Shown: positions 1 through 64,000 of the stretch, piece after piece
How positions within the stretch are numbered: the stretch's first letter is position 1
Layout: each line of letters opens with the position of its first letter
Assembly: GCA_958296245.1 (NCBI GenBank)
Contig: OY282458.1
Location: forward strand, 2,298,197-2,362,196
Origin: an uncultured Dehalococcoidia bacterium
GTDB lineage: Bacteria; Chloroflexota; Dehalococcoidia; Lucifugimonadales; G958296245
Direction: 5' to 3'
Length of the DNA: 64,000 nucleotides
Translations under genes and position numbers: made by a program
The notes under the pieces: generated by a model
What the model saw: only the letters and a program-made list of their open reading frames with translations
What the model was told of the DNA's origin: nothing
The model's database searches: none

Positions 1-1
1 T

Positions 2-2876
2 CAACCCGACAAGATGGAATTCGACGGATTCCTGGAGCCTAGCGTCTATCTTGACGGGGACCTGGCAACGAATGACGGGATAGCCAGGTTGTCGTCCATG
101 TGCGGTGCAAAACGCTTCGGTCCTGACTCATTGGTCAGGCTGAGGTGCGCCGGAAAGGATTCAGTCGCCTCGTCACCCGTCCCCAGGACCAGGGTGACTG
201 GCATTTGTCTGACTTCGACCGAGTGATTCGCCAACTCCCCACTCAGATCAAGTTTGCGCAAGCCTTGGACAGGACACGACTTTCAAACGTTCATAGGACG
301 GACCTGCTCAACTCGCCTACGACCTTGGCAGCTGATGGCAGTCTTCACGCTCTTTCAGAGCCCTTGTACGTGGTACCACCTGACGCGTGGGAGGCTTGTC
401 CCCTACCGTCAAGCCAACGACTTCACCCTGAATTGGTCGCGTTCAGGTCCCTTCGAGGCCTCGCGACGAAGTACGATATGACCACTTGGATCAAGTCGGT
501 CGCTCGGCGGGCGCAGGAGGGTCAAGCGACTGACGAAGAGCGGCGAGCGCTGATGAACGTCATCCTCGCCCGTAGAGGTAATTTCGACGCCGGCACGCGG
601 AGTCTACTGCGCAGGTCGCCCGTCTTGACTGACCATCACGGCCATTGGGTCGAACCTCAGAAGATCACGATTCGCCAAGCCAAGGGTGCACGTACGCTCG
701 CGGAAGTCCTCAGCTTTCCCGCCAGGTCGTATGCCAAGGACTCCGAACTCCGCCGCCGTCTGTCGTTTCGCACCAAACTGGACGGCGAAGACCTAGTTAA
801 TCTAGCCGAGCGGGTCAGCACGCATCCTGAATTGGTGAATAGTCTCGAGACAGCCCTACTGAGGCACCATGCCCTTGTTAGGCCCGGCCAGTGGCGGCGT
901 TTGGGGGGGATTGCCTGCCTGCGAAGTCGGACGGCACCCTGAAGTCACCTCAGGGTCTCTACGTCAGAACGCGCGGCGTGTTCGAGTTGCTCGGTGATGC
1001 CGTCACCTACGTAGAGGGGCTCAACAGAGTCTTGCAGGAGAAGATGGGATGTAACACTCTTCCCCGCTCCTCGGACATCGTCGCGACCATCCATCGGAAT
1101 CGGCAGTCTGACAATCCCACGGCCGACAGGCTCTACGTTGCCCTCCTTGAGGCTATCAGGAGGGAGCGTCGATCGATTACCACATACACTGATGAAGCCA
1201 TAGTCTGGACTCCTAGAGGCTATGTCTCTCCTTCGAAGACGCTGGTGAGTTCCAGCCACGCGGGACTGTTCGCCGATGCTGTCCCCGTCGCTAGGCCTCG
1301 GTCGGAGAATGCAGCCAATGCGTTGATAAGACTCGGTTGCAGGACGCGCCCAACTCCAGAGGACTGGGTACGGCTGGTCGCCTCAATCAGCCAATCCGTT
1401 GGGACTGATGGAATCGTGTCAAATGCAGACCGGTCTCGTCTGCTCCGTGCGTACGCCGAACTCCGAAGTGGCATTCCCGATGGGACAAAACTGAACGGAC
1501 GCCCCTTCGTTCTAGGTCGAGACGGACGCCTCCATGATCCCAGTCGCGCGTTCGTTGACGATTACCCACAGTTAACAGAACTGCTTGGTGCGGCCGTGGC
1601 AATCGCTGAAGACCTGGGCCAAGGAGCCCTGCGCTTCTACGATTCGTGTGGGGTGAAGAGGCTTAGCGATGCAGCAGTCCTCTCACGGACCCAGATCGGC
1701 AATCCCCAGGAGGAGCCGAATAGGATAGGCGCGACAAAGACAAGAAGGCAACTTGACTCAGGCATTTTCCGATCAGCTCTTTCGGCGCTGGTCAACCGCG
1801 AAGCCTCAGAAAGGCTCGGGGTTGGCGCAGCCCCACTACAAGCCGGCAATCTGCCAAGAATTGAATCGCTGGTCTTCGTCGACTCCATTTCGCACGAATA
1901 TCAACTGGGCGACGTTAGCGCGACGATCCAAGCCCGGCACCTTTGGAAGGGTGCAACTCTCTACGTCGTCTCGTCGCAGACCCGGACAGCTTTTCGCGAC
2001 ACCGTGTCGTACGCTCTTGCAGAGACCGTAACTGGCTCAACTGGTAACGCCAGAATGTTCGTCTCTGCGATCTATCGGCTGCTTGAGTGCAACTCAAGCG
2101 AGGAGATTGCCGACTTTCTGGCACACCGAGGCATACCTTGGCAAATGAATCTGCCCTTTGAAGCTTGGGAAATGGAGAGAGGGGCAGACTGGAGCGAAGA
2201 CCAGCAGCCGGATGGTGAATCAATTGCGGAGCATTTTGGGGAGTCCTTGACTGCGAGTCTCGTGAGTCGCGCAGGCAAAGCCACGATAAGTCCGTCTCCT
2301 CCACCTGGCAAACCCAACACCACCGCCCCAAAGTCGGTGCGTCGGGAACTACCGCCGATCGAAGAAGTGGCAGCACAGGAAGTCACCACTGTTGGTACGC
2401 AGATATCAACTAGCGGGGTAGGTGGAACAAGTGGTGGTGGTGGCTGGTCGCCGCGCGGTCCAGAGTGGGGTCGGCTCCTCGGCGAAAGAGGTGAGGAGAT
2501 TGTGTACCTGCGGGAACTTGAGAGGGTTCGTGCCGCGGGACACGGGTCACCAGAGTCAATCGTCACTTGGGTCAGTCGTGACGACCCGACGGCAGATCAC
2601 GACATTCGCTCGGTAGGGGAGAGCGGGGCGACGCTGTGGATTGAAGTGAAGTCGACGTCTGGTTCGGGCGGCACCTTTGACTGGCCGGAGTCGGAGGTTG
2701 CTAGGGCCATGGCGGAGCGGGAACACTACGTCCTGTGTCGAGTCTATCGCGTTGACAGCAAGAACCCACTCATAAAGCGTTTCCACGATCCACTGTCCAT
2801 GATTGAATCGGGCCAGATGAGGCTTGGCTTGGGACCGGTCCGTGCACAGGTAGAGTCGGCCGAAACCACTCAGTAA
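2..2876 (+). pseudogene. Large DUF3883 (NO VEIN C-terminal) protein, 5' partial and frameshifted
   Basis: Coding sequence enters from the left edge and runs through three frames: about 2-140, then about 127-905, then 900-2876. The second change falls at a G7 run (about 903-909). The sense of the protein continues across each junction, so this is one gene with two indels rather than three genes. The last 100 residues hold a DUF3883 domain, recognisable by the IEVKST strand, a PD-(D/E)XK-like core. Family knowledge: such proteins often carry an N-terminal GHKL/sacsin-like ATPase and lie in defence islands. The N terminus is outside the window, so the ATPase is not seen here. A low-complexity Gly/Ser stretch (near 2405-2460) separates the body from the C-terminal domain. 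The indels could be real decay or assembly error. Confidence 0.65.
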
Positions 2877-2973
2877 AGCAAACTCAGGCAATGACAACCT
2901 GGGAGAGTTCGAAGTTGTAGGGGGTCGGCTGACCGATTCTTCGATCCACCGAATGCTCACTAGCCAAGCACCA

Positions 2974-4551
2974 CTACTGATTGTTAGGCAAGACCGCTCC
3001 GTCTATCAGCATGTTTTCCGCGCTCCTGCCTGCGATGGGGCTGTCCTCGGGCATGGGGATGGTGTAGCGGAGCAGGACGCTGCCGGGCCTGACGGCGACC
3101 TCCTTGACGAAGGTCGTGACGAAGGCCCTGCGCTCGCTCAACTCGCTCTCCATCAGAAACTCACCCATGTCCAGGGCAAGGGCGGCGACGGCCTCCACGT
3201 CGTCACGGACCGTCCTGCGCTGGGCAATGATGGCCCTGGCGTCGGCCGCGGCGTCCTCCAGGCGCTCCCGGCGTTCCCGGTGCTCCCTGATGCGGTCCGC
3301 GGCGTCGGCCACGTCCCGGTCGGTCGTCTCGATGACGTACCAGACGCGGGCTAGCCTCCGCTTCACGTCCTCGATCTCATACTCGATAGTGTGGAGCCTC
3401 TTGCGCTGCTCACGCCCCACGACGTCCATATCCTCCTCCACGACCTCGACCAGGACGGGGTCGATGCCCCCGTTGAGGACGTTGGCCCGAATCCTCTCCA
3501 GCACCATCTCCTCCAACCGCCGGGCATTGACCCTGGGGGCCTCGCAGGCGTCTTTGCCGCGCTTCATGATGGACTGGCAGACGTAGTAGGCGAACTGCCC
3601 GCTCTTGGCGTCCTGTCCGCTGAACGCTCTCCCGCAGAGCCTGCACTTGAGCAGTCCGCTGAGCAGGTAGGTGCTGGCGAGTCTCCGGGGATGAATCCTC
3701 TTGGGAGCGCGGGAGCGCATCAGTGCGTTGACGCGGTTGAACTTGGCTTTGGAGACGATGGCGGGGAACGCCTTCTCGACGCGCACCGGCTCGGCTTTCG
3801 TCCTAGCGTTGGCGCCCCAGACCAGCGTGCCGGTGTAGACCTCGTTTCGGAGGATGAAGTGGACCCCGTTCTTGGACCAGAGCTTGGCCGCCGGGCTGGC
3901 GATGCCCTCGTCGTTGAGGGTGCGGGCTATGTCCAGCATCCCCGTGCCGGCCTCGGCGAGGTCGAAGATGCGCCGGACGACGCGGGCGGCCTGGGGGTCG
4001 GGTTCCAGCACGGGCCGTTCCTTGGGGCCGTCCTGCACCTTGATCCGGTTGAAGCCGTAGGGCGTCCTGCTGCCGACCCAGAAGCCCCTGGATGCGGCCT
4101 CCCGCATCCCCCGGGAGACCTCCTGGGGGAGGTTTTCCGAGTAGAACTCGTCCACGGTCTCGATGATGCCCTCCAGCAGCTTGCCGGTGGGGGTGTCGTC
4201 GGCGGGCTCGGTGATGGAGACGACCCGTACGCCCTTGCGCCGGAGCATGGACTTGTAGACGACGGCGTGCTCCCGCTTGCGGGTGAAGCGGGAGCACTTC
4301 CAGACCAGGATCTCCCGGAACGGGGCGTTGGTCCTGGAAGCCGTGTCGATCATCTCCTTGAACTGGGGCCGGTCGGCGACTCGGCCGCTCTCAGCCTCGT
4401 CGACGTACTCGCGGGCGACGACGTAGCCGTTCTCGCGTGCGTAGTCCCTGAGCGCCCGGAGCTGAGCGGCCACGGACAGGTCCACGTCCTGGCGGTCGCT
4501 GGACACCCTTGCATAGAGGGCTGCCGGCGTGAGTTCCTGTCGCTCACTCAC
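2974..4551 (-). CDS. Large serine recombinase (integrase/resolvase family)
   Basis: The 525-residue protein has the layout of large serine integrases. An N-terminal resolvase domain carries the ARVSSDRQ motif with the catalytic serine at about residues 17-18. It is followed by a Recombinase domain (about 170-280), a zinc ribbon with CRLCG and a later cysteine pair (about 300-340), and a helical coiled-coil region (about 385-450). It would cut and rejoin DNA at att sites to integrate or excise an element. It sits at the left end of a block of plasmid/ICE-like genes, the usual place for an integrase. Its start overlaps the end of the small gene at 4544-4786, so the two are probably co-transcribed. 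No att core could be identified in the 97 bp to the DUF3883 gene. Confidence 0.93.
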   Translation of the reverse strand: MSERQELTPAALYARVSSDRQDVDLSVAAQLRALRDYARENGYVVAREYVDEAESGRVADRPQFKEMIDTASRTNAPFREILVWKCSRFTRKREHAVVYKSMLRRKGVRVVSITEPADDTPTGKLLEGIIETVDEFYSENLPQEVSRGMREAASRGFWVGSRTPYGFNRIKVQDGPKERPVLEPDPQAARVVRRIFDLAEAGTGMLDIARTLNDEGIASPAAKLWSKNGVHFILRNEVYTGTLVWGANARTKAEPVRVEKAFPAIVSKAKFNRVNALMRSRAPKRIHPRRLASTYLLSGLLKCRLCGRAFSGQDAKSGQFAYYVCQSIMKRGKDACEAPRVNARRLEEMVLERIRANVLNGGIDPVLVEVVEEDMDVVGREQRKRLHTIEYEIEDVKRRLARVWYVIETTDRDVADAADRIREHRERRERLEDAAADARAIIAQRRTVRDDVEAVAALALDMGEFLMESELSERRAFVTTFVKEVAVRPGSVLLRYTIPMPEDSPIAGRSAENMLIDGAVLPNNQ

Positions 4552-4786
4552 TTATCTGCTCTCCCTCTACCCGGTCAACGCCGTCCGGCGGGGTCGTCGA
4601 TCCCGGCCAGCGCCTTTCCATGTGGGCGCGGAGGGCGGTTCTGGCGAGGATGCGCAGCCCCTTCAGGATGGTCCTGCGCTGCTTGGAGGTGTAGGACGGC
4701 AACAGCGCGTCCAGCGAGTCGTCGCTGCCGTCCTCGCCGAGTCTCAGACGACCGTCCTGTTCGTTCTGTCCTGTGGTGTCTTTCAT
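4544..4786 (-). CDS. Small protein encoded just upstream of the recombinase
   Basis: An 80-residue product whose stop overlaps the recombinase start by 8 nt on the same strand. A longer reading from 4891 is possible, but the stretch before the Met at 4786 is Pro-rich and looks like non-coding sequence. The protein has an acidic N terminus and a basic helical middle (SKQRRTILKGLRILARTAL). I do not recognise the family. Position and size would fit a recombination directionality factor or an accessory DNA-binding protein, but that is inference from context only. Confidence 0.5.
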   Translation of the reverse strand: MKDTTGQNEQDGRLRLGEDGSDDSLDALLPSYTSKQRRTILKGLRILARTALRAHMERRWPGSTTPPDGVDRVEGEQISE

Positions 4787-4909
4787 GCTGGGCAGTCTCA
4801 GTGGCACGTCTCTGAGGCCGCTGGCCTTTCGTTGCGGGTCTGTGATCTGGACGCCGGGCGCGGGCGGCGTGGACGGACACCCGGCGTCCATGCAGGCTCG
4901 GTGAGCCGC

Positions 4910-5146
4910 TCACTCCTTGAAGAAACTCAACTGGACCGGTTCGCCCATGAGGATCTCGAGTCCTCCGGGCAGCTGGGCCGCGAACCGGAAGAGGCCGAAC
5001 ATGGCTCCACCGGACGGTTCGACGCCCTTGCGCCACTTGTACATCTGCTTGTGGTCGACGCCGATGGACTTGGCGAGTCCGGCCCAGGTGAGACCGCTGG
5101 CCTCCTTGAGGCGTTCGAGGCGGTCGGTGAAGTCCCCCGGAAGCAG
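4910..5146 (-). CDS. Small HTH DNA-binding protein with no ordinary start codon
   Basis: The frame encodes a clear Cro/XRE-type helix-turn-helix: DFTDRLERLKEASGLTWAGL, then AKSIGVDHKQMYKWRKG. It ends at a TGA at 4910-4912. The frame is open only back to a TAG at 5180-5182, inside a palindromic repeat, and has no ATG, GTG or TTG before the recognition helix. The coordinates assume a CTG start at 5144-5146. The protein resembles the HTH protein at 9911-10183 in pattern (short Arg-rich lead, then F-x-x-R-L-x-R-x-x-E-x-S-G-L-x-W). Either a rare start codon is used or a small indel has removed the true 5' end. It probably regulates genes of the element. Confidence 0.55.
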   Translation of the reverse strand: MLPGDFTDRLERLKEASGLTWAGLAKSIGVDHKQMYKWRKGVEPSGGAMFGLFRFAAQLPGGLEILMGEPVQLSFFKE

Positions 5147-5166
5147 GGCTGCCGTAGTTCGGGCGT

Positions 5167-5256
5167 TCCAGGTCCCCGCCTAGGCGGGGCGAGGGCCAGA
5201 GCGCCGATCAGCAGGCAGCCTGCGACGTCCAGGTCCCCGCCTAGGCGGGGCGAGGG
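5167..5256. repeat. Two perfect 29-bp palindromic direct repeats with a 32-bp spacer
   Basis: Copies lie at 5167-5195 and 5228-5256, with 32 bp between them. Each contains the perfect 16-bp palindrome CCCCGCCTAGGCGGGG (5174-5189 and 5235-5250). The 29/32 geometry and the CCCCGC...GCGGGG core are those of type I-E CRISPR repeats. However, there are only two copies, no cas gene is in the window, and the spacer itself holds an inverted repeat (GCAGGCAGCCTGC). They lie between two HTH genes of a mobile element, so paired operators, iterons or part of a transfer origin are equally possible. Confidence 0.6.
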
Positions 5257-5257
5257 G

Positions 5258-5542
5258 TTAGGATTGATCGTCATCAGGCACCTCCTGTTCAAAGAGATCG
5301 TGGAAGTTCTCCACACCTAGGGCTCGTTGCATCCGACGTCGGATGCGACCCGAGGGCGCTCTCCCCTCGTTGACCAGCTTGGATAGGTAGCTGGGGCTGA
5401 TCCCGGTCTCCTTAGCGAGCCAGTTCTGGGAGCGGTTCAGAAGGTTGAGCCGCCGCCAGAGGGCCGCTGCGTCCAGCCGGACGACGGTCCGTCCTGCACG
5501 CCTCGGGTGTCCCTTCATTTGGTTGGCGTCTCTCGAACGCAT
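5258..5542 (-). CDS. HTH (XRE-type) regulator of the mobile element
   Basis: A 94-residue protein with a helix-turn-helix at about residues 38-70 (QNWLAKETGISPSYLSKLVN), a basic N terminus and an acidic tail. An AGGAG lies 9 nt before the ATG at 5542, which supports that start. It is downstream on the same strand of the replication-relaxation gene and ends 1 nt from the palindromic repeat pair, which is a plausible binding target. The likely role is a transcriptional repressor controlling maintenance or excision of the element; this is inferred from fold and context. Confidence 0.75.
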   Translation of the reverse strand: MRSRDANQMKGHPRRAGRTVVRLDAAALWRRLNLLNRSQNWLAKETGISPSYLSKLVNEGRAPSGRIRRRMQRALGVENFHDLFEQEVPDDDQS

Positions 5543-5617
5543 GGCTTTCGTTCTCCTGTCATCTCTATAAATTTTTGACGGGAAGCGGACAGGGCCTCAC
5601 GCTCCCGCCAGCCCCGC

Positions 5618-7282
5618 TTACTCGTGGTTCAGCGGGGGCGGCAGGGCTTGGGGCGACTGCCACTCCCCTGGGGAGCGCCACGCCCTGCCCAGGGGTCCCA
5701 GGGCGTCTATGGCCCCCTTGTGGGAGACCCAGAGGGGAACGGCTACCCCTTCGGCCCGCATCTCCTCCCGCGCCACGCGCAGGAAGTGGGTCTGGGCGAT
5801 CTCGTCGTCGAAGACGACCAGGACTGCGGGCCTCGTGCCGTGGTCGTCCAGGGGCCTGTGGGACGAGTAGTAGCGCAGGTAGGGGGCCAGGTGGTCCGAC
5901 ATGGTGGAGGGGCGCACCGCCCGGCGTTCCCACTCCAGGAAGAAGGCCCAGTCGGCGCCGTCCTTTTGGATGACGGCGAAGGCGTCGGGATTGACGGCGC
6001 GCATCCGGCCGTCGTGGCGGAAGTGCCGCGACGCCCTCCTGGGCGGGTCCACCTGGACGATCTCCCATCCCAGCAAGGGGGCCTGGGCGGTCAGGGCTGC
6101 CAGGAAGCCGTGGACGGCGGCGGTGTGCTCGATGTTCCTGAGCAGCTGGCGGCCCCGCCTGCCGGCGACGTTGCGCCACTCGAAGGAGGCTCCCGGGTCT
6201 TCCATGGACGCGCTCCAGCGCTTCTTCGCCACGCCGACGGAGGTGCGGTCCCTGCGGGCGAGCAGGGAGAGGCCGCGGTCGGTAAGGGCCATCCGCCGGT
6301 CCGCCTCCGGGAGGCGCGTTACCAGGCCGAACCCATCCAGGGGGATGACCAGCTGAGAGGCTCTCTGGGGCGAGACGCCCATGAGCCCGGCCAGCTCCCC
6401 GAGGTCGATCCAGGGCCAGTCCGAGACAAGGTCGAGGGCGCGCTTCTCGGCGGGCTTGAGGAACAGTGGCAGCAGGTGGTCGGCCATGTCCGCCGCGGCC
6501 GCCCGTTCTGGGAAGTCCTCAGGGGCCGTGACCCGCTGGGGCTCCGGCTCCACCGGGAGGGTTCCCCCGGGCTCCGCCCGGTCGAGGGCGTAGCGCAGGT
6601 CGACGATGGCCCCCACCTTGAGGGGGTTCCCATATTCTGTCCTCCGCTCCGGCGGCGACCGCCTCGCTCTCCAGCGCGAACAGGGCGGGCACGTCGGTGG
6701 TGGAGAGGAGCCTTCTTGCGTGCCTGAGACGCACGCCGTCGGCCATAAGAACGAGCACGGTCCCGGGCATCGGCCCGTCCCGCAGACGCCAGAGGCGCTT
6801 GGCGAAGCCCGACCTATCGGCGGTCAACCCCTGCCGTATGACCCCGACGGTTCTGCCGTCGGGCAGTATACGGCGGCGTCCAGGGACGTGGAGCGGTACC
6901 AGCGGAACCGTATGGGATAGGCCACGCCGGTGAGGATGGAGGCCAGGTGGTACATGCTCGGCAGGACGTCGAAGCGCTCCATCAGGCTGCGCCGCCACTG
7001 GGCCGAGAGGGGACGTTCGCGCAGCAGCGCCTCCAGGGGCCTGTCCTCCTCCTCCGCGAGCCTGGCCAGCCCCATGGCGGTGAGGTGGAACCTCCGGGCC
7101 GGGGGAAGGGGGTCGGCGGCGTGGAGGACGGAGGCGCAGAGGCCCTCAGCCCCCAGCCTCTCCACAGCCTCGTACACCGTGGCCCTGAACCATCCGGTTA
7201 CGGTGGTCATCTCCTGGCGGTCGAGGAAGGGCATCGAGGCCAGGGCGCGGACCAGGTCGTGTTCACATCCTTCGGGTCTCAT
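5618..7282 (-). pseudogene. Replication-relaxation (Rlx-like) protein, two compensating frameshifts
   Basis: Three consecutive minus-strand segments read as one protein of about 550 residues. Segment 7282 to about 6870 is a winged-helix N terminus. Segment about 6870-6630 continues in another frame (GRTVGVIRQGLTADRSGFAK). Segment about 6630-5618 returns to the first frame and holds a second winged-helix region and the replication-relaxation domain, including FFLEWERR and the LAPYLRYY helix. Family knowledge: such proteins are found in conjugative and mobilisable elements and act in DNA processing. The start overlaps the coupling-protein stop region at 7279-7282 (ATGA). The two indels, at about 6870 (by CTGCCCGACGG) and about 6630 (by GGGAACCCCC), cancel in frame. 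As read, no full-length protein is made. Confidence 0.7.
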
Positions 7283-8220
7283 CGCTGCTCCTCCTCCGTC
7301 TCGCGCTCGCCGGCGGGGAACGCCCCGTCGGCCTTCTCCTCAGCCTCGTCGGCGGCTCCGGCCGCATCTCCATCGGAGCCTGCCCCGCCCCCGGCGGTCT
7401 GCTGCTTCTTGCCGGGCTTGCGGCCGGCGTCCTTCTCTGCCTGCTGCCGGGCGTTCTCGATGTCCTCCACGCCCTTGCGGAAGTCGCCCACCTTGCGGTG
7501 GCCGTCGGCGTCGGCGTAGTCCGCCTGCCTGCCGGAGACCGTGTAGGCGGTCGCGGCCTCGCGGATGCGTGCCGCCCTTTCCGGGTCTCCGTCCTCGGGC
7601 TTGCGAACCATCATCGAGAAGGCGGACATCCGCTCGGTTCCGACGGTGGCGCGGACGTAACAGTGGTGGACGGGCAACGAGGTGATGTCGTCCTCGGTGA
7701 CCCGCTCCTTGCCCAGCTCCCACACCAGGGTCTTGGCGTCGTTGCCCGCCACCTGGAAGACGGCCAGGCAGCCCACGTTGGCGAGGAGGGTGTCCCGCAT
7801 GGTGCGGGAGAGGTCGTCCAGCTTGGCGAGGCTCTGGGTGGCGAGGACGAAGGAGGCGCCGAACTTGCCCAGCTCGCTGAGCATCGACTCGTAGTCCACG
7901 CCGGGCATCGACTGCATCTCGTCGACGACGACGAGGGCGCCCCGTCGCTGCTCCAGCCGGAGGCTTCCCTGCTCGCGGATCACGGCGTCCACGAGGTTGA
8001 GCATGGACGCGCCGACGAGGGCGGCCACGTCCCTGCCCACCACTCCCTGGGAGGTGGAGACCAGCAGGATGCCGCCGGACGTGGATTGCGCGCGGCGGCC
8101 CTCGACCTGACCGACCAGGACCCCACCATCAACCAGATCCGCTGGTTCGTTTGAATCGGCTGTCCACTCGTCTAGCCAGTCTATGATGGCGTCGCTGGTG
8201 CTCCAGGTGGTGCGCCGCAT
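7279..8220 (-). pseudogene. Type IV coupling-protein-like ATPase (TraG/VirD4 class), 5' truncated
   Basis: The 313-residue reading contains the C-terminal half of a conjugative coupling ATPase: GRDVAALVGASMLNLVDAVI, a Walker B strand (LVVVDEMQSMPG), and the sensor region FVLATQSLAKLDDLSRTMRD. A Walker A motif and the N-terminal half are absent. The first 30 residues (8130-8220) do not look like the family. The tail after about residue 230 is charged and low in complexity. In a full protein this ATPase would feed DNA to a transfer channel. The break lies at about 8120-8220, where a plus-strand gene tail also begins. It ends in an ATGA overlap with the Rlx gene, the two forming one operon. Confidence 0.7.
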
Positions 8221-8338
8221 GGTGGCGGGAACCTGCCCATTTATGGCCCTCTACCTGGACATGGACCTGGGAACGGTCACACCCACCTACGTCACGCCGG
8301 AAGCGGTGGAGCGAACAGTGGGGACCTACGTCGAGTAA
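8153..8338 (+). pseudogene. 3' remnant of an unknown plus-strand gene
   Basis: An open frame ending at TAA 8336-8338 reads as coding sequence towards its end (MALYLDMDLGTVTPTYVTPE). It has no upstream ribosome binding site and runs back into the broken 5' side of the coupling protein. I read it as the tail of a gene whose 5' part was lost in the same deletion. The family is not recognised. A short independent gene starting at the ATG pair near 8183 is the alternative. Confidence 0.35.
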
Positions 8339-8381
8339 TCGGCGCACGTGGACGCACTCAGAGAACAAGGAAGGAGAAACC

Positions 8382-8768
8382 ATGTCTAACGCAAACGGAA
8401 CCACCAAGACCATGTGGCAGGACAACCACAGCGGGCTCCGCAGGCACAAGCTCATGACGAAGGAGCTTGCCGACACGATACCGCCCCTCTACGCCAATGA
8501 CGGCGCTGACGACCCCGACGCCGTCCTCGCCAGGGTGAAGCTCTTCTCCCCGTATAACGGCTGGACCTGGTACGTCACCGAGTGGGAGGCGGAGACCGGC
8601 CTCTCCTTCGGCCTCGTCGAGGGGTTCGAGACGGAGCTTGGCTACTTCAGCCTGGACGAGCTGGCGGAGGTGACCGTCTTCGGCGGCGTCCCCGCCGTGG
8701 AGCACGACCTCTACTGGGAGCCGACGACGCTGGGCGAGATAAGGAGGAATTCGAGGCGCGCGGCGTAG
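8382..8768 (+). CDS. DUF2958 domain protein
   Basis: A 128-residue protein with the DUF2958 hallmarks: WTWYVTEW, then GLSFGLVEGFETELGYFSLD, and a final LYWEP. Function is unknown. Family members are common cargo of integrative conjugative elements and plasmids and often lie near antirestriction genes. A good ribosome binding site (AAGGAGA, 8370-8376) precedes the ATG. It starts a plus-strand run of accessory genes and belongs with the mobile element by content. Confidence 0.8.
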   Translation: MSNANGTTKTMWQDNHSGLRRHKLMTKELADTIPPLYANDGADDPDAVLARVKLFSPYNGWTWYVTEWEAETGLSFGLVEGFETELGYFSLDELAEVTVFGGVPAVEHDLYWEPTTLGEIRRNSRRAA

Positions 8769-8829
8769 TCGATTCGACCGGCGAACGAGAGCGTAGCCGG
8801 ACATACCTCTATAAGGAAAGGAGAAGACC

Positions 8830-9357
8830 ATGCCAGACGAGACCGGAACGGAGGCGACTCGCTCGGACGCCCGGAGCGCCGACGACAGTCTCTTCGGCGA
8901 TGCTGCTGACAATACGCCCGCCGCGGTATCCGAGGAGACCGAACAGGACGATCAGCGTCCTGCTGAGACCAACGATGACGACGATGAGGCGACACAGGGC
9001 CAGGAGGGCGCCACGGAGTCCGGGGAGCCGGACACTGGGGGCGAGGCGAACGGGTCGGAGGACCTGAAGGTGGTCGTGTCCATCAAGGGAAACAGGGCCA
9101 CCATCGGGGTGCGGCAGCCCTCGTCGGACCCGCACATCGAGTCCTTCGACGACCTGGGCGAGTCGGGGCTGATGCGGGAGGTCCCGGCGGTGGTCGCAAG
9201 GGCGCGTGCCCGGTGGGAGGACGCTCCAAAGCACCCGGCCTACGCCAGACCCGCACCCCCGGCCAGACGCCGGAATCGGCGCGGGCAGGCGGCGGCACAG
9301 GACGCCGGCGCCACGGCGGAGGCAAACCAGGCGCAGCAGACGCTGAGGCTGTTCTAG
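8830..9357 (+). CDS. Acidic, low-complexity protein of the mobile element
   Basis: A 175-residue protein. Residues 1-80 are dominated by Glu, Asp, Gln and Thr. A short folded-looking core follows (about 82-135, with LKVVVSIKGNRATIGV). The C terminus is Arg/Ala/Gln-rich. The family is not recognised. A strong AAAGGAG site (8816-8822) precedes the ATG. The core strand-turn-strand pattern resembles small nucleic-acid-binding or single-stranded DNA-binding accessory proteins, but I see no motif that proves it. A long hairpin follows directly, so this gene probably ends a transcript starting at the DUF2958 gene. Confidence 0.6.
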   Translation: MPDETGTEATRSDARSADDSLFGDAADNTPAAVSEETEQDDQRPAETNDDDDEATQGQEGATESGEPDTGGEANGSEDLKVVVSIKGNRATIGVRQPSSDPHIESFDDLGESGLMREVPAVVARARARWEDAPKHPAYARPAPPARRRNRRGQAAAQDAGATAEANQAQQTLRLF

Positions 9358-9370
9358 CAGTCGATCCAAC

Positions 9371-9405
9371 GGAGGGAGAGCACCTGAATTCGGTGCTCTC
9401 CCTCC
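9371..9405 (+). terminator. Long stem-loop after the acidic-protein gene
   Basis: Perfect 14-bp arms at 9371-9384 and 9392-9405 (GGAGGGAGAGCACC) surround a 7-nt loop, starting 14 nt after the stop codon. A T-rich stretch only begins about 25 nt later (9424-9428). It would act as an intrinsic terminator or a 3'-end stabiliser. Confidence 0.65.
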
Positions 9406-9438
9406 ACCTTCCATGTATATGGGCTTTTTCGCGTTTTA

Positions 9439-9471
9439 GGCCCGTTGCACGCCCATGTGTGCGGGCCTTTT
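9439..9471 (+). terminator. Second stem-loop with a T tract
   Basis: GGCCCG (9439-9444) pairs with CGGGCC (9462-9467), extended inward by GCAC/GTGT, and is followed by TTTT. This is a better intrinsic terminator than the preceding hairpin and separates the DUF2958 transcript from the Cys-protein gene. Confidence 0.6.
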
Positions 9472-9496
9472 GCATTTCGGAAGGGAGGGAAGGCAG

Positions 9497-9829
9497 ATGA
9501 GACTCCGAGACTACGGTGACCAAGTGTCCAATCGAGAAGTAGAAAGGAGGAGCGAGTTGAAGGAACAACACCTGTTTGACGATGATTCGAGGGAGGAGAG
9601 GGCTCTGTGCGGGGCCCATGCCTCAACCGAGGAGCGAATTGGGGCCGTCTACTACCTGGAGTGTCGTATGGGATGCGCGCCGGTGGGGACGGTCTGCGAG
9701 GGCTGCAAATCTCTGGCCGTCCCGTTCGCCGAGAAACTGGCTCGGGACCTAGAGTTGGACGGAGCCGCGGAAGACGCGGAGGAGTTTCGCAACCTTGCCG
9801 ACACGCTCCTGAGGGAGACCGCCCCATAA
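9497..9829 (+). CDS. Small cysteine-containing protein, possibly zinc-binding
   Basis: Starting at the ATG preceded by GGGAGGGAAGGC gives 110 residues. A His and four or five Cys (CGAH, then CRMGC and CEGC) sit in the middle, a spacing that would suit one zinc site. The C terminus is an acidic helix. The family is not recognised. It follows two terminators, so it probably has its own promoter, and it is the last plus-strand gene of the mobile block. Confidence 0.6.
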   Translation: MRLRDYGDQVSNREVERRSELKEQHLFDDDSREERALCGAHASTEERIGAVYYLECRMGCAPVGTVCEGCKSLAVPFAEKLARDLELDGAAEDAEEFRNLADTLLRETAP

Positions 9830-9910
9830 GCGTTCAGAGCCGGGCAACAGCGCGTTCGTCAATGTATGCGACCTATTTTGCGTTTGTGAGACCTGCGGTC
9901 GCGGGCCGCT

Positions 9911-10183
9911 TCATCCGGTGAACAGGTGGCCGAGTCCCATACCGTCCGCCAGTTCCACCAGCGCCTTGCGGTGCTGGTAGTTGGGCCGGGCCCTCCCATT
10001 TGCCCACCGCCATACGGTGTGGCGATAGGTCCCCAGGCACCGGGCGGTCTCCGACCAGGACAGGCCGGACCTCTCCTGGAAACGCCTCAGGCGCTCCGGG
10101 AAGTCTTCGCGAAATTGATATGTCCTTCTGCTGTAGTTCCTGCGCTGTCTGGGCATGGAAACCGGTTCTTTGTCTATTGGCAA
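9911..10183 (-). CDS. HTH DNA-binding protein
   Basis: A 90-residue reading with a clear helix-turn-helix (WSETARCLGTYRHTVWRWAN) after an Arg/Tyr-rich N terminus. An internal ATG at 10156 would give 81 residues and is an equally likely start. It resembles the HTH protein at 4910-5146 in length and motif order. It lies at the right end of the mobile-element block, pointing inward. A repressor role is probable, but the targets are unknown. Confidence 0.65.
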   Translation of the reverse strand: MPIDKEPVSMPRQRRNYSRRTYQFREDFPERLRRFQERSGLSWSETARCLGTYRHTVWRWANGRARPNYQHRKALVELADGMGLGHLFTG

Positions 10184-10487
10184 TACAGTTCACAACACCC
10201 GATCGACCCCTCGTGCCTTGAGAAGCACCGGGGCTGGCAGGGATCGGTTTTCTTCCACTACCGAACCGCCAGCGATCTTGGGGTAGGGAGCACATTAGGT
10301 CCGGGGATGTTGGTGTGGGTCTGTCGGTTGTTTGCCCGCTGCCTATGGTCCGCCTACCGTGAACTCCACGCGGTTGTAGTGCTTTCTGCCGTCGCTGGTG
10401 CAGATTGCGTCGGATGCGGTTTATGGTAGATACCACAATCTTCGAAAACCGTCTCACAGAGAATCCTCAGGAAGCCGACTAACTAAA
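10184..10487. other. Non-coding gap between the mobile element and the defence operon
   Basis: The 304 bp hold no convincing gene on either strand; a plus-strand open frame through 9926-10429 has no coding character. The right end of the element may lie here, but no att repeat matching the 2877-2973 region was found by eye. Confidence 0.5.
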
Positions 10488-13010
10488 TCAACTCGGTCCG
10501 GGGATATCCTCCAGGGAGCTCCCATCCAAGCTGGCGAATACCTTAGGGTACAACAAGTTCCGGCTCTTCATCGCTTCACTTAGTTCGTGTTCGAGACTCA
10601 ACGGCAATGCACGTTGAGCTACGTCTTGCAATGCAGCTATCAGCCGCTGGCTGAGCTCGTGGAACTGCTGCAACTCTATGATCTTCATGTCTGGCGACGG
10701 GCTTGCCTCCTTGGAGGGCGGCAGTAAGGGCCCTACGAACGTCGGAACGATCTGCGAGACCTCATGGTTGTCCTTGACCCACTGATTGTGATTGTGCAAC
10801 TGCCCAACGTCCTCTTTGCGGTAGGATGAAGAGCTTTGCTTGTCGGTCTTTACCTCGATACAGGCAGCATACCCCTCTTCCGACATCCAAAGGACGTCGG
10901 GCCCAGTCCCATATTCCTTGTCCGGCCTTGTGGACCTCAGGCCGAGGTACTGGCCGAGACACCGTATGGCCTCCTCGACCTGGGCTGACGATCCATTCCC
11001 ATTGAGCGGCGTGAGGTCTTGGACAAGTGTCCTGGGCGGTTGAACAAGAAGGGAATCTGAGTGTCCGATACGCATCTGCTCCGAGATGCGGGTCACCTGC
11101 GCAGGAACCGAGGTGCCTGTGCAGGGCGTGACCGAGTGGGACCGGGGTATGTTTGATTGGTTCGCGCAGGCTTTCCGATAGAAGTAAGATGCGTTCTGAT
11201 GGTCGCCGCTCATTTCCAAGCTGTAGCCCAGCCAGAAGCTCAGCCACGCTCCACTGAATTGGCTGAACTCGAAGGCTTCTTCAAGGACATCGTTCAGAGC
11301 AGCAGCCGCGCCCTCATAGTCCCTATCCCAAAGAGCCTTTCCGAAGCGAGCCTCGGCCAGTGCGATATCGAGAGCTTTGTCCTGGCCAGTCGATGCGCCG
11401 TCGGAAGGCAAGTCTCTCATGTTGTTGGTGTAAGCCTGGACCCACTCGGGACCCCTTGCCAAACAGGCAGAGGCGATGGACTTTAGGTTGCCGGTGCCTG
11501 ACGCTCCTTTGGATAGCTGTTCCCCAATCTCCATCTGCTTTTGTAGAAAGCGCGGCAACAAGGCCCGGTTGCGGGGAACGAGAAGCCATTCCACCAGTCC
11601 CCTGCCCGTGATCAGCACGACTCCATGGTCACTCATGCCTCTTGAGATGCGCCCGAAGCTCTGCACAATGCGCGACGCCAGCAGGCTGCGAAAGCTGTTC
11701 TGCATATTGAGCCGTTCCCATTGGAACCGTTCCAAAGGACCCGCGCCTTGCGGGAGTTCGTCCAGCACCATCATGCGGCAGGTGTCGCCCGGCAGGTCGA
11801 GCCCATCATACCTGGCAGCGAGTGTCAGCTTCGCAGGTGGTTTGGCCTCCCTAAAGGAACCTATAGCCTCGGAGACACTTTCCCTGGGTGGAGGCACAGC
11901 AATATCAGCCCACTTCTCACTTCTGTAATAGCTGGGGACTAATATCAATGCCTTGTGGTCCGCGATGACCTCTTTGGCGGAAGCCAGGTCATCATCCACT
12001 CCCTCAACGGCACGCGGAATCAGTATCATCCGCTCGCATTCGCCCGCAGTGGTGGAGGGAGATATTATCTCGTCGGGCTGCCGGCCAAAGGCTCTGACAA
12101 AGCTGTCAGGAGCACTCAACGTTGCCGAAAGATAGATGCGCCTAACTCCGTTCCTGAAATACGGCAGCGAGAAGACGGGCGCGACCGGGGGTGTAAGCGT
12201 TACCTCCGTATTGGAGATCAAGAGACAGCACAGGTCTTCGTGGTCTCGAATGTGCTCCCATTCGAACATCGTGCTTCTGCGTTTGCCAAGACCGGCCTCA
12301 ACAAGCAGCCTGCGTAATTCTGACAGATTGCGCTGTATCTCGAACGGGGGGACGAGAAACTCGCGAGAAGCCTCACCATTGATAACCTCTGCGAAGCTGG
12401 AGGCGAGGCCCACCGAGTTGTGATACGGCTGAAACAACGCCAGAATCTGGTCGAAAGTCTCAGTCATTTCGCCGCGAGTTATCGAAAGCGAAAACTGGTC
12501 TCTCAGAATCTGGTCGGCAGTGTGGGCATCGTCGAAGATGACCGCGGCTATGTCGTCGAACCTGAACCGACTCCATCCGTTGAACAACGCCTGGTAGGTG
12601 GTCACGCAAGGCGCCTCGGCGCGGTGGTACAAGTCGCCTTGCGAGAACCCCTGCCGGAAGTACGTGGCGGCCGGCAACCCGTAGCCCTGGGCTTTGGCGG
12701 CGGTCTGTTCGACGAGTTGAATGGAACTGCACGCGTAGACTACCTGCCGCATGGTCTCATTGACCAGTGACTGAGCAATGAGCAGTCCCACTAGGGTCTT
12801 TCCAGCTCCCGTATTCAGGACCACTGCCACATCATCTTTGTCCCTGTTGGTGTGCCACCCGCGCAAAGCATCCCCTTGGCCGAGCCAGAGGTCGTTGATG
12901 TTGCCATCGGTTATGGCAGCCCCTTGGAATATCTCGATCGGATCCGTTGGCTTGGCCTGTTGGCCGGTTACGTTGATCTTTGAGAAGTCGAAGGTCATGT
13001 TCCTATTCAC
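10488..13010 (-). CDS. DEAD/DEAH-like helicase fused to a PD-(D/E)XK nuclease
   Basis: An 840-residue superfamily 2 helicase. Walker A is NTGAGKT (about 65-72), motif II is IFDDAH (about 158-163, DDAH rather than DEAH), and motif VI is QSFGRISRG (about 450-460). A TPR-like helical segment follows (about 540-620). Near the C terminus is a restriction-nuclease core, GPDVLW then IEVKTDK (Asp about 704, Glu/Lys about 717/719). The combination fits an ATP-driven restriction enzyme. It is the last gene of the minus-strand operon with the methylase, kinase, receiver and MBL genes, 163 bp after the MBL gene. The probable role is cleavage of unmodified DNA; this is inferred from domains and neighbours. 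A start at the ATG 12998 is also possible. Confidence 0.85.
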   Translation of the reverse strand: MNRNMTFDFSKINVTGQQAKPTDPIEIFQGAAITDGNINDLWLGQGDALRGWHTNRDKDDVAVVLNTGAGKTLVGLLIAQSLVNETMRQVVYACSSIQLVEQTAAKAQGYGLPAATYFRQGFSQGDLYHRAEAPCVTTYQALFNGWSRFRFDDIAAVIFDDAHTADQILRDQFSLSITRGEMTETFDQILALFQPYHNSVGLASSFAEVINGEASREFLVPPFEIQRNLSELRRLLVEAGLGKRRSTMFEWEHIRDHEDLCCLLISNTEVTLTPPVAPVFSLPYFRNGVRRIYLSATLSAPDSFVRAFGRQPDEIISPSTTAGECERMILIPRAVEGVDDDLASAKEVIADHKALILVPSYYRSEKWADIAVPPPRESVSEAIGSFREAKPPAKLTLAARYDGLDLPGDTCRMMVLDELPQGAGPLERFQWERLNMQNSFRSLLASRIVQSFGRISRGMSDHGVVLITGRGLVEWLLVPRNRALLPRFLQKQMEIGEQLSKGASGTGNLKSIASACLARGPEWVQAYTNNMRDLPSDGASTGQDKALDIALAEARFGKALWDRDYEGAAAALNDVLEEAFEFSQFSGAWLSFWLGYSLEMSGDHQNASYFYRKACANQSNIPRSHSVTPCTGTSVPAQVTRISEQMRIGHSDSLLVQPPRTLVQDLTPLNGNGSSAQVEEAIRCLGQYLGLRSTRPDKEYGTGPDVLWMSEEGYAACIEVKTDKQSSSSYRKEDVGQLHNHNQWVKDNHEVSQIVPTFVGPLLPPSKEASPSPDMKIIELQQFHELSQRLIAALQDVAQRALPLSLEHELSEAMKSRNLLYPKVFASLDGSSLEDIPGPS

Positions 13011-13173
13011 CGCTTTCTTGTAGTCGTGAGCCGCCTCCCAGCGCTCCCATCCTTGTGGTTGCCTCTGCTGACTGACTAAATGCTCCTGATGTTCAGCGTG
13101 GTCATCCTCTCTAGCACCCCTTTGTTGCCTTGTCCTCTAGCGCAGGGCGAAGGCCATGCTGCACCCAGCACCC

Positions 13174-14175
13174 CTACCAAATCCGTCTGCACAGGGCAGA
13201 TGTGGTGTTAGCGGTGATGAAACTCTGGTGGTCCTGCAGGGGAGGAACGTACTGGATTGCATTGGGCCTAAGGATCATGCGCATTGAACCTGCGCAGCAT
13301 GAGCGACTGACGCGACCTCTTGCAGCAAATAAGGCTAGATGAGTTGGCGTGGTGGAAGGCACGCTTACAGAGCAGTGTGCCGACAGTTGCGTACAAGCAA
13401 TGGTGACTTCTGGTAGTGCGCTCCGTATCCCCGCTACGATTTCGGGCCTTGGAGTTTGGTACTTGCCCCGGCCTATCGAAAAAACGACTACCTTGGGCTC
13501 CACAGCCCGACCCAGAGTGCTCGCGAACTCGGCTGGGGCTGCACGAGATGGGCGCCCACCGTGATGAGGGAAGACCAATACATCTGACCGAATGGAGGGT
13601 AGGCCCTCAAGCAGGTTCTCCAGTCCCACAGCGTCCAAGTCTCCCGTGAGAAGCATTCTTGGTTTCGACTGGTAGCTTACGCGGGCCACGATGGACATGG
13701 AATTGGAAGTCAATTTTCGCCCCTTGAGATCTGAGCCACCAGCCCCTGCCATGGCCAAAGCAGGTGCTGGGTAGAGTATCTCGATTTCGATGTCCCCCCT
13801 TGTAAACTCCTGGGCACTAGTGGTGGTGGTCACTCCGACAGTCACATTCGTTGCCGCCCTCGCGGTAGCGTCCTCTACTGCGTACCGAAGATCCTCCCAT
13901 ATGTCGGAATCCTTCGTGGCGTCAGAGTTCAAGAACACATGGCGAACCTGCACTGTTGCTGCCGATAGAAGAGACAGGAGCCCCGATAGGTGGTCAGCAT
14001 CCGCATGAGAAATCACCACCGCATCAATCTCCGTGATCGCGCTGTCGTGCAGGAACTCCAACAATGTGGACCCGGAACCCGCATCGAAGATGATGGTTCC
14101 TGTGGCATCTTGAAGGACCACGCACTGCCCATGACCCACATCTAGGACTGTGAGATTAGGAGAGACTGTTGCCAT
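13174..14175 (-). CDS. ComEC/Rec2-type metallo-beta-lactamase-fold hydrolase
   Basis: The 333-residue product (ATG at 14175; a TTG at 14199 is the alternative) has the MBL metal-binding signature SHADADH (about residues 56-62), a later LTGDLD (about 160) and FPHHGG (about 180-185). This pattern belongs to the ComEC C-terminal nuclease-like branch. The C-terminal region carries a CTQLS...C and a CCAG cysteine set, a likely zinc knuckle seen in related proteins. There is no membrane segment, so it is soluble, unlike ComEC. It overlaps the receiver gene by 20 nt. In this operon it is a candidate nuclease or phosphodiesterase effector. Confidence 0.85.
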   Translation of the reverse strand: MATVSPNLTVLDVGHGQCVVLQDATGTIIFDAGSGSTLLEFLHDSAITEIDAVVISHADADHLSGLLSLLSAATVQVRHVFLNSDATKDSDIWEDLRYAVEDATARAATNVTVGVTTTTSAQEFTRGDIEIEILYPAPALAMAGAGGSDLKGRKLTSNSMSIVARVSYQSKPRMLLTGDLDAVGLENLLEGLPSIRSDVLVFPHHGGRPSRAAPAEFASTLGRAVEPKVVVFSIGRGKYQTPRPEIVAGIRSALPEVTIACTQLSAHCSVSVPSTTPTHLALFAARGRVSRSCCAGSMRMILRPNAIQYVPPLQDHQSFITANTTSALCRRIW

Positions 14176-14857
14176 TCTGTGGCTCGATGGCGGGCTCAAA
14201 GCCCTCTAGGAATAAGTCGCCGGCATCCTCGGCGCCGATGTTGACGCTCGCATAGAAGCGAAGTCCAAGCTGGTCACTTCGCCCCTCAGGTAGCGCATTC
14301 CTGTGATGGCCAAGAAGTACGGCCGGAAATCGCACTGCTTCAGCTGGACGCCAGCCTGGAATGATGGCATCGACTACGTCTTCGCCATGCTCAACATCCT
14401 TGGCAACCACGCGGACGAGGGTCCGCCAGCCTCTTCGATTTGGCAAACGCCGGCCATCGATCTCGTCTGAGCAAATCCTGATAGCATCAGCAAGTTGGTC
14501 TGGCCCAACTTCGTCCCGAGCAAGCAGAATCGGGATCCTGCTCCTGTACTTTCGAATCGACGCGTTCTGGTCGACCTTAAAGTATTGGCTAATCAACACA
14601 GCCGGAAATGCCGTCGAATACAGCTGGGCGACAAGTTCTGCCCCGCTAAAGGATGCAAGGCCTCGAGGACTCAACCGGTGATCACAGATAGCTGCGCTAG
14701 CTACCCCTGTGATTCGAGTAACGGCTTTATCAATGCTTTCAAGCGGGTCCTCTATCCCTATGGCCTCGTACCCAGCATCTTCTAGGAGGACACTCAACGC
14801 CGCAGCTGCGGTAGGATCATCATCAACGAGGGCAACTCTTTTATGGTTTCGATTCAT
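14156..14857 (-). CDS. Response-regulator receiver protein
   Basis: A 233-residue protein. Residues 7-125 form a CheY-like receiver: acidic pocket DDD (12-14), phospho-acceptor Asp59 in AICDHRL, and a conserved Ser in LISQY (about 90). The remaining 100 residues show no HTH or GGDEF motif, so it is not an ordinary transcription factor. The ATG overlaps the kinase stop (ATGA, 14854-14857), and its end overlaps the MBL gene. It is therefore the likely phosphorylation partner of the adjacent kinase and may gate the MBL or nuclease activity; that link is inference. Confidence 0.85.
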   Translation of the reverse strand: MNRNHKRVALVDDDPTAAAALSVLLEDAGYEAIGIEDPLESIDKAVTRITGVASAAICDHRLSPRGLASFSGAELVAQLYSTAFPAVLISQYFKVDQNASIRKYRSRIPILLARDEVGPDQLADAIRICSDEIDGRRLPNRRGWRTLVRVVAKDVEHGEDVVDAIIPGWRPAEAVRFPAVLLGHHRNALPEGRSDQLGLRFYASVNIGAEDAGDLFLEGFEPAIEPQNGNSLS

Positions 14858-16911
14858 CCCTCAACTCCCATTAAAGGCAAGGTGACAACTATCTCGGCAC
14901 CCCCCAACTCTCCATTGGCTATAGCGTGAACATCTCCACCAAGATCGGTAACAGCATCCTTGACTATCGTCAGTCCCAGCCCTGTGCCTCCGGGTATACT
15001 CGTACGACCCGGGATCCAGATTTCATCAACAGGAAGTTCTAGGATCCCTGGGCCGCTGTCCTTGACGGAGATGAGCAGCGAATCTTTGCTCACTTGTGTC
15101 GCAACCAGTATCGTGCGCTCCAGTTGAGCTTGCTGCTGCTGGGTAAACGCGTTGACCGCATTTGTGATTAGGTTGCTCAGGATGGATTCAAGTGCAGCCA
15201 CGCTCCCCCACACCCTCGGCCGACCCTCATCGAATCGCACCTCGCAGGTGATCTTGGAGTCCTTCAGGAACGGTTGAAATAGCTCTATTACATCGAGTGA
15301 TACCGAATTGATGTCGACCTCACCGAAGCGTCGCTTCTCCCTCCGAAGCAGAGCTAAGGGAAAGGAAGCGTAGCTTTCCAGAGCCCTTGCTGACTTCAAT
15401 ACAATTAACACGGGCGTCTCCAGCACCGTGCGATAGGCTGGTCCCAGCTCTCTCTTACCCCTGCGACCAATGCTCTGCGCCATACTTTTGATTTGGCCTA
15501 CCGGTTTGGCAGCCTCATGTGCGAACACAGCGATAGTTGTGCCCAGACTGGCCAACGTTCGATAGAGTTGGAGGTCTTCGCGCAGGATCACCTCCTGCCT
15601 TTGCCTAACGGTCTCCAAGCTCTGCACCGCTTGCGATACGCGTGAACGTTGCTCGGGTGGCAGTGATTCTACCTCTTTGCGTAGTTTGTTCTGGGCTCGC
15701 GTTACGCCCGAAGAGGTGCTCGTTTTGGTCTTCCGTTTCGTGGTCTCCCGTTCCGCCAGCCGCTGACGGGCCATCCACTCCAAAGAGTCAATCGCGAAAC
15801 GGCGCATCTCAGTGAAGTCCGAGCTCTCCAAGAACCCCGTTCGGTCAGTCTTTTCCATGAGGATTTGATCGGGGTCAGGAATGATGACACGGCCTATCGA
15901 CGTATTCGTTGAAGGCCGCAGCTCCGGGTTCCTGGTTCTGAGCAAGTTCATGTCTAGCCAGTCGTGCCCGGAATCTCCGTACGGATGAACGCGCAATCCA
16001 CGGTGGTAGAGATGGATACCTCCTATAACCTCAAGCCAATTCCGCACCTCTGAAACGGTCGCGCGGCGATTTGTGAAGCTAGCTCCATCCAACAGGAAAG
16101 CCCACAGCTCGAAACGGGAGGCCACGGTGGAGTATGTCGACTTGGAAAGGTCAGAATGTTGACCTGACCACCGAAGTGCCTTTGTTCTGGGATCGTACAC
16201 ATCGATGTGCGACCGCCCCTGCTCGTCCAGTTCCGCACGCAGGTGGTAGACCGCGTCGTCAAAATATGCCTCCCGGACTCGCTGCTCCAGATCATTGAAC
16301 TCAGGCGATATCAATACAGGGTGAAAACCCTTGCTGTCGTCAAATGGGTCGGCCAACAGCAATAGCGCTCTGGCAAGTCGTTCAACTTCTCGGCGGCCAA
16401 AGGTCACGGATAGATCTGTAACCTCGATAGAGGTCCCTGGCGGTTTTTCGGTGGGTCCTTCAATGACCTCCAATGCGACATCCTCTACTACACTGATAGC
16501 CTCAAACTTGGACCAGTCTATTGCCAGCTTATACTCGGTCAACGGCTTCGAGGCCGGGCGGGTGCTCAGCGTTACACGGCGCCCCATTCGTAACGCAGCT
16601 AGCCTACCCAATCCCTTTTCTCCAACTGGTCTTCGACCCATTGCCGTTATGCTGCGGCCCGGCTTATTTGACCGCCCTAGAATGAGCCAGCCTGAGCGGA
16701 TGGCTTCGTAATCCATTCCCAAGCCGTCGTCTTCAATGCGTAGAGTCCCTCCCAGCTTGTCAACGTCTTCGAGTTCGACTCGACAGTTTACGGCGTCGGC
16801 ATCGTAGGAGTTGCGAACCAATTCGATGATTCCCTGTTCGATCTGAGGAACAAGCTCTTCGCCTAGGCGGCGCAGGATGTCAGGAGAGAATCGAAGGTGC
16901 TCGCTTGTCAT
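14854..16911 (-). CDS. Protein with two GHKL ATPase domains: Hsp90/MORC-like N terminus and histidine kinase C terminus
   Basis: The 685-residue protein has two separate Bergerat folds. The N-terminal one shows the N box ELVRNSYDADA (about 30-40), DDGLGMD (61-67) and a Gly-rich lid (about 92-105), the pattern of Hsp90/MutL/MORC ATPases. A spacer with a Lys/Thr-rich segment follows. The C-terminal half has a dimerisation/H-box helix FAHEAAKP (His about 464), an N box NLITNAVNAF (about 580), KDSGPGI (about 617) and GGTGLGL (about 643), which is a sensor kinase core. There are no membrane segments. The gene starts 1 nt after the methylase stop. It could sense DNA or a clamp-like state and pass a phosphate to the receiver; this is inference from architecture. 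Confidence 0.88.
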   Translation of the reverse strand: MTSEHLRFSPDILRRLGEELVPQIEQGIIELVRNSYDADAVNCRVELEDVDKLGGTLRIEDDGLGMDYEAIRSGWLILGRSNKPGRSITAMGRRPVGEKGLGRLAALRMGRRVTLSTRPASKPLTEYKLAIDWSKFEAISVVEDVALEVIEGPTEKPPGTSIEVTDLSVTFGRREVERLARALLLLADPFDDSKGFHPVLISPEFNDLEQRVREAYFDDAVYHLRAELDEQGRSHIDVYDPRTKALRWSGQHSDLSKSTYSTVASRFELWAFLLDGASFTNRRATVSEVRNWLEVIGGIHLYHRGLRVHPYGDSGHDWLDMNLLRTRNPELRPSTNTSIGRVIIPDPDQILMEKTDRTGFLESSDFTEMRRFAIDSLEWMARQRLAERETTKRKTKTSTSSGVTRAQNKLRKEVESLPPEQRSRVSQAVQSLETVRQRQEVILREDLQLYRTLASLGTTIAVFAHEAAKPVGQIKSMAQSIGRRGKRELGPAYRTVLETPVLIVLKSARALESYASFPLALLRREKRRFGEVDINSVSLDVIELFQPFLKDSKITCEVRFDEGRPRVWGSVAALESILSNLITNAVNAFTQQQQAQLERTILVATQVSKDSLLISVKDSGPGILELPVDEIWIPGRTSIPGGTGLGLTIVKDAVTDLGGDVHAIANGELGGAEIVVTLPLMGVEG

Positions 16912-16912
16912 C

Positions 16913-18250
16913 TCAGTCGTCCCGCCAAGGTATGTCCTCTAGGGCGCCAACAGTGAGATGCCGGCATCTAATCCGGCGGTCGAGCCACGCATCAGTCGCG
17001 TTACTCCGCAGTTGATCCAATATCTGTTGACAGGTGTCAACGCTGGAGTCCTTGGGCCTTACGACAAGGAGGTGGTTCTCCACAGCAACCGACCTGTCTC
17101 CGGATATCACTGTGCCGATCGCACGCCCGGAATCGCCTGGCCGCGAGGTACGGCGCACGGCAACGAATGGAGGAGGGAATACCGTCCCATTGAAGCGCTT
17201 CTTGGGAAGGTCAGCAACGTTGACCCTCCCCCATCTGGCTAAACCCAGGGCATGCAAGTAGGGATGCCACTGACCTCGATTGCGGTGTCGATGAGGCACT
17301 AGGGACCCGACAGAAACTTTGGCGATGGAACTCAAGGTATCCCTGGCCTCCGTTTCATTGGGCCCAGACCATGTGGCCATAGAGGATTCGAAGCTGCCGC
17401 TGCCAATCGAGGCCTCCAGCAGGAACACATCCACATCCGCCCATGTATCAAAGATGCCCCAAACGGAGACCCGCCTAACCGTGGCCTGTCCACTGATATG
17501 GCCGCGCCATCTCGCATACCGGGTTCCTGATCTCAGTACGTCCGGCAGAATGGCCACTAAGTTGGTCCCATCCTCACACGCGGCCAATACGTGATCCACA
17601 AATGCAGCTGCCGCCGACACCTGCCCGCTGGACCATTCAACTCCCTGGGGTGTCTGGATTAGGTTAAACGGAGGGTTGAGTACAACATGCGTAGCTCTCG
17701 CGCATTCCTTCGGAATCGCCAATCCGTCTCCGACCCTGATCCCAGGGAACCAAGATTCAGAATCTGCAAGCCCTGAACTCGCATTCCATCGCCCACGAAG
17801 AGCCGCAGCCAGTACCAACCTCGCTCGTGTAGCACGAATGAACTCCGGATATAGGTCGAGGCCGTACAGCTGTTGGCCCCAAGCCTCAAGGGTGGCAGTC
17901 AAGCTGGACGCTATCGGTAATCGGCGTGAGCATGCCAGCAGTAAGTCGCCGGACCCGCAGGCTGGATCGAGGATTCGAGAATTTTCGTCTATGGGCTCTG
18001 TGAATCTGCTAACAAGTTCCTCTGACAAATCCGAGCCGCTAAAGAAGGCCCCGGTAGATTTGCGGGTGACAAGATCGACGGTGTCTCGGAGGGCTTCGGC
18101 TGGCCCACCATTCAGTACAGGCGTCGCTTCAACAGATCGGCCATCTAAGCCGGAAGACACTACTGTACCCACCAGCCGTTCAATCGACCCGACGTAGGTC
18201 GAGAACGGATGCATAACTGACAGCTCATCGGAAGGAGGTGCCTTAGCCAC
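16913..18250 (-). CDS. N6-adenine DNA methyltransferase (defence-associated)
   Basis: A 445-residue amino-methyltransferase. Motif I is LDPACGSGDLLLAC (about 94-107) and catalytic motif IV is VVLNPPF (about 188-195), in the order of gamma-class N6-adenine enzymes such as HsdM and type IIG methylases. The GTG start is preceded by TTAGGAGGA. No nuclease domain is visible. It transfers methyl groups from S-adenosylmethionine to DNA, presumably marking host DNA against the helicase/nuclease encoded at the end of the same operon. The target-recognition part is probably the C-terminal third, which I cannot assign. Confidence 0.88.
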   Translation of the reverse strand: MAKAPPSDELSVMHPFSTYVGSIERLVGTVVSSGLDGRSVEATPVLNGGPAEALRDTVDLVTRKSTGAFFSGSDLSEELVSRFTEPIDENSRILDPACGSGDLLLACSRRLPIASSLTATLEAWGQQLYGLDLYPEFIRATRARLVLAAALRGRWNASSGLADSESWFPGIRVGDGLAIPKECARATHVVLNPPFNLIQTPQGVEWSSGQVSAAAAFVDHVLAACEDGTNLVAILPDVLRSGTRYARWRGHISGQATVRRVSVWGIFDTWADVDVFLLEASIGSGSFESSMATWSGPNETEARDTLSSIAKVSVGSLVPHRHRNRGQWHPYLHALGLARWGRVNVADLPKKRFNGTVFPPPFVAVRRTSRPGDSGRAIGTVISGDRSVAVENHLLVVRPKDSSVDTCQQILDQLRSNATDAWLDRRIRCRHLTVGALEDIPWRDD

Positions 18251-18395
18251 TCAATCCTCCTAACCATCGCACCGCGCCGCCGACCTGCTTGTGCGCCCCA
18301 AGGAACAATTCATGGACGACCACGGATTCGTGGTCACAGCACCTCTCGTCAGCAGTCGACTGGCGCATGACGACAAAGGGCGCCTCAGTTGGCAT
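18243..18395 (-). CDS. Possible 50-residue protein between the HTH and methylase genes
   Basis: An ATG-started frame that overlaps the methylase start by 8 nt. Its composition looks protein-like (VVMRQSTADERCCDHESVVV), with paired cysteines and a Gly-rich end. No strong ribosome binding site is present. It fills the gap between two co-oriented genes, as expected for a real operon member. The family is not recognised. The alternative is a chance frame in a leader region. Confidence 0.4.
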   Translation of the reverse strand: MPTEAPFVVMRQSTADERCCDHESVVVHELFLGAHKQVGGAVRWLGGLSG

Positions 18396-18437
18396 TACCG
18401 CCGATAAGGAAGGTCGCCACAGAGTGTCGTTGCGTCC

Positions 18438-18674
18438 TCATTGCTCTAGCGTTCCTGCATTTGTCAAGTCGCCAAAGTCCGCGCTGCTGGGAACTTCTGC
18501 CTCTCCTGACTTGACCCATGCGTCGACCTCGAACACTTGAAACTTCCAGAAGCGTCCCACGCGGTGAGCAGGCATTCCTCTGGAGTCGATCCAGCGATAC
18601 ACAGTGTCTCGGGCCACGCCTAGATGGTCGGCAACCTCAGCGACAGAGAGCCAGCGAGTATCTCTTACTTCCAT
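18438..18674 (-). CDS. Excisionase-type HTH (MerR-like, HTH_17) protein
   Basis: Starting at the ATG 18674 gives 78 residues with a standard HTH_17 fold: WLSVAEVADHLGVARDTVYR, then the wing GRFWKFQVFEVDAWV. A longer reading to 18698 is possible. Such proteins are excisionases or small regulators, and here it heads the minus-strand defence operon, so autoregulation of the operon is likely. A tail of about 20 residues after the HTH is acidic. The sequence upstream (18700-18760) is AT-rich and is a good place for the operon promoter. Confidence 0.8.
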   Translation of the reverse strand: MEVRDTRWLSVAEVADHLGVARDTVYRWIDSRGMPAHRVGRFWKFQVFEVDAWVKSGEAEVPSSADFGDLTNAGTLEQ

Positions 18675-18827
18675 AGGGGAACCCCGCCTCATGTCCAACT
18701 ATACTGCTTGTGATCGGCTAATATGGGTCAATGTATATCAAAATCGGAAAGCGCGTCAATCAAGAGTGCAGGCTAGGTTTGGTTGTAATGAGCTAGCTCG
18801 GCCTTAGCTCATTACAAGTGCCGAATG

Positions 18828-19052
18828 TCAGGATTCGGCCTTGATTTGGTCTATCTCATCGGCCATACCCTTGCCCTGCGTCTGTTCTGGCTCCAACTCC
18901 GGCAGCCGGCATTCCCGCCAGGGCTGCTGCATGTACCCGCAGTACTGGCGGGCGCTCGAAGACACGCAGTCCGGCCACGCGCACTTCGTCTCCCCTTCGG
19001 CGGTCGTCCTGAACCGGATGGGCATCAGATCACCATCCACGTCTCCAAACAT
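18828..19052 (-). CDS. Small protein with four cysteines
   Basis: A 74-residue frame with a compact CAWPDC ... YCGY ... C segment in its middle and a charged C terminus. Codon third positions are GC-rich, as in real genes nearby. The family is not recognised. It is divergent from, and only 11 bp away from, the fibronectin-like fragment at 19064, so both may be remnants meeting at a rearrangement joint. Confidence 0.35.
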   Translation of the reverse strand: MFGDVDGDLMPIRFRTTAEGETKCAWPDCVSSSARQYCGYMQQPWRECRLPELEPEQTQGKGMADEIDQIKAES

Positions 19053-19063
19053 CTTGATCCGAT

Positions 19064-19480
19064 GTGGCCGCTCTCGGTTTTGTTGACGAGGGCCTGCAGC
19101 CGGGTAACGTCTACTACTACCTGGTGGGAGCGTGCAACCACCTAGGATGTACCGAGTTCGACGATGACCCGGTGGCCGGCGTCACCGAGTCCGACGCAGA
19201 TGTCGACGTCCCGTCAATCCCCAAAGACGTGGGATTCGTCAGGAAGTTGGTTGACGTCTTTCCTGACGTTGACCGGGTGACCTGGACTGCCGTGGAGGGA
19301 GCAACCTACTACGAAGTGTTCAGAGCCGGAGACAGGCTGACCGCAGTGAGCGCCCCGTTGACTACCAGCTCCCACACGGACCTGGGCCGCTCACCCGAGC
19401 GCTCATTCACCGTCACATATGCCCCAAACTACCAGGTCCGCGCGTGCAACAAGGCCGGTTGCTCTTCTCTATCCCAGTAG
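19064..19480 (+). pseudogene. Fibronectin type III-like fragment
   Basis: The frame reads like the end of a larger extracellular protein: PGNVYYYLVGACNHLGC, then VTWTAVEGATYYEVFRAG, then YQVRACNKAGCSSLSQ and a stop. These are the strand patterns of one and a half FN3-like repeats, each ending in a Cys-containing AC-N-x-x-GC motif. There is no signal peptide and no ribosome binding site before the GTG at 19064. I read it as the 3' remnant of a surface-protein gene. Confidence 0.5.
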
Positions 19481-19727
19481 CTCTTCCAGCCAGAATGTTC
19501 GCGATTCGGTACGCTTAGGCCCACTAGCGTGGGCTCGCACGTCCGGGGAAGAATCAGGCTGCCGGGGATTGCAGGCCCCCGAGCCACAGTTCAAAGATGG
19601 TACTGCCTACCGTCAAAATAGGCCCACCATGCCGCACCATAACAAGAGCCTTCACGCTGCGGTTCCTGCTGATGGTGTAGAGGCTGAGACGGAGCAGACG
19701 CCGGTAAGGTGAAGGACGGGAGCGCCG

Positions 19728-20306
19728 TTAGGGCCTGCTGAGCTTGATTGTTCCGATCTCTCCTCGTCCCCTCCCCGTATAGTAGTTGCCCTCAAGGCCA
19801 GAGTCGGTTAGCCCAAGGGTTGCCGTGCCTCTGTGCATCGCCATCGTGTCCGGGGCGTTTGGCTTGGGCTCGTTGACGTACTGATAGGACAGTTCGGGAT
19901 CGGGTAGATCAATAGTTCTCAGGCTGGCCGTGATGCTGTGAGAACGAGAATGTTCAGTATCGAGCCTGACGAGTATCTTCGACCATCGCTGTAGGATGAC
20001 CACGGAAACCGAGTGGGCGCGGCCATCCTGGCCGTAGGAGGATTGAACCTCGCCAACCCACTTCCCATTGAGGTCGGGTAACTGGATGAGGCTGAGTTTC
20101 CTAAGCAGCCCAAGCCTCCAGATATAGCGGTCGAACAACCAATGGAGGCCCGAATAGAACCCCGCGAACGAAGGCACGCTCACCCACCACTGAGGCTCGA
20201 AGTCGATGGCGTCCAGCCCGATATGGAAGAACCAGACTACGAACATGCTGATGGCGGCGAGGGCAGCGGCAACCCTCTCCTTTCCTTCTATCTCATAGGA
20301 GTGCAT
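19728..20306 (-). CDS. cap15: CBASS effector with two membrane helices and a beta-rich domain (Cap15 type)
   Basis: A 192-residue protein. Two hydrophobic helices occupy about 12-31 (AALAAISMFVVWFFHIGL) and 40-58, and a beta-strand-rich domain follows from about 75 to the end, with LNGKWVGEV at its first strand. This is the S-2TMbeta arrangement of Cap15. Family knowledge: the barrel binds a cyclic dinucleotide and the helices then assemble in and disrupt the inner membrane. The start lies 9 nt after the stop of the cyclase gene, so the two form a two-gene operon. Identification rests on topology and context rather than on a sequence motif. Confidence 0.75.
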   Translation of the reverse strand: MHSYEIEGKERVAAALAAISMFVVWFFHIGLDAIDFEPQWWVSVPSFAGFYSGLHWLFDRYIWRLGLLRKLSLIQLPDLNGKWVGEVQSSYGQDGRAHSVSVVILQRWSKILVRLDTEHSRSHSITASLRTIDLPDPELSYQYVNEPKPNAPDTMAMHRGTATLGLTDSGLEGNYYTGRGRGEIGTIKLSRP

Positions 20307-20315
20307 CTCAGCTGG

Positions 20316-21194
20316 TCAACTCCATTCGTTCCACAGGGATACCAACTGATTCGCGAAGGCCTTCGCATCCTCGACCGACCACTGCTCAGGAGACGGACCG
20401 AACAGCCATTGCTGACCGTTCTGGCAAACTAGCTTGTCGAGATTGTTCTGGACCATCCAGTTCACGATTGAGCAGTAGGTCTCTTGAAAGCGGGCCTGGA
20501 ACGCCGAATCTGGCGCGTTGTAGATGAGACACTCGACAAAATACGAAGGGGCAAGCCCCTGCCCAATCCGATTGTCAGACTCCAGGCAATTCCGGGCGTT
20601 CTTGAACATCCTCACTGTCCGCTTGTACCGGTCCCTGGTGCGGCTGCTCTTGGCTGCGCCGTTCTCGTAGTGCTTTTTCGGGTAGTTCACTATCCAGTGC
20701 TTGTCACGCAATGCCCAGAAAGTGATGCCCTTTACGTATGAGCGGTAACTGGTATATCTCCGGTGCTCCATGCAGACGACGACGTCAGCCGCCAGCCTTG
20801 GAGGGTCTGCCCTGAGTTTGATCGACTTGTTGCCCTGCGTCACCATCCCCTGGCCGAACCCACCCTCGAGGGCCTTCAGGGTCTCGCCCCTGAAGCCATT
20901 CCAACTGTGGGTAGCCGGCGGGAATGATGAGGCAAGCGACTCCTGCTCATATTCGGAAAGCGAGCCTGCGTCGTGGCGGAACGCTGATGTCAGTTCCAAC
21001 ACCACGTCAACGTCGCTGTCGCCCCGGATGTTAGTGTCGTTCCGGTAGGACCCTTGCAGGTAGAAATCGTAAGTCATGCCCTGCGGCCATTCGTATGCAT
21101 CCAACACCTTTCGGATAGCCTCATGCGTACGTTTGGATGAGTCCTGAGCCCCGTGGTTGGACCATCTGCTGAGTTGAGATTCCGGGATTGGCAT
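20316..21194 (-). CDS. CBASS cyclic-nucleotide synthase (CD-NTase, SMODS domain)
   Basis: The 292-residue nucleotidyltransferase has the signature LQGSYRNDTNIRGDSDVDVV: Gly-Ser at 48-49, metal-binding Asp61 and Asp63, with a third Asp (about 137) in LAADVVV. The start chosen is the ATG 7 nt after AGGAGG (21202-21207); a Met two codons upstream is too close to that site. On phage infection the family makes a cyclic di- or oligonucleotide second messenger. The product here cannot be told from sequence, although Cap15 partners usually point to a cyclic dinucleotide. There are no ubiquitin-like or HORMA accessory genes, so this is a minimal (type I) CBASS. Confidence 0.88.
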   Translation of the reverse strand: MPIPESQLSRWSNHGAQDSSKRTHEAIRKVLDAYEWPQGMTYDFYLQGSYRNDTNIRGDSDVDVVLELTSAFRHDAGSLSEYEQESLASSFPPATHSWNGFRGETLKALEGGFGQGMVTQGNKSIKLRADPPRLAADVVVCMEHRRYTSYRSYVKGITFWALRDKHWIVNYPKKHYENGAAKSSRTRDRYKRTVRMFKNARNCLESDNRIGQGLAPSYFVECLIYNAPDSAFQARFQETYCSIVNWMVQNNLDKLVCQNGQQWLFGPSPEQWSVEDAKAFANQLVSLWNEWS

Positions 21195-21307
21195 GGTCAT
21201 TCCTCCTGTGCGGATGCCCCTTCCCCATAAGCCTACTCCGATACATCCCATACTGTCAACTTGGCTGCGTGTTGACTTATTAGCATGGCACGGGTTAGAC
21301 TCATTTT

Positions 21308-21913
21308 ATGACGCCTATGAAAAAGGTAGCGGACGTCTACCAGGGCCTTGCCCGATTTGGGCGGGGGGCCGGGGCGCGGCGCGGCGATTGGACTCTTCGG
21401 CTCGTCGAGAGCAGCGACGTGCATGAGGACGGCTGGCTGGGCTTGGACGGCCTCCGAGAGGTAGGCGTGGTCCAGCGCGTCCGCACCGAGCGGCACCTGC
21501 TGCGCCCCTTCGACGTGCTGGTTACGGCGCGCTCCGGTTCCGTCCAAGTCGCGCTCGTCCCGCCGGAGGTGTCCAGGACCGTGGCGGGGGTGACGCTGCT
21601 GGTGGTGCGGCCCAGAGAGCCGGAATCCGGCATGGGCCATTGGCTGTGGTACTTCCTCACCTCGGCCCATGGCCGCGCGCAGCTCGCCAAGCGCATGACG
21701 GTCAGCGCCACCCTCAAGTCGCTGTCTGCCAGGAATCTGGGCGAGCTTCAAGTTCCCGTGCCGTCCCCTCGCGAGCTCGACACGGTGGCCCGGCTCGTGG
21801 AGGCGTCCGAGGCGGCGTATGGGGCAACGGTAGAGGCCGCCCGCCTGCGCCGCGAGACGCTCCGCGATTCGATAATTCACCGCATCGGCCGCAGGGCCGT
21901 ACCGACAACCTAG
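21308..21913 (+). CDS. Half-size type I restriction specificity (HsdS-like) protein
   Basis: A 201-residue protein with one target-recognition domain followed by one long helix, that is, half of a normal S subunit. SATLKSLSARNLGELQVPVP is the typical end of an HsdS target-recognition domain. It precedes hsdM by 12 nt in the same operon. Two copies could dimerise to recognise a palindromic sequence, as known for half-S proteins, or it could compete with the full-size S at 24106-25332. No frameshift is needed to explain its size, and the stop is clean. Confidence 0.75.
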   Translation: MTPMKKVADVYQGLARFGRGAGARRGDWTLRLVESSDVHEDGWLGLDGLREVGVVQRVRTERHLLRPFDVLVTARSGSVQVALVPPEVSRTVAGVTLLVVRPREPESGMGHWLWYFLTSAHGRAQLAKRMTVSATLKSLSARNLGELQVPVPSPRELDTVARLVEASEAAYGATVEAARLRRETLRDSIIHRIGRRAVPTT

Positions 21914-21925
21914 AGGAGGGTCCCA

Positions 21926-23455
21926 ATGCCGCTCACCAGGCAGGAGCTCGAGTCGAAGCTGTGGCAGGCCGCCGACATCCTGCGCGGGCAGATCGACGCC
22001 GCCGACTACAAGAACTACATCTTCTCGATCCTCTTCCTGAAGCGGCTCTCGGACCGCTTCGACGAGGAGGTGGAGCACGCCGCGGCGTCCGGCGTCGCCC
22101 GCGACGTGGCGCTCAGCGACCGCGACGAGCATGAGTTCTTCGTCCCGGAGTCGGCCCGCTGGCCCGCTCTCGCCGGGGCCTCGATGAACCTCGGCGAAGC
22201 CCTCAACGCCGCCAGCCACGCCGTCGAGGAGGCCAACACCCCGAGGCTGGACGGGGTGCTGGCGGGCGCCAACTGGAACGACGAGTCCAAGCTGGGCAGC
22301 CCGGCCAACCGCGAGCGCATCATCCGCCGCCTGCTCAACCACTTTGGCGGCCTCGACCTGCGCGACGAGAGCCTGCGGGTGGACGCGGCCGGCGGGGGCA
22401 ACGTGCTGGGCGACGCCTACGAGTACCTCATCGACAGGTTCGCAGACGACGCAGGCAAGAAGGGCGGCGAGTTCTACACGCCCCGCCCTGTCGTGCGCCT
22501 CATCATCGAGCTGCTTCAGCCCCGCCAAGGGATGCGCATATGCGACCCCACGGCGGGCTCCGGCGGGATGCTCATCTACACCGCGCAGTACGTGCAGGAG
22601 CAGGGCGGAGACCGGCGCAACTTGGCCCTGCACGGACAGGAGCGCAACCTGGGCACGCTGGCCGCCGGCAAGCTCAACCTGCTGCTGCACGGCCTGTCCG
22701 CCGCGCAGCTGGAGGCGGGCGACGTCATCGCCGAGCCGAAGCTGGTGGACCCGTCGGGAAGGCTGTTCTCCTACGACCGGGTGATAGCCAATCCGCCCTT
22801 CAGCCTCAAGAACTGGGGCCACGACTTCGCGCCCAACGACCCGCACCACCGCTTCGACCGCTACGGCGCCATCCCGCCCAAGACGAAGGGCGACCTGGCC
22901 TTCCTGCTGCACATGCTCGGCGTGACCAACCCCCAAGGGATGGTGGGCGTGGTGATGCCCCACGGCGTCCTGTTCCGGGGCGGCGCCGAGGGGAAGATAC
23001 GCCGGGGCATCGTGGAGGCCGACCTGTTCGAGGCGGTCATAGGGCTGGCGCCCAACCTGTTCTCCGGCGCCAGCATCCCCGTGGCGATCTGCGTGCTGAA
23101 CAAGGCCAAGCCCGCCGAGCGGAGCGGCAAGACGCTGTTCGTAGACGCGGCTCAGGAGGGCTGCTTCCGGCAGGGCAAGGCGCGGAACTTCATCGACCGC
23201 GAGCACGTCGCCAAGATAGTCGAGGCGTACCGCGCATTCGAGGACGTGGAACGGTTCGCCCACGTCGCGGACCTGGAGGAGATGCGGGCCAACGATTTCA
23301 ACCTGAACATCAGCCGCTACGTGGACACCACCGAGCCGGTGGACGTGATGAGCGTCGAGGACGCCCTGACGCAGCTGCGGGACGCGGAGCGTCGGCGGGA
23401 CGAGGCCGTGTCGAAGATGGACGAACTGCTGGCGGAGTTGGGCTATGCCCGATAG
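21926..23455 (+). CDS. hsdM: Type I restriction-modification methylase subunit HsdM
   Basis: A 509-residue protein with an HsdM_N helical domain (about 1-130), S-adenosylmethionine motif I CDPTAGSGGM (about 207-216) and catalytic NPPF (about 288-291). It methylates adenine in the target sequence as part of an M2S or R2M2S complex. GAGGAGGG precedes the ATG. Length and motifs are normal and nothing suggests damage. It lies between the half-size S gene and the DUF4160 gene. Confidence 0.95.
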   Translation: MPLTRQELESKLWQAADILRGQIDAADYKNYIFSILFLKRLSDRFDEEVEHAAASGVARDVALSDRDEHEFFVPESARWPALAGASMNLGEALNAASHAVEEANTPRLDGVLAGANWNDESKLGSPANRERIIRRLLNHFGGLDLRDESLRVDAAGGGNVLGDAYEYLIDRFADDAGKKGGEFYTPRPVVRLIIELLQPRQGMRICDPTAGSGGMLIYTAQYVQEQGGDRRNLALHGQERNLGTLAAGKLNLLLHGLSAAQLEAGDVIAEPKLVDPSGRLFSYDRVIANPPFSLKNWGHDFAPNDPHHRFDRYGAIPPKTKGDLAFLLHMLGVTNPQGMVGVVMPHGVLFRGGAEGKIRRGIVEADLFEAVIGLAPNLFSGASIPVAICVLNKAKPAERSGKTLFVDAAQEGCFRQGKARNFIDREHVAKIVEAYRAFEDVERFAHVADLEEMRANDFNLNISRYVDTTEPVDVMSVEDALTQLRDAERRRDEAVSKMDELLAELGYAR

Positions 23456-23470
23456 GGTCACAGGTGAGCG

Positions 23471-23707
23471 ATGCCGACGATATTGAGAGAGGGGCCGTTT
23501 CGACTCTTCTTCTATTTGAGTGACCGGGGAGAGCCTCCTCACGTGCAAGTTGAACGTGACAACCGGGTCGCCAAGTTCTGGCTGGCCCCGGTCAGACTCC
23601 AGCGCACAGGCGGATTGAGGCGTCACGAGATACGCCGTATTGAGAGAATAATTGAAGAGAATCAAACGTTGCTTATGGAGGGATGGAATGTACGTTTCAA
23701 CTCTTGA
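23471..23707 (+). CDS. DUF4160 protein (toxin-antitoxin-like partner)
   Basis: A 78-residue protein with the DUF4160 pattern: an early FFYLSDRGEPPHVQVER strand pair and a C-terminal helix RIERIIEENQTLLMEGWN. It is normally encoded just before a DUF2442 protein, as here, with the two frames overlapping by 20 nt. The pair behaves like a toxin-antitoxin or small stress module in many genomes, but its biochemistry is unknown. Here it is inserted between hsdM and hsdS. Confidence 0.8.
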   Translation: MPTILREGPFRLFFYLSDRGEPPHVQVERDNRVAKFWLAPVRLQRTGGLRRHEIRRIERIIEENQTLLMEGWNVRFNS

Positions 23708-24056
23708 GGTGAGTGTCCCTGAGGCGGAGGGCGTGACTGTCACCGAGGACACGTTGACCGTCGAGCTGTCCGACGGCCGGACCATCTCGGTCCCGCTGGC
23801 CTGGTACCCCAGGCTGGTTCATGCTACGCCGCAGGAACGCACCAATTGGCGGATGATCGGCACAGGCCAGGGCATCCACTGGCCCGACTTGGACGAGGAT
23901 CTTAGCGTGGAGGGCTTGCTGGCGGGCCGAAAGTCCGGAGAGAGCCAACGGTCTTTCAAGCAGTGGCTGGAGGCGAAAAAGGAGGGGCGCGGCCTGACGC
24001 TGTACGAGCTCCGCGCCTACGAAAAGGAGCGGCAATCGATGGCTGGTGACCAGTAG
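23688..24056 (+). CDS. DUF2442 protein
   Basis: Starting at the ATG inside the end of the DUF4160 gene gives 122 residues. The N-terminal half is a DUF2442 domain (LTVELSDGRTISVPLAWYPR, then WRMIGTGQGIHWPDLDEDLS). The tail is a charged helix ending in MAGDQ. The next gene, hsdS, begins with MAGKTQ, and the DNA around both (GATGGCTGGT) matches for 10 bp, which hints that the insertion of this pair copied the start of hsdS. Confidence 0.78.
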   Translation: MYVSTLEVSVPEAEGVTVTEDTLTVELSDGRTISVPLAWYPRLVHATPQERTNWRMIGTGQGIHWPDLDEDLSVEGLLAGRKSGESQRSFKQWLEAKKEGRGLTLYELRAYEKERQSMAGDQ

Positions 24057-24105
24057 AGATGGTCGAGATAGAGGTTGCGCTGCCCCAGGCGGCAACGTGG
24101 GGCTG

Positions 24106-25332
24106 ATGGCTGGTAAGACGCAAGTACCGGAGGGCTGGCAGTTAGTACAGCTGGGGGGTGTAGCGGAAGTGGTGATGGGGCAGTCACCGCCTAGTACAAC
24201 TGTGTTCGATTGGGACGACCAACATAGCAGCAATACCGGGCTGCCGTTCATCCAAGGCAATGCAGAGTTTAACGACAGATTCCCGCAGCCAGTGAAATGG
24301 TGCATCGAACCTCTTAAGATAGCAAGACAAGGCGACGCCTTGATCAGTGTTCGTGCACCAGTGGGCGAAACCAATCGCGCCAATTGCCTGCTTGCCATCG
24401 GACGTGGCCTCGCCGCGATACGGTTCATCGTTGCGGATTCATCCTTTGGCTGGCACATCCTCAACCATGCAAAGCAGTCCTTTGAGCGTGTGACCCAGGG
24501 GAGTACATTCAAGGCAATTGGCGGCAAGGAAGTCCGCTCTCTTCCTATCCTCCTCCCGCCCATGGCAGAGCAGCGGGCCATTGCCGCCGTGCTGGACTCC
24601 ATCGACGAGGCCATCGAGGGCGCCGAGGCCGTCATCGCCGCCGCCGAGCGCCTGCGCGACGCCCTGCTCCACGAACTGCTAACCCGCGGCATCCCCGGCC
24701 GGCACACCGAATGGCGGGACGCGCCGGGCGTCGGCACCATACCGGCAGACTGGGAGGTGGCGCGGCTGGGAGACGTGGCGGAGGTCAATCGTGATAGCTG
24801 GGATCCGGTCGAAGGTTCACCAATCCTCTATTTGGACTTGACTGCGGTCGTTGCTCCGGGGATATTGTCCTCTCCGAAGGAGGTCGCCGCGAAGGATGCT
24901 CCCAGCCGCGCCCGTCGCCAAGTGCAGTCGGGAGACGTCCTCGTGAGCACGGTCCGGCCTTATCTCAGAGGCTTCGCCCGCGTTCGCCATGCACCGGATA
25001 ATTTGGTTGCTTCAACCGGGTTTGCTGTGCTCACTCCGTCGGGTGGCGTCAACGGCTCGTATGTCTACCATCACGTTATGACACCGGGGTTCGCTCGCCA
25101 CCTCGAAGGAGCGATGACAGGTCAGGCATATCCGGCAGTCCGTCCCGACGATGTTGCCTCCTACCGGTTTGGACTCCCGCCCCTGCCGGAGCAGCAGGCC
25201 ATCGCCGCAACGCTGGATGGCGTGGACGAGGCGATTGAAGGCAACAGGGTGGAGCGGGATAGGCTTCAACTACTGAAGGCGTCGGCGTCGGACGCGCTGC
25301 TGACGGGGCGGGTACGGGTGGGGCGGGCTTGA
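24106..25332 (+). CDS. hsdS: Type I restriction specificity subunit HsdS
   Basis: From the ATG at 24106 the product has 408 residues and two target-recognition domains, each followed by a conserved long helix. The first half ends in LLPPMAEQRAIAAVLDSID, and the second in LPPLPEQQAIAATLDGVD. It determines the bipartite DNA sequence recognised by the M and R subunits. The last 34 bp (from 25288) are found again, slightly changed, at 26304-26336. An upstream GTG (24046) would add 20 poorly conserved residues and overlap DUF2442. Confidence 0.92.
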   Translation: MAGKTQVPEGWQLVQLGGVAEVVMGQSPPSTTVFDWDDQHSSNTGLPFIQGNAEFNDRFPQPVKWCIEPLKIARQGDALISVRAPVGETNRANCLLAIGRGLAAIRFIVADSSFGWHILNHAKQSFERVTQGSTFKAIGGKEVRSLPILLPPMAEQRAIAAVLDSIDEAIEGAEAVIAAAERLRDALLHELLTRGIPGRHTEWRDAPGVGTIPADWEVARLGDVAEVNRDSWDPVEGSPILYLDLTAVVAPGILSSPKEVAAKDAPSRARRQVQSGDVLVSTVRPYLRGFARVRHAPDNLVASTGFAVLTPSGGVNGSYVYHHVMTPGFARHLEGAMTGQAYPAVRPDDVASYRFGLPPLPEQQAIAATLDGVDEAIEGNRVERDRLQLLKASASDALLTGRVRVGRA

Positions 25333-25370
25333 TGGTATGATTCGTTCCTATCGGTTAGGGGGCCGACCGC

Positions 25371-26153
25371 ATGGCAGATGGACTGACGTTCGTTATCAAC
25401 CCGGCGGCTGAGCATGCGCCCATCGACTTGCTGGAAAAATCGTTGGTCGACATCAGGCGACTGCTCCGTCACGTGGATGAAGCCATCTACGGAGCCAGCG
25501 CTCAGACCCAATGGATGGTGCGCCAGTTGAGATCCAGCGCTCCCACCATAACCCTTCAACCCGAGCGCGGCAACGGACTGGCTGTCGAAGCGGTGGGCGA
25601 TGGAGTGCGCGTTATTACCGCTGGAACTGACGAGCCCCCGCAATACTTCACCGAGCAGGCGCTCGAAGACCTCAAGAAGATGAGGCGGCTGTTCAGCGGC
25701 AAGGCAAGCGCCAAGTCTATCTACGTCCTGACGAACGGCGAGCGAAGCGCCACCATTGAAAAGGATATCTCGGATAAGGTGAGCCGAATTCTTACCGCCG
25801 GTTACCACAACCTGGGATCGCTGGAGGGAAAGCTGGACGCGATCAACGTCCACGGCCCTCCTACGGTCACGATCTGGGACAGGGTTACTGACGCGCCCGT
25901 CCGCTGCCGCCTTCCGAAAGGCGAAGAGTGGATAGCTCAGGCAAAGGGCTTGCTCCAAAAGAGAGTCCTGGTTGCGGGCAAGGTCCACTACTTCGTCAAC
26001 GGCGCTCCACGGTCGATTCTCGAAGTGACGCATCTGGCGGACGCCAGCCCTGATCCGAGTCTGCCGCGCGCAGAATTCGGCTCCATACCCGATAAGCGAG
26101 TGCTCGAGGTGGGCGCGGCGGAATGGCTGAAGTCGGTCAGAGGGGTGAGCTAG
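25371..26153 (+). CDS. Unknown 260-residue protein paired with a PIN-domain fragment
   Basis: I do not recognise a named family. The N-terminal half is helical and charged (IDLLEKSLVDIRRLLRHVDE), and the C-terminal third is beta-rich (LGSLEGKLDAINVHGPP ... KRVLVAGKVHYFVNGAP). The protein at 26391-27248 has the same plan: an N-terminal L-x-x-L-x-x-x-L-x-x-V helix, then a strand with G-x-L-x-x-(I/V)-D, then V-x-V-x-G before the last strands. Both precede a PIN gene, so a large antitoxin-like role is likely. It lies 38 nt after hsdS and 10 nt before the PIN fragment. Confidence 0.7.
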   Translation: MADGLTFVINPAAEHAPIDLLEKSLVDIRRLLRHVDEAIYGASAQTQWMVRQLRSSAPTITLQPERGNGLAVEAVGDGVRVITAGTDEPPQYFTEQALEDLKKMRRLFSGKASAKSIYVLTNGERSATIEKDISDKVSRILTAGYHNLGSLEGKLDAINVHGPPTVTIWDRVTDAPVRCRLPKGEEWIAQAKGLLQKRVLVAGKVHYFVNGAPRSILEVTHLADASPDPSLPRAEFGSIPDKRVLEVGAAEWLKSVRGVS

Positions 26154-26163
26154 GGGAATAGAC

Positions 26164-26319
26164 ATGCCCACCCCGCGCCGTCTCTGGGACTCATGCACCA
26201 TCATAGACTACCTCGCAGGCAGTCCAGAGGTGGCCGAGACGTGCTCGCAAATCATAGAGCAGGCCGAACGTGGAGGACTCTCTATTGTCGTATCGGCAAT
26301 GGCTCGGACGCGCTGCTGA
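26164..26319 (+). pseudogene. PIN-domain (VapC-like) toxin, 3' truncated
   Basis: The 51-residue frame begins like a PIN ribonuclease (RRLWDSCTIIDYLAG with the first acidic residue) and continues to VVSAMA. It then runs into a copy of the hsdS 3' end, where a TGA stops it. The remaining acidic residues of the active site are missing, so it cannot be active. The breakpoint is exactly where the hsdS-like sequence begins (26304). Confidence 0.75.
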
Positions 26320-26336
26320 CGGGCGGGTGCGGGCGG
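26304..26336 (+). repeat. Copy of the hsdS 3' end
   Basis: This 33-bp stretch matches 25288-25321, the last codons of hsdS, with one gap and two mismatches (shared core TCGGACGCGCTGCTGACGGG). It truncates the PIN gene on its left and precedes the second large-protein/PIN cassette on its right. It marks a recombination joint between cassettes. Confidence 0.8.
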
Positions 26337-26390
26337 CAGTATAAGCTATGAGGCTATTGCAACACCATTTCGACGCAGAGGGAGGAGGGC

Positions 26391-27248
26391 ATGATGACGA
26401 AGCAATTGCATCTGATATTTAACGGACCCAATATCAGGGAAGAAGGCGTTTCACTGGATGACCTTCAGAAGACCTTACGGCATATGCAGACCACCGTGCG
26501 GCTTATGGTAAGCCACCTCGCAGGCTACACTAAGCAAGGCCGCCCGAGCTGGTTGCAAAGGGAAAGCAACCTCCGGTTGATGGGAACTTCGCCGGGCTCA
26601 TTGGTTGCCGAACTAGGTTTGGCTCCGTCTGATGGATATAACCTAATGAAAGGTTACGGACAACGGGCGATTGACCATATAATTGGATCGGGATCAGAAA
26701 ACGCCCGTTCTTTGCCTGAAAACGTTGCCGATGAGTTGTTTCGCATCGGCACAGACCTATCGCCTGAAATTACCCTTGTACAGCTGGTCGATCCGCTTAG
26801 CGGCCGTCAAGTAGAGTTCCGACGCAGGGAGGCTACGGCTATGCGAGTGGCGAAAAATCCACTATCGGATCGTACGACGGAGAAGGCTTTGCTATATGGC
26901 TGGCTTAAAGCAGTGGACTGGGAAGAGCGGACTGCCAAACTTAGCCGATACCAAGCCAGGCCCGTCAACCTGCTGTTCACCGCCGATTATGACCGGCAAA
27001 TGCTCCGAACGGCAATGCAGCACGTGGAGGTTAGAGGCCAAGGCCGCTTCGATAGCTCCGACCAATGGTATTCGGTTCAAGTGGAAGAAATAAGAGCCAC
27101 TCGATCTTGGAATGAGCCTTTTGACATGGATGCGTTCTTGAATGCCCCCAACCCTAAGATATTCCGCAGTGATGAGGTTGTTAGAGCTGATGAACCGTTT
27201 GACGTTGATGAGTTTATCCGTGTCATCAATGAAGGCAGGGATGTCTGA
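26391..27248 (+). CDS. Unknown 285-residue protein paired with a PIN-domain toxin
   Basis: No named family is recognised. Layout: N-terminal helix VSLDDLQKTLRHMQTTVRL (about 20-40), a GTSPGSLVAEL strand (about 65-75), a middle helical part, and a beta-rich C-terminal domain (about 170-240: LLYGWLKAVDWEE, VNLLFTADYD, VEVRGQG). The last 45 residues repeat the phrase EPFDMDAFL / EPFDVDEFI, which may be the toxin-binding tail. GGAGGAGGG precedes the ATG pair. The stop overlaps the PIN start by 1 nt. Base composition is noticeably more AT-rich than in the hsd genes, suggesting recent acquisition. Confidence 0.75.
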   Translation: MMTKQLHLIFNGPNIREEGVSLDDLQKTLRHMQTTVRLMVSHLAGYTKQGRPSWLQRESNLRLMGTSPGSLVAELGLAPSDGYNLMKGYGQRAIDHIIGSGSENARSLPENVADELFRIGTDLSPEITLVQLVDPLSGRQVEFRRREATAMRVAKNPLSDRTTEKALLYGWLKAVDWEERTAKLSRYQARPVNLLFTADYDRQMLRTAMQHVEVRGQGRFDSSDQWYSVQVEEIRATRSWNEPFDMDAFLNAPNPKIFRSDEVVRADEPFDVDEFIRVINEGRDV

Positions 27249-27655
27249 TGATTGATGATTCCCCTCTTGTTGTTCTTGACACCAACGTGGTTTCAATGAT
27301 TTACAACCGGGACCAGCGTGCTTCCTTCTACGAACATCGCATTAAAGGACTGCGCACGGTCATATCATTCCAAACCCTAGAAGAAATATGGTGTTGGCCA
27401 CTCAGGAGTGGATGGGGTGAGCGACGACAAAATCAGCTAATGGAGTACATCTCGCAATACCAAGTCATTTGGCCCGATCGGGCGTTAGTGGAAATATCCG
27501 CCCGATTACGCCTGGAAAGGGAGCGCTCCGGAAAGCGACTGACTACAGCCGACGCCTGGATTGCCGCTACTGCTATTCTACTGAACTGCCCCCTCGCATC
27601 TCACGACCGCGACTTTTCCGGCATCCAAAACCTGGAAGTAATCAAATCTCCATGA
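27248..27655 (+). CDS. PIN-domain ribonuclease toxin (VapC-like)
   Basis: The 135-residue protein has the PIN acidic triad pattern: LDTNVV near the N terminus, LTTADAWIAATAI (about 97-110) and SHDRDFSGI near the end. PIN toxins cut tRNA or rRNA when freed from their antitoxin. Its partner is the large protein immediately upstream, not a short VapB. The stop codon TGA overlaps an ATG that opens a copy of the hsdR 5' end, exactly as the true hsdR start overlaps the HEPN gene. Confidence 0.85.
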   Translation: MIDDSPLVVLDTNVVSMIYNRDQRASFYEHRIKGLRTVISFQTLEEIWCWPLRSGWGERRQNQLMEYISQYQVIWPDRALVEISARLRLERERSGKRLTTADAWIAATAILLNCPLASHDRDFSGIQNLEVIKSP

Positions 27656-27715
27656 CCACACCCGCCAGGCTGAACGAATACAACCACGCCGAGGAGCCGG
27701 CGCGCGTGCTGCTGG
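27650..27715 (+). repeat. Copy A of the hsdR 5' end
   Basis: About 66 bp nearly identical to the first codons of hsdR (28727-28793), beginning with the ATG and encoding TTPARLNEYNHAEEPARVLL. It has no continuation as hsdR and passes directly into the DUF433 cassette. It is therefore a relic of a former hsdR start. Confidence 0.85.
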
Positions 27716-27788
27716 ATGCTCTGTCAGGATGCACACCGGGCGCCGGGATAAGTACGATGAGTATATTGAATCAGGGGAAGGTGAGCGC

Positions 27789-28091
27789 ATGGCGAACTGG
27801 GAGACGTGCTACGCGGTCGAGCGCCACCCGGACAAGGTCAGCGGCGCTTGGGTGTTTCGTGAAACGCGAGTGCCCGTATCGGCCCTCTTCGAGAACCTCA
27901 AAGACGGCGCATCGGTGGCGCAATTCCTGGAGTGGTTCCCTGGCGTCGGCGAATGGAAGGTGAAGGCTGTCCTGGACCAAGAGTCCAGCAAGCCCATGAC
28001 CACACCCGCCAGGCTGAACGAGCACAACCACGCCGAGGAGCCGGCCCGCGTGCTGCTGGAGAGTTGGAGTGAATCCCATGAACAGGGATGA
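27789..28091 (+). CDS. DUF433 protein (antitoxin-like HTH) with a read-through tail
   Basis: Residues 1-68 form a DUF433 domain (CYAVERHPDKVSGAWVFR, then VPVSALFENLKDGASVAQFL). The domain is a small HTH found in VapB-like and other antitoxins. The frame has no stop at the expected end and continues in frame through copy B of the hsdR 5' end, adding about 32 residues. No toxin gene is next to it, so it is an orphan antitoxin or half of a lost pair. A start further upstream (27729) is possible. Confidence 0.72.
   Translation: MANWETCYAVERHPDKVSGAWVFRETRVPVSALFENLKDGASVAQFLEWFPGVGEWKVKAVLDQESSKPMTTPARLNEHNHAEEPARVLLESWSESHEQG
27994..28064 (+). repeat. Copy B of the hsdR 5' end
   Basis: About 70 bp matching copy A and the true hsdR start, with a few substitutions (Glu-His in place of Glu-Tyr). 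It lies between the DUF433 and MNT cassettes and is translated in frame as the tail of the DUF433 protein. Confidence 0.85.
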
Positions 28092-28368
28092 AGTCCTCAA
28101 TGCGCTCCGAGCGCACAAGCCGACGCTTGCGGAGCGTTTCGGCGTAACCCGACTCGCCCTGTACGGCTCCTTTGCCCGGGACCAGGCGACTCCCGATAGC
28201 GACGTCGATGTTCTCGTGGAGTTTGATACCCCGCCGGACTGGCGCCGCTACTTCGGCGCCCAATTCTACTTGGAAGACCTGCTTGGGCGAACGGTGGACC
28301 TGGCAACGGACGGGGAAGTGCGCGCTGAGATACGCCCCTACGTGGAACGGGATTCGATCTATGTATAA
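28078..28368 (+). CDS. MNT-type nucleotidyltransferase antitoxin
   Basis: A 96-residue minimal nucleotidyltransferase with ALYGSFARDQATPDSDVDVL (Gly-Ser plus Asp-x-Asp metal ligands) and a later Asp in VDLATDGE. In MntA/HepT systems this enzyme neutralises the HEPN toxin, by AMP transfer in the studied cases. The GTG at 28069 is an alternative start. The stop overlaps the HEPN start (28361). Confidence 0.9.
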   Translation: MNRDEVLNALRAHKPTLAERFGVTRLALYGSFARDQATPDSDVDVLVEFDTPPDWRRYFGAQFYLEDLLGRTVDLATDGEVRAEIRPYVERDSIYV

Positions 28369-28732
28369 CGCCGAGCATGAGGGCCGCGATTGGCGCTTCT
28401 ATATTCAGGACATGCTGGAGTTCGGCGAGAAGGTATTGTCCTATACAGAGGCGCTAGGCCCCGACGCGTTCATCGCTGACAGCCTCATCTATGATGCCAC
28501 GCTGCGCAATATCGAGCTTATAGGCGAGGCTGCCACCCATGTCCCAACCGACGTGCGCGAGTCTCACCAGGACATCCCGTGGCGCGCGATTGTAGGAGTC
28601 CGCAACCGCCTGGCACATGGCTATCTGTCCATCAGTGACAGCGTAATCTGGTCTTTAATTCAAGACGCAATCCCGGAACTACTGCCCAGACTGCGGCGTC
28701 TGTTGGACGCTGCCGAGCAGGAGCGCCCATGA
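28361..28732 (+). CDS. HEPN-domain ribonuclease toxin (HepT-like)
   Basis: A 123-residue all-helical protein with the HEPN catalytic motif R-x4-H in GVRNRLAHGY (about 85-95). It is encoded directly after and overlapping the MNT gene, the standard HepT/MntA order. HEPN toxins act as RNases. Its stop TGA (28730-28732) overlaps the hsdR ATG, so hsdR expression may depend on translation through this toxin gene. Confidence 0.9.
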   Translation: MYNAEHEGRDWRFYIQDMLEFGEKVLSYTEALGPDAFIADSLIYDATLRNIELIGEAATHVPTDVRESHQDIPWRAIVGVRNRLAHGYLSISDSVIWSLIQDAIPELLPRLRRLLDAAEQERP

Positions 28733-31700
28733 CCACACCCGCCAAGCTCAACGAATACAACCACGCCGAGGAGCCGGCCCGGTCGTTGCTAGAGAGGATG
28801 GGATGGACTTACGCATCCCGTGAGGCTCTGGCGGCGGAGCGAGGAGACGAGCGCGAGATCCTGCTGAAGGGGCGGCTGCGGCGGGCGCTGCTGCGGCTGA
28901 ACGAGTGGATGACGGAGGAGCAGGCTGAGCGGGTCGTCTTCGAGCTGGAGCATATGGACGCCACCGGCATGGCCCGCAACCAGGCCGTCCACGAGTACCT
29001 GACCTACGGGATGCCCCTGACGGTGGACGGCCCCAAGGGCCGGGACTCGCGCGTCGTCCGCTTCTTCGACTTCGACCACCCTGAGGGCGGCCTGAACGAG
29101 TTCGTGGTAACGACCCAGTTCCGGGTCCGGCGCGGCAACGAGCGTGGAGGCGCGGAGGACGACGAGCGCATGGTCATTCCCGACCTGGCGCTGTTCGTCA
29201 ACGGCATCCCCTTGGTGGTGATGGAGGCGAAGTCGCCGTCGCTGCTGGACGTGTGGAAGTCGCAGGCGGTGCGCCAACTGCGCCGCTACCAGGAGGCGGG
29301 GCCGGAGTGGCACGGGGCAGGCGCGCCGGAGCTGTTCCACTACAACCTGCTGTGCGTGGCCCACTGCGGGGCCGCCGCGGCATACGCCGCGCTGGGCGCG
29401 CCGGAGAACGCCTACGTCGAGTGGAAGTCTACGCTGCCCTACTCCGAGGACGAGGCGCGGCGGCGATTCGGGGTCGAACCCCAGGGGCAGGCGCAGCTCA
29501 TCGTCGGTCTGCTGTCTCCAGCGACGCTGCTGGACGTCCTGCGCGACTACGTGGTCTACGAGCCGGAGCGGGGGCGTCTGGTGAAGAAGCTGCCGCGCTA
29601 CCAGCAACACCGCGCCGTGGGATCGGCGCTGCGGCGCATCCTGAGCGGCCGCAGGCCGGAGGAGCGGGGCGGCGTGGTCTGGCACACGCAGGGGTCGGGC
29701 AAGTCGTTGACGATGTTGTGGCTGGCGACGAAGGTGCGCCGGGAGCCGCGGCTGGGCAACGCGACTATCGTCGTAGTGACAGACCGAAAGCAGTTGGACC
29801 TCCAGATAGCCAACACCTTCAAGCGCTGCGGCTTCCCCGCGCCGGAGCAGGCGTCCAGCACACGCGGCCTGCGCCGTCTGCTCACTGCCGGCACGGGCCG
29901 GACGGTGATGACGACCATCCAGAAGTTCGAGGAGGCGCTGACGGTCCCGGGGGGCGAGTTGGACGCGCTCAACGCCTCGGAGAATGTCATCGTCATGGTG
30001 GATGAGGCGCACCGCACCCAGTACGGCATTCTCGGCGGGCGCATGTCCCAGGCGCTGCCGAACGCCGTTCTCGTCGGCTTCACCGGCACGCCCATAGACA
30101 AGGGCTTCCGGCACAGCACCATGCGGCGCTTCGGCCCCCTCATCGACTCCTACACGATTCCGCAGTCGGTGGCCGACGGCGCGACGGCGCCCATCTTCTA
30201 CGAGGCGCGGCTGCCCGAGCTGGCCGTCGAGGGGCCGGAGACGCTGGACAGGCTGTTCGAGGCGATGTTCGGCGACCAGCCCGAAGGTGTGCGGGAGCGG
30301 ATTCGACGCCGCTATGCCAACAAGGAGACGGTGGCCGAGGCACAGCGGCGCATCGAGATGATCGCCCTGGACGTGGCCGAGCACTTCAAGGCGGTGGTGC
30401 GCCCCAACGGGTTCAAGGCTCAGGTGGTGGCCCCCAGCCGCGCCGCCGCGCTGCGCTACGCCGAGCGCCTGAACAGCTTCGGCCTGCGCGCCTACCCCAT
30501 CATCACGGCCGCGCCCAACGATGGCCCTGAGTTCAAGGTTGCCCGCGAGCTTGACCAGGGGCAGGTCGTCAACGCCTTCGTCGATCCCGAAGGGGAGCCG
30601 GAGGTGCTGGTCGTGGTGGACATGCTGCTGACCGGCTTCGACGCCCCGGTGGAGCAGGTCCTCTACCTTGACAGGCCGCTGCAGGAGCACGGGCTGCTCC
30701 AGGCCATCGCCCGCGTCAACCGCCGCTTCTCCCACGAGCGGGACGGGGTGGTCACGGAGAAGACGCACGGTCTGGTGATGGACTATCACGGCATCTCGCG
30801 GGACTTGGAGGATGCGCTCTCGACCTTCGAGTGGCCGGACGTTCAGGACACGATGTGCGAGCTTGACGATGACCCGGCGCCGGTAGTCGAGGCGGCCGCC
30901 GTGCAGGCGGAGTCCCACTTCAAGGGCCGCGACCTGGGCGACACGTGGGCCTGCGTCAGCGTCTTTGCGCCGGACGCCGAGACCGAGAGCAACTTCAAGG
31001 CCGACCTGTTCGAGCGGTTCAACGCGGACTACCGGCAATTCTCGCGGCTCATGGACCGCTTCCTGCCCGACCCGGGGGCGCTTCCCTACGTGGACCGTCT
31101 TGCCAGGCTCACGGAGATACGGGCCTACGTCCGGGCGCAGTTCCTCCGCGAGGACGCCGACGCGGACTGGACGGAGATCGGGGCCAAGGTGAAGAGGCTG
31201 GTGGACGAGCGCATCGGCGCACAGGTGCGGGAGATGATGAAGCCGGTCTCCATCCTGGACCAGGACTTCGAGCAGAAGATCGCCGCGCTGCCCCACGACG
31301 AGTCGCGGGCTTCGATTATGGAACATGCCATTCGCGCCCAGATTCACGAGCGGCTGGCCGAGAACCCGGTTTTCTACGAACGGCTATCGCAGCGGCTGGA
31401 GCGCATCATCGCAGACCTGCGCGACCGGCTCATCGAGACCGCCGAGGCGTGCCGGCGCATGGCGGCCCTGCGGCATCAGGCCCGGAGCGAGGCCGATATC
31501 GCCGCCGCGCAAGGCCTGTCGCCGGTGTCCTTCGCCATCTACGAGCTGCTCGACGGCCATTCGGAGGAGCCAATCCCCACTACGGCCGCGCGCGAAGAGC
31601 GGCGCCCGTACAGGACCGAGTTCGACGAGGAGACGAAGCGTGTGGCGCGGAAGGTCGAGAGCGTAGTCAACAGCCACAACGCCGTCGTAGATTGGCAGTC

Positions 31701-31836
31701 CAACTTGGAGGTCCAACGGCAGATGCGCCGCGACGTCAAACGGGAGCTCAGGCCCACGGGCGACTACACGGAAGAGCAGTTGGAAGAGTTGGCGAACCGT
31801 ATCGTCGAGCTGGCCCGCCTAAGGAGCGCACGGTGA
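28729..31836 (+). CDS. hsdR: Type I restriction enzyme motor/nuclease subunit HsdR
   Basis: A 1035-residue protein. The N-terminal PD-(D/E)XK nuclease has the Asp in MVIPDLALF (about 149) and the Glu/Lys in VVMEAKS (about 166-168). Walker A is HTQGSGKSL (about 322-328) and the DEAH box is MVDEAHRTQ (about 425). The C-terminal helical region binds M. It translocates and cuts DNA lacking the S-directed methylation. Length and motifs are normal. Its first about 65 bp occur twice more upstream at 27650 and 27994. Confidence 0.95.
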   Translation: MTTPAKLNEYNHAEEPARSLLERMGWTYASREALAAERGDEREILLKGRLRRALLRLNEWMTEEQAERVVFELEHMDATGMARNQAVHEYLTYGMPLTVDGPKGRDSRVVRFFDFDHPEGGLNEFVVTTQFRVRRGNERGGAEDDERMVIPDLALFVNGIPLVVMEAKSPSLLDVWKSQAVRQLRRYQEAGPEWHGAGAPELFHYNLLCVAHCGAAAAYAALGAPENAYVEWKSTLPYSEDEARRRFGVEPQGQAQLIVGLLSPATLLDVLRDYVVYEPERGRLVKKLPRYQQHRAVGSALRRILSGRRPEERGGVVWHTQGSGKSLTMLWLATKVRREPRLGNATIVVVTDRKQLDLQIANTFKRCGFPAPEQASSTRGLRRLLTAGTGRTVMTTIQKFEEALTVPGGELDALNASENVIVMVDEAHRTQYGILGGRMSQALPNAVLVGFTGTPIDKGFRHSTMRRFGPLIDSYTIPQSVADGATAPIFYEARLPELAVEGPETLDRLFEAMFGDQPEGVRERIRRRYANKETVAEAQRRIEMIALDVAEHFKAVVRPNGFKAQVVAPSRAAALRYAERLNSFGLRAYPIITAAPNDGPEFKVARELDQGQVVNAFVDPEGEPEVLVVVDMLLTGFDAPVEQVLYLDRPLQEHGLLQAIARVNRRFSHERDGVVTEKTHGLVMDYHGISRDLEDALSTFEWPDVQDTMCELDDDPAPVVEAAAVQAESHFKGRDLGDTWACVSVFAPDAETESNFKADLFERFNADYRQFSRLMDRFLPDPGALPYVDRLARLTEIRAYVRAQFLREDADADWTEIGAKVKRLVDERIGAQVREMMKPVSILDQDFEQKIAALPHDESRASIMEHAIRAQIHERLAENPVFYERLSQRLERIIADLRDRLIETAEACRRMAALRHQARSEADIAAAQGLSPVSFAIYELLDGHSEEPIPTTAAREERRPYRTEFDEETKRVARKVESVVNSHNAVVDWQSNLEVQRQMRRDVKRELRPTGDYTEEQLEELANRIVELARLRSAR

Positions 31837-32561
31837 CCGAACGGGGCCGCGTCCGCTTCGGGAACACGACCATCGAGTACGAGGTGCGCCGCAGCGAACG
31901 GCGCAAGAAAACCGTCCAGATCACTGTGGACGGCGGCGGCGTGCATGTCGCCGCGCCCTCGGCAACCCCGGACGGCGAGCTGCGGGCCATCGTGCGCAAG
32001 CGGGCGCCCTGGATACTGGGTCACGCGTCGGAGGCGGCGCTGGAAACCGCGCCGAAGCGCTTCGTCAGCGGCGAGACGCTGCCGTATCTGGGCCGCAACG
32101 TCCGTATGGTCTTCGAGTCTGGGGACGTCCGCTCGCCTGTGGTCCGCTTCGACCACTGGCGCTTCAGGGTCGCCGTGCCGGAGGGTCTGGATGACGTGGA
32201 ACGCTGCGAGCCAATTCGCCGTGCTATCGTCAAGTGGTATCGGGCTCGCGCCGCCGAGCGGTTGCCCGCCAGCGTCGACCGCTGGTGGCCCCGGCTCGGC
32301 CGCGGAGAGAAGTCGCGGATACTCGTCCGTGACCAGCGGCAACGCTGGGGAAGCTGTTCCCCCGACGGCACGCTGCGCTTCAACTGGCGCGCCATGATGC
32401 TGAAGCCGGCGCTCGTCGAGTACGTCGTCGTCCATGAGCTGGCCCACCTGACCCATCCGAACCACTCGGCGGACTTCTGGGGGCTGGTGTCCAGAGCGAT
32501 GCCCGATGCGCAACGACGACGCCAGACTCTGAGAGAGGCAGGAAGGACGCTTCCCCTGTGA
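31833..32561 (+). CDS. YgjP-type metallopeptidase (DUF45) following hsdR
   Basis: The GTG start overlaps the hsdR stop (GTGA). The 242-residue product has the DUF45 features: a basic beta N terminus (EVRRSERRKKTVQITV), RWGSCSPDGTLRFNW, and the zinc motif VVHELAHLTHPNHSADFW (HExxH plus a downstream His). It is predicted to be a cytosolic zinc peptidase. Genes of this family often follow hsdR, but their part in restriction is unknown. It closes the type I operon. Confidence 0.9.
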   Translation: MTERGRVRFGNTTIEYEVRRSERRKKTVQITVDGGGVHVAAPSATPDGELRAIVRKRAPWILGHASEAALETAPKRFVSGETLPYLGRNVRMVFESGDVRSPVVRFDHWRFRVAVPEGLDDVERCEPIRRAIVKWYRARAAERLPASVDRWWPRLGRGEKSRILVRDQRQRWGSCSPDGTLRFNWRAMMLKPALVEYVVVHELAHLTHPNHSADFWGLVSRAMPDAQRRRQTLREAGRTLPL

Positions 32562-32707
32562 CGCCCTTGCTTCGGGGTGTTCCTTACCGTGGTCATCCGG
32601 GCTACGTCCCACCCTGGAAAATAGACGCTCATGGAATCATCTGCGACGGATTCCGCTACATCGACAGGTGTAGTTGTAGTTATTCGTAGCACCGCCAGTG
32701 GGACGGA

Positions 32708-32736
32708 TTACGCCTGCGCCCGCCTTGCGCTACAAT
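32708..32736 (+). promoter_or_regulatory. Possible promoter of the aldolase gene
   Basis: TACAAT at 32731-32736 is a good -10 box. The matching -35 position (32708-32713, TTACGC) is weak. It lies 38 bp before the ATG, which also has a GGAGG site. Confidence 0.3.
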
Positions 32737-32773
32737 CATTGCCCCACAACCCATACTCTAACCTGGAGGCTTC

Positions 32774-33574
32774 ATGAGAACCAACGCGCTCCGAGAAAAG
32801 CTGGACCGAGACGAGCCCACGCTCAGCACCCACGTACATTCGACCTGGCCTTCCGTGATCGAGGCGGTCGGACACACCGGCCTCTACGATTACGTCGAGT
32901 TCGTGGCGGAGTATGGGTCGTTCGATCTGCACGACCTGGACAACATCTGCCGCGCCGCCGAGATCTTCAAGATGGGCAGCATGATCAAAGTGGACCAGAG
33001 CCACCAGGAATTCTTGGCGCAGCGCGGCATCGGGGCGGGCTTCGGGAGCGTGCTGTTCACCGACAGCCGCTCCGCCGCCGAGGTGCGGGAGTGCGTCCGC
33101 ATCGCCCGGGCCGACACCCCGGAGTGGAGCGGGCTGTACGGGGCGGCGACCCGGCGCAACACCTACATGGGCTACGGGGGCAACGAAGCCTACGTCGAGC
33201 TGATCAACAGCACGGTGGTGGCGGTGATGATAGAGAAGAAGGGCGCGGTGGATGATCTGGACGAGATACTGGAGATACCGGGCGTGGACATGGTCCAGTG
33301 GGGCGGCACGGACTACTCGATGAGCGTGGGGATGCCCAGCCAGTACAGCCATCCGGACATAGTGGCCGCCCGCAACCGGGTCTTCAAGACGGCGCTGGCA
33401 AAGGGCGTGCCGCCAAGGGCGGAGGTGCAATCGGCGGACGACGCCAAGGAGTTCTTGGACATGGGGGTGCGCCACTTCTCGATAGGCACGGACATCGCCA
33501 TCCTGTTCGGTTGGTGGAAGTCCAACGGCGAGGAGATACTCAAGGTCATGGGCGACGCAGGATTGGGGAGTTGA
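32774..33574 (+). CDS. HpcH/HpaI-family aldolase
   Basis: The 266-residue protein has the TIM-barrel pattern of class II 2-keto-acid aldolases: STWPSVIEAVGHTGLYDYVE, a late MIEKKGAVDDLDEIL, and VDMVQWGGTDYSMSVG with the metal or substrate-binding loop. The family splits or forms 2-keto-3-deoxy sugar acids and hydroxy-keto acids. The exact substrate is not visible. GGAGG precedes the ATG. It is unrelated to the defence genes upstream and begins the metabolic part of the window. Confidence 0.85.
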   Translation: MRTNALREKLDRDEPTLSTHVHSTWPSVIEAVGHTGLYDYVEFVAEYGSFDLHDLDNICRAAEIFKMGSMIKVDQSHQEFLAQRGIGAGFGSVLFTDSRSAAEVRECVRIARADTPEWSGLYGAATRRNTYMGYGGNEAYVELINSTVVAVMIEKKGAVDDLDEILEIPGVDMVQWGGTDYSMSVGMPSQYSHPDIVAARNRVFKTALAKGVPPRAEVQSADDAKEFLDMGVRHFSIGTDIAILFGWWKSNGEEILKVMGDAGLGS

Positions 33575-33653
33575 TGGTCTCTATAACCGCGCTGCGCTAT
33601 TCGCCACCGAACGACCGAGGTTTACAGCCGGTCTAATCAACGATCTGGAGGAG

Positions 33654-34157
33654 ATGGTTAGACGGGAAGCCCCCGGCTGGAAAGACACGGCCTTGGGGAC
33701 CATGCTGGGCGTCAAGAAAGTTTTGAATTTCCCTCAGATGCTGCTTGACCCGTTTAAGAAATGTATTATCCTTGCGCCTGCATGCGCTACGTCGGTAAGT
33801 GCCTACTCTGATCCTGATAGAGGTCCCACCCTGGAGCTAACGAGTGTTGACATTGTGTTTAAGCGGAGTTCATTCGAAGATAAAATCGAGACCCCAACGA
33901 GCATAACACTCAATTCCTGCGATGGTGATGCCAATACGTCCGCTAATTACGCTTTTAGAACAGCACTGCATGAATCGGGACATGCCCTCGGACTGACGGG
34001 ATACTCTCGCGTCAAGATTGCCTTGCTTCAAGACTACGTCATGTCACATCCGACCATCTATGATTCTGTAATGAATTATAAGATCGAGCCCGATTGTTCA
34101 CCCCACCCGTTCGACATAATGGCGATATATGGCCTTTATCAGGTGGACTACCCATGA
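33654..34157 (+). CDS. Zincin metallopeptidase (matrixin-like), probably 5' truncated
   Basis: The frame contains ALHESGHALGLTG (HExxHxxG) and a Met-turn-like DSVMNY, with a His in SHPTI between them that may be the third zinc ligand. Sequence upstream of the ATG stays open and protein-like (LYNRAALFATERPRFTAGLI), back to about 33573, without a start codon or signal peptide. The 5' end of an exported protease therefore seems to have been lost at the junction with the aldolase gene. Its stop overlaps the start of the next gene (ATGA, 34154-34157). Confidence 0.6.
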   Translation: MVRREAPGWKDTALGTMLGVKKVLNFPQMLLDPFKKCIILAPACATSVSAYSDPDRGPTLELTSVDIVFKRSSFEDKIETPTSITLNSCDGDANTSANYAFRTALHESGHALGLTGYSRVKIALLQDYVMSHPTIYDSVMNYKIEPDCSPHPFDIMAIYGLYQVDYP

Positions 34158-36145
34158 TTGTGATGACGATGAGATCGAGGAAGCTTTTAGCAACAGTGGC
34201 GCCAGCGGCATTGGCAATCCTATCTATAGGAGCTATCCCTGATTGTTACTCGGAAGCTGAGTTTGGAAGACAGCTAAGAGGAGAGGCTTACCTTGCTTTC
34301 CCTCAGTACACTCCACATTGGTCTGAGGATGGCACCCTCATAGCATTCGGCCATGGAAACAGTTCATATTTGGTTGATTCTGGGGGCTCATCTCTAAGTG
34401 CCGTCCCGGAGAGTGGGCCAGAAGGGTGGGCGGCCATAGACTACTCGCCTACAGTCTCCCCCGACGGATCTCGAGTGGTATACACCACGCTAAGGCACAA
34501 GACTGGATTCGGTCTGGAGGCGGTGAGAAGCTTTGAACTAGCGTCCCTGTCCATCGAGGATTCTAAGCAGCGTCGGCTCACTAAGAACAAGGATGCGGAT
34601 ACCAATGCCTCCTGGTCACCTGACGGTAGCCTCATTGCCTTCATGTCTGATCGCGACAATCGCGACAGTGGTTTTGGGGTCCACGTTATGAAGGCAGACG
34701 GTTCCGACGTGCGCCGGATCCAACCTCTGGCGTTGTTCGCCGCTCCTGTGTCTCCCCAATGGTCGCCTGACGGCAGCCACGTCGCCTTCCTCTCCAGCGA
34801 TGAGTCGAACAAAGGGCTGCACGTCTATAGCGTGAGAGCCGATGGTTCAGAGTTTAGGAAAGTCAGCGAGGCGCGCGCTGATCTGGTGCGGTGGTCACCT
34901 GACGGAAGTCAACTGGCAATCGCGAAGGTCGGAGACGGCAAGGTAACGATCGACGTCATGAATGCCGACGGCTCTGATGCACGGCAAGTGACGGAGACGG
35001 ATCCAGAAGAAGGCATGCCGAACGATTTATTGTCCCCACCATTTTCCCCACCAATGGATTCCACACCAAAACCGCTCCCACCGGATGCCATCGCCCCCGC
35101 TAGGGTATTGTCCCCACCAATGGATTCCTTTTTCACACCAACGGAAATGAACAGCATGTCCTGGTCTCCTGACGGTACCGATATCCTCTTCGTTCCTGCA
35201 GACGGAAAATATGGGCATTCTAAATCCAGGATCTCCATCGTTAGCGTAAACGATTCGGAGTTGCGCCACCTGACAGGGCTGATCCCCCGGTCCTACGCTT
35301 CCTGGTCCCCTGATGGTTCGAGAATCGTCGTCCATATTCATCCCAAGCCCCGTCTAAATGCTGAACTGCCCAAGGGGGTCATACTTTACACCATCGCTCC
35401 GGACGGATCGTATGTGCGCGCCCTGGTGCGGGGCGGAGGTGGACGGTTGGTGGCTGAGAATTCCGGGTGGGAGGACGTGACCGGCGATATAGCTGCGTGC
35501 TCTGAAGGTCTTGTGGTCCCTAACCCGAAGAGGAATCCGGGATTGGTCCAGGATTGTGAGACACTCTTCAGTATTAGAGGCGCCCTGGCTGGCGCCCTGG
35601 CTGGAGAGGGTGTCGTGCTAGGATGGAGTTCCGACACTCCCGTCATGGAGTGGCCAGGTGTCACCGTAGGTGGTGATCCGCCCCGTGTACAATTTCTGAT
35701 TCTGAAGGATTTGGCAGGCAGTATCCCAGCACAGCTGAGCAGACTCACGGGATTGGAGCATTTGCATTTCAGAGGTGTCACTGGTCCGATTCCACCGGAA
35801 TTGGGGAACCTCTCGAAGCTGAAAGTCTTGGATCTTGAGGGAAACTTCGTCAGCAGTGAAATACCGCCGGAACTGGGCAGACTGGGCAACCTGGAAAGGC
35901 TCTTCCTTCAAGCAACCCATTTGCACGGCTTCATTCCTCCTGAGTTAGGCAATCTGACAAATCTTGTATATCTGCGACTGGAGCAGAACCCGCGCTTGAT
36001 AGGAGAAATTCCACCTGAACTGGGGAAACTGATCAACCTTCAGGTGGTGAGCGTGCGAGACACCGGCGTGACGGGATGCCTTCCAAGGGAATGGACTACC
36101 AACCCAAGGCTGGAAATCGTATCTGATGGGCTAAAACCTTGTTAG
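34154..36145 (+). CDS. Exported TolB-like beta-propeller protein with C-terminal leucine-rich repeats
   Basis: From the ATG overlapping the upstream stop the product has 663 residues. A signal peptide (LLATVAPAALAILSIG) is followed by six or more PD40 repeats with the W-S-P-D-G-S/T signature (about 55-440). After a linker come plant-type leucine-rich repeats (about 530-650; IPPELGNLSKLKVLDLEGN and variants). A Pro-rich insert near residues 295-335 repeats PPMDS twice. The protein probably acts outside the membrane in binding or scaffolding. The LRR subtype has the consensus found in bacterial surface proteins. Confidence 0.85.
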   Translation: MIVMTMRSRKLLATVAPAALAILSIGAIPDCYSEAEFGRQLRGEAYLAFPQYTPHWSEDGTLIAFGHGNSSYLVDSGGSSLSAVPESGPEGWAAIDYSPTVSPDGSRVVYTTLRHKTGFGLEAVRSFELASLSIEDSKQRRLTKNKDADTNASWSPDGSLIAFMSDRDNRDSGFGVHVMKADGSDVRRIQPLALFAAPVSPQWSPDGSHVAFLSSDESNKGLHVYSVRADGSEFRKVSEARADLVRWSPDGSQLAIAKVGDGKVTIDVMNADGSDARQVTETDPEEGMPNDLLSPPFSPPMDSTPKPLPPDAIAPARVLSPPMDSFFTPTEMNSMSWSPDGTDILFVPADGKYGHSKSRISIVSVNDSELRHLTGLIPRSYASWSPDGSRIVVHIHPKPRLNAELPKGVILYTIAPDGSYVRALVRGGGGRLVAENSGWEDVTGDIAACSEGLVVPNPKRNPGLVQDCETLFSIRGALAGALAGEGVVLGWSSDTPVMEWPGVTVGGDPPRVQFLILKDLAGSIPAQLSRLTGLEHLHFRGVTGPIPPELGNLSKLKVLDLEGNFVSSEIPPELGRLGNLERLFLQATHLHGFIPPELGNLTNLVYLRLEQNPRLIGEIPPELGKLINLQVVSVRDTGVTGCLPREWTTNPRLEIVSDGLKPC

Positions 36146-36342
36146 AAATTGGTCGCATAGGAAAGAAGGCCGTCCTGCGAACCTCGGGACATTAGCGGAG
36201 TGAGTATGTTTCTCTGAGAACCCCGGAGGCGCGGCGACGGTGAGAATCCTGGTGCATGACGTGTCGGAGAACCCGCCGGCGGCGCTGCGCAACCCGACGG
36301 CTGCGGCGACGGCATCGCGCCCAAACGGTTGATCGATGAGAG

Positions 36343-37731
36343 ATGGGTATTATGAAAATACGAGGGATTTTCACCACTCTCGCTTTCGCTGCGATCGGGC
36401 TTTCCGTGATCGCTTTTGACTGCGGGGAATCCGCCAGGATAGAGTTCGAGGGGGTGACTTACAGTCATGCGCAGTCGGCGCCTCAATGGTCTCCCGATGG
36501 CGCCCGAATAGTATTTAACACCGGCTACGGCACAACATACGTCGTCAAGACCGACGGGTCTCAGGTGCATACCGTCCCTGATGACGTGGGCAGATTCAAT
36601 GAGGTCTTTTCTCCGAGCATTTCTCTCGATGGGTCTCGCATGCTGTTCGCAACCAACAGACACAAACACGGCTGGCGGAACTACGAGCTGGGGGTCTCTG
36701 CGCTCGATGGGTCCGGTTACCGCAGGCTGACGGATAATGAGGCCGCAGACATCAATCCCGTTTGGTCTCCCGACGAAACTCGCGTCGCCTTCCTGTCCGA
36801 CCGCCTAGCGTCGACTAGCGATGACCACTTCAGGGGAATGTACAACCTCTTTACGATGTCCTCGGACGGTTCAGACGTGCGGAGCTTGGCCTCCAATATC
36901 CGTGCAGAGGGAAGCCCTCCAGTCTGGTCGCCTGACGGCCGTCAGCTCGCTTTCGTGGCGCTTGAGGAACAACCGGCCGGCAGTGCTGCGCGTCCACGTA
37001 GAGTCCTCTATGTAGTCGGCTCGGATGATTCTCGCCTAACGAAAGTAGCGTATACGGCAGGCAGACCTGCCTGGTCGCCCGATGGCCGGAGTATTGCCTT
37101 CGTTAAGCATTTCGGAGGGGAAAGGTCCTCTACGGAGGACGACTATGGGGTTCTCTACACCATAAACCCAGACGGAACTGGACTGCGGGAAGTGGTGCGG
37201 GGGCACTGGCGCTATGTTCGGTATTCCAACCTTGACTGGTCTCCCGATGGTTCCGAGATTCGGTCAGAGTCTTACCCGTTCTTTACCGTCAAGGCAGACG
37301 GTTCCGACTTTCGATTCATTATAGGCCTCCAGTCTCCGCGCCTGGCCAAGGCCACCTGGTCTCCGGATGGCTCCAGAGTGGCCGTTCACGTCAATTACAA
37401 CTCGAACGCCCCTGATCAGGACCGGGCCATCGTGCTCTTCACAATGGCCCCTGACGGCTCTGACAAACGTGTTCTGGTCAGGAAGAATGAGGGCGGTGGC
37501 CGTTATGTTGCAGGATACGGCATGCCGTGGACCCCTGTGCATGGGGACCCCAACCTGCCACAGGACCTCACCCTGCCGCCGGACCTCCGCTTCCGGCGCC
37601 TCAACCTGCAGCCGGAGCCTCAACGGCCAGTGCCCACACCCGACCTGAAGCCGCTTCCAGCGCAGGGTCGGGTCACAGGCGCCACCGTTGCAACTTTGTT
37701 GTATGCGTGCGTAGCTGATGCAGCAGGTTAG
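36343..37731 (+). CDS. Exported TolB-like beta-propeller protein
   Basis: A 462-residue paralogue of the propeller part of the preceding gene. It has a signal peptide (GIFTTLAFAAIGLSVIA) with a Cys near the expected cleavage site (FDCGES), which may make it a lipoprotein, then W-S-P-D-G repeats throughout. A Pro-rich tail (about 410-445) replaces the leucine-rich repeats. A start at the second ATG (36352) is equally possible. The 198 bp before it hold no gene. Confidence 0.82.
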   Translation: MGIMKIRGIFTTLAFAAIGLSVIAFDCGESARIEFEGVTYSHAQSAPQWSPDGARIVFNTGYGTTYVVKTDGSQVHTVPDDVGRFNEVFSPSISLDGSRMLFATNRHKHGWRNYELGVSALDGSGYRRLTDNEAADINPVWSPDETRVAFLSDRLASTSDDHFRGMYNLFTMSSDGSDVRSLASNIRAEGSPPVWSPDGRQLAFVALEEQPAGSAARPRRVLYVVGSDDSRLTKVAYTAGRPAWSPDGRSIAFVKHFGGERSSTEDDYGVLYTINPDGTGLREVVRGHWRYVRYSNLDWSPDGSEIRSESYPFFTVKADGSDFRFIIGLQSPRLAKATWSPDGSRVAVHVNYNSNAPDQDRAIVLFTMAPDGSDKRVLVRKNEGGGRYVAGYGMPWTPVHGDPNLPQDLTLPPDLRFRRLNLQPEPQRPVPTPDLKPLPAQGRVTGATVATLLYACVADAAG

Positions 37732-37821
37732 GTTGACGCGGAGGGGGGATGCTTGGGAACTGTCAGGCTTGGCCGAGTATGGGGAGTGAGGGGCGAAGGC
37801 ATCTTTGGGCAGCGTCCTTTA

Positions 37822-37877
37822 GGTTCCTCGCTGCGCTCGGAACGACAAGATGGGGAGTCGGAACGACGGGATGGGGA
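37822..37877. repeat. REP-like repeat segment
   Basis: Contains the imperfect palindrome TTCCTCGCTGCGCTCGGAA, followed by two GGAACGAC(A/G)(A/G)GATGGGGAG units. Sequences of this kind are dispersed repeats in many environmental genomes. It sits between the converging propeller and ogg genes. Confidence 0.45.
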
Positions 37878-37896
37878 GGAGAAGCGGCGGGATGGG

Positions 37897-38772
37897 TCAG
37901 CGGGAACTATCCTGAGCCCATTGGTCATGGAACAGGAATTGGTTGGCGTAGCCGGCGTACTCGCCGAAGTGGTCCTGGGCACACATCACCAGATTTTCGT
38001 CGGTGGGCAGCTGTTGCGACGGCGGGAAGTAGCTTTTCATCGCTCTTCTTACCCACGTGTCCACCGGGAATGCCTCCATCTTGTCGAGCGCAAAGAGGGC
38101 GATGCAGTCAGCAACCTTGGGGCCGATGCCGTAGCAGCCCATCAGCCGCCGTTTGGCCTCGGCGTAGCAGACGTCAGGCTGGGCCAAGCGGGACAGGTTC
38201 AATTTGCCGTCGCAGACGCGCTTGGCGGCGGCGAATATCTTGGCGTGGCGCCGGAGGCCTAGCTTAAGCTCGGCCAAGGGCGAGACTCCGGCCTTGAGCA
38301 CCGCCTCCGCCGTGGGGAATGTGTGGCGCTCATCGCCATCCAGCTCCAGCGGGTCGCCCAGTTTCTCCGCGATGCTTTCGACGGCCTTGCTGATCTTCTG
38401 GACATTGGCTTGGGCTGAGCAGATGTAGGAGACCGTGCACTCCCAGGGGTCGGGTTGCCGGAGGACGCGCAGATGCGGGTACTTCTTGACCAGCCCGGCG
38501 ACCTTATCGTCGCGGCTGGAGATGTCGTCGTAGATGGCCTCGAGGTCGTCGTCCAGCCTGAAGTAAGAGGTCAGCAGGTCGTCCAGATCGGAGGTGGCCC
38601 GGTACTCCAAGTTGTTGTCGACCTGGCGTAGATGGACCAGGTTTCCGCACAGTACGCCGGAGTGCCAGCCGTCCTTCCGCGGGCGCCAGCGGAAGTCTTG
38701 GGCGCCAGACAGGACTTCACACAGATTGAAGGGCTGTCTGACGGGGATCCGACGTATCTCACACACGCTCAA
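37897..38772 (-). CDS. ogg: 8-oxoguanine DNA glycosylase (OGG1 family)
   Basis: A 291-residue protein with an OGG N-terminal domain (about 1-110, with LSGAQDFRW) and a helix-hairpin-helix GPD domain. The catalytic Lys is in YGIGPKVADCI (about 222) and the Asp in FPVDTWV (about 241). It removes oxidised guanine from DNA and cleaves the abasic site. Length is normal. It is single, with no operon partner; the gene to its right on the same strand is 80 bp away. Confidence 0.9.
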   Translation of the reverse strand: MSVCEIRRIPVRQPFNLCEVLSGAQDFRWRPRKDGWHSGVLCGNLVHLRQVDNNLEYRATSDLDDLLTSYFRLDDDLEAIYDDISSRDDKVAGLVKKYPHLRVLRQPDPWECTVSYICSAQANVQKISKAVESIAEKLGDPLELDGDERHTFPTAEAVLKAGVSPLAELKLGLRRHAKIFAAAKRVCDGKLNLSRLAQPDVCYAEAKRRLMGCYGIGPKVADCIALFALDKMEAFPVDTWVRRAMKSYFPPSQQLPTDENLVMCAQDHFGEYAGYANQFLFHDQWAQDSSR

Positions 38773-38852
38773 GCTCGGTTTTCTGCATAACGTTGCCGAC
38801 GCGCCTCAGCATAACATACCGCCTTGGGAGGCCTTGGCCGCCAAGCCGGTTC

Positions 38853-39839
38853 CTATGGCAAGTGGGTGATGGCGGCAACTGCGAACTGGGGGGAGGGTTC
38901 GGAGGAGACGCCGCTGACGCAGTCTATCCGGGGGGCGTTTTGGGTCTGCTCGACGACGGCTTCGTAGGCTCGCTGGCGGCCTTCGGCGTCCGCGTAGGAG
39001 ATGCGGACCTCGACGCGGCGTCCGTCGCCGCTCTTGGCGATGACCTCGCCGGACGCGCTGCGGCTGGTCCAGTCCCAGCCCTGCCTGGTCAGTACGGCCT
39101 GCTCTACGGCCTGCTCGTAGGGGGTGTGTAGGCCGGCCCAGCCCCGGTATAGGTGCGTCATCTCGCCGGCGGGCCGGGTGTGGTTGATCAGGGCGTCGAG
39201 GTCGTCCTCTTCCGGCCTAACCCAGCTACGGCCCTCGGGGAGGTCGAGGATGTTCGGGGCGAAGCGATGGCCTCCCAGGTGGCTGGACTGCCATACGCGC
39301 ATCCCGCCGTTCATCGAAGGGGCGAGCCGACGCCGCAGCACCTGGTATACGGGGTAGCCCATCGCCGCGCAGCAGGCGTCCCTACTGCCATGCGTGCACA
39401 CGAGAACGTCCCGAACGGCTGAAGTGTCTCTGCGGTAGGTCTCGAACCTGTCCAGGCCGCCGTTCCGTGTCAGCAGAGCGTCGACCAGGGCGGGTACGAT
39501 TTCTCGAGGCGCCCGGTATTCGTCCTTGTCATACCTGGAGAACTGCCGTTCCGGCCTTGAAAACAGCATCACGTTGACGCGCCCCGCCTCCGAGTACTCG
39601 GGGTCCGGGGCGACGCAGAGGAGCCTGGTTTCATCTCCGCCTTTGGCCGCCCTCTCCATCGTCTCTAGTACCGGGGCCGGGAAGGTGAGGGAGGTTTCGA
39701 CGGCCCCGCTCCAAGGTCTGGAGGTCTCGATTATCAGGCAGCGGTCCCAAGCCGGCGCGGAGCCTATTGAAGACTCGCCGACGGACTTCGAAAAGGGGGC
39801 GCACATCTGGGCATTCGCTCCGGGCGTCGTCTGGGTCAT
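38853..39839 (-). CDS. Sucrase/ferredoxin-like family protein
   Basis: The 328-residue protein has the family pattern: a thioredoxin-like ferredoxin segment VLVCTHGSRDACCAAMG and, further on, SSHLGGHRFAPNILDLP. The cysteines could bind a 2Fe-2S cluster. Physiological function is unknown. The ATG at 39839 lies 15 bp after the stop of the TPP enzyme gene on the same strand, so the two are probably co-transcribed. Confidence 0.8.
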   Translation of the reverse strand: MTQTTPGANAQMCAPFSKSVGESSIGSAPAWDRCLIIETSRPWSGAVETSLTFPAPVLETMERAAKGGDETRLLCVAPDPEYSEAGRVNVMLFSRPERQFSRYDKDEYRAPREIVPALVDALLTRNGGLDRFETYRRDTSAVRDVLVCTHGSRDACCAAMGYPVYQVLRRRLAPSMNGGMRVWQSSHLGGHRFAPNILDLPEGRSWVRPEEDDLDALINHTRPAGEMTHLYRGWAGLHTPYEQAVEQAVLTRQGWDWTSRSASGEVIAKSGDGRRVEVRISYADAEGRQRAYEAVVEQTQNAPRIDCVSGVSSEPSPQFAVAAITHLP

Positions 39840-39854
39840 CAACTCATCTCCAAG

Positions 39855-41462
39855 TCAGTCGTCGAAGGGCGCCGGCATCATGCCGACCGGGACCTCGATC
39901 AGTGAGGGGGCCTCGATGGACAGGGCCTCCCGCAGCGCTCTTTCCAGTTCTTCCGGCCCCTGAGCCAAGACGCCGCGGGCGCCGTAGGCCTGGGCCAGCT
40001 TGACGAAGTCGGGGTTGTGGAGGTCCGAACCGATGACGCGCCCCCCGAACTTCCGGGTCTGGTCGCGCTTCACGTTACCGTAAGCGTTATCGTTGAAGAC
40101 TACTACCGTTGCGTTTATTCCGTACTGTACCGCGGTGGCAAGTTCCTGGGAGTTGTAGAGGAAGCCGCCGTCACCGGAGACCGCGACCACAGCCCTTTCA
40201 GGCCGGGCCACCTTTGCCCCCAAGGCGGTTGGGTAGGCGTATCCAAGGTTTCCGAAATAGGAGGAGGTTATGTAGGTCCTCGGCTCGTATACCTGGAAAT
40301 GGGTGCGGCAGTAGTACCCTATCTGCGTTACTCCCTCGATCAGTATGCCGTCGTCGGGCATTGCGCTTCTTATCGCCTCTACGAAGCGCCCCTGAGGCTG
40401 CACGTGCTTATTGGGGTCGTACCGGCTTGCCCTCGCCTTTTCAATCTCGTCCCTGCGGCTGGGCCGAGGCGGGCCGGAGCGCGCCAACTGCGCGTGGAGC
40501 GCCTCGAGTGTGAGCCGAGCGTCTCCATGCAGTGCGAACGTATCAGGGTATACCCGCCCGATCTCGTCGGGGTCGACGTCGATCTGGATGATCCTGGGGC
40601 TCTTCTGCAGCCTGACCCACCTGCCCATCCTAGTGCCCACCGCCAGCACGACGTCCGCGTCATCCACAACGTCGTCCAGGGCGTCGGGGCGGTAGTTAGG
40701 GACTCCCAGGGATAGCGGGTGCCTGCCAGATATGATGCCCTTGCCCTCCGCAGTCGTTACCACCGGCGCTTGGAGGAGCTCGGCGACCTTCACCACCACC
40801 TCGGAGGCCTCGGAGAGAATGGCCCCACCGCCGGCCCAGATGACCGGGCTCCTAGCAGCCGCCAGCGCCGCCGCTGCCTCGCGGACGCTTTCGCCGCTGG
40901 CCGGCGGACGGCGGTAGACTTCGGGCTCGTGGAGATCCAGGTCGGCCTCCTCCGCCAAGGCGTCGGGAGGCGCCTCGATCTCCACGGGGCGCGGTCTGCC
41001 GGTGGCCATCTGCCGGAAGGCCTCGTGGACGGCGTCCGGCATCTCCGGGGCGTGGAGGACGCGCGAGGCCCACTTGGTCACGGTCTTGATGGCGTCTATC
41101 TGGTCGTTGACCTCATGGAGGGCGCCCGTATCCTTTCCGATTTGGTCTCTTTCGACCTGACCGGATATCAGGAGCATTGGGGACGAGGCCGAATAGGCGG
41201 TGCCCACCCCTGCCGAGGCGTTGAGCAACCCGGGTCCGGGTACGACCAACGCCGTACCGAATCCGCCGCCGGCCCGGGAGTAGCCGTCAGCCATGTAGGC
41301 CGATGCCTGCTCGTGACGGTTCGATATGAACCTGATCCCCGGCTCGTCGTAGAAGGCGTCCATGGCATGATAGAGCTGTACCCCGGGCACGCCGAAGACA
41401 ACCCTCACACCTTCCCGGTAGAGGGACTTGACCAGCGCCTGTCCTCCCGTCATTCGCGGCAT
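39855..41462 (-). CDS. Thiamine-pyrophosphate enzyme (acetolactate synthase-like)
   Basis: A 535-residue three-domain TPP enzyme. The N-terminal PYR domain has the catalytic Glu in NRHEQASAYMADGYSR. A central FAD/nucleotide-type domain contains VIWAGGGAI. The C-terminal PP domain has the cofactor motif GDGGFLYN...N (about 430-460). It is close to IlvB, but no small subunit IlvN and no other ilv gene is near, so a decarboxylase or lyase on another 2-keto acid is as likely. GAGGAG lies 10 nt before the ATG, and TAGAAT just upstream could be the -10 box. Confidence 0.85.
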   Translation of the reverse strand: MPRMTGGQALVKSLYREGVRVVFGVPGVQLYHAMDAFYDEPGIRFISNRHEQASAYMADGYSRAGGGFGTALVVPGPGLLNASAGVGTAYSASSPMLLISGQVERDQIGKDTGALHEVNDQIDAIKTVTKWASRVLHAPEMPDAVHEAFRQMATGRPRPVEIEAPPDALAEEADLDLHEPEVYRRPPASGESVREAAAALAAARSPVIWAGGGAILSEASEVVVKVAELLQAPVVTTAEGKGIISGRHPLSLGVPNYRPDALDDVVDDADVVLAVGTRMGRWVRLQKSPRIIQIDVDPDEIGRVYPDTFALHGDARLTLEALHAQLARSGPPRPSRRDEIEKARASRYDPNKHVQPQGRFVEAIRSAMPDDGILIEGVTQIGYYCRTHFQVYEPRTYITSSYFGNLGYAYPTALGAKVARPERAVVAVSGDGGFLYNSQELATAVQYGINATVVVFNDNAYGNVKRDQTRKFGGRVIGSDLHNPDFVKLAQAYGARGVLAQGPEELERALREALSIEAPSLIEVPVGMMPAPFDD

Positions 41463-41647
41463 ATTCGAGCTTCTCCTCTTAAAATTCTAGCAGGGCTGCG
41501 GGAGGGTTATGTCTGATGACACCCTCTCAGACCCCCAGCAAAGGGTTTGCATCCCAATGCACATGTCCGCAGCCTGCCGTGGGTGTCTCTACGCGCTTGT
41601 TGAGCACCTACGGGTGCGGCGACTTGGCCTGCGGCGCGCTCCTAGCC

Positions 41648-43345
41648 CTACCGGACGGAGAGCAGGGACCGGACGTACTCGGCGGCTTCGCCGCTCGGGA
41701 CCAGCGTAGCTTCGCCGCCTGTGCGCCTGCGCGCCTCCACCACGTCCCTCTTGATGTTCCGAGGGCTGACGACCAGCCGGATCGGCAGTCCCAGCAGGTC
41801 GGCGTCGTTGAACTTCACGCCCACCGACTCCTCGCGGTCGTCATAGAGCACCTCGACGCCGGCGTCAACGAGGTCGCCGTAGAGGGCATCGGCTGCGCCG
41901 GCGACGTCCTCGCGCTCGACGTTGAGAGCAGTCAGCCACACCTTGTAGGGCGCGATGGATTCGGGCAGCACCATGCCTGCTTCGTCGTTGGTCTGCTCGA
42001 CCGCCGCCGCCAGCAGACGCCCGACGCCGATGCCGTAGCAGCCCATGACGACGGGTCTCAGGGCGTCCGCATGGTCAGGGAACGTGCAGTCGAACGCCTC
42101 GCTGTACCGAGTACCCAGCTTGAAGATGTGGCCTACTTCGATGCCGCGGCGGGCCGACAGGACGCCCCCGCATACGCGGCATCCGTAACCGTCTTGTACC
42201 AAGGCGATATCGGTAACTACGTCGGCGTCGAAGTCGCGCGGGAAGTTGGCATTCCGCAGGTGGAAGCCGTCCTTATTAGATCCCATGACGAAGTTGGACC
42301 CCAGTCGGAGCGAGTCGTCCGCGATTATCGCGGCGTCGGCTCCTATGGGAGAAGCTGAGCCGACCGTCAACCCCGCGGCGGCGACCTCCTGGGGCGCGGC
42401 AAACCTGAGTTGGGCCCCGCCCAGCGCGTTCTTCAGCTTGACCTCGTTAACCTCCAGATCGCCCCTGACGGCAGCGAATACCATCTTGCCGTCGGCCACG
42501 TACAGCACGGCCTTTATGGTCTTCCAGGCGGGTATATCGAGGTAACTGGCTAGGCGCTCGATGGTCTTAACGCCCGGCGTGGCGACTTCCTCCAGGGGGA
42601 GAGGCTCCTCAGGGGGGGTGGCCGTCTTTGCAAAGGCAGCCCTCTCGACGTTGGCGGCGTAGCCGCAGGAGTCGCATAGGACGATGGTGTCCTCGCCCGC
42701 GCTTGCCGGAGCGATGAACTCGTGAGAGTGCTTGCCTCCTATCGCGCCGCTGTCCGCCTCCACCATAATCGTGCTCAGGCCGCATCGCTCATAGATGCGC
42801 CCGTATGCCCGCATCATTGCTTGGTAGCTTTGGTCCAGGCCCTCATCGTCGGCATCGAAGCTGTAGGCGTCCTTCATGTCGAACTCGCGGACCCGTATCA
42901 GGCCGCCTCGGGGCCTGGGCTCGTCGCGGAACTTGGTCTGTATCTGATACAGGATCAGCGGAAGGTCGCGGTAGCTGTTGACGTTAGCCTTGACGTGGGA
43001 CGTCAGCACCTCTTCATGGGTCGGCGCCATGACCATGGGCCGCTCCCGGCGGTCCTGCACGCGGAACATGTCGCGGCCAAGCACCTCGCTTCGGCCGGAG
43101 GTCTCCCATATCTCCAGGGGCTGGAGGACGGGCAGCCGGAGTTCCTGGGCGCCGGCGGCGTCCATCTCCTCGCGGATGATCTGCTCGATCTTGCGGAGGG
43201 AGCGCCAGGCCAGGGGGAGGTAGCTGTAGACTCCCGAAGCGACTTGGGAGATAAGCCCCGCCCTGAGCATCAAGCGGTGGCTGGCGATCTCCGCCTCCGC
43301 AGGCTCGTCCCTCAGCGTCTTGCCGAACAGGTTGGATACCCGCAT
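41648..43345 (-). CDS. proS: Prolyl-tRNA synthetase
   Basis: The ATG at 43345 starts MRVSNLFGKTLRD and gives 565 residues, the normal size of bacterial-type ProRS; longer readings add unrelated sequence. Class II motifs are present (LPVLQPLEIWETSGR, then FRDEPRPRGGLIRVREF). A YbaK-type editing insert and a C-terminal anticodon-binding domain follow (GCYGIGVGRLLAA before it). It charges tRNA-Pro. It ends the long minus-strand housekeeping run. Confidence 0.95.
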   Translation of the reverse strand: MRVSNLFGKTLRDEPAEAEIASHRLMLRAGLISQVASGVYSYLPLAWRSLRKIEQIIREEMDAAGAQELRLPVLQPLEIWETSGRSEVLGRDMFRVQDRRERPMVMAPTHEEVLTSHVKANVNSYRDLPLILYQIQTKFRDEPRPRGGLIRVREFDMKDAYSFDADDEGLDQSYQAMMRAYGRIYERCGLSTIMVEADSGAIGGKHSHEFIAPASAGEDTIVLCDSCGYAANVERAAFAKTATPPEEPLPLEEVATPGVKTIERLASYLDIPAWKTIKAVLYVADGKMVFAAVRGDLEVNEVKLKNALGGAQLRFAAPQEVAAAGLTVGSASPIGADAAIIADDSLRLGSNFVMGSNKDGFHLRNANFPRDFDADVVTDIALVQDGYGCRVCGGVLSARRGIEVGHIFKLGTRYSEAFDCTFPDHADALRPVVMGCYGIGVGRLLAAAVEQTNDEAGMVLPESIAPYKVWLTALNVEREDVAGAADALYGDLVDAGVEVLYDDREESVGVKFNDADLLGLPIRLVVSPRNIKRDVVEARRRTGGEATLVPSGEAAEYVRSLLSVR

Positions 43346-43353
43346 GGGTTGAT

Positions 43354-44493
43354 TCAGTCCTCGCCGATCATAGCTTCCGCCTTGCCTACCTCGTCCATGA
43401 GCGCCGTCAACATGTCGGCCTCGCCGACGATGCGCGCCTTCCGCCCCTTGCGGAATATGATGGCCCGGCCCACCCCCGCCGCGATCCCCACGTCCGCGTC
43501 CTTGGCTTCCCCAGGGCCGTTGACCTCGCATCCCATGACGGCGACCTTGACGGGGGTCTTGATCCTGCTCAGCAGGGCGTCGACTTCATTGGAGAGCTTG
43601 ACCACGTCCACGTCCGCCCTTCCGCAGCTCGGGCAGGCGACCAGAACGGCGCCCTCCTTGCGAAGCTCCAAGGCCTTGAGTATCTCGAATCCGGTGCTGA
43701 CCTCTTCCCTAGGGTCGTCACTCAGTGAGACCCTTATCGTATCACCGATGCCATCGTACAGGAGCGCGCCGATGCCGATGGCGCTCCGTATGCTGCCCGA
43801 CTTGGCGGTGCCCGCCTCGGTGATGCCGAGGTGGAACGGGTAGGGTACGAGCTCGGCCATGCGCCGGTAAGACTCGATCGTGGTTTCGATGTCGAACGCC
43901 TTGAGCGAAATCTTTATCAGGTCGAAGTCCAAGTCCTCGAGGATGCCTATCTCCCACAACCCCGTGGCGACCATGTGGTCTACCACGGAGTATTCGCCCT
44001 CTTCACCTGTCCCCTTGGGGAGCGCGTTGACGCCGTCGGTGTGTCTGGACAAGCCCCTGGTGGCTCCGATACCCCCGACCGGCGGGAGGCTGCCGAAATT
44101 GACCCCGATGCGGATGGGCGCCTCCCGCGCCTTCGCCTCCCTTACGATCGTCCGCACCTTCCGGGCGTCCCGGATGTTGCCGGGGTTCAACCGCAGGCAG
44201 TCTACCCCGCTCTCGAGCGCTTCCAGTGCGAGCTCGTAGTGGAAATGAATGTCGGCGACCAATGGGATCCTTATCTGCTTCTTGATCTCCGCAAGGGCTT
44301 TTGCAGCCTCCACGTCTGGAACCGCAGCGCGGACGATCTCACAACCGGCCTCCTCGAGGCCGTGTATCTGCTTCACGGTGGCCGGGACGTCCCGCGTGTC
44401 AGTCTTGGTCATAGACTGAACGGTAATGGGGGCATCTCCGCCCACCTTGGCATCGCCAATTTGGAGCTGCTTGGTTACGCGGCGCTTCATCAT
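43354..44493 (-). CDS. ispG: 4-hydroxy-3-methylbut-2-enyl diphosphate synthase (IspG)
   Basis: A 379-residue protein with the GcpE TIM barrel (VQSMTKTDTRDV, LVADIHFHYELALEA) and the 4Fe-4S domain (CPSCGRADVDV and GCEVNGPGE). It is the penultimate step of the MEP isoprenoid pathway. With dxr, uppS and cdsA nearby, it forms a lipid-precursor cluster. It lies 8 bp before proS. Confidence 0.96.
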   Translation of the reverse strand: MMKRRVTKQLQIGDAKVGGDAPITVQSMTKTDTRDVPATVKQIHGLEEAGCEIVRAAVPDVEAAKALAEIKKQIRIPLVADIHFHYELALEALESGVDCLRLNPGNIRDARKVRTIVREAKAREAPIRIGVNFGSLPPVGGIGATRGLSRHTDGVNALPKGTGEEGEYSVVDHMVATGLWEIGILEDLDFDLIKISLKAFDIETTIESYRRMAELVPYPFHLGITEAGTAKSGSIRSAIGIGALLYDGIGDTIRVSLSDDPREEVSTGFEILKALELRKEGAVLVACPSCGRADVDVVKLSNEVDALLSRIKTPVKVAVMGCEVNGPGEAKDADVGIAAGVGRAIIFRKGRKARIVGEADMLTALMDEVGKAEAMIGED

Positions 44494-44593
44494 CGTAAAT
44501 CCTTCTCCGCGGCCTGGCCGGCGGGGGAGCCGGGCGGGTGCAGGGGGATTCTCGCTTACTGCTGCCCCTACCGCAAGCGGAGGGCGCTCTCAG

Positions 44594-45802
44594 CTAGGGC
44601 AAGATGCTGTCGCCTCGAAGGATTCGCGCCACGTCGCCGTAGCTCAGCACGAAGATGAGCATGAGGACAACTGCGAATCCCACCAGATGGACCAGCCCCT
44701 CCCGCTCAGGGGATATGCGCTTGCCGCGCCGCACCCACTCTATGAACACGAACAGCAGCCGCCCCCCATCGAGGGCGGGAATGGGCAGGATGTTCACGAT
44801 GCCCAGGACGACGCTGAGCAGGGCCGTCAGTTGGAAGACGAAGGCGAAGCCCAACTCGTCCACCACCTCTCCAGTGGCTTGGGCGATGCCTATGGGGCCG
44901 GCGAACCCAGGGTTGGATCTAGTGGATAATCCCTGGGCGATGCCGTCCCATTGCATCTCAAGGAAGCTCCAGATCGTCTCTACCGACATGGGCACCGCGT
45001 TCCATATCGGCTCCGTCGCCGAGCCAATCTTGGGATTGACCAAGCCGATCCGCACCCCGATAGCCTTCTGACGCAGGACGTCGCCGGCGCCAAGGCTCGC
45101 GTCGTACCTGCGCGCGTCCATCAAGGAGATCTGGGCGGCCGGGTCCTCCACAGTCTCGACCACTACGAGGGATGGAGGGTCCGGGTCGGGCACCACCTGC
45201 AGGGTCTCGAAGACGGCGTATTCGGGGGACTGGCTGATGATGAGGCCCAGCGGCGAAGTTCGCCTGACGCTCAGCTCGACCGGCTCGCCGAGCCGGCTTT
45301 GGACGCGGTCGATCAGCTCCGAGGGGGTCATGATCCGCTGCCCGTCTACTTGTAGGATCGCGTCTCCGGGCTGCAGGCCGCCCCTGTGCGCCGGCGAGCC
45401 GGGCACAACGGCCGTGACCATCACCTCGCCGCCGACCAAGGTCTGGTGCGGCAGCAGGAACAGGATGGTGAATATCACCACGGGAACGATCAGGTTCACC
45501 ACGGAGCCGGCCATCAGGATGGCCGCCCGCTTGGCGGCGCTCAACCGCGCGAAGCTCTGCGGGTGGGTCGGATCGTCCTCTCCAACCATGCGAACGAACC
45601 CGCCCAGCGGGAGCCAATAAAGGGAATACTCGGTGCCGCGGAACGAGAACTTCAACAGCCGCGGCGGAATGGGGAGGCCGAAGGCGAACTCCGTCACCAT
45701 CACCCCGAACGCCTTGGCCGTGACGAAGTGGCCCAATTCGTGAACGAAGATTAGGAACCCGAGAACAGGGACGATCCACAGCCAGGACGGCAGGTCGATC
45801 AC
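44594..45802 (-). CDS. rseP: Site-2 protease, RseP/M50 family
   Basis: The 402-residue membrane protease has the zinc motif FVHELGHF (residues 21-25) in its first helix, a central PDZ-like region (about 130-200), and the second metal-binding segment NILPIPALDGGRLLF near residue 335. It cleaves membrane-bound anti-sigma factors or remnant signal peptides in the plane of the membrane. It overlaps nothing and lies 3 bp after dxr. Confidence 0.92.
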   Translation of the reverse strand: MIDLPSWLWIVPVLGFLIFVHELGHFVTAKAFGVMVTEFAFGLPIPPRLLKFSFRGTEYSLYWLPLGGFVRMVGEDDPTHPQSFARLSAAKRAAILMAGSVVNLIVPVVIFTILFLLPHQTLVGGEVMVTAVVPGSPAHRGGLQPGDAILQVDGQRIMTPSELIDRVQSRLGEPVELSVRRTSPLGLIISQSPEYAVFETLQVVPDPDPPSLVVVETVEDPAAQISLMDARRYDASLGAGDVLRQKAIGVRIGLVNPKIGSATEPIWNAVPMSVETIWSFLEMQWDGIAQGLSTRSNPGFAGPIGIAQATGEVVDELGFAFVFQLTALLSVVLGIVNILPIPALDGGRLLFVFIEWVRRGKRISPEREGLVHLVGFAVVLMLIFVLSYGDVARILRGDSILP

Positions 45803-45805
45803 GGT

Positions 45806-46936
45806 CTATACCCCAGCGACTTCACGAGCTCGCGCCCTGCCCCACGCCGCCGCCGAGATGATCTCCCGGGCGGAGGGGTCGTGGACCGGCGCATGCCCCT
45901 TCAAGGCATCCCTGATCACCGGGGCGATGTCCAGGAAGCCGATGCGGCGGTTCAGGAACAGATCTACCGCAGCGTCATCAGCCCCGCATAGAGCGGCGGG
46001 CCACGTCTCGCCGCGTACGGCCACCTCCATTGCAAGCTCGAAGCAGGGGTAGCGCTCGGCGTCCAGGGGCTTGAACGTAAGCTGCCCGGCTGACACGGGG
46101 TCGAATCTCTCCATCCTATCGTTGGGGAGCCGCTTCGGATAGAGCAGGGCGTACTGTATAGGCAGCCTCATGTCAGGCACGCTCAGATGGGCCTTGACGG
46201 CGCCGTCTACGAACTCGACCATGGAGTGGATGACGCTCTGAGGGTGGATCACGACCTCGATCTTCTCCCAAGGCACCCCGAACATGTGGTGCGCCTCGAT
46301 CACCTCGAACGCCTTATTCATGAGTGTCGCAGAGTCTACGGTGATCTTTGGCCCCATCTTCCAGGTCGGATGATCCAACGCCTGCTCCGGGGTCATGTCG
46401 GCCAGGTCGCTCGGGTCGCTGTCGCGAAAGGCGCCGCCCGACGCAGTGATAATCAGCTTCGAAATACCCTCTTCCTCACCGGCGAGGGCCTGCCAAATGG
46501 CGTTTGGCTCGCTGTCGAGCGGCAACACCATGACCCCGCGGTCGCGCGCGAGCCGCATCAGCATCCCGCCCGCCATCACGATAGATTCCTTGTTCGCCAG
46601 GGCGATGTCCTTGCCGGCTTCGATAGCGGCAATGGTGGCGCCAAGGGCCACGTCGCCCACGGTGGCGGTCACCACGAGGTCGACGTCCGGGTCCCGGACC
46701 ATGTCCTCCATCCGGCACTCCGCGCAGCCGTTGGAGGCGAGGAATGCCTTCTCGGAGGCCGTGCCCTGGCACGACACGAGCTTGGGTTTGAACTCGCGGA
46801 CCTGAGATTCCAGGAGGTCTATGTTCCTGCGGGCCGCCAGCCCAACAACCCTGAAACTGCTTCTAAACGACCTGACGACGTCCAGGGTTTGCGTACCTAC
46901 CGAGCCCGTCGAACCCAGCACGGCGAGGCCCTTCAT
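45806..46936 (-). CDS. dxr: 1-deoxy-D-xylulose 5-phosphate reductoisomerase
   Basis: The NADPH-binding start is VLGSTGSVGTQTLDVV. Further signatures are ANKESIVMAGG and the active-site GGAFRD. The ATG at 46936 overlaps the cdsA stop (ATGA) and gives 376 residues, the usual length. An ATG four codons earlier is possible. It is the first committed step of the MEP pathway. Confidence 0.95.
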   Translation of the reverse strand: MKGLAVLGSTGSVGTQTLDVVRSFRSSFRVVGLAARRNIDLLESQVREFKPKLVSCQGTASEKAFLASNGCAECRMEDMVRDPDVDLVVTATVGDVALGATIAAIEAGKDIALANKESIVMAGGMLMRLARDRGVMVLPLDSEPNAIWQALAGEEEGISKLIITASGGAFRDSDPSDLADMTPEQALDHPTWKMGPKITVDSATLMNKAFEVIEAHHMFGVPWEKIEVVIHPQSVIHSMVEFVDGAVKAHLSVPDMRLPIQYALLYPKRLPNDRMERFDPVSAGQLTFKPLDAERYPCFELAMEVAVRGETWPAALCGADDAAVDLFLNRRIGFLDIAPVIRDALKGHAPVHDPSAREIISAAAWGRARAREVAGV

Positions 46937-47757
46937 TGAACCGTCCATGCGGCGAAATGATACACGAGCGGTAGGTTGAACACAATTGAATCCAACCGGT
47001 CGAGCACGCCGCCGTGACCCGGCACGAGCGCGCCGGAGTCCTTGACCCCGCACGCGCGCTTCACCATCGATTCGGCGAGGTCGCCCAGTACTGCGACCAT
47101 CCCCACGACAACGCCAAGGCCGGCGGCCAAGGCGGGATGGAGATCGAGGCCGACGGCCGCAGCCAGAATCGCGCAAGCGGCGCCAGCCGCAGCCAGCCCC
47201 GCTGCCGTTCCCTCCCACGTCTTGCCCGGGCTGATCCGGGGAGCCATACGCCTGCTGCCGAATCGCCGCCCGACGAAGAAGGCCGCCGTATCAGCGGTGA
47301 ACACAGCGCCCAAGAGTATCACGACCCACAGAAAGCCATCGTCTAGGATTCGCAGCAGCGGCGCGTACGCAAGGAGGATGCCGGGGTACAACGCCGCCCC
47401 GGACGTCATGGCCCAATCCGCCGCGGCCTCTCTCGGTTGCGACCGCCATAGCACCGCCGGCAGGGCTGCGATCAAACCGGCTACGGACACCACCGCGAGA
47501 GCGGCCGAGGCTCGGATCGCAGCGTCCTCTTTCCCACCCGCTGCGGCGGTGTATGCCGCGACCACCAGGGCAGCCGACCATGCCGCGGCAAAGAGCCCGG
47601 CGGGGTTGCGGCCGCGGCGGCGAGCCATAGCGGCCATCTCCAATGCACCGATGGAAGCCGCCGCAGAGACGAGGGCCAGGAACCACAAGCCGCCCGCCCA
47701 CGTGACGATGAGGAGTAACGGGATCCCCACCGCGGCGCTCGTTATGCGGCTGGCCAC
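46933..47757 (-). CDS. cdsA: Phosphatidate cytidylyltransferase
   Basis: A GTG start at 47757 (VASRITSAAVGIPLLL) gives 274 residues and a normal first membrane helix; the open frame upstream is not protein-like. About seven hydrophobic helices follow. The CDP-diglyceride synthetase signature includes SRRMAPRISPGKTWEGTAAG and, at the end, KDSGALVPGHGGVLDRLDS. It makes CDP-diacylglycerol for phospholipids at the inner membrane. Confidence 0.93.
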   Translation of the reverse strand: MASRITSAAVGIPLLLIVTWAGGLWFLALVSAAASIGALEMAAMARRRGRNPAGLFAAAWSAALVVAAYTAAAGGKEDAAIRASAALAVVSVAGLIAALPAVLWRSQPREAAADWAMTSGAALYPGILLAYAPLLRILDDGFLWVVILLGAVFTADTAAFFVGRRFGSRRMAPRISPGKTWEGTAAGLAAAGAACAILAAAVGLDLHPALAAGLGVVVGMVAVLGDLAESMVKRACGVKDSGALVPGHGGVLDRLDSIVFNLPLVYHFAAWTVQ

Positions 47758-47845
47758 TGAATGCCTCGCCTCTGAAGGCGGTCGCGCTGATGGGAAGGCG
47801 GGGAGCCGGTTACCAAGGAGCAACGGGGCACGTCTGGGCGCGGCG

Positions 47846-48610
47846 CTAGAGGTCGTCCACTTTCCCGTAGCGTCTTCGGCGCTGTCCGTAGGCTTCCAGA
47901 GCCTTGATGGTCTCGGTCTCGTCGAAGTCCGGCCACAGCACCTCGGTCGAGTAGTATTCGGCATAGGCCGCCTGCCAGAGCATGAAATTGCTCAGCCGCA
48001 TCTCCCCCGCGGTGCGGATGATCAGGTCGGGGTCCGGCATTCCCTCGGTGTAGAGGCGTCGGCCGATGACCTCATCGGTGACTGCCTCGGCCTCCAGGCC
48101 GTCGGAGATTATCCCTCGCACCGCGTCAACGAGCTCGGAGCGCCCGCCGTAGTCGAAGGCGACCCCGAGGGTCATGCGGCTATTGTCCTTCGTCAGCTCG
48201 ACGCTTCGCCGTATCTCGTCCGCCAAGGCGGCGCTCAGTCTGTCGGTACGTCCAAGGTGCTTGATGCGCACGCCCTCGCGGTGGAGCACCTCGGCCTCCT
48301 TCTTCAGAGACTCCGCGAGCAGCTCGAAGATGGCCTCTACCTCACCCCTCGGGCGCGCCCAATTCTCGGTGGAGAATGCGAAGAGTGTCACGCACCCGAC
48401 GCCGTGGTCTCCGAGGCACCGCAGAACGCGCGGCACGTTCTGCGTACCTGCGTGGTGGCCTTCCGTGCGGGGCTTCCTCCTCGCCTTTGCCCATCTGCCG
48501 TTGCCGTCCATGATGATGGCGACGTGTCGAGGCGTCACCGTGAGGTTGGGGGCCCCTTCGGCCCTGACTGCCCGGGGCGAGGTGGGGACTGGCGCCGTCT
48601 CCGTGCTCAA
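47846..48610 (-). CDS. uppS: Undecaprenyl (isoprenyl) diphosphate synthase
   Basis: A 254-residue cis-prenyltransferase with AIIMDGNGRWAKARRKPR, AFSTENWAR and the C-terminal PDLIIRTAGEMRLSNFMLWQ. It elongates farnesyl diphosphate to the C55 carrier lipid. The ATG overlaps the frr stop (48607-48610). Because the window shows no peptidoglycan genes, its product may serve glycosylation or S-layer/cell-surface polymer export; that part is inference. Confidence 0.95.
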   Translation of the reverse strand: MSTETAPVPTSPRAVRAEGAPNLTVTPRHVAIIMDGNGRWAKARRKPRTEGHHAGTQNVPRVLRCLGDHGVGCVTLFAFSTENWARPRGEVEAIFELLAESLKKEAEVLHREGVRIKHLGRTDRLSAALADEIRRSVELTKDNSRMTLGVAFDYGGRSELVDAVRGIISDGLEAEAVTDEVIGRRLYTEGMPDPDLIIRTAGEMRLSNFMLWQAAYAEYYSTEVLWPDFDETETIKALEAYGQRRRRYGKVDDL

Positions 48611-49170
48611 ACCTCCATCACCTCGGCTTCCTTCTCTCGCCCCAGCGCGCTCATCCGGCTGACGTGCGCGTCCGTTATCTGCTGAAGCTGCGTTTGGGCC
48701 CTCCGTGCGTCGTCCTTGGAGATGGTCTTGTTCCTCTCCTCGGCGCGCAGCTTCTCCAGGCTATCCCGCCGGACGTTGCGGGCGGAGACGTGGGCATCCT
48801 CCACCTTGCCCTTCACGACGCGCACGAGATCTCGCCGCCGTTCCTCGGTCAACGTGGGGATGACGATTCGGATCACGCTGCCGTCGGTATTCGGCACCAG
48901 TCCCAGATCCGACTTGAGGATACCCTTCTCGACGCCCTGCACGGCCTGTTTGTCCCAGGGCTGGACCATGAGCACGCGCGGCTCGGGAACGGAGATCGAG
49001 GCGATCTGCTTGAGGGGCGTAGGCGCCCCGTAGTAATCGACCATCAGGTTGTCGAGCAACGCCGGGCTGGCGCGGCCAGTTCTGATGGCGCTGAGATCTC
49101 TGGAGAGCGCGTCGACAGACTTACCCATCCGGACCTCGGTTTCTACCATAATCTCTTGTACGCTTGCCAT
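48607..49170 (-). CDS. frr: Ribosome recycling factor
   Basis: The 187-residue protein has the RRF three-helix-bundle sequence (LSAIRTGRASPALLDNLMVD, VRNIRRDSLEKL-like region) and normal length. It splits post-termination ribosomes with EF-G. A TACAAT box at about 49236-49241 on this strand could be a promoter in the 87-bp gap to trmD. Confidence 0.95.
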   Translation of the reverse strand: MASVQEIMVETEVRMGKSVDALSRDLSAIRTGRASPALLDNLMVDYYGAPTPLKQIASISVPEPRVLMVQPWDKQAVQGVEKGILKSDLGLVPNTDGSVIRIVIPTLTEERRRDLVRVVKGKVEDAHVSARNVRRDSLEKLRAEERNKTISKDDARRAQTQLQQITDAHVSRMSALGREKEAEVMEV

Positions 49171-49256
49171 GGCAGTCCCCCGGAAATTAGTGACGCTACG
49201 AGAACGGCGCTCGTCCCGTTGCGATACTCAAGAACCCGTTTCCATTGTACAGGAGG

Positions 49257-49991
49257 TCATAGCCTCCGGAGCGATTCTATAAACTCGCGGTCCTCGCCGG
49301 TCAGCGGCGCGCTCTCCAGCAGGTCGGGACGGCGTTCGTATGTCCGCCGCAGCGACTCACGGCGGCGCCACCGCGCGATCTGACCGTGATTGCCGGAGAG
49401 CAGTATCTCAGGCACCTGCCAGCCTCGGAACTCGGCGGGCCTGGTATATTGCGGATGCTCCAGCAATCCAGTGGTGAACGAGTCGCTCAGTGCGGACTCG
49501 CAGCTGCCCACGACTCCCGGGACCAGCCGCGCCACCGCCTCGATGACGACCATGGCGGCCAGTTCGCCGCCGCTGAGGACGTAGTCCCCGATGCTGATTT
49601 CGTCGGTGGCGAGGTGCTGACGCACCCTCTCATCCACGCCTTCGTAGCGTCCGCAGACCAGCACCAGATGGTCTTGTTGCGCCATCTCTTCCGCCACCCG
49701 CTGTGTCAGCCTCTTCCCCTGCGGCGAGAGGAGGACAACGGGGGCCGCGCCCCCCGGTATGGCAGCCATGACGGCCTCGACGGCCTCGAAGAGCGGGGCG
49801 GGCTTCATCAACATTCCCGGGCCGCCGCCGAAGGGGTAGTCGTCCACGGTGCGGCGGCGGTCCTGCGAGTGGTCCCGTATGTCGTGGATCTGGATTCCCA
49901 GCAGCCCTGACGCGCGCGCACGTTCGATGACGCCGCCGGACAAGGGGCTATCGAACATCCGCGGAAACAGGGTTAGGACGTGAAATCGCAT
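49257..49991 (-). CDS. trmD: tRNA (guanine-37-N1) methyltransferase
   Basis: The ATG at 49991 ([16 protein letters not shown]) shares a TGATG overlap with the moaB stop and gives 244 residues. TrmD knot motifs are present: [27 protein letters not shown] and [14 protein letters not shown]. It methylates G37 of tRNAs reading CNN codons. Confidence 0.96.
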
Positions 49992-50500
49992 CAGCCGGCA
50001 GCGTGGGTCCTCCATCCCCTGATCATCTCCAAGGCGTGAGGAATGGCAGGCATGGCTACCTCAAGGCATTCTCTGACACCGGTCGGGCTTCCGGGCAGAT
50101 TGAGTATGAGACACCCCGACCTTACGCCGGCGACGGAGCGGCTGAGCATGGCGAAAGGCGTCTTCTCCAGGGTCCCCATCCTCATGGCTTCGGGGAGGCC
50201 CGGCACCTCGAGTTCGATTACTGCCCTGGTCGCCTCTGGGGTCACGTCACGAGGTCCTAGGCCAGTGCCGCCGGTCGTGAGCACGACGTCGACCTCGCCG
50301 CCGTCGCACCATTGCGCCAGCCGTTGGGAGACCAAGTCCTTCTCATCGGGCACGATGCCGCGATAGACCTCACGCAGACCGCCGGAGGCGGCGGCCTCGC
50401 TGATGACGTCGCCGCTCGTGTCGGCTCGTTCGCCCTTCGAACCTGCGTCGCTGACGGTCAGGATAGCAAGACGGAAAGGGTCTTTACCTTGTTCGGCCAT
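49991..50500 (-). CDS. moaB: Molybdenum cofactor biosynthesis protein MoaB/MogA family
   Basis: The 169-residue protein has [18 protein letters not shown] and [20 protein letters not shown], the MoCF-binding fold, and [14 protein letters not shown] near the end. It adenylylates or binds molybdopterin. It starts the minus-strand run that continues through trmD and is divergent from rsmH, with a 172-bp shared upstream region. Confidence 0.92.
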
Positions 50501-50672
50501 ATCACTAATTCCGAGTCTATCCGATGTACAAAAAACATCTCAAACCGGCACCGAAAACCACTTGCGCCGCCTTGGAGCACTCTGGGACACTCCAAACCAG
50601 AACGTCGGCAGCAGTTGGATTCGGGCGGGGGCAGCTTTGGCAAGTGTACCACGGCGGCAACTGAGGTGTTGA

Positions 50673-51602
50673 TTGGCCGGCACGGTCGCGTTGCATCAGC
50701 CGGTCATGATCCGCGAGGTGCTGGAAGGGCTCAGGGCCAGGCCGGACGGCGTATATGTCGACTGCACGATCGGCGACGGCGGCCACGCGCTGGAGATAGT
50801 AGACGCGGTGCGGCCACCACCGAGACTGTTGGGGATCGACTTGGATTCAGAGGCGGTTGCAAGGGCGCGGCGGAGGCTTGGAAGAGCCGGTGTGCAAGTG
50901 GAAGTGGTGCGGGGCAGCTACGCGGCGCTGGGCCGTATAGCAAGGGAAAGGGGGTTTTGGCCGGTGGACGGCGTACTCTTCGACCTTGGGGTTTCGACGC
51001 TGCAAATAGAGTCTGGTAACAGAGGCTTCAGCTTCCTGCGGGACGGACGCTTGGATATGCGATTCGACGTCAGTCAGAAGCTGGACGCTCACGCGCTGGT
51101 AAATCGCAGCCCGGAGAGGGAATTGGCCGGCATCATCCAGACGCACGGCGAGGAGCCGGAGGCGCGCCGACTCGCCCGCTCGATAGTCCGGGCAAGGCCC
51201 ATAGAGACGACGGAGCATCTGGCCGGAGTGGTCGCGGGCGCGGTCAGACGCCCCAGGAGCAAGACCCATCCGGCGACGCGGGTGTTCCAAGCCCTGCGTA
51301 TCGCGGTCAATCAGGAGCTGGACAGGCTGCGGGCCGGTCTCAATGAGACGATCGACGTACTGGCCTCCGGGGGGAGGCTGGTGGTCATCAGCTACCACTC
51401 CCTGGAGGACAGGATCGTAAAGGACTTCATGAGACGCGAGGTTTCCTCCTGCATATGTCCTCCTGGCGCCCCGGCGTGCGTCTGCGGACACTCCCCCACC
51501 CTTACGCCGATCACACGCAAAGTAGTGCGGCCTTCACCCGTCGAAACGCAGGCTAACCCGCGCAGCCGCAGCGCGCGTCTCAGGGTTGCCGAACGGATAT
51601 AG
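50673..51602 (+). CDS. rsmH: 16S rRNA (cytosine-1402-N4) methyltransferase
   Basis: The reading starts at a TTG (MAGTVALHQPVMIREVLEGL) and gives 309 residues of normal RsmH/MraW sequence: VDCTIGDGGHAL, FDLGVSTLQIE and ISYHSLEDRIVKDFMR. GAGG precedes the start at short spacing. The next gene, 20 bp on, is ftsA, whereas mraW is usually followed by ftsL, ftsI and mur genes. Confidence 0.94.
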   Translation: MAGTVALHQPVMIREVLEGLRARPDGVYVDCTIGDGGHALEIVDAVRPPPRLLGIDLDSEAVARARRRLGRAGVQVEVVRGSYAALGRIARERGFWPVDGVLFDLGVSTLQIESGNRGFSFLRDGRLDMRFDVSQKLDAHALVNRSPERELAGIIQTHGEEPEARRLARSIVRARPIETTEHLAGVVAGAVRRPRSKTHPATRVFQALRIAVNQELDRLRAGLNETIDVLASGGRLVVISYHSLEDRIVKDFMRREVSSCICPPGAPACVCGHSPTLTPITRKVVRPSPVETQANPRSRSARLRVAERI

Positions 51603-51622
51603 AGAACACGGAGCGCCCCGCT

Positions 51623-52939
51623 ATGACTCAAGAATCATCGGCCATAACGGCCATCGACGTCGGGACGACCAAGGTATGCACCGTAGTGGGGCAGAAGAGC
51701 GGGTCGGATGGTATCCGGTTTCTGGGCTTCAGCTCCGTTCCCTGTAACGGCCTTCGCAAGGGGAACGTATTCGATACCCAGGCCACGGAGCAATCGATCA
51801 GGGAATCGCTCCGGCAGGTGCAAGAGGAGACGGGAGTCACTGTCAATTCGGCATTCGTCGGTGTGAGCGGGTCTCACGTGAGCTACGTCAACCGGCGGGA
51901 CCGGATCGAGCCGCCAAAGACGGCCTACAGCGTTCTCACCACCGACGCGCTCGAAGAAGACCCCAAGGAGTTGGTGGGGGCGGCCAACAGCTCCGGGCGC
52001 CAGATGATTCACGCCGTCAAGATGAGCTATTCCGTAGACGGCGAGGCGGGTATCCGCAACCCGCTGGGTATGCACAGCGAAGACGTGCACGTCGATTCGC
52101 ACGTGGTAACCGGCGACTCGGTCTTCCTGAACAAGCTCGAACAGACCGTGTTACAGGCGGGGATACAAGTGCAGCATCTAGTCTTGGAGCCGCTTGCCAG
52201 CGGCCTCGCCGTATTGACCCCCGAGGAGAAGGAGCACGGGGCCGTGCTGATGGACGTCGGAGGAGGCACCACGGACCTAGTGGCATTTCGAAAGGGGCGC
52301 ATCCACTACTCCAAGGTGATCCCAGTCGGGGGGTGGCAGTTCACCAATGACATAGTCGTAGCATTCAACACGCCCTTCCAAGCTGCCGAGGCGGCAAAGT
52401 TGAAGTACGGGAGCGCCGACCTGCAGACCATGAACATCGAGGAGCAGATTTCCCTCCCCGTCACCGGCCGGGACATGGAGCTTCAAGTATCCCGTTTGGA
52501 CGTATGCCAGCTCATACGCGAACGCGCCCACGAGCTCGCGCGCCTCGTCGGGATCAGCTTGGACGACGTGCAGATGGACATTGGGGATAACCCGTCGATC
52601 GTGTTGACCGGCGGCGCGTCGAATCTGCCCGGTCTGGCTAGCGTGGTGCAGCGAAATCTCGATATCCCGGTCCGTCAAGGAGTCCCCAGCCTCGCGGGGG
52701 CGAGCAGTGTCCCTGAGGACCTCAAGAACCCGTCGTACGCCACAGCGGTTGGCATTCTGATGTGGGCAGCTACGGAGTACTCTCCGTCAGCCAGTAGCGC
52801 GAAGGACGGTTCGAGCGACGGCGCCAAGAACATCGTGGAATCGAATCCGCGAGGCCCTATACGCGGCCTCATAGGTCAGATCGGGAAGCTGAAGCACAAA
52901 GTTTTCTTCTCGCGAAGAAATGGGAAAGGGAGGGATTGA
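51623..52939 (+). CDS. ftsA: Cell division protein FtsA
   Basis: A 438-residue actin-fold protein: [14 protein letters not shown], the SHE1C/SHE2FtsA region with [29 protein letters not shown] and [12 protein letters not shown]. The C terminus ends in a basic amphipathic helix ([14 protein letters not shown]) as expected for membrane attachment. It tethers FtsZ to the membrane. The stop overlaps the ftsZ start (TGATG). Confidence 0.95.
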
Positions 52940-54051
52940 TGATACAGGACAGCAGCGATCTCAAAGGCTCGTCGGTAGCTATCAAAGTAGTGGGAATCGG
53001 AGGCGGCGGCTCGAACGCCGTGTCGCGGATGTTCCGGGAGCGCACTCCCGGGGCAGAGTACATGGTGATCAACACAGACTCGCAGGCGCTGCTGCTCTGC
53101 GACGTTCCGTTGCGGATAAGCATAGGCGAGCAGTTGACTTCCGGCAATGGCGTGGGCGGAAACGCCGATCTTGGTATGGGAGCTGCCGAGGAGAGCCGCG
53201 AGGAGCTGTACGAAACCCTCCGCGACGCCGACATGGTGTTCGTAGCGGCCGGCATGGGCGGCGGAACAGGCACGGGCGCAGCTCCTGTGATCGCTCAGAT
53301 CGCCAGGGAGACGGGCGCCCTCACGGTTGGAGTGGTCACCACTCCGTTCAGCTTCGAGGGGGTGCGCCGGATGCGCTCCGCGGAAGAGGGGATCGAACGC
53401 CTGAGGAGTAACGTAGACACGTTGCTGGTCATCCCCAACGAGCGCCTGCAAGCCATCTGCAAAGAGGAGATCACAGCGGACAACGCCTTCAGAATCGCCG
53501 ACGACGTGCTGAGGCTGGGCGTTCAATCCATAGCGGAGCTGATCACCGTGCCAGGCCAAATCAACCTGGACTTCGCGGACGTGCAGGCCATCATGAGGGA
53601 TGCCGGGGCTGCCTGGATGTCGATAGGCTGGGGAGTCGGCGAGAACAGGGCCAAGGAGGCTGCCCAACAGGCGATCTCCAACCCGCTGCTCGACGTATCC
53701 GTCGAGGGCGCGACCGGTGTCCTGTTCAATATCACCGGAGGCTCCGATCTGAAGCTTTCCGAGCTTCACGAGGCCGCAGAGGTAATCCAGCGCGTGGTGG
53801 ACCCGGACGCCAACATCATCTTCGGCATGGCCACCGACCTGAAGATGGAGAATGAGGTCAAGATGACCATCATCGCCACCGGATTCCCCACCCCGGAGAG
53901 CCTACAGGAGCGGGACGAGGAGCTCCAGAGCCTATTGGGAGACACCCTCAACAGCGACGACGACGACTCCGACTTGGATATTCCCCCGTTCCTGCGCAGG
54001 CTGTCTAAGCACCGCCTGAACGGCCATCGCAAGGTGGCTACGGCCCGGTAG
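52939..54051 (+). CDS. ftsZ: Cell division protein FtsZ
   Basis: A 370-residue tubulin-like GTPase: [13 protein letters not shown], the tubulin signature [11 protein letters not shown] (about 104-114) and a basic C-terminal tail after [17 protein letters not shown] is the conserved C-terminal peptide that binds FtsA. It forms the division ring. The ATG at 52939 overlaps the ftsA stop; a TTG one codon upstream is less likely. Confidence 0.97.
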
Positions 54052-54078
54052 CCACCGGCCCCCATCCTCAGGACCCAC

Positions 54079-54101
54079 GGCGAGGGGCAGAGCCCCTCGC
54101 C
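54079..54101. terminator. GC-rich stem-loop after ftsZ
   Basis: GGCGAGGGG (54079-54087) pairs perfectly with CCCCTCGCC (54093-54101) around a 5-nt loop. There is no T tract. It lies 28 bp after the ftsZ stop. Confidence 0.5.
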
Positions 54102-54136
54102 GCAACCCCGTACTCAGCAGCCTGCTAATGGCGGGC

Positions 54137-54166
54137 GAAAGGGGCCTCTGAACGGAGGCCCCTTTC
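54137..54166. terminator. Bidirectional-type stem-loop between ftsZ and the TatC-hydrolase gene
   Basis: A perfect 12-bp stem, GAAAGGGGCCTC (54137-54148) with GAGGCCCCTTTC (54155-54166), and a 6-nt loop. It lies between convergent genes and could stop transcription from both sides, although the T tracts are short. Confidence 0.6.
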
Positions 54167-54206
54167 GCTATTCACCGGCAGGAGGGAGATGGCAGCCGGA
54201 CCAAGG

Positions 54207-55853
54207 CTAGGGAGGGCCCAACTGGCTCCTGAAGTAAGCCTCGACCCTCTCGACGTACTCGTCGGGGCGCGCGTCGAACACGTCGCTGTGATCGACGTCC
54301 GGTACGATCCAGAGCTTGCTGCCGGCATACGCCGCATCCAGCAGCCTCTCGGCGTGCTCTACGGATATCCGGCCGTCCGCCCCGCCATGAATGATCAGAA
54401 TGGGGTAGCCGAGGGAGGCCGCCGCCCTCTCCGGTACGACCCTGCCGACGTCGATCCCGTACAGGACTCGGGCCACCACCTTCATGCCGGGAACGAACAC
54501 CGGCGTCATCCATGCCGGGAAGCTCGTAGCCCGCGCGGCCTCTGTAGCGATCATGTCCGATACGTCGGCGAATGCACTGTCCGCGGCCACAGCCCTGATG
54601 CCGGGTTCCTCCGCCGCGCCCAGCAGGGCGATGGCGGCGCCCATGGAGAAGCCGACCACCCCCACACGCCCCGGGGGCGCGCCGCGCTCCACGAGGAAGT
54701 CGTAGGCGCCCAGCAGGTCTTCCCTCTCGTAGAAGCCTCCGGAGACCTGATCGCCTCCCGATTCGCCATGACCCCGCAGGTCGAACAGCAGGACGTCAAA
54801 GCCGCCGGCGGACAGCGAGCGCGCCAGCTCGAGGGCGGCCCTGTTCGCTCGGTTCGCGCTCAGCCCGTGGACTACTATGACCGCCGGCCCGTCGCCCACC
54901 GCGTCGATCAACCAGCCGCTCAGGCTGACGCCGCCCCCTCTGGAAGTGAACTCAACCTCCTCGTAGGCGAGGCCGAACTCCGTCGGGCTCAACTCCGGCG
55001 GGTTCCGTTCCGCTCTGGTAACACCGGACGCCATCAGGTAGGAGACATACCCGTAGGCAAGGAAGGTCAGAATGAAGACCGCTAAGATGCCCCAGCGCAG
55101 CACCCGGGCCCGCGCCGAGGAACGGCCCTGAGACTCTCGGCCTCCCAGCTTGGCCAACCAGATGCCTATTTCGTACATCACCACGATGGGCAACGCCACT
55201 AGAGCTTGATTAAAGGGGTCGAACGTCGGCGTAATCAAGGCGCCCATGATGAAAGCCACTACGATCGCATATCTGCGGTTCTTGGCGAGGAAGCTGGACG
55301 TAAGCACGCCGATCTTGGACAGGAAGTAGGCTAGGATGGGCATCTCGAATATGAGGCCCATCCAGAACAGCAACGTCAGCATGAGGTTGGTATAGTTGCC
55401 GATGCGTATGTACGGGTCGGCAACCTCGCTTCCGAAAGTTTGGAGGAAGTTCACCGCGGGCGGGAACAGCACGCGGTGACCAAAGGCGGCGCCGATCAGG
55501 AACGAAAGGAGCGACGCAGGTAGAAGGACGTAGAGATACCTCTTTTCGGCGCGGTTCAGGCCCGGGGCAACGAACATCACTATCTGGTAGAGCACGAACG
55601 GCAATGACAGAAATAGGCCCGCCAGCAGCGACACCTTCATCGCGATGCTGATGAACTCTGTCAGCTCGGTGTATATAGGCTTCCCGGCAGGGGTATCCGC
55701 AAAGCCTTGCGCAGGACGCATCAGCAGTATGAGGATCTGCCTATGGAACGCGAAGGCGATGCCCGTACACGCCAGCACGGACACCGCCGACCACGTGATG
55801 CGCCGGCGCAACTCGACGAGGTGGCCCCGTATTGGTTGCTGTCTGTCCTTCAC
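54207..55853 (-). CDS. TatC translocase fused to an alpha/beta hydrolase
   Basis: One uninterrupted 548-residue frame. Residues 1 to about 250 are TatC: six hydrophobic helices, the N-terminal HLVELRRRI motif that contacts twin-arginine signals, and the FxxE segment LIFEMPIL. A seventh helix (about 268-286) leads to an alpha/beta hydrolase domain (about 305-548) with oxyanion region VVHGLSANR, nucleophile elbow VVGFSMGAA (Ser about 401), an Asp in GGADGRIS and a His in VDHSDVF. If TatC has its normal topology with both ends cytoplasmic, the extra helix would place the hydrolase outside the cytoplasm; this is inference. No TatA is adjacent. Confidence 0.9.
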   Translation of the reverse strand: MKDRQQPIRGHLVELRRRITWSAVSVLACTGIAFAFHRQILILLMRPAQGFADTPAGKPIYTELTEFISIAMKVSLLAGLFLSLPFVLYQIVMFVAPGLNRAEKRYLYVLLPASLLSFLIGAAFGHRVLFPPAVNFLQTFGSEVADPYIRIGNYTNLMLTLLFWMGLIFEMPILAYFLSKIGVLTSSFLAKNRRYAIVVAFIMGALITPTFDPFNQALVALPIVVMYEIGIWLAKLGGRESQGRSSARARVLRWGILAVFILTFLAYGYVSYLMASGVTRAERNPPELSPTEFGLAYEEVEFTSRGGGVSLSGWLIDAVGDGPAVIVVHGLSANRANRAALELARSLSAGGFDVLLFDLRGHGESGGDQVSGGFYEREDLLGAYDFLVERGAPPGRVGVVGFSMGAAIALLGAAEEPGIRAVAADSAFADVSDMIATEAARATSFPAWMTPVFVPGMKVVARVLYGIDVGRVVPERAAASLGYPILIIHGGADGRISVEHAERLLDAAYAGSKLWIVPDVDHSDVFDARPDEYVERVEAYFRSQLGPP

Positions 55854-56409
55854 ACGCGGGCTCGATTGCCGTCAGAGGCTCCGCCCATTATACAGGTTGC
55901 CTTTGGGGCGCTCCGGGCCCGGCTCCGGCCGCCGCCGCGTCGTTTCCATGCCGCCGGGGCCGGTGGTATCATACAGATATGTTCAAGGAGGCCTAGGGGA
56001 CGCTATCCATAATCCAAGAAGGGTCGCACAAGGCCCCGTCCGGTAGAGGCTGAGGCGTGGATGGCGCAGTCGGGGCGGGACCCGCGGCGCGCCCAACGCG
56101 CGGCGGAGGGCGAAGGCCGCGAGTGCTTCGCGGCCCGTCAGACTTCTGATGAAGCGATCAAGGCGCTCTCCCAGTGGTACGGCGTGCAGTGGTGCGCGGG
56201 CACTCCTTGGCCGACGCGGCGGCCGGGCCAGCGAGGTCGTTGCCGGAAGCCTCGGCGCTGCTGGCCGCTGCGAGGGGGCTGGATTAGGCGCCATGCGCCG
56301 GCGATATACCCCGACGGCAACCTGCTCTTGAAGCAGGCCCTAACGGATGGGGTCACGGTCTACGACCGCCGCGGCCATCGGGGGCAAGGAACTACTGAAA
56401 GGAGCCGTG
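55854..56409. other. Non-coding, highly structured GC-rich stretch before aspS
   Basis: No convincing gene on either strand. A perfect 8-bp hairpin lies at 56115-56135 (GGCCGCGA / TCGCGGCC, 5-nt loop), and other GC-rich inverted repeats occur at 56080-56105. The segment could be a leader of aspS or an unrecognised RNA. I found no RNase P, SRP or tmRNA signature. Confidence 0.45.
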
Positions 56410-58206
56410 TTGCTGAGGACTATTAGCTGCGGGGAGATCAGAAGAGATCACGTGGGGAGCCGGGTCGAGTTGGCCGGGTGGGTGGACCGGCGGCGTGACC
56501 ACGGCAATCTGATCTTCATAGACCTGCGCGACCGGGAGGGGCTGGTCCAGGTGGTATTCAACCCCGAGACGGCCCCTGACCAGCATTCGGTGGCGGAGCG
56601 CCTGCGGAGCGAGTGGGTCATCCAGGTCGGAGGCCTCGTGCGGCCGCGCCCCGTTGGGGCGGAGAACCCGAAGCTTTCGACTGGCGCCGTGGAGGTCGCC
56701 GCCGATGCGGTGGAAGTGCTCAACGAGTCCAGGACGCCCCCTTTCGAAGTCAGTGGGGACGCCGAGGTGGACGAGTTGTTGCGGCTCAGGCACCGCTACG
56801 TGGATCTGCGGCGAGCCCCTATGCGGGACATGCTGATCCTGCGCCACAGAGTGGTCAAGTTCATACGCGACTTCCTAGACGGGCGCGGCTTCTTGGAGGT
56901 CGAGACGCCTATCCTGATCAAGAGCACCCCGGAGGGCGCCAGGGACTACGTCGTGCCGAGCCGGTTGTACCCGGGCAAGTTCTACGCGCTTCCGCAGTCG
57001 CCCCAGCAGCTCAAGCAACTGCTGATGGCAGGAGGGGTGGACAAGTACTTCCAGATTGCGCGGTGCTTCCGCGACGAAGACCCCAGGGCCGACCGGCAGC
57101 CCGAACACACACAGCTCGACCTGGAGATGAGCTTCGTCGAACAGGAAGACGTGCTGAACTTGATCGAGGAACTGTACACCTCGCTGGTGAGCGCCGTATG
57201 TCCCGGCAAACGCCTGCTGACGCCCTTCCCCAGGCTGACGTACGCTGACGCTATGGCCGACTATGGCACCGACAAGCCTGACCTGCGCTTCGGGTTGAAG
57301 ATGGCCGACCTGTCGGAAGCGGCCGGGAACACCGACCTCCGAGTGTTCCGGTCGGCCCTAGACGGCGGCGGAATCGTCAAGGGGTTCGCCGCCCCGGGCT
57401 GCGCCGAATACACGAGGGCGCAGCTCGACGAACTGGTAGCCTTAGTCAAGAGCAGAGGCGCGGCAGGGCTCGTACCGATTGCCCTACTGGGGGAGAGGGG
57501 AAGCATCCACGACCTGACCGAGGCGGACGTGCGCTCACCTGTGGCGCGGTTCCTGGGACTCGACGCAGTGAAGGAGATCGCCCGCCTGACGGGCGCAGGG
57601 AGAGGCGACCTGATTCTGGTCATAGCAGGGCCGCCCAAGGTCACCAACACCGCCCTGAGCGCCCTGCGGAACGAGCTAGGCCGACGCCTGGACCTGTGCG
57701 ACCCGAACCTCTACGCGTTTGCCTTCGTCACGGACTTCCCGCTGTTCGAGTGGGACGAGGACGAGGCCCGGTGGGACGCAATGCACCACGCGTTCTCGAT
57801 GCCCAGGGCCGAACACGTCGACCTCGTCGAGAGCGACCCCGGTAAGGTGATCGGGCAGATATACGACCTCATCTGCAACGGCTTAGAACTAGCCAGCGGC
57901 AGCATCCGCGTACACCGCCGCGACCTACAGGAGCGCATATTCAAGACTCTGGGGTACACCCCGGAGCAGGTCCAGGAGCGGTTCGGCCAGTTGCTGAACG
58001 CCTTCGAGTACGGCGCGCCCCCGCACGGCGGCATCGCGCCGGGCATCGATCGGCTGCTCATGATACTGACGGGGAATCACAACATACGAGATACGATCGC
58101 CTTTCCCAAGACGCAAAACGCAATCGACCCTCTGTTCGGGGCGCCGGGCGAAGTCGAGCAGACACAGTTGGACGAGTTGCACATTCGGCTTGCCGACGAC
58201 GTTTGA
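56410..58206 (+). CDS. aspS: Aspartyl-tRNA synthetase
   Basis: A TTG start 5 nt after AAAGGAG gives 598 residues (LRTISCGEIRRDHVG). An N-terminal OB fold precedes class II motifs (FRDEDPRADRQPEHTQLDLE) and the bacterial GAD insertion (about 290-400), with GIDRLLMILTG at the end. It charges tRNA-Asp. The GTG one codon earlier is an alternative start. The bacterial-type GAD domain does not by itself tell whether tRNA-Asn is also charged. Confidence 0.95.
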   Translation: MLRTISCGEIRRDHVGSRVELAGWVDRRRDHGNLIFIDLRDREGLVQVVFNPETAPDQHSVAERLRSEWVIQVGGLVRPRPVGAENPKLSTGAVEVAADAVEVLNESRTPPFEVSGDAEVDELLRLRHRYVDLRRAPMRDMLILRHRVVKFIRDFLDGRGFLEVETPILIKSTPEGARDYVVPSRLYPGKFYALPQSPQQLKQLLMAGGVDKYFQIARCFRDEDPRADRQPEHTQLDLEMSFVEQEDVLNLIEELYTSLVSAVCPGKRLLTPFPRLTYADAMADYGTDKPDLRFGLKMADLSEAAGNTDLRVFRSALDGGGIVKGFAAPGCAEYTRAQLDELVALVKSRGAAGLVPIALLGERGSIHDLTEADVRSPVARFLGLDAVKEIARLTGAGRGDLILVIAGPPKVTNTALSALRNELGRRLDLCDPNLYAFAFVTDFPLFEWDEDEARWDAMHHAFSMPRAEHVDLVESDPGKVIGQIYDLICNGLELASGSIRVHRRDLQERIFKTLGYTPEQVQERFGQLLNAFEYGAPPHGGIAPGIDRLLMILTGNHNIRDTIAFPKTQNAIDPLFGAPGEVEQTQLDELHIRLADDV

Positions 58207-58392
58207 CCGGATACCGAAACAGGCCGGACACCCGGGGCCGCCAGTACGACGGCTCGCTAACAAAAAGTCGGTCTGGGAACCGGTCGGCGGCTTCAGGGCC
58301 GGACTGGCCTTCCGGGAGATGCCGGAGAACCGCCCGCCCGGACGTCGGAAGAGCATGACACCCCAAGGGGCGGAGAAGTGAGGCAACCCTAG

Positions 58393-59658
58393 ATGGCCAG
58401 AGCAGAGATCGTTTCCATAGGTTCCGAACTGCTGCTGGGGCAGATAGTAGACACCAACGCGGCATGGATGGCCCAACGGCTCACGGACCTTGGGGTAGAC
58501 CTCTTCTTCAAGACTATCGTCGGCGACAACCAGGGCCGCATGGCGGACGTCATAGACAGGGCGCTGAGACGCTCCGACGTGGTCATCACCGGCGGCGGGC
58601 TGGGGCCGACGCAGGACGACTTGACCCGGCAGGTCATCGCAGACGTTACCGGCCGCAAACTGGTACTGGACCGGGAACTGCTGTCCCAGATAGAGCAGCG
58701 GTTCCGGCGGCGCGGCTTCATCATGACCGCCAACAACGAGCGGCAAGCTTACGTCCCGGAGGGCGCCATTCCGGTCAAGAACCCCAACGGCACGGCGCCG
58801 TCGTTTATCGTCGAAGACGCGGGAGGGGTAATCTTCGCGCTGCCCGGCGTGCCGTTCGAGCTCAAGTGGCTCTTCGACAACGAGGTAGTCCCCTATCTCC
58901 GAAGGAAATTCAGCCTCTCGGAGGTCATAACGTACCAGGTGCTGAAGGTCTCGGATCTCGGCGAGAGCGCGGTCGACGACCTCATAGGACCCCTAATCGC
59001 GGAGTCAAGCAACCCCACGGTGGGCGTACTGGCCCACCCCGGGCAGGTGGACGTTCGCATCACGGCCAAGGCAGGCGGCACGGAGGAGGCGCACAAGCTG
59101 ATCGCGCCCGTCGCCGAGAAGGTCCGCTCCCTGCTGGGAAGGCACGTCTTCGCCGTAGACGAGGACACGATGGAGCAGGTGGTCGGTAGGATGATGCGGG
59201 AGAAGGAGGCCACGGTCGCCGTGTACGAGGACACCACGAGCGGGTTGGTTGCCGAGCGTGTACAGGAAGCCAGCTTCGAGCACTTCCTCGAGGGCGTCAT
59301 AGGCAACGGCGTCGGCTCCATTCGCAGGGTGCTGGCCGCAGCCCACGGTCCCGACGAGGTGGAGCAGCTTCTGGGTAAGCCCGAAAGGCTGGTCGCCGAG
59401 CTGGCGGCGGCTGTGCGGTCGCGCGCCGGGGCGAGCTACGGTCTGGCGCTCCACGGCGTGCCGGATCCCGGCGACATGTCGCAGAACCTAGCGCGGGGTA
59501 GGACGTACATGTCAGTCACCGACGGGGAGCGGGCAACGGACCGCTCCTACAACTTTGCGGGCAGGGGCCGCCCGGACCGCACCCGCATGAGCGTGAACGC
59601 GATCAACGTGCTGCGCCTAGCGCTGCAACAGGAGCCCGACCCGGCCCGGACGCGCTGA
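58393..59658 (+). CDS. cinA: CinA family protein (competence/damage-inducible)
   Basis: A 421-residue protein. The N-terminal MoCF-binding-type domain (about 1-170; IVSIGSELLLGQIVDTNAAW, TGGGLGPTQDDLT) hydrolyses ADP-ribose in studied members. A linker region and a C-terminal CinA domain (about 255-410; TSGLVAERVQEA) follow; this domain is the nicotinamide-mononucleotide deamidase. The C-terminal domain lacks some of the usual conserved Gly-Gly sequence, so deamidase activity is uncertain. It is separated from aspS by 187 bp. Confidence 0.9.
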   Translation: MARAEIVSIGSELLLGQIVDTNAAWMAQRLTDLGVDLFFKTIVGDNQGRMADVIDRALRRSDVVITGGGLGPTQDDLTRQVIADVTGRKLVLDRELLSQIEQRFRRRGFIMTANNERQAYVPEGAIPVKNPNGTAPSFIVEDAGGVIFALPGVPFELKWLFDNEVVPYLRRKFSLSEVITYQVLKVSDLGESAVDDLIGPLIAESSNPTVGVLAHPGQVDVRITAKAGGTEEAHKLIAPVAEKVRSLLGRHVFAVDEDTMEQVVGRMMREKEATVAVYEDTTSGLVAERVQEASFEHFLEGVIGNGVGSIRRVLAAAHGPDEVEQLLGKPERLVAELAAAVRSRAGASYGLALHGVPDPGDMSQNLARGRTYMSVTDGERATDRSYNFAGRGRPDRTRMSVNAINVLRLALQQEPDPARTR

Positions 59659-59753
59659 CCCCAGCCGCAGGGCCGGGAGCCTCCAGCCCCTCTGCGCACT
59701 CCGTGTTTTCCGCTGCCTGCCATACGCTGTTGGACGTATAACGCATGGCGCGT

Positions 59754-59791
59754 AAAAAAACAGTAGGGCCCCGCGTGAGCGGAGCCCTACT
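59754..59791 (-). terminator. Intrinsic terminator reading leftward
   Basis: AGTAGGGC/GCCCTACT (59762-59769 with 59784-59791) continues as CCGC/GCGG around a GTGA loop, with one mismatch. On the minus strand it is followed by seven T residues (59754-59760). It is a textbook terminator but serves no annotated minus-strand gene, which is the main evidence for the small transcript to its right. Confidence 0.85.
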
Positions 59792-59908
59792 TGGAAGGCA
59801 TCCCAGAGAACACCTACCCGGGACACCTCCTACTACTACTGTCCAACACAGCACCTCCTTTCTAAAGACCCGCCCCCTAGACTTTCAGCCGCCCCGCATT
59901 GGTCTTCG
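59754..59908 (-). ncRNA. Putative orphan small transcript (about 155 nt)
   Basis: Bounded by a TATAAT promoter on the right and a strong terminator on the left. Inside are two strong ribosome-binding-type sequences, AAAGGAGGT (59853-59861) and AGGAGGT (near 59824-59830). The first could start an 11-residue peptide (MLDSSSRRCPG). It might be a leader-peptide RNA, a short mRNA or a regulatory RNA. No known RNA family was recognised. Confidence 0.5.
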
Positions 59909-59914
59909 CCCTGT

Positions 59915-59944
59915 ATTATACCCACATACTGCCGATCAGGTGAA
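59915..59944 (-). promoter_or_regulatory. Promoter for the orphan small transcript
   Basis: A perfect -10 box TATAAT (59915-59920 on the minus strand), an 18-nt spacer and TTCACC (59939-59944) as the -35. The predicted start is near 59908. It lies just outside the MITE-like element. Confidence 0.6.
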
Positions 59945-59953
59945 GGGGCTACG

Positions 59954-60134
59954 GGTAACTATTCAGACTTCGTGATGTCCTTTTCGACTGGCGCAGCCCC
60001 GATAGAGCAGACGTCTTTGATCCACACCCGCCCGCCCTTGGCAACTGGGGGGTACAGCCCCAGGCCCCCCGCCAGAGGAGAAAGCCTCCCTTGGTTTTCC
60101 TCCATTCAGGTCTCACAGAGTCTGAACAGTTACC
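59954..60134. mobile_element. MITE-like element with 22-bp inverted repeats
   Basis: The ends 59954-59975 and 60113-60134 are inverted repeats identical at 19 of 22 positions (outermost bases GGTAACT...). The 181-bp unit has no transposase. A minus-strand frame inside (59959-60105) reads as 48 residues ending VEKDITKSE and may be a chance frame or a transposase remnant. A clear target-site duplication is not visible; CTACG occurs just outside both ends. Confidence 0.5.
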
Positions 60135-60159
60135 GTCTACGGGTGATATATTGGAGCCT

Positions 60160-60519
60160 ATGATAGAAGGTGTCGCCGGGGTTATAGTATGGACGGACGA
60201 CCTCGACAGGCTCACTGCCTTCTACAGGGACGCGCTGGGGCTGTCGCCCCACTCGATGCGGCCGCGCTTCGTCTCGTTCAAGTGGGGAAGTATGCGGCTG
60301 GGCTTGGGCGCTCATCGAGAAGTCAGCGCCAAGAGCAAGGACCCGTACAGGATCATGATCAACCTCGGCGTGAAGGACATCCATAGTGAATACGAGGAGT
60401 TGCGCCGTCGGGGCGTCGAGTTCCTGCGGCCTCCCGAAAGGGAGCACTGGGGCGGCTGGGTAGCAACGTTCCAGGACCCGGACGGCAACGTGCTACAGCT
60501 TCTACAGCAAGCAGACTAA
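60160..60519 (+). CDS. VOC/glyoxalase-family protein
   Basis: From the ATG after TTGGAG the product has 119 residues: VIVWTDDLDRLTAFYRDALG, a central INLGVKDIHSEYEELRRRG and the terminal FQDPDGNVLQLLQQ. The expected metal ligands of this fold are only partly present. It could be a lyase, dioxygenase or binding protein; the substrate is unknown. The promoter probably lies within or beside the MITE-like element. Confidence 0.85.
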   Translation: MIEGVAGVIVWTDDLDRLTAFYRDALGLSPHSMRPRFVSFKWGSMRLGLGAHREVSAKSKDPYRIMINLGVKDIHSEYEELRRRGVEFLRPPEREHWGGWVATFQDPDGNVLQLLQQAD

Positions 60520-60570
60520 CGGAGCTCGGCTTAACCCCCCTACTATCTCCTCTTGGGGAGAGGTCATACC

Positions 60571-61500
60571 GTGAGCAAACGTTATCACCAAGGCGTGTTG
60601 GTGAGCTGCGAGATCCCATGGGACGAGAACCAGAGATTCATGGAGGACGTCTTCCGGGCCGAGGTCCGCGCTACGCTCAAGTCCTTCGGCAACCTGTACA
60701 TCTTCGGCACGGCCGGGGAGGGCTACGGCGTCACCGAAGGCCAGTTTCGCGCCGTGGTCCGGACCTTCAGAGAGGAGACCGATCGGGACGGGGTCCATCC
60801 CATGGTCGGAGTCATTGCCATGTCAACGGCGCAGGCCGTCGAGAGAATCGAGACCGCCCACGACATCGGCTTTCGCACATTCCAAATATGCCTTCCATCA
60901 TGGCGGACGGTCACCGACGAGGAGTACATGATCTTCTTCAAGGAGGTCTGCGGGGCCTTTCCCGACTCCAAATTCCTACACTACAACCTTGCCCTCGCCG
61001 GGCGGGTGCTCGGGGCCGACGACTACCGGCGCATCGAAGACTCGGTGCCCAACCTCGTTGCGACCAAGACCGGCAGCGTCAGCCCGGACGAGATCAGGGA
61101 ACTGGTCACGCGCACGTCGCTTCAACACTTCGTAGGCGAGACCGCCTTCGCCGTCGGCTCTCGGTCCGGCGAGTGCTCCATATTGTCGTCGGGAGGCATC
61201 CTGTTCCCCGATAGGGTGAACGAGTTGTTGCGATTGGGTGCGTCGGGCCGGTTCGACGAGGCTGAGCGCCTCGCCGCGGAGTTGCAACGGGCGGTGTTGA
61301 CTTTCTTCAGACCGGCAAGCGAAAGCACGCACTTGGGCTTCGATGCACGGGTGCATGGGGCCTGGGATAAGATGTTCAAGCGGGCGGCCGGCCTAGAGAT
61401 GCCGTTTACGATGCTGTCTCCGTATCAGCACTGGGACGAAGAGATCTACGAAGCCTGCCTCCGGGCGGTCAAGGCCGAGTTTGGGGACTGGCTGCGCTAG
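60571..61500 (+). CDS. DHDPS/N-acetylneuraminate-lyase family aldolase
   Basis: A GTG start after GGGGAGAGG gives 309 residues of TIM-barrel sequence. The Schiff-base Lys is in LVATKTGS and the Tyr in LHYNLAL. FGTAGEGYGVT replaces the usual GTTGE loop. The family joins or splits pyruvate-type substrates. Absence of dap neighbours and the changed loop argue against lysine synthesis and for a catabolic role. Confidence 0.85.
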   Translation: MSKRYHQGVLVSCEIPWDENQRFMEDVFRAEVRATLKSFGNLYIFGTAGEGYGVTEGQFRAVVRTFREETDRDGVHPMVGVIAMSTAQAVERIETAHDIGFRTFQICLPSWRTVTDEEYMIFFKEVCGAFPDSKFLHYNLALAGRVLGADDYRRIEDSVPNLVATKTGSVSPDEIRELVTRTSLQHFVGETAFAVGSRSGECSILSSGGILFPDRVNELLRLGASGRFDEAERLAAELQRAVLTFFRPASESTHLGFDARVHGAWDKMFKRAAGLEMPFTMLSPYQHWDEEIYEACLRAVKAEFGDWLR

Positions 61501-61566
61501 TCCCCGCTTTCGAAATGGGGAGCCTGCCACCTCCGCACCGCACCGTTGCGGCCGGAGGCGTGGGCT

Positions 61567-61962
61567 TCAGCGCTTAGTGTACTGCTCCGCCTTGCGGGCG
61601 CGTTTGAGGCCGTACTTCTTGCGCTCCTTCTCCCGGGCATCCCGGGTCAGGAGACCCGCCTTCTTCAGCCGCCCTCTCAGCGCGGGGTCCGCTATCGTGA
61701 GAGCCCTGGATATTCCATGTCTCAGAGCCCCGGCCTGGCTGACGACACCCCCCCCGGTCACCTTTGCTACGACCCTGAACTGGCCCGTGGTCTCGGTGAC
61801 CTTGAACGGCGACGTGATCAAGTCGCGCCACGACTGCCAGGGGAATACTTCCTCCATGGGCTTGCCGTTGACGACGACGGGGCCGCGCTCCATGAACAGC
61901 CTGACTCTCGCCACCGACGTCTTTCGCTTCCCCGCAGCGTAGTAGTAGCTATGCTGGTTCAA
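61567..61962 (-). CDS. rpsI: Small ribosomal subunit protein uS9
   Basis: A 131-residue protein with GKRKTSVARV at the start and the conserved C terminus KKYGLKRARKAEQYTKR, which reaches the ribosomal P site. It follows rplM with no gap, the universal order. Confidence 0.97.
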   Translation of the reverse strand: MNQHSYYYAAGKRKTSVARVRLFMERGPVVVNGKPMEEVFPWQSWRDLITSPFKVTETTGQFRVVAKVTGGGVVSQAGALRHGISRALTIADPALRGRLKKAGLLTRDAREKERKKYGLKRARKAEQYTKR

Positions 61963-62448
61963 CTAGCTCTCCTGTACATTCCTTGAGACGTTTTCTTCCC
62001 GCTTCTTCTTGGCGGTCACCTGGGCTTGGTGGGGATGCGAGTCACCCGCGTACACCTTGAGCCTCGAGAACATCCTCCGACCGAGTTTGCTCTTTGGCAA
62101 CATGCCCTTCACCGCCTGCCTGATGACGCGCTCCGGCGTCTTTTCCAGCAGGGCGGATAATTTCTGTTCGGTGAGGCCTCCGTGGTAGCCGCTGTGACGG
62201 TAGTACTTCTTTTGCTCCAGCTTGTTTCCCGTCACACGCACCTTCTCAGCATTGACTACGACCACGAAATCCCCGGACAGCAGGTTGGGAGTCCAACTGG
62301 GCTTGTGCTTGCCCTGCAGCAACACGGCGACGTCGGAACAAACCCGTCCCAGTGTCTTTCCCTCCGCGTCGACGACGTGCCACGTCGGGGCCAAGTCCGC
62401 AGCCCTAACCCTGGGCGGCTTGCTAGATGTCACCATGCTGTTCACCAT
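61963..62448 (-). CDS. rplM: Large ribosomal subunit protein uL13
   Basis: The reading from 62448 (161 residues) overlaps the truA stop; a second ATG (62436) is an alternative start. uL13 motifs: [37 protein letters not shown] and [20 protein letters not shown]. The C-terminal tail is longer than usual and Lys-rich. Confidence 0.96.
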
Positions 62449-63199
62449 CCTCCGGGGGGAACCCGGCGTACCTTACTCGCTCCAAGCTCAACCCGCGGGC
62501 CGGCAGCGCACGGCTTATCTGCGCACCGGGCCGCCGGTCTATCATCGCTTCTAGGTCCTCCATCGACATCTTCCCCAAACCAATATCCACCAAGGCCCCC
62601 GCCATCCGGCGCACCATGTGCGGCAGGAAGGCGTTGCCCTCTATCTCTATCATTACCATGTTACCGCAGCTGCGCACCGCTGTCCCGATGATCCGCCTTA
62701 CGGTGGAGGCGCCGGGTTCTTGGAGCGGTCCCGCGAACTGTGCGAAGTCGTGCTCGCCCTCGAATAGTTCGGCCCCCCTGCGCATACGGTCCGCGTCCAA
62801 CGGCCCCCCGACGCGATAGGTTGTCCGGCGGACCAAGGGCGCGCGCACCGCCGAGACGTAGAGGGTGTATGCGTAGACCCTCGACAGGGCGTCCCTGCGC
62901 GGGTTGAAGCCATCGCCGACCCGGTACGCCGCACACACCGCAATCTGTTCGGGGAGGTAGTGATTGAGGGCCCGCAAGAACGTATACGGCGGGTGCCGGG
63001 ACTCCGTCAGGAACGAAACGACTTGCCCCCGGGCATGTACCCCCGCGTCGGTGCGCCCCGACGCTGTAATTCGGACGTTCTCGCCGGTCAGGCGCTCTAT
63101 TGCTTTTTCCAATTCCTCCTGTATCGAGGGGGCGTTGGCCTGGTACTGGAGACCGCTGTAACCCGTCCCCTCGTATTCGACGATCAGGGCGATCCGCAT
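62423..63199 (-). CDS. truA: tRNA pseudouridine(38-40) synthase
   Basis: A 258-residue protein with the catalytic Asp in [15 protein letters not shown] (about 52) and [17 protein letters not shown] near residue 205. It overlaps rplM by 26 nt and lies 6 bp after rplQ, so it is part of the ribosomal operon. Confidence 0.95.
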
Positions 63200-63205
63200 T
63201 CGCCC

Positions 63206-63559
63206 CTAGGGCATCAATTCCAGAATGGCCATGGGCGCCGCATCCCCCTTGCGCGGTCCCAACTTGACCATGCGGGTATAGCCTCCGGGCCGTGACTCGT
63301 AGCGCGGGGCGATATCGTCAAAGAGCTTGCGAAGCACCTTCCGGTCTCTCAGGAGGGCCGCGGCCATTCGGCGGTCGTGCAGGGTGCCGCCCTTGCCACG
63401 GGTTATGACCTTCTCGGCCATGCGGCGCACTTCCCTAGCCTTAGCCTCGGTCGTCCGGATCGATTCGTTCCTCAGGAAGTCGGTAACCGCCGTCCTGAGC
63501 ATGGACATCCTATGGGCCGTTGGGCGCGATAGCTTATTACCAGCTACGCGATGCCTCAT
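63206..63559 (-). CDS. rplQ: Large ribosomal subunit protein bL17
   Basis: A 117-residue protein: MRHRVAGNKLSRPTAHR, ITRGKGGTLHDRRMAAALL and a final GDAAPMAILELM. The ATG overlaps the rpoA stop (63556-63559). Confidence 0.97.
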   Translation of the reverse strand: MRHRVAGNKLSRPTAHRMSMLRTAVTDFLRNESIRTTEAKAREVRRMAEKVITRGKGGTLHDRRMAAALLRDRKVLRKLFDDIAPRYESRPGGYTRMVKLGPRKGDAAPMAILELMP

Positions 63560-64000
63560 TCTTGCCCACCTCCTACGGCGGGCGCAGGCGTAACGGATAC
63601 GTCGGCCTCGCCGTCCTCGGGGCTGTCCTCGGCCTGGCTATCCGTTCCCTGAAGGTCGGGGTCAAATTCGGATGGGAGCAGGTCCATCTCTCGCAGCCGG
63701 ACGTAGAGCTCCGTCAGAGACTTCTCCCCGAAGTTCCTGATCTCCAGCAGTTCCGAGCTCTTCATATCTAGGACTTCACCCACTCTGTTGATGCCGGCGC
63801 GCTTCAGGCAGTTCAAGGTACGCGACGACAGTTCCAGCCGCTCTACCGGTATGTTGTAGTGCTCCGGCGATATCTTAAGGGCAGCCAGCGGCCTGTCCGA
63901 GTCGTCCTCGGACGCGCCGCGCGTATTCGCAAACAGGAAGAAGCGCTCCACCAGTATGTTCCCGGCCTGGCGCATCGCCTCGACCGGGGTGATGGACCCA
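63556..64000 (-). CDS. rpoA: RNA polymerase alpha subunit, C-terminal part (cut by the window edge)
   Basis: The frame is open to the right edge. It holds the end of the N-terminal domain and the whole alpha CTD: VERLELSSRTLNCLKRAGI, ELLEIRNFGEKSLTELYVRL. An acidic tail of about 35 residues follows. The CTD binds promoter UP elements and regulators. Confidence 0.95.
   Translation of the reverse strand, partial: GSITPVEAMRQAGNILVERFFLFANTRGASEDDSDRPLAALKISPEHYNIPVERLELSSRTLNCLKRAGINRVGEVLDMKSSELLEIRNFGEKSLTELYVRLREMDLLPSEFDPDLQGTDSQAEDSPEDGEADVSVTPAPAVGGGQE

Follow-up and report, generated by a model that had tools for sequence, protein, structure and literature searches.

A single open reading frame joins a complete TatC to an anchored, esterase-like hydrolase in one Dehalococcoidia genome

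TatC proteins (PF00902, TIGR00945; structures 4b4a and 4hts) have six helices and a cytoplasmic C-terminus that is also the end of the protein. No natural TatC fusion was found in a literature search whose coverage excluded most subscription journals. In the laboratory, the TatC of E. coli can be replaced by TatC-mCherry, a fusion with the added domain at the C-terminus (PMC3732296), so TatC can tolerate such an addition, as we propose for the protein described here. That construct differs from ours in being artificial, in having no extra helix, and in keeping mCherry in the cytoplasm (PMC3732296). For the second half of the protein, the nearest solved fold is that of the Pyrococcus furiosus esterase Pf2001 (5g59), which carries no TatC; its recombinant form Pf2001-delta60 has esterase/lipase activity (PMC2967836).

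The window analysed here, a stretch of 64,000 nucleotides, belongs to the genome of an uncultured Dehalococcoidia bacterium, assembled as one contig of 2,685,284 bases and 98% complete. An open frame of 548 aa at 54207..55853 (-), with a GTG start at 55853 and a stop at 54207, encodes a TatC-hydrolase fusion, and both frame reading and profile matches placed the two domains in the same frame. The continuous frame running from TatC into the hydrolase in the preliminary description was borne out, as the 548 codons are uninterrupted by a stop. The fusion protein combines domains of two known families in a new way and was encountered once. A full-length AlphaFold model of the 548 aa had a mean pLDDT of 69.6, and most of the TatC part scored ~45-70, so the model is too poor to support claims about packing.

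The TatC domain (residues 11-222; 55188..55823 (-)) matched Pfam PF00902 at 7.1e-61 and 206 bits against a cut-off of 25.1, and NCBIfam tatC (TIGR00945) at 188.3 bits against a cut-off of 132.7. With positions 2-208 of 208 in the Pfam profile covered, the earlier claim of a complete TatC holds. The last of its six helices ends near residue 236, its closest PDB chains are the TatC structures 4b4a (4.2e-38), 4htt, and 4hts, and it is 69% identical to the stand-alone TatC of a relative (G516). Phe94, Glu103, Pro47, Asp212, and Gln216 are shared with known TatC proteins; in an alignment of 26 TatC sequences, Glu103, Pro47, Asp212, and Gln216 were invariant, and Phe94 and Glu170 were present in at least 90%. 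We take Glu103 and Phe94 to be the signal-peptide-binding residues, a role carried over from E. coli TatC. Stand-alone relatives end in a short tail after helix 6, whereas the fusion adds ~300 C-terminal residues, so that a seventh helix and a further domain follow the point at which a TatC should end. Nothing has been lost in this departure from the usual layout, only added: the first part qualifies as a TatC, but the protein as a whole is not a typical TatC. A search of the whole 2.69 Mb contig found the fused TatC to be the only TatC of the genome, and for that reason it should be functional. Two TatA/B-type genes lie together ~325 kb from the fusion ORF, in agreement with the earlier remark that no tatA is adjacent, and their presence elsewhere in the genome makes a Tat pathway plausible, with the fused TatC as its expected receptor. 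The TatC half would probably export as normal.

The alpha/beta hydrolase domain (residues 323-535; 54249..54887 (-)) matched the Pfam families Abhydrolase_1 (4.5e-17) and Hydrolase_4 (5.7e-17), and has both the GxSxG nucleophile elbow and the Ser-Asp-His triad of PF00561/PF12146 hydrolases. By alignment, the nucleophile within GFSMG is Ser403 (54645-54647 (-)) and the other members of the triad are Asp493 (54375-54377 (-)) and His522 (54288-54290 (-)); all three are identical in 34/34 aligned hydrolases, which upholds the full hydrolase with apparent Asp and His of the preliminary description. A structure model of residues 249-548 (pLDDT 86.8) adopted an alpha/beta hydrolase fold, for which Pf2001 was the nearest match (VIA-align Z 29.8, rmsd 3.0, 264 residues) at 26% identity, a value too low to assign a substrate. 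The same esterase, 5g59, was found with the hydrolase half in a PDB sequence search (2.8e-20). Given the Pf2001-like fold of the model and the retained triad, acyl-group cleavage or transfer outside the membrane is the expected activity of the hydrolase.

The hydropathy profile of the fusion has the six helices of TatC and one more, helix 7, at residues 256-274 (55032..55088 (-); hydropathy 1.99 over 19 residues). The loop before this helix contains five K/R and one D/E, and the stretch after it has three basic and six acidic residues, a bias that by the positive-inside rule puts the loop in the cytoplasm and the hydrolase on the outer side. Hydropathy and charges together make it likely that, as predicted earlier, the TatC C-terminus lies inside, helix 7 crosses in-to-out, and the hydrolase is outside. 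Stand-alone hydrolases of relatives have a short basic stretch at the N-terminus followed by the same helix, for example MLVQRLRRWRIPLAAAVVVMSLLYGGVSVFLANSV in G342, and those of the same order (among them G563, G566, and G378) are 50-55% identical to the fused copy, N-terminal helix and triad included. Across the 34 aligned hydrolase sequences, Tyr267 within helix 7 is invariant, Ala275 is found in 32, and Thr279 and Arg283 are each found in 31. Because stand-alone relatives carry this homologous helix, sequence comparison identifies helix 7 as the native N-terminal signal anchor of the hydrolase, rather than the added device for exporting it that the preliminary description had proposed, and by the same comparison the hydrolase would already have been membrane-anchored and extracytoplasmic before the fusion. 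The end of TatC and the start of the anchor are both on the inside, so the join alters neither topology.

Searches for the fusion in other Chloroflexota, as suggested earlier, confirmed it in this genome and recovered it from no other genome searched. No second full-length fusion was found among the matches listed for 393 class genomes and 250 order genomes, and since these were listed best first, a second full-length match would rank at the top. Matches listed outside the source genome cover either residues ~1-250 (TatC) or ~230-548 (the hydrolase and its helix), never both. In 400 phylum genomes, no second close full-length copy was found at E 1e-90, a threshold at which a very diverged fusion could be missed; a plasmid collection held no record covering 80% of the fusion query, and a scan of GTDB contigs gave a single TatC relative, which is unfused. 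Other C-terminal TatC fusions among the long frames of relatives were considered and ruled out, as the extra length lies upstream and the C-terminal tails are no longer than 54 residues. With the hydrolase half as query at E 1e-30, matches were obtained in 105/247 order genomes, among which only that of the source genome sits in a TatC frame; the remaining 142/247 had no match at this threshold, so that Tat export in the order is independent of the hydrolase. On these sequence searches the fusion is private to one genome. Separate tatC and hydrolase genes, the pattern that the preliminary description associated with a missed stop or assembly error, were seen in all relatives examined. This does not prove an error, because a private fusion gives the same pattern and the source genome is the sole representative of its family among the genomes searched.

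Both genes are in new surroundings here. The stand-alone anchored hydrolases of the order are encoded by separate genes, neighbours of proS in two families and differently placed elsewhere, and they are never joined to tatC. In at least five relatives, G378 and G407 of one family and G514, G515, and G516 of another, the hydrolase and proS genes are convergent, and ispG, rseP, and dxr follow proS. The window has the same proS-ispG-rseP-dxr block (41648-47218), with proS itself at 41648..43531 (-) (NCBIfam proline--tRNA ligase, 1e-218), and in the hydrolase's stead a thiamine-pyrophosphate enzyme gene (39855-41462) adjoins the block. The fused tatC adjoins ftsZ and aspS, an arrangement not found in the relatives examined; in eight relatives ftsZ is adjoined by ftsA, and neither tatC nor aspS lies within 1.5 kb, which offers no clue to the way tatC reached its present place. 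A simple move of the hydrolase out of the proS position is not supported by a small tree, which keeps the fused copy apart from the proS-side copies and groups it with a hydrolase of another family (L015) with support of 98/96; the fused copy may have moved from there or may be a different copy. The convergent pair of proS and anchored hydrolase is itself a conserved arrangement in two families of the order (L059, L060, L066, L069, L078).

The probable explanation, in our view, is that the two genes were recently fused in frame, probably through loss of a stop, and that the result is a working TatC to which an esterase-like domain is tethered on the outer side. Under this explanation, the gene for an anchored extracytoplasmic esterase-like hydrolase would have come to lie directly downstream of tatC, and a point change or short deletion would then have removed the tatC stop and joined the frames. 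The product would be one polypeptide in which the cytoplasmic TatC tail runs into the hydrolase anchor, which would cross in-to-out and leave the alpha/beta hydrolase outside the cytoplasm. The fused protein would serve as the sole TatC, working with the TatA/B-type proteins encoded elsewhere, and the hydrolase, tethered to TatC, would do what its stand-alone relatives do, acting outside the membrane on esters or acyl groups. By analogy with TatC-mCherry, the fused TatC can presumably tolerate its C-terminal domain. From the features of the two halves, we infer that the organism does carry the fusion and that both halves are active; the tethering to TatC is probably neutral and without special function. 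Most likely this is a private, possibly accidental fusion and not a new export device.

The junction itself bears on whether the two genes are truly joined. At residues 240-251 (55101..55136 (-)), the TatC tail passes straight into the N-terminal region of the hydrolase with no linker. Stand-alone TatCs end at ~238-269, mostly 249-255, and hydrolase homology starts at ~250, so the join sits where one protein stops and the other begins. Two adjacent and perhaps overlapping genes could look fused through a base-call error that removed the tatC stop, an alternative we judge unlikely. A single substitution at either CGA239 or CAG242 would make a stop and restore two genes, and a missed indel at the join would do the same, as the +1 frame reaches a TAG at the start of or within the hydrolase helix. 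Codon scores favour the fusion frame on either side of the join but dip weakly where the two halves meet, and this dip counts against a genuine fusion, as does its occurrence in one genome only; moreover, looking for odd fusions selects for errors of this kind. Against an error, the longest homopolymer at the join does not exceed four, and a separate hydrolase gene would have no good start, GTG codon 251 being the only in-frame start codon at the junction and poorly placed at some 37 nt after the nearest GGAGG. Gene integrity is also good (mean ORF 323 aa and coding fraction 0.86 over 404 kb), with a full-length single-frame relative at 83/94 places compared with relatives; the genome does contain a few apparent frame splits, possible at 4/94 compared places, of which two are in the mobile part of the window.

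Other features of the window concern mobile DNA and defence. Frames that look split at 4063-4566 and 5669-6610, together with a recombinase-like ORF recognised by eye (2974-4551), suggest that 2974-6727 is decayed mobile DNA at the edge of a defence island. At 10488-18250 (-), an 840-aa helicase-like protein gave a near full-length match to the candidate defence family PDC-S28 (8e-279). Beside it is a metallo-beta-lactamase-type ORF similar to RTasMBL and LmuA (13174-14199), and the group further holds an ORF with a weak REase_II match (14854-16911), a small ORF, and a methyltransferase-like ORF; the whole group may be one defence system. A CBASS-like pair at 19728-21251 (-) consists of an oligonucleotide cyclase (PADLOC 3e-109) and, directly downstream, a two-helix effector (5e-60). 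Type I restriction genes occupy 24046-31836 (+), with the specificity subunit at 24046-25332, the restriction subunit at 28729-31836, and further ORFs between them.

Processing of the product was also considered. Signal peptidase or another enzyme could cut the fused chain behind helix 7, so that a precursor yields TatC and a free hydrolase, much as the cytochrome b/c1 fusion (fbcH) of Bradyrhizobium is a cleaved precursor. The layout suits such a cut, with an in-to-out helix coming after a cytoplasmic C-terminus, and an A-x-G/S motif follows the helix at Ala275, the residue kept in 32/34 sequences, and Gly277, so that a cut here is conceivable. Signal peptidase I, however, usually cuts after alanine, and position 277 is alanine in only 1/34 sequences, while the conservation of Tyr267, Thr279, and Arg283 looks too high for a discarded signal peptide. 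We regard this polyprotein as improbable. A functional coupling, in which the hydrolase acts on Tat cargo or lipids near the translocon and the fusion was selected for it, is very improbable, since although both domains keep all conserved residues and the hydrolase domain would sit on the exit side, no relative is fused, none was seen with tatC and hydrolase side by side, and a hydrolase match at E 1e-30 is missing from 142/247 order genomes. With the join in one genome only, the esterase tied to the translocon as a function in the preliminary description was not sustained, and we give very little credence to the proposal that in this family TatC captured an extracytoplasmic acyl hydrolase acting on Tat cargo or lipids at the translocon exit.

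Either outcome leaves existing knowledge of Tat function unchanged. If the joined frame is an error, it shows clearly how two membrane-protein genes can pass for a new machine when the stop between them is missed. If instead the recent in-frame fusion is real, it would amount to a natural experiment showing that a C-terminal transmembrane helix plus an extracytoplasmic domain can be tolerated by TatC, with a bearing on the packing of TatC against TatA/TatB and against other copies of itself.
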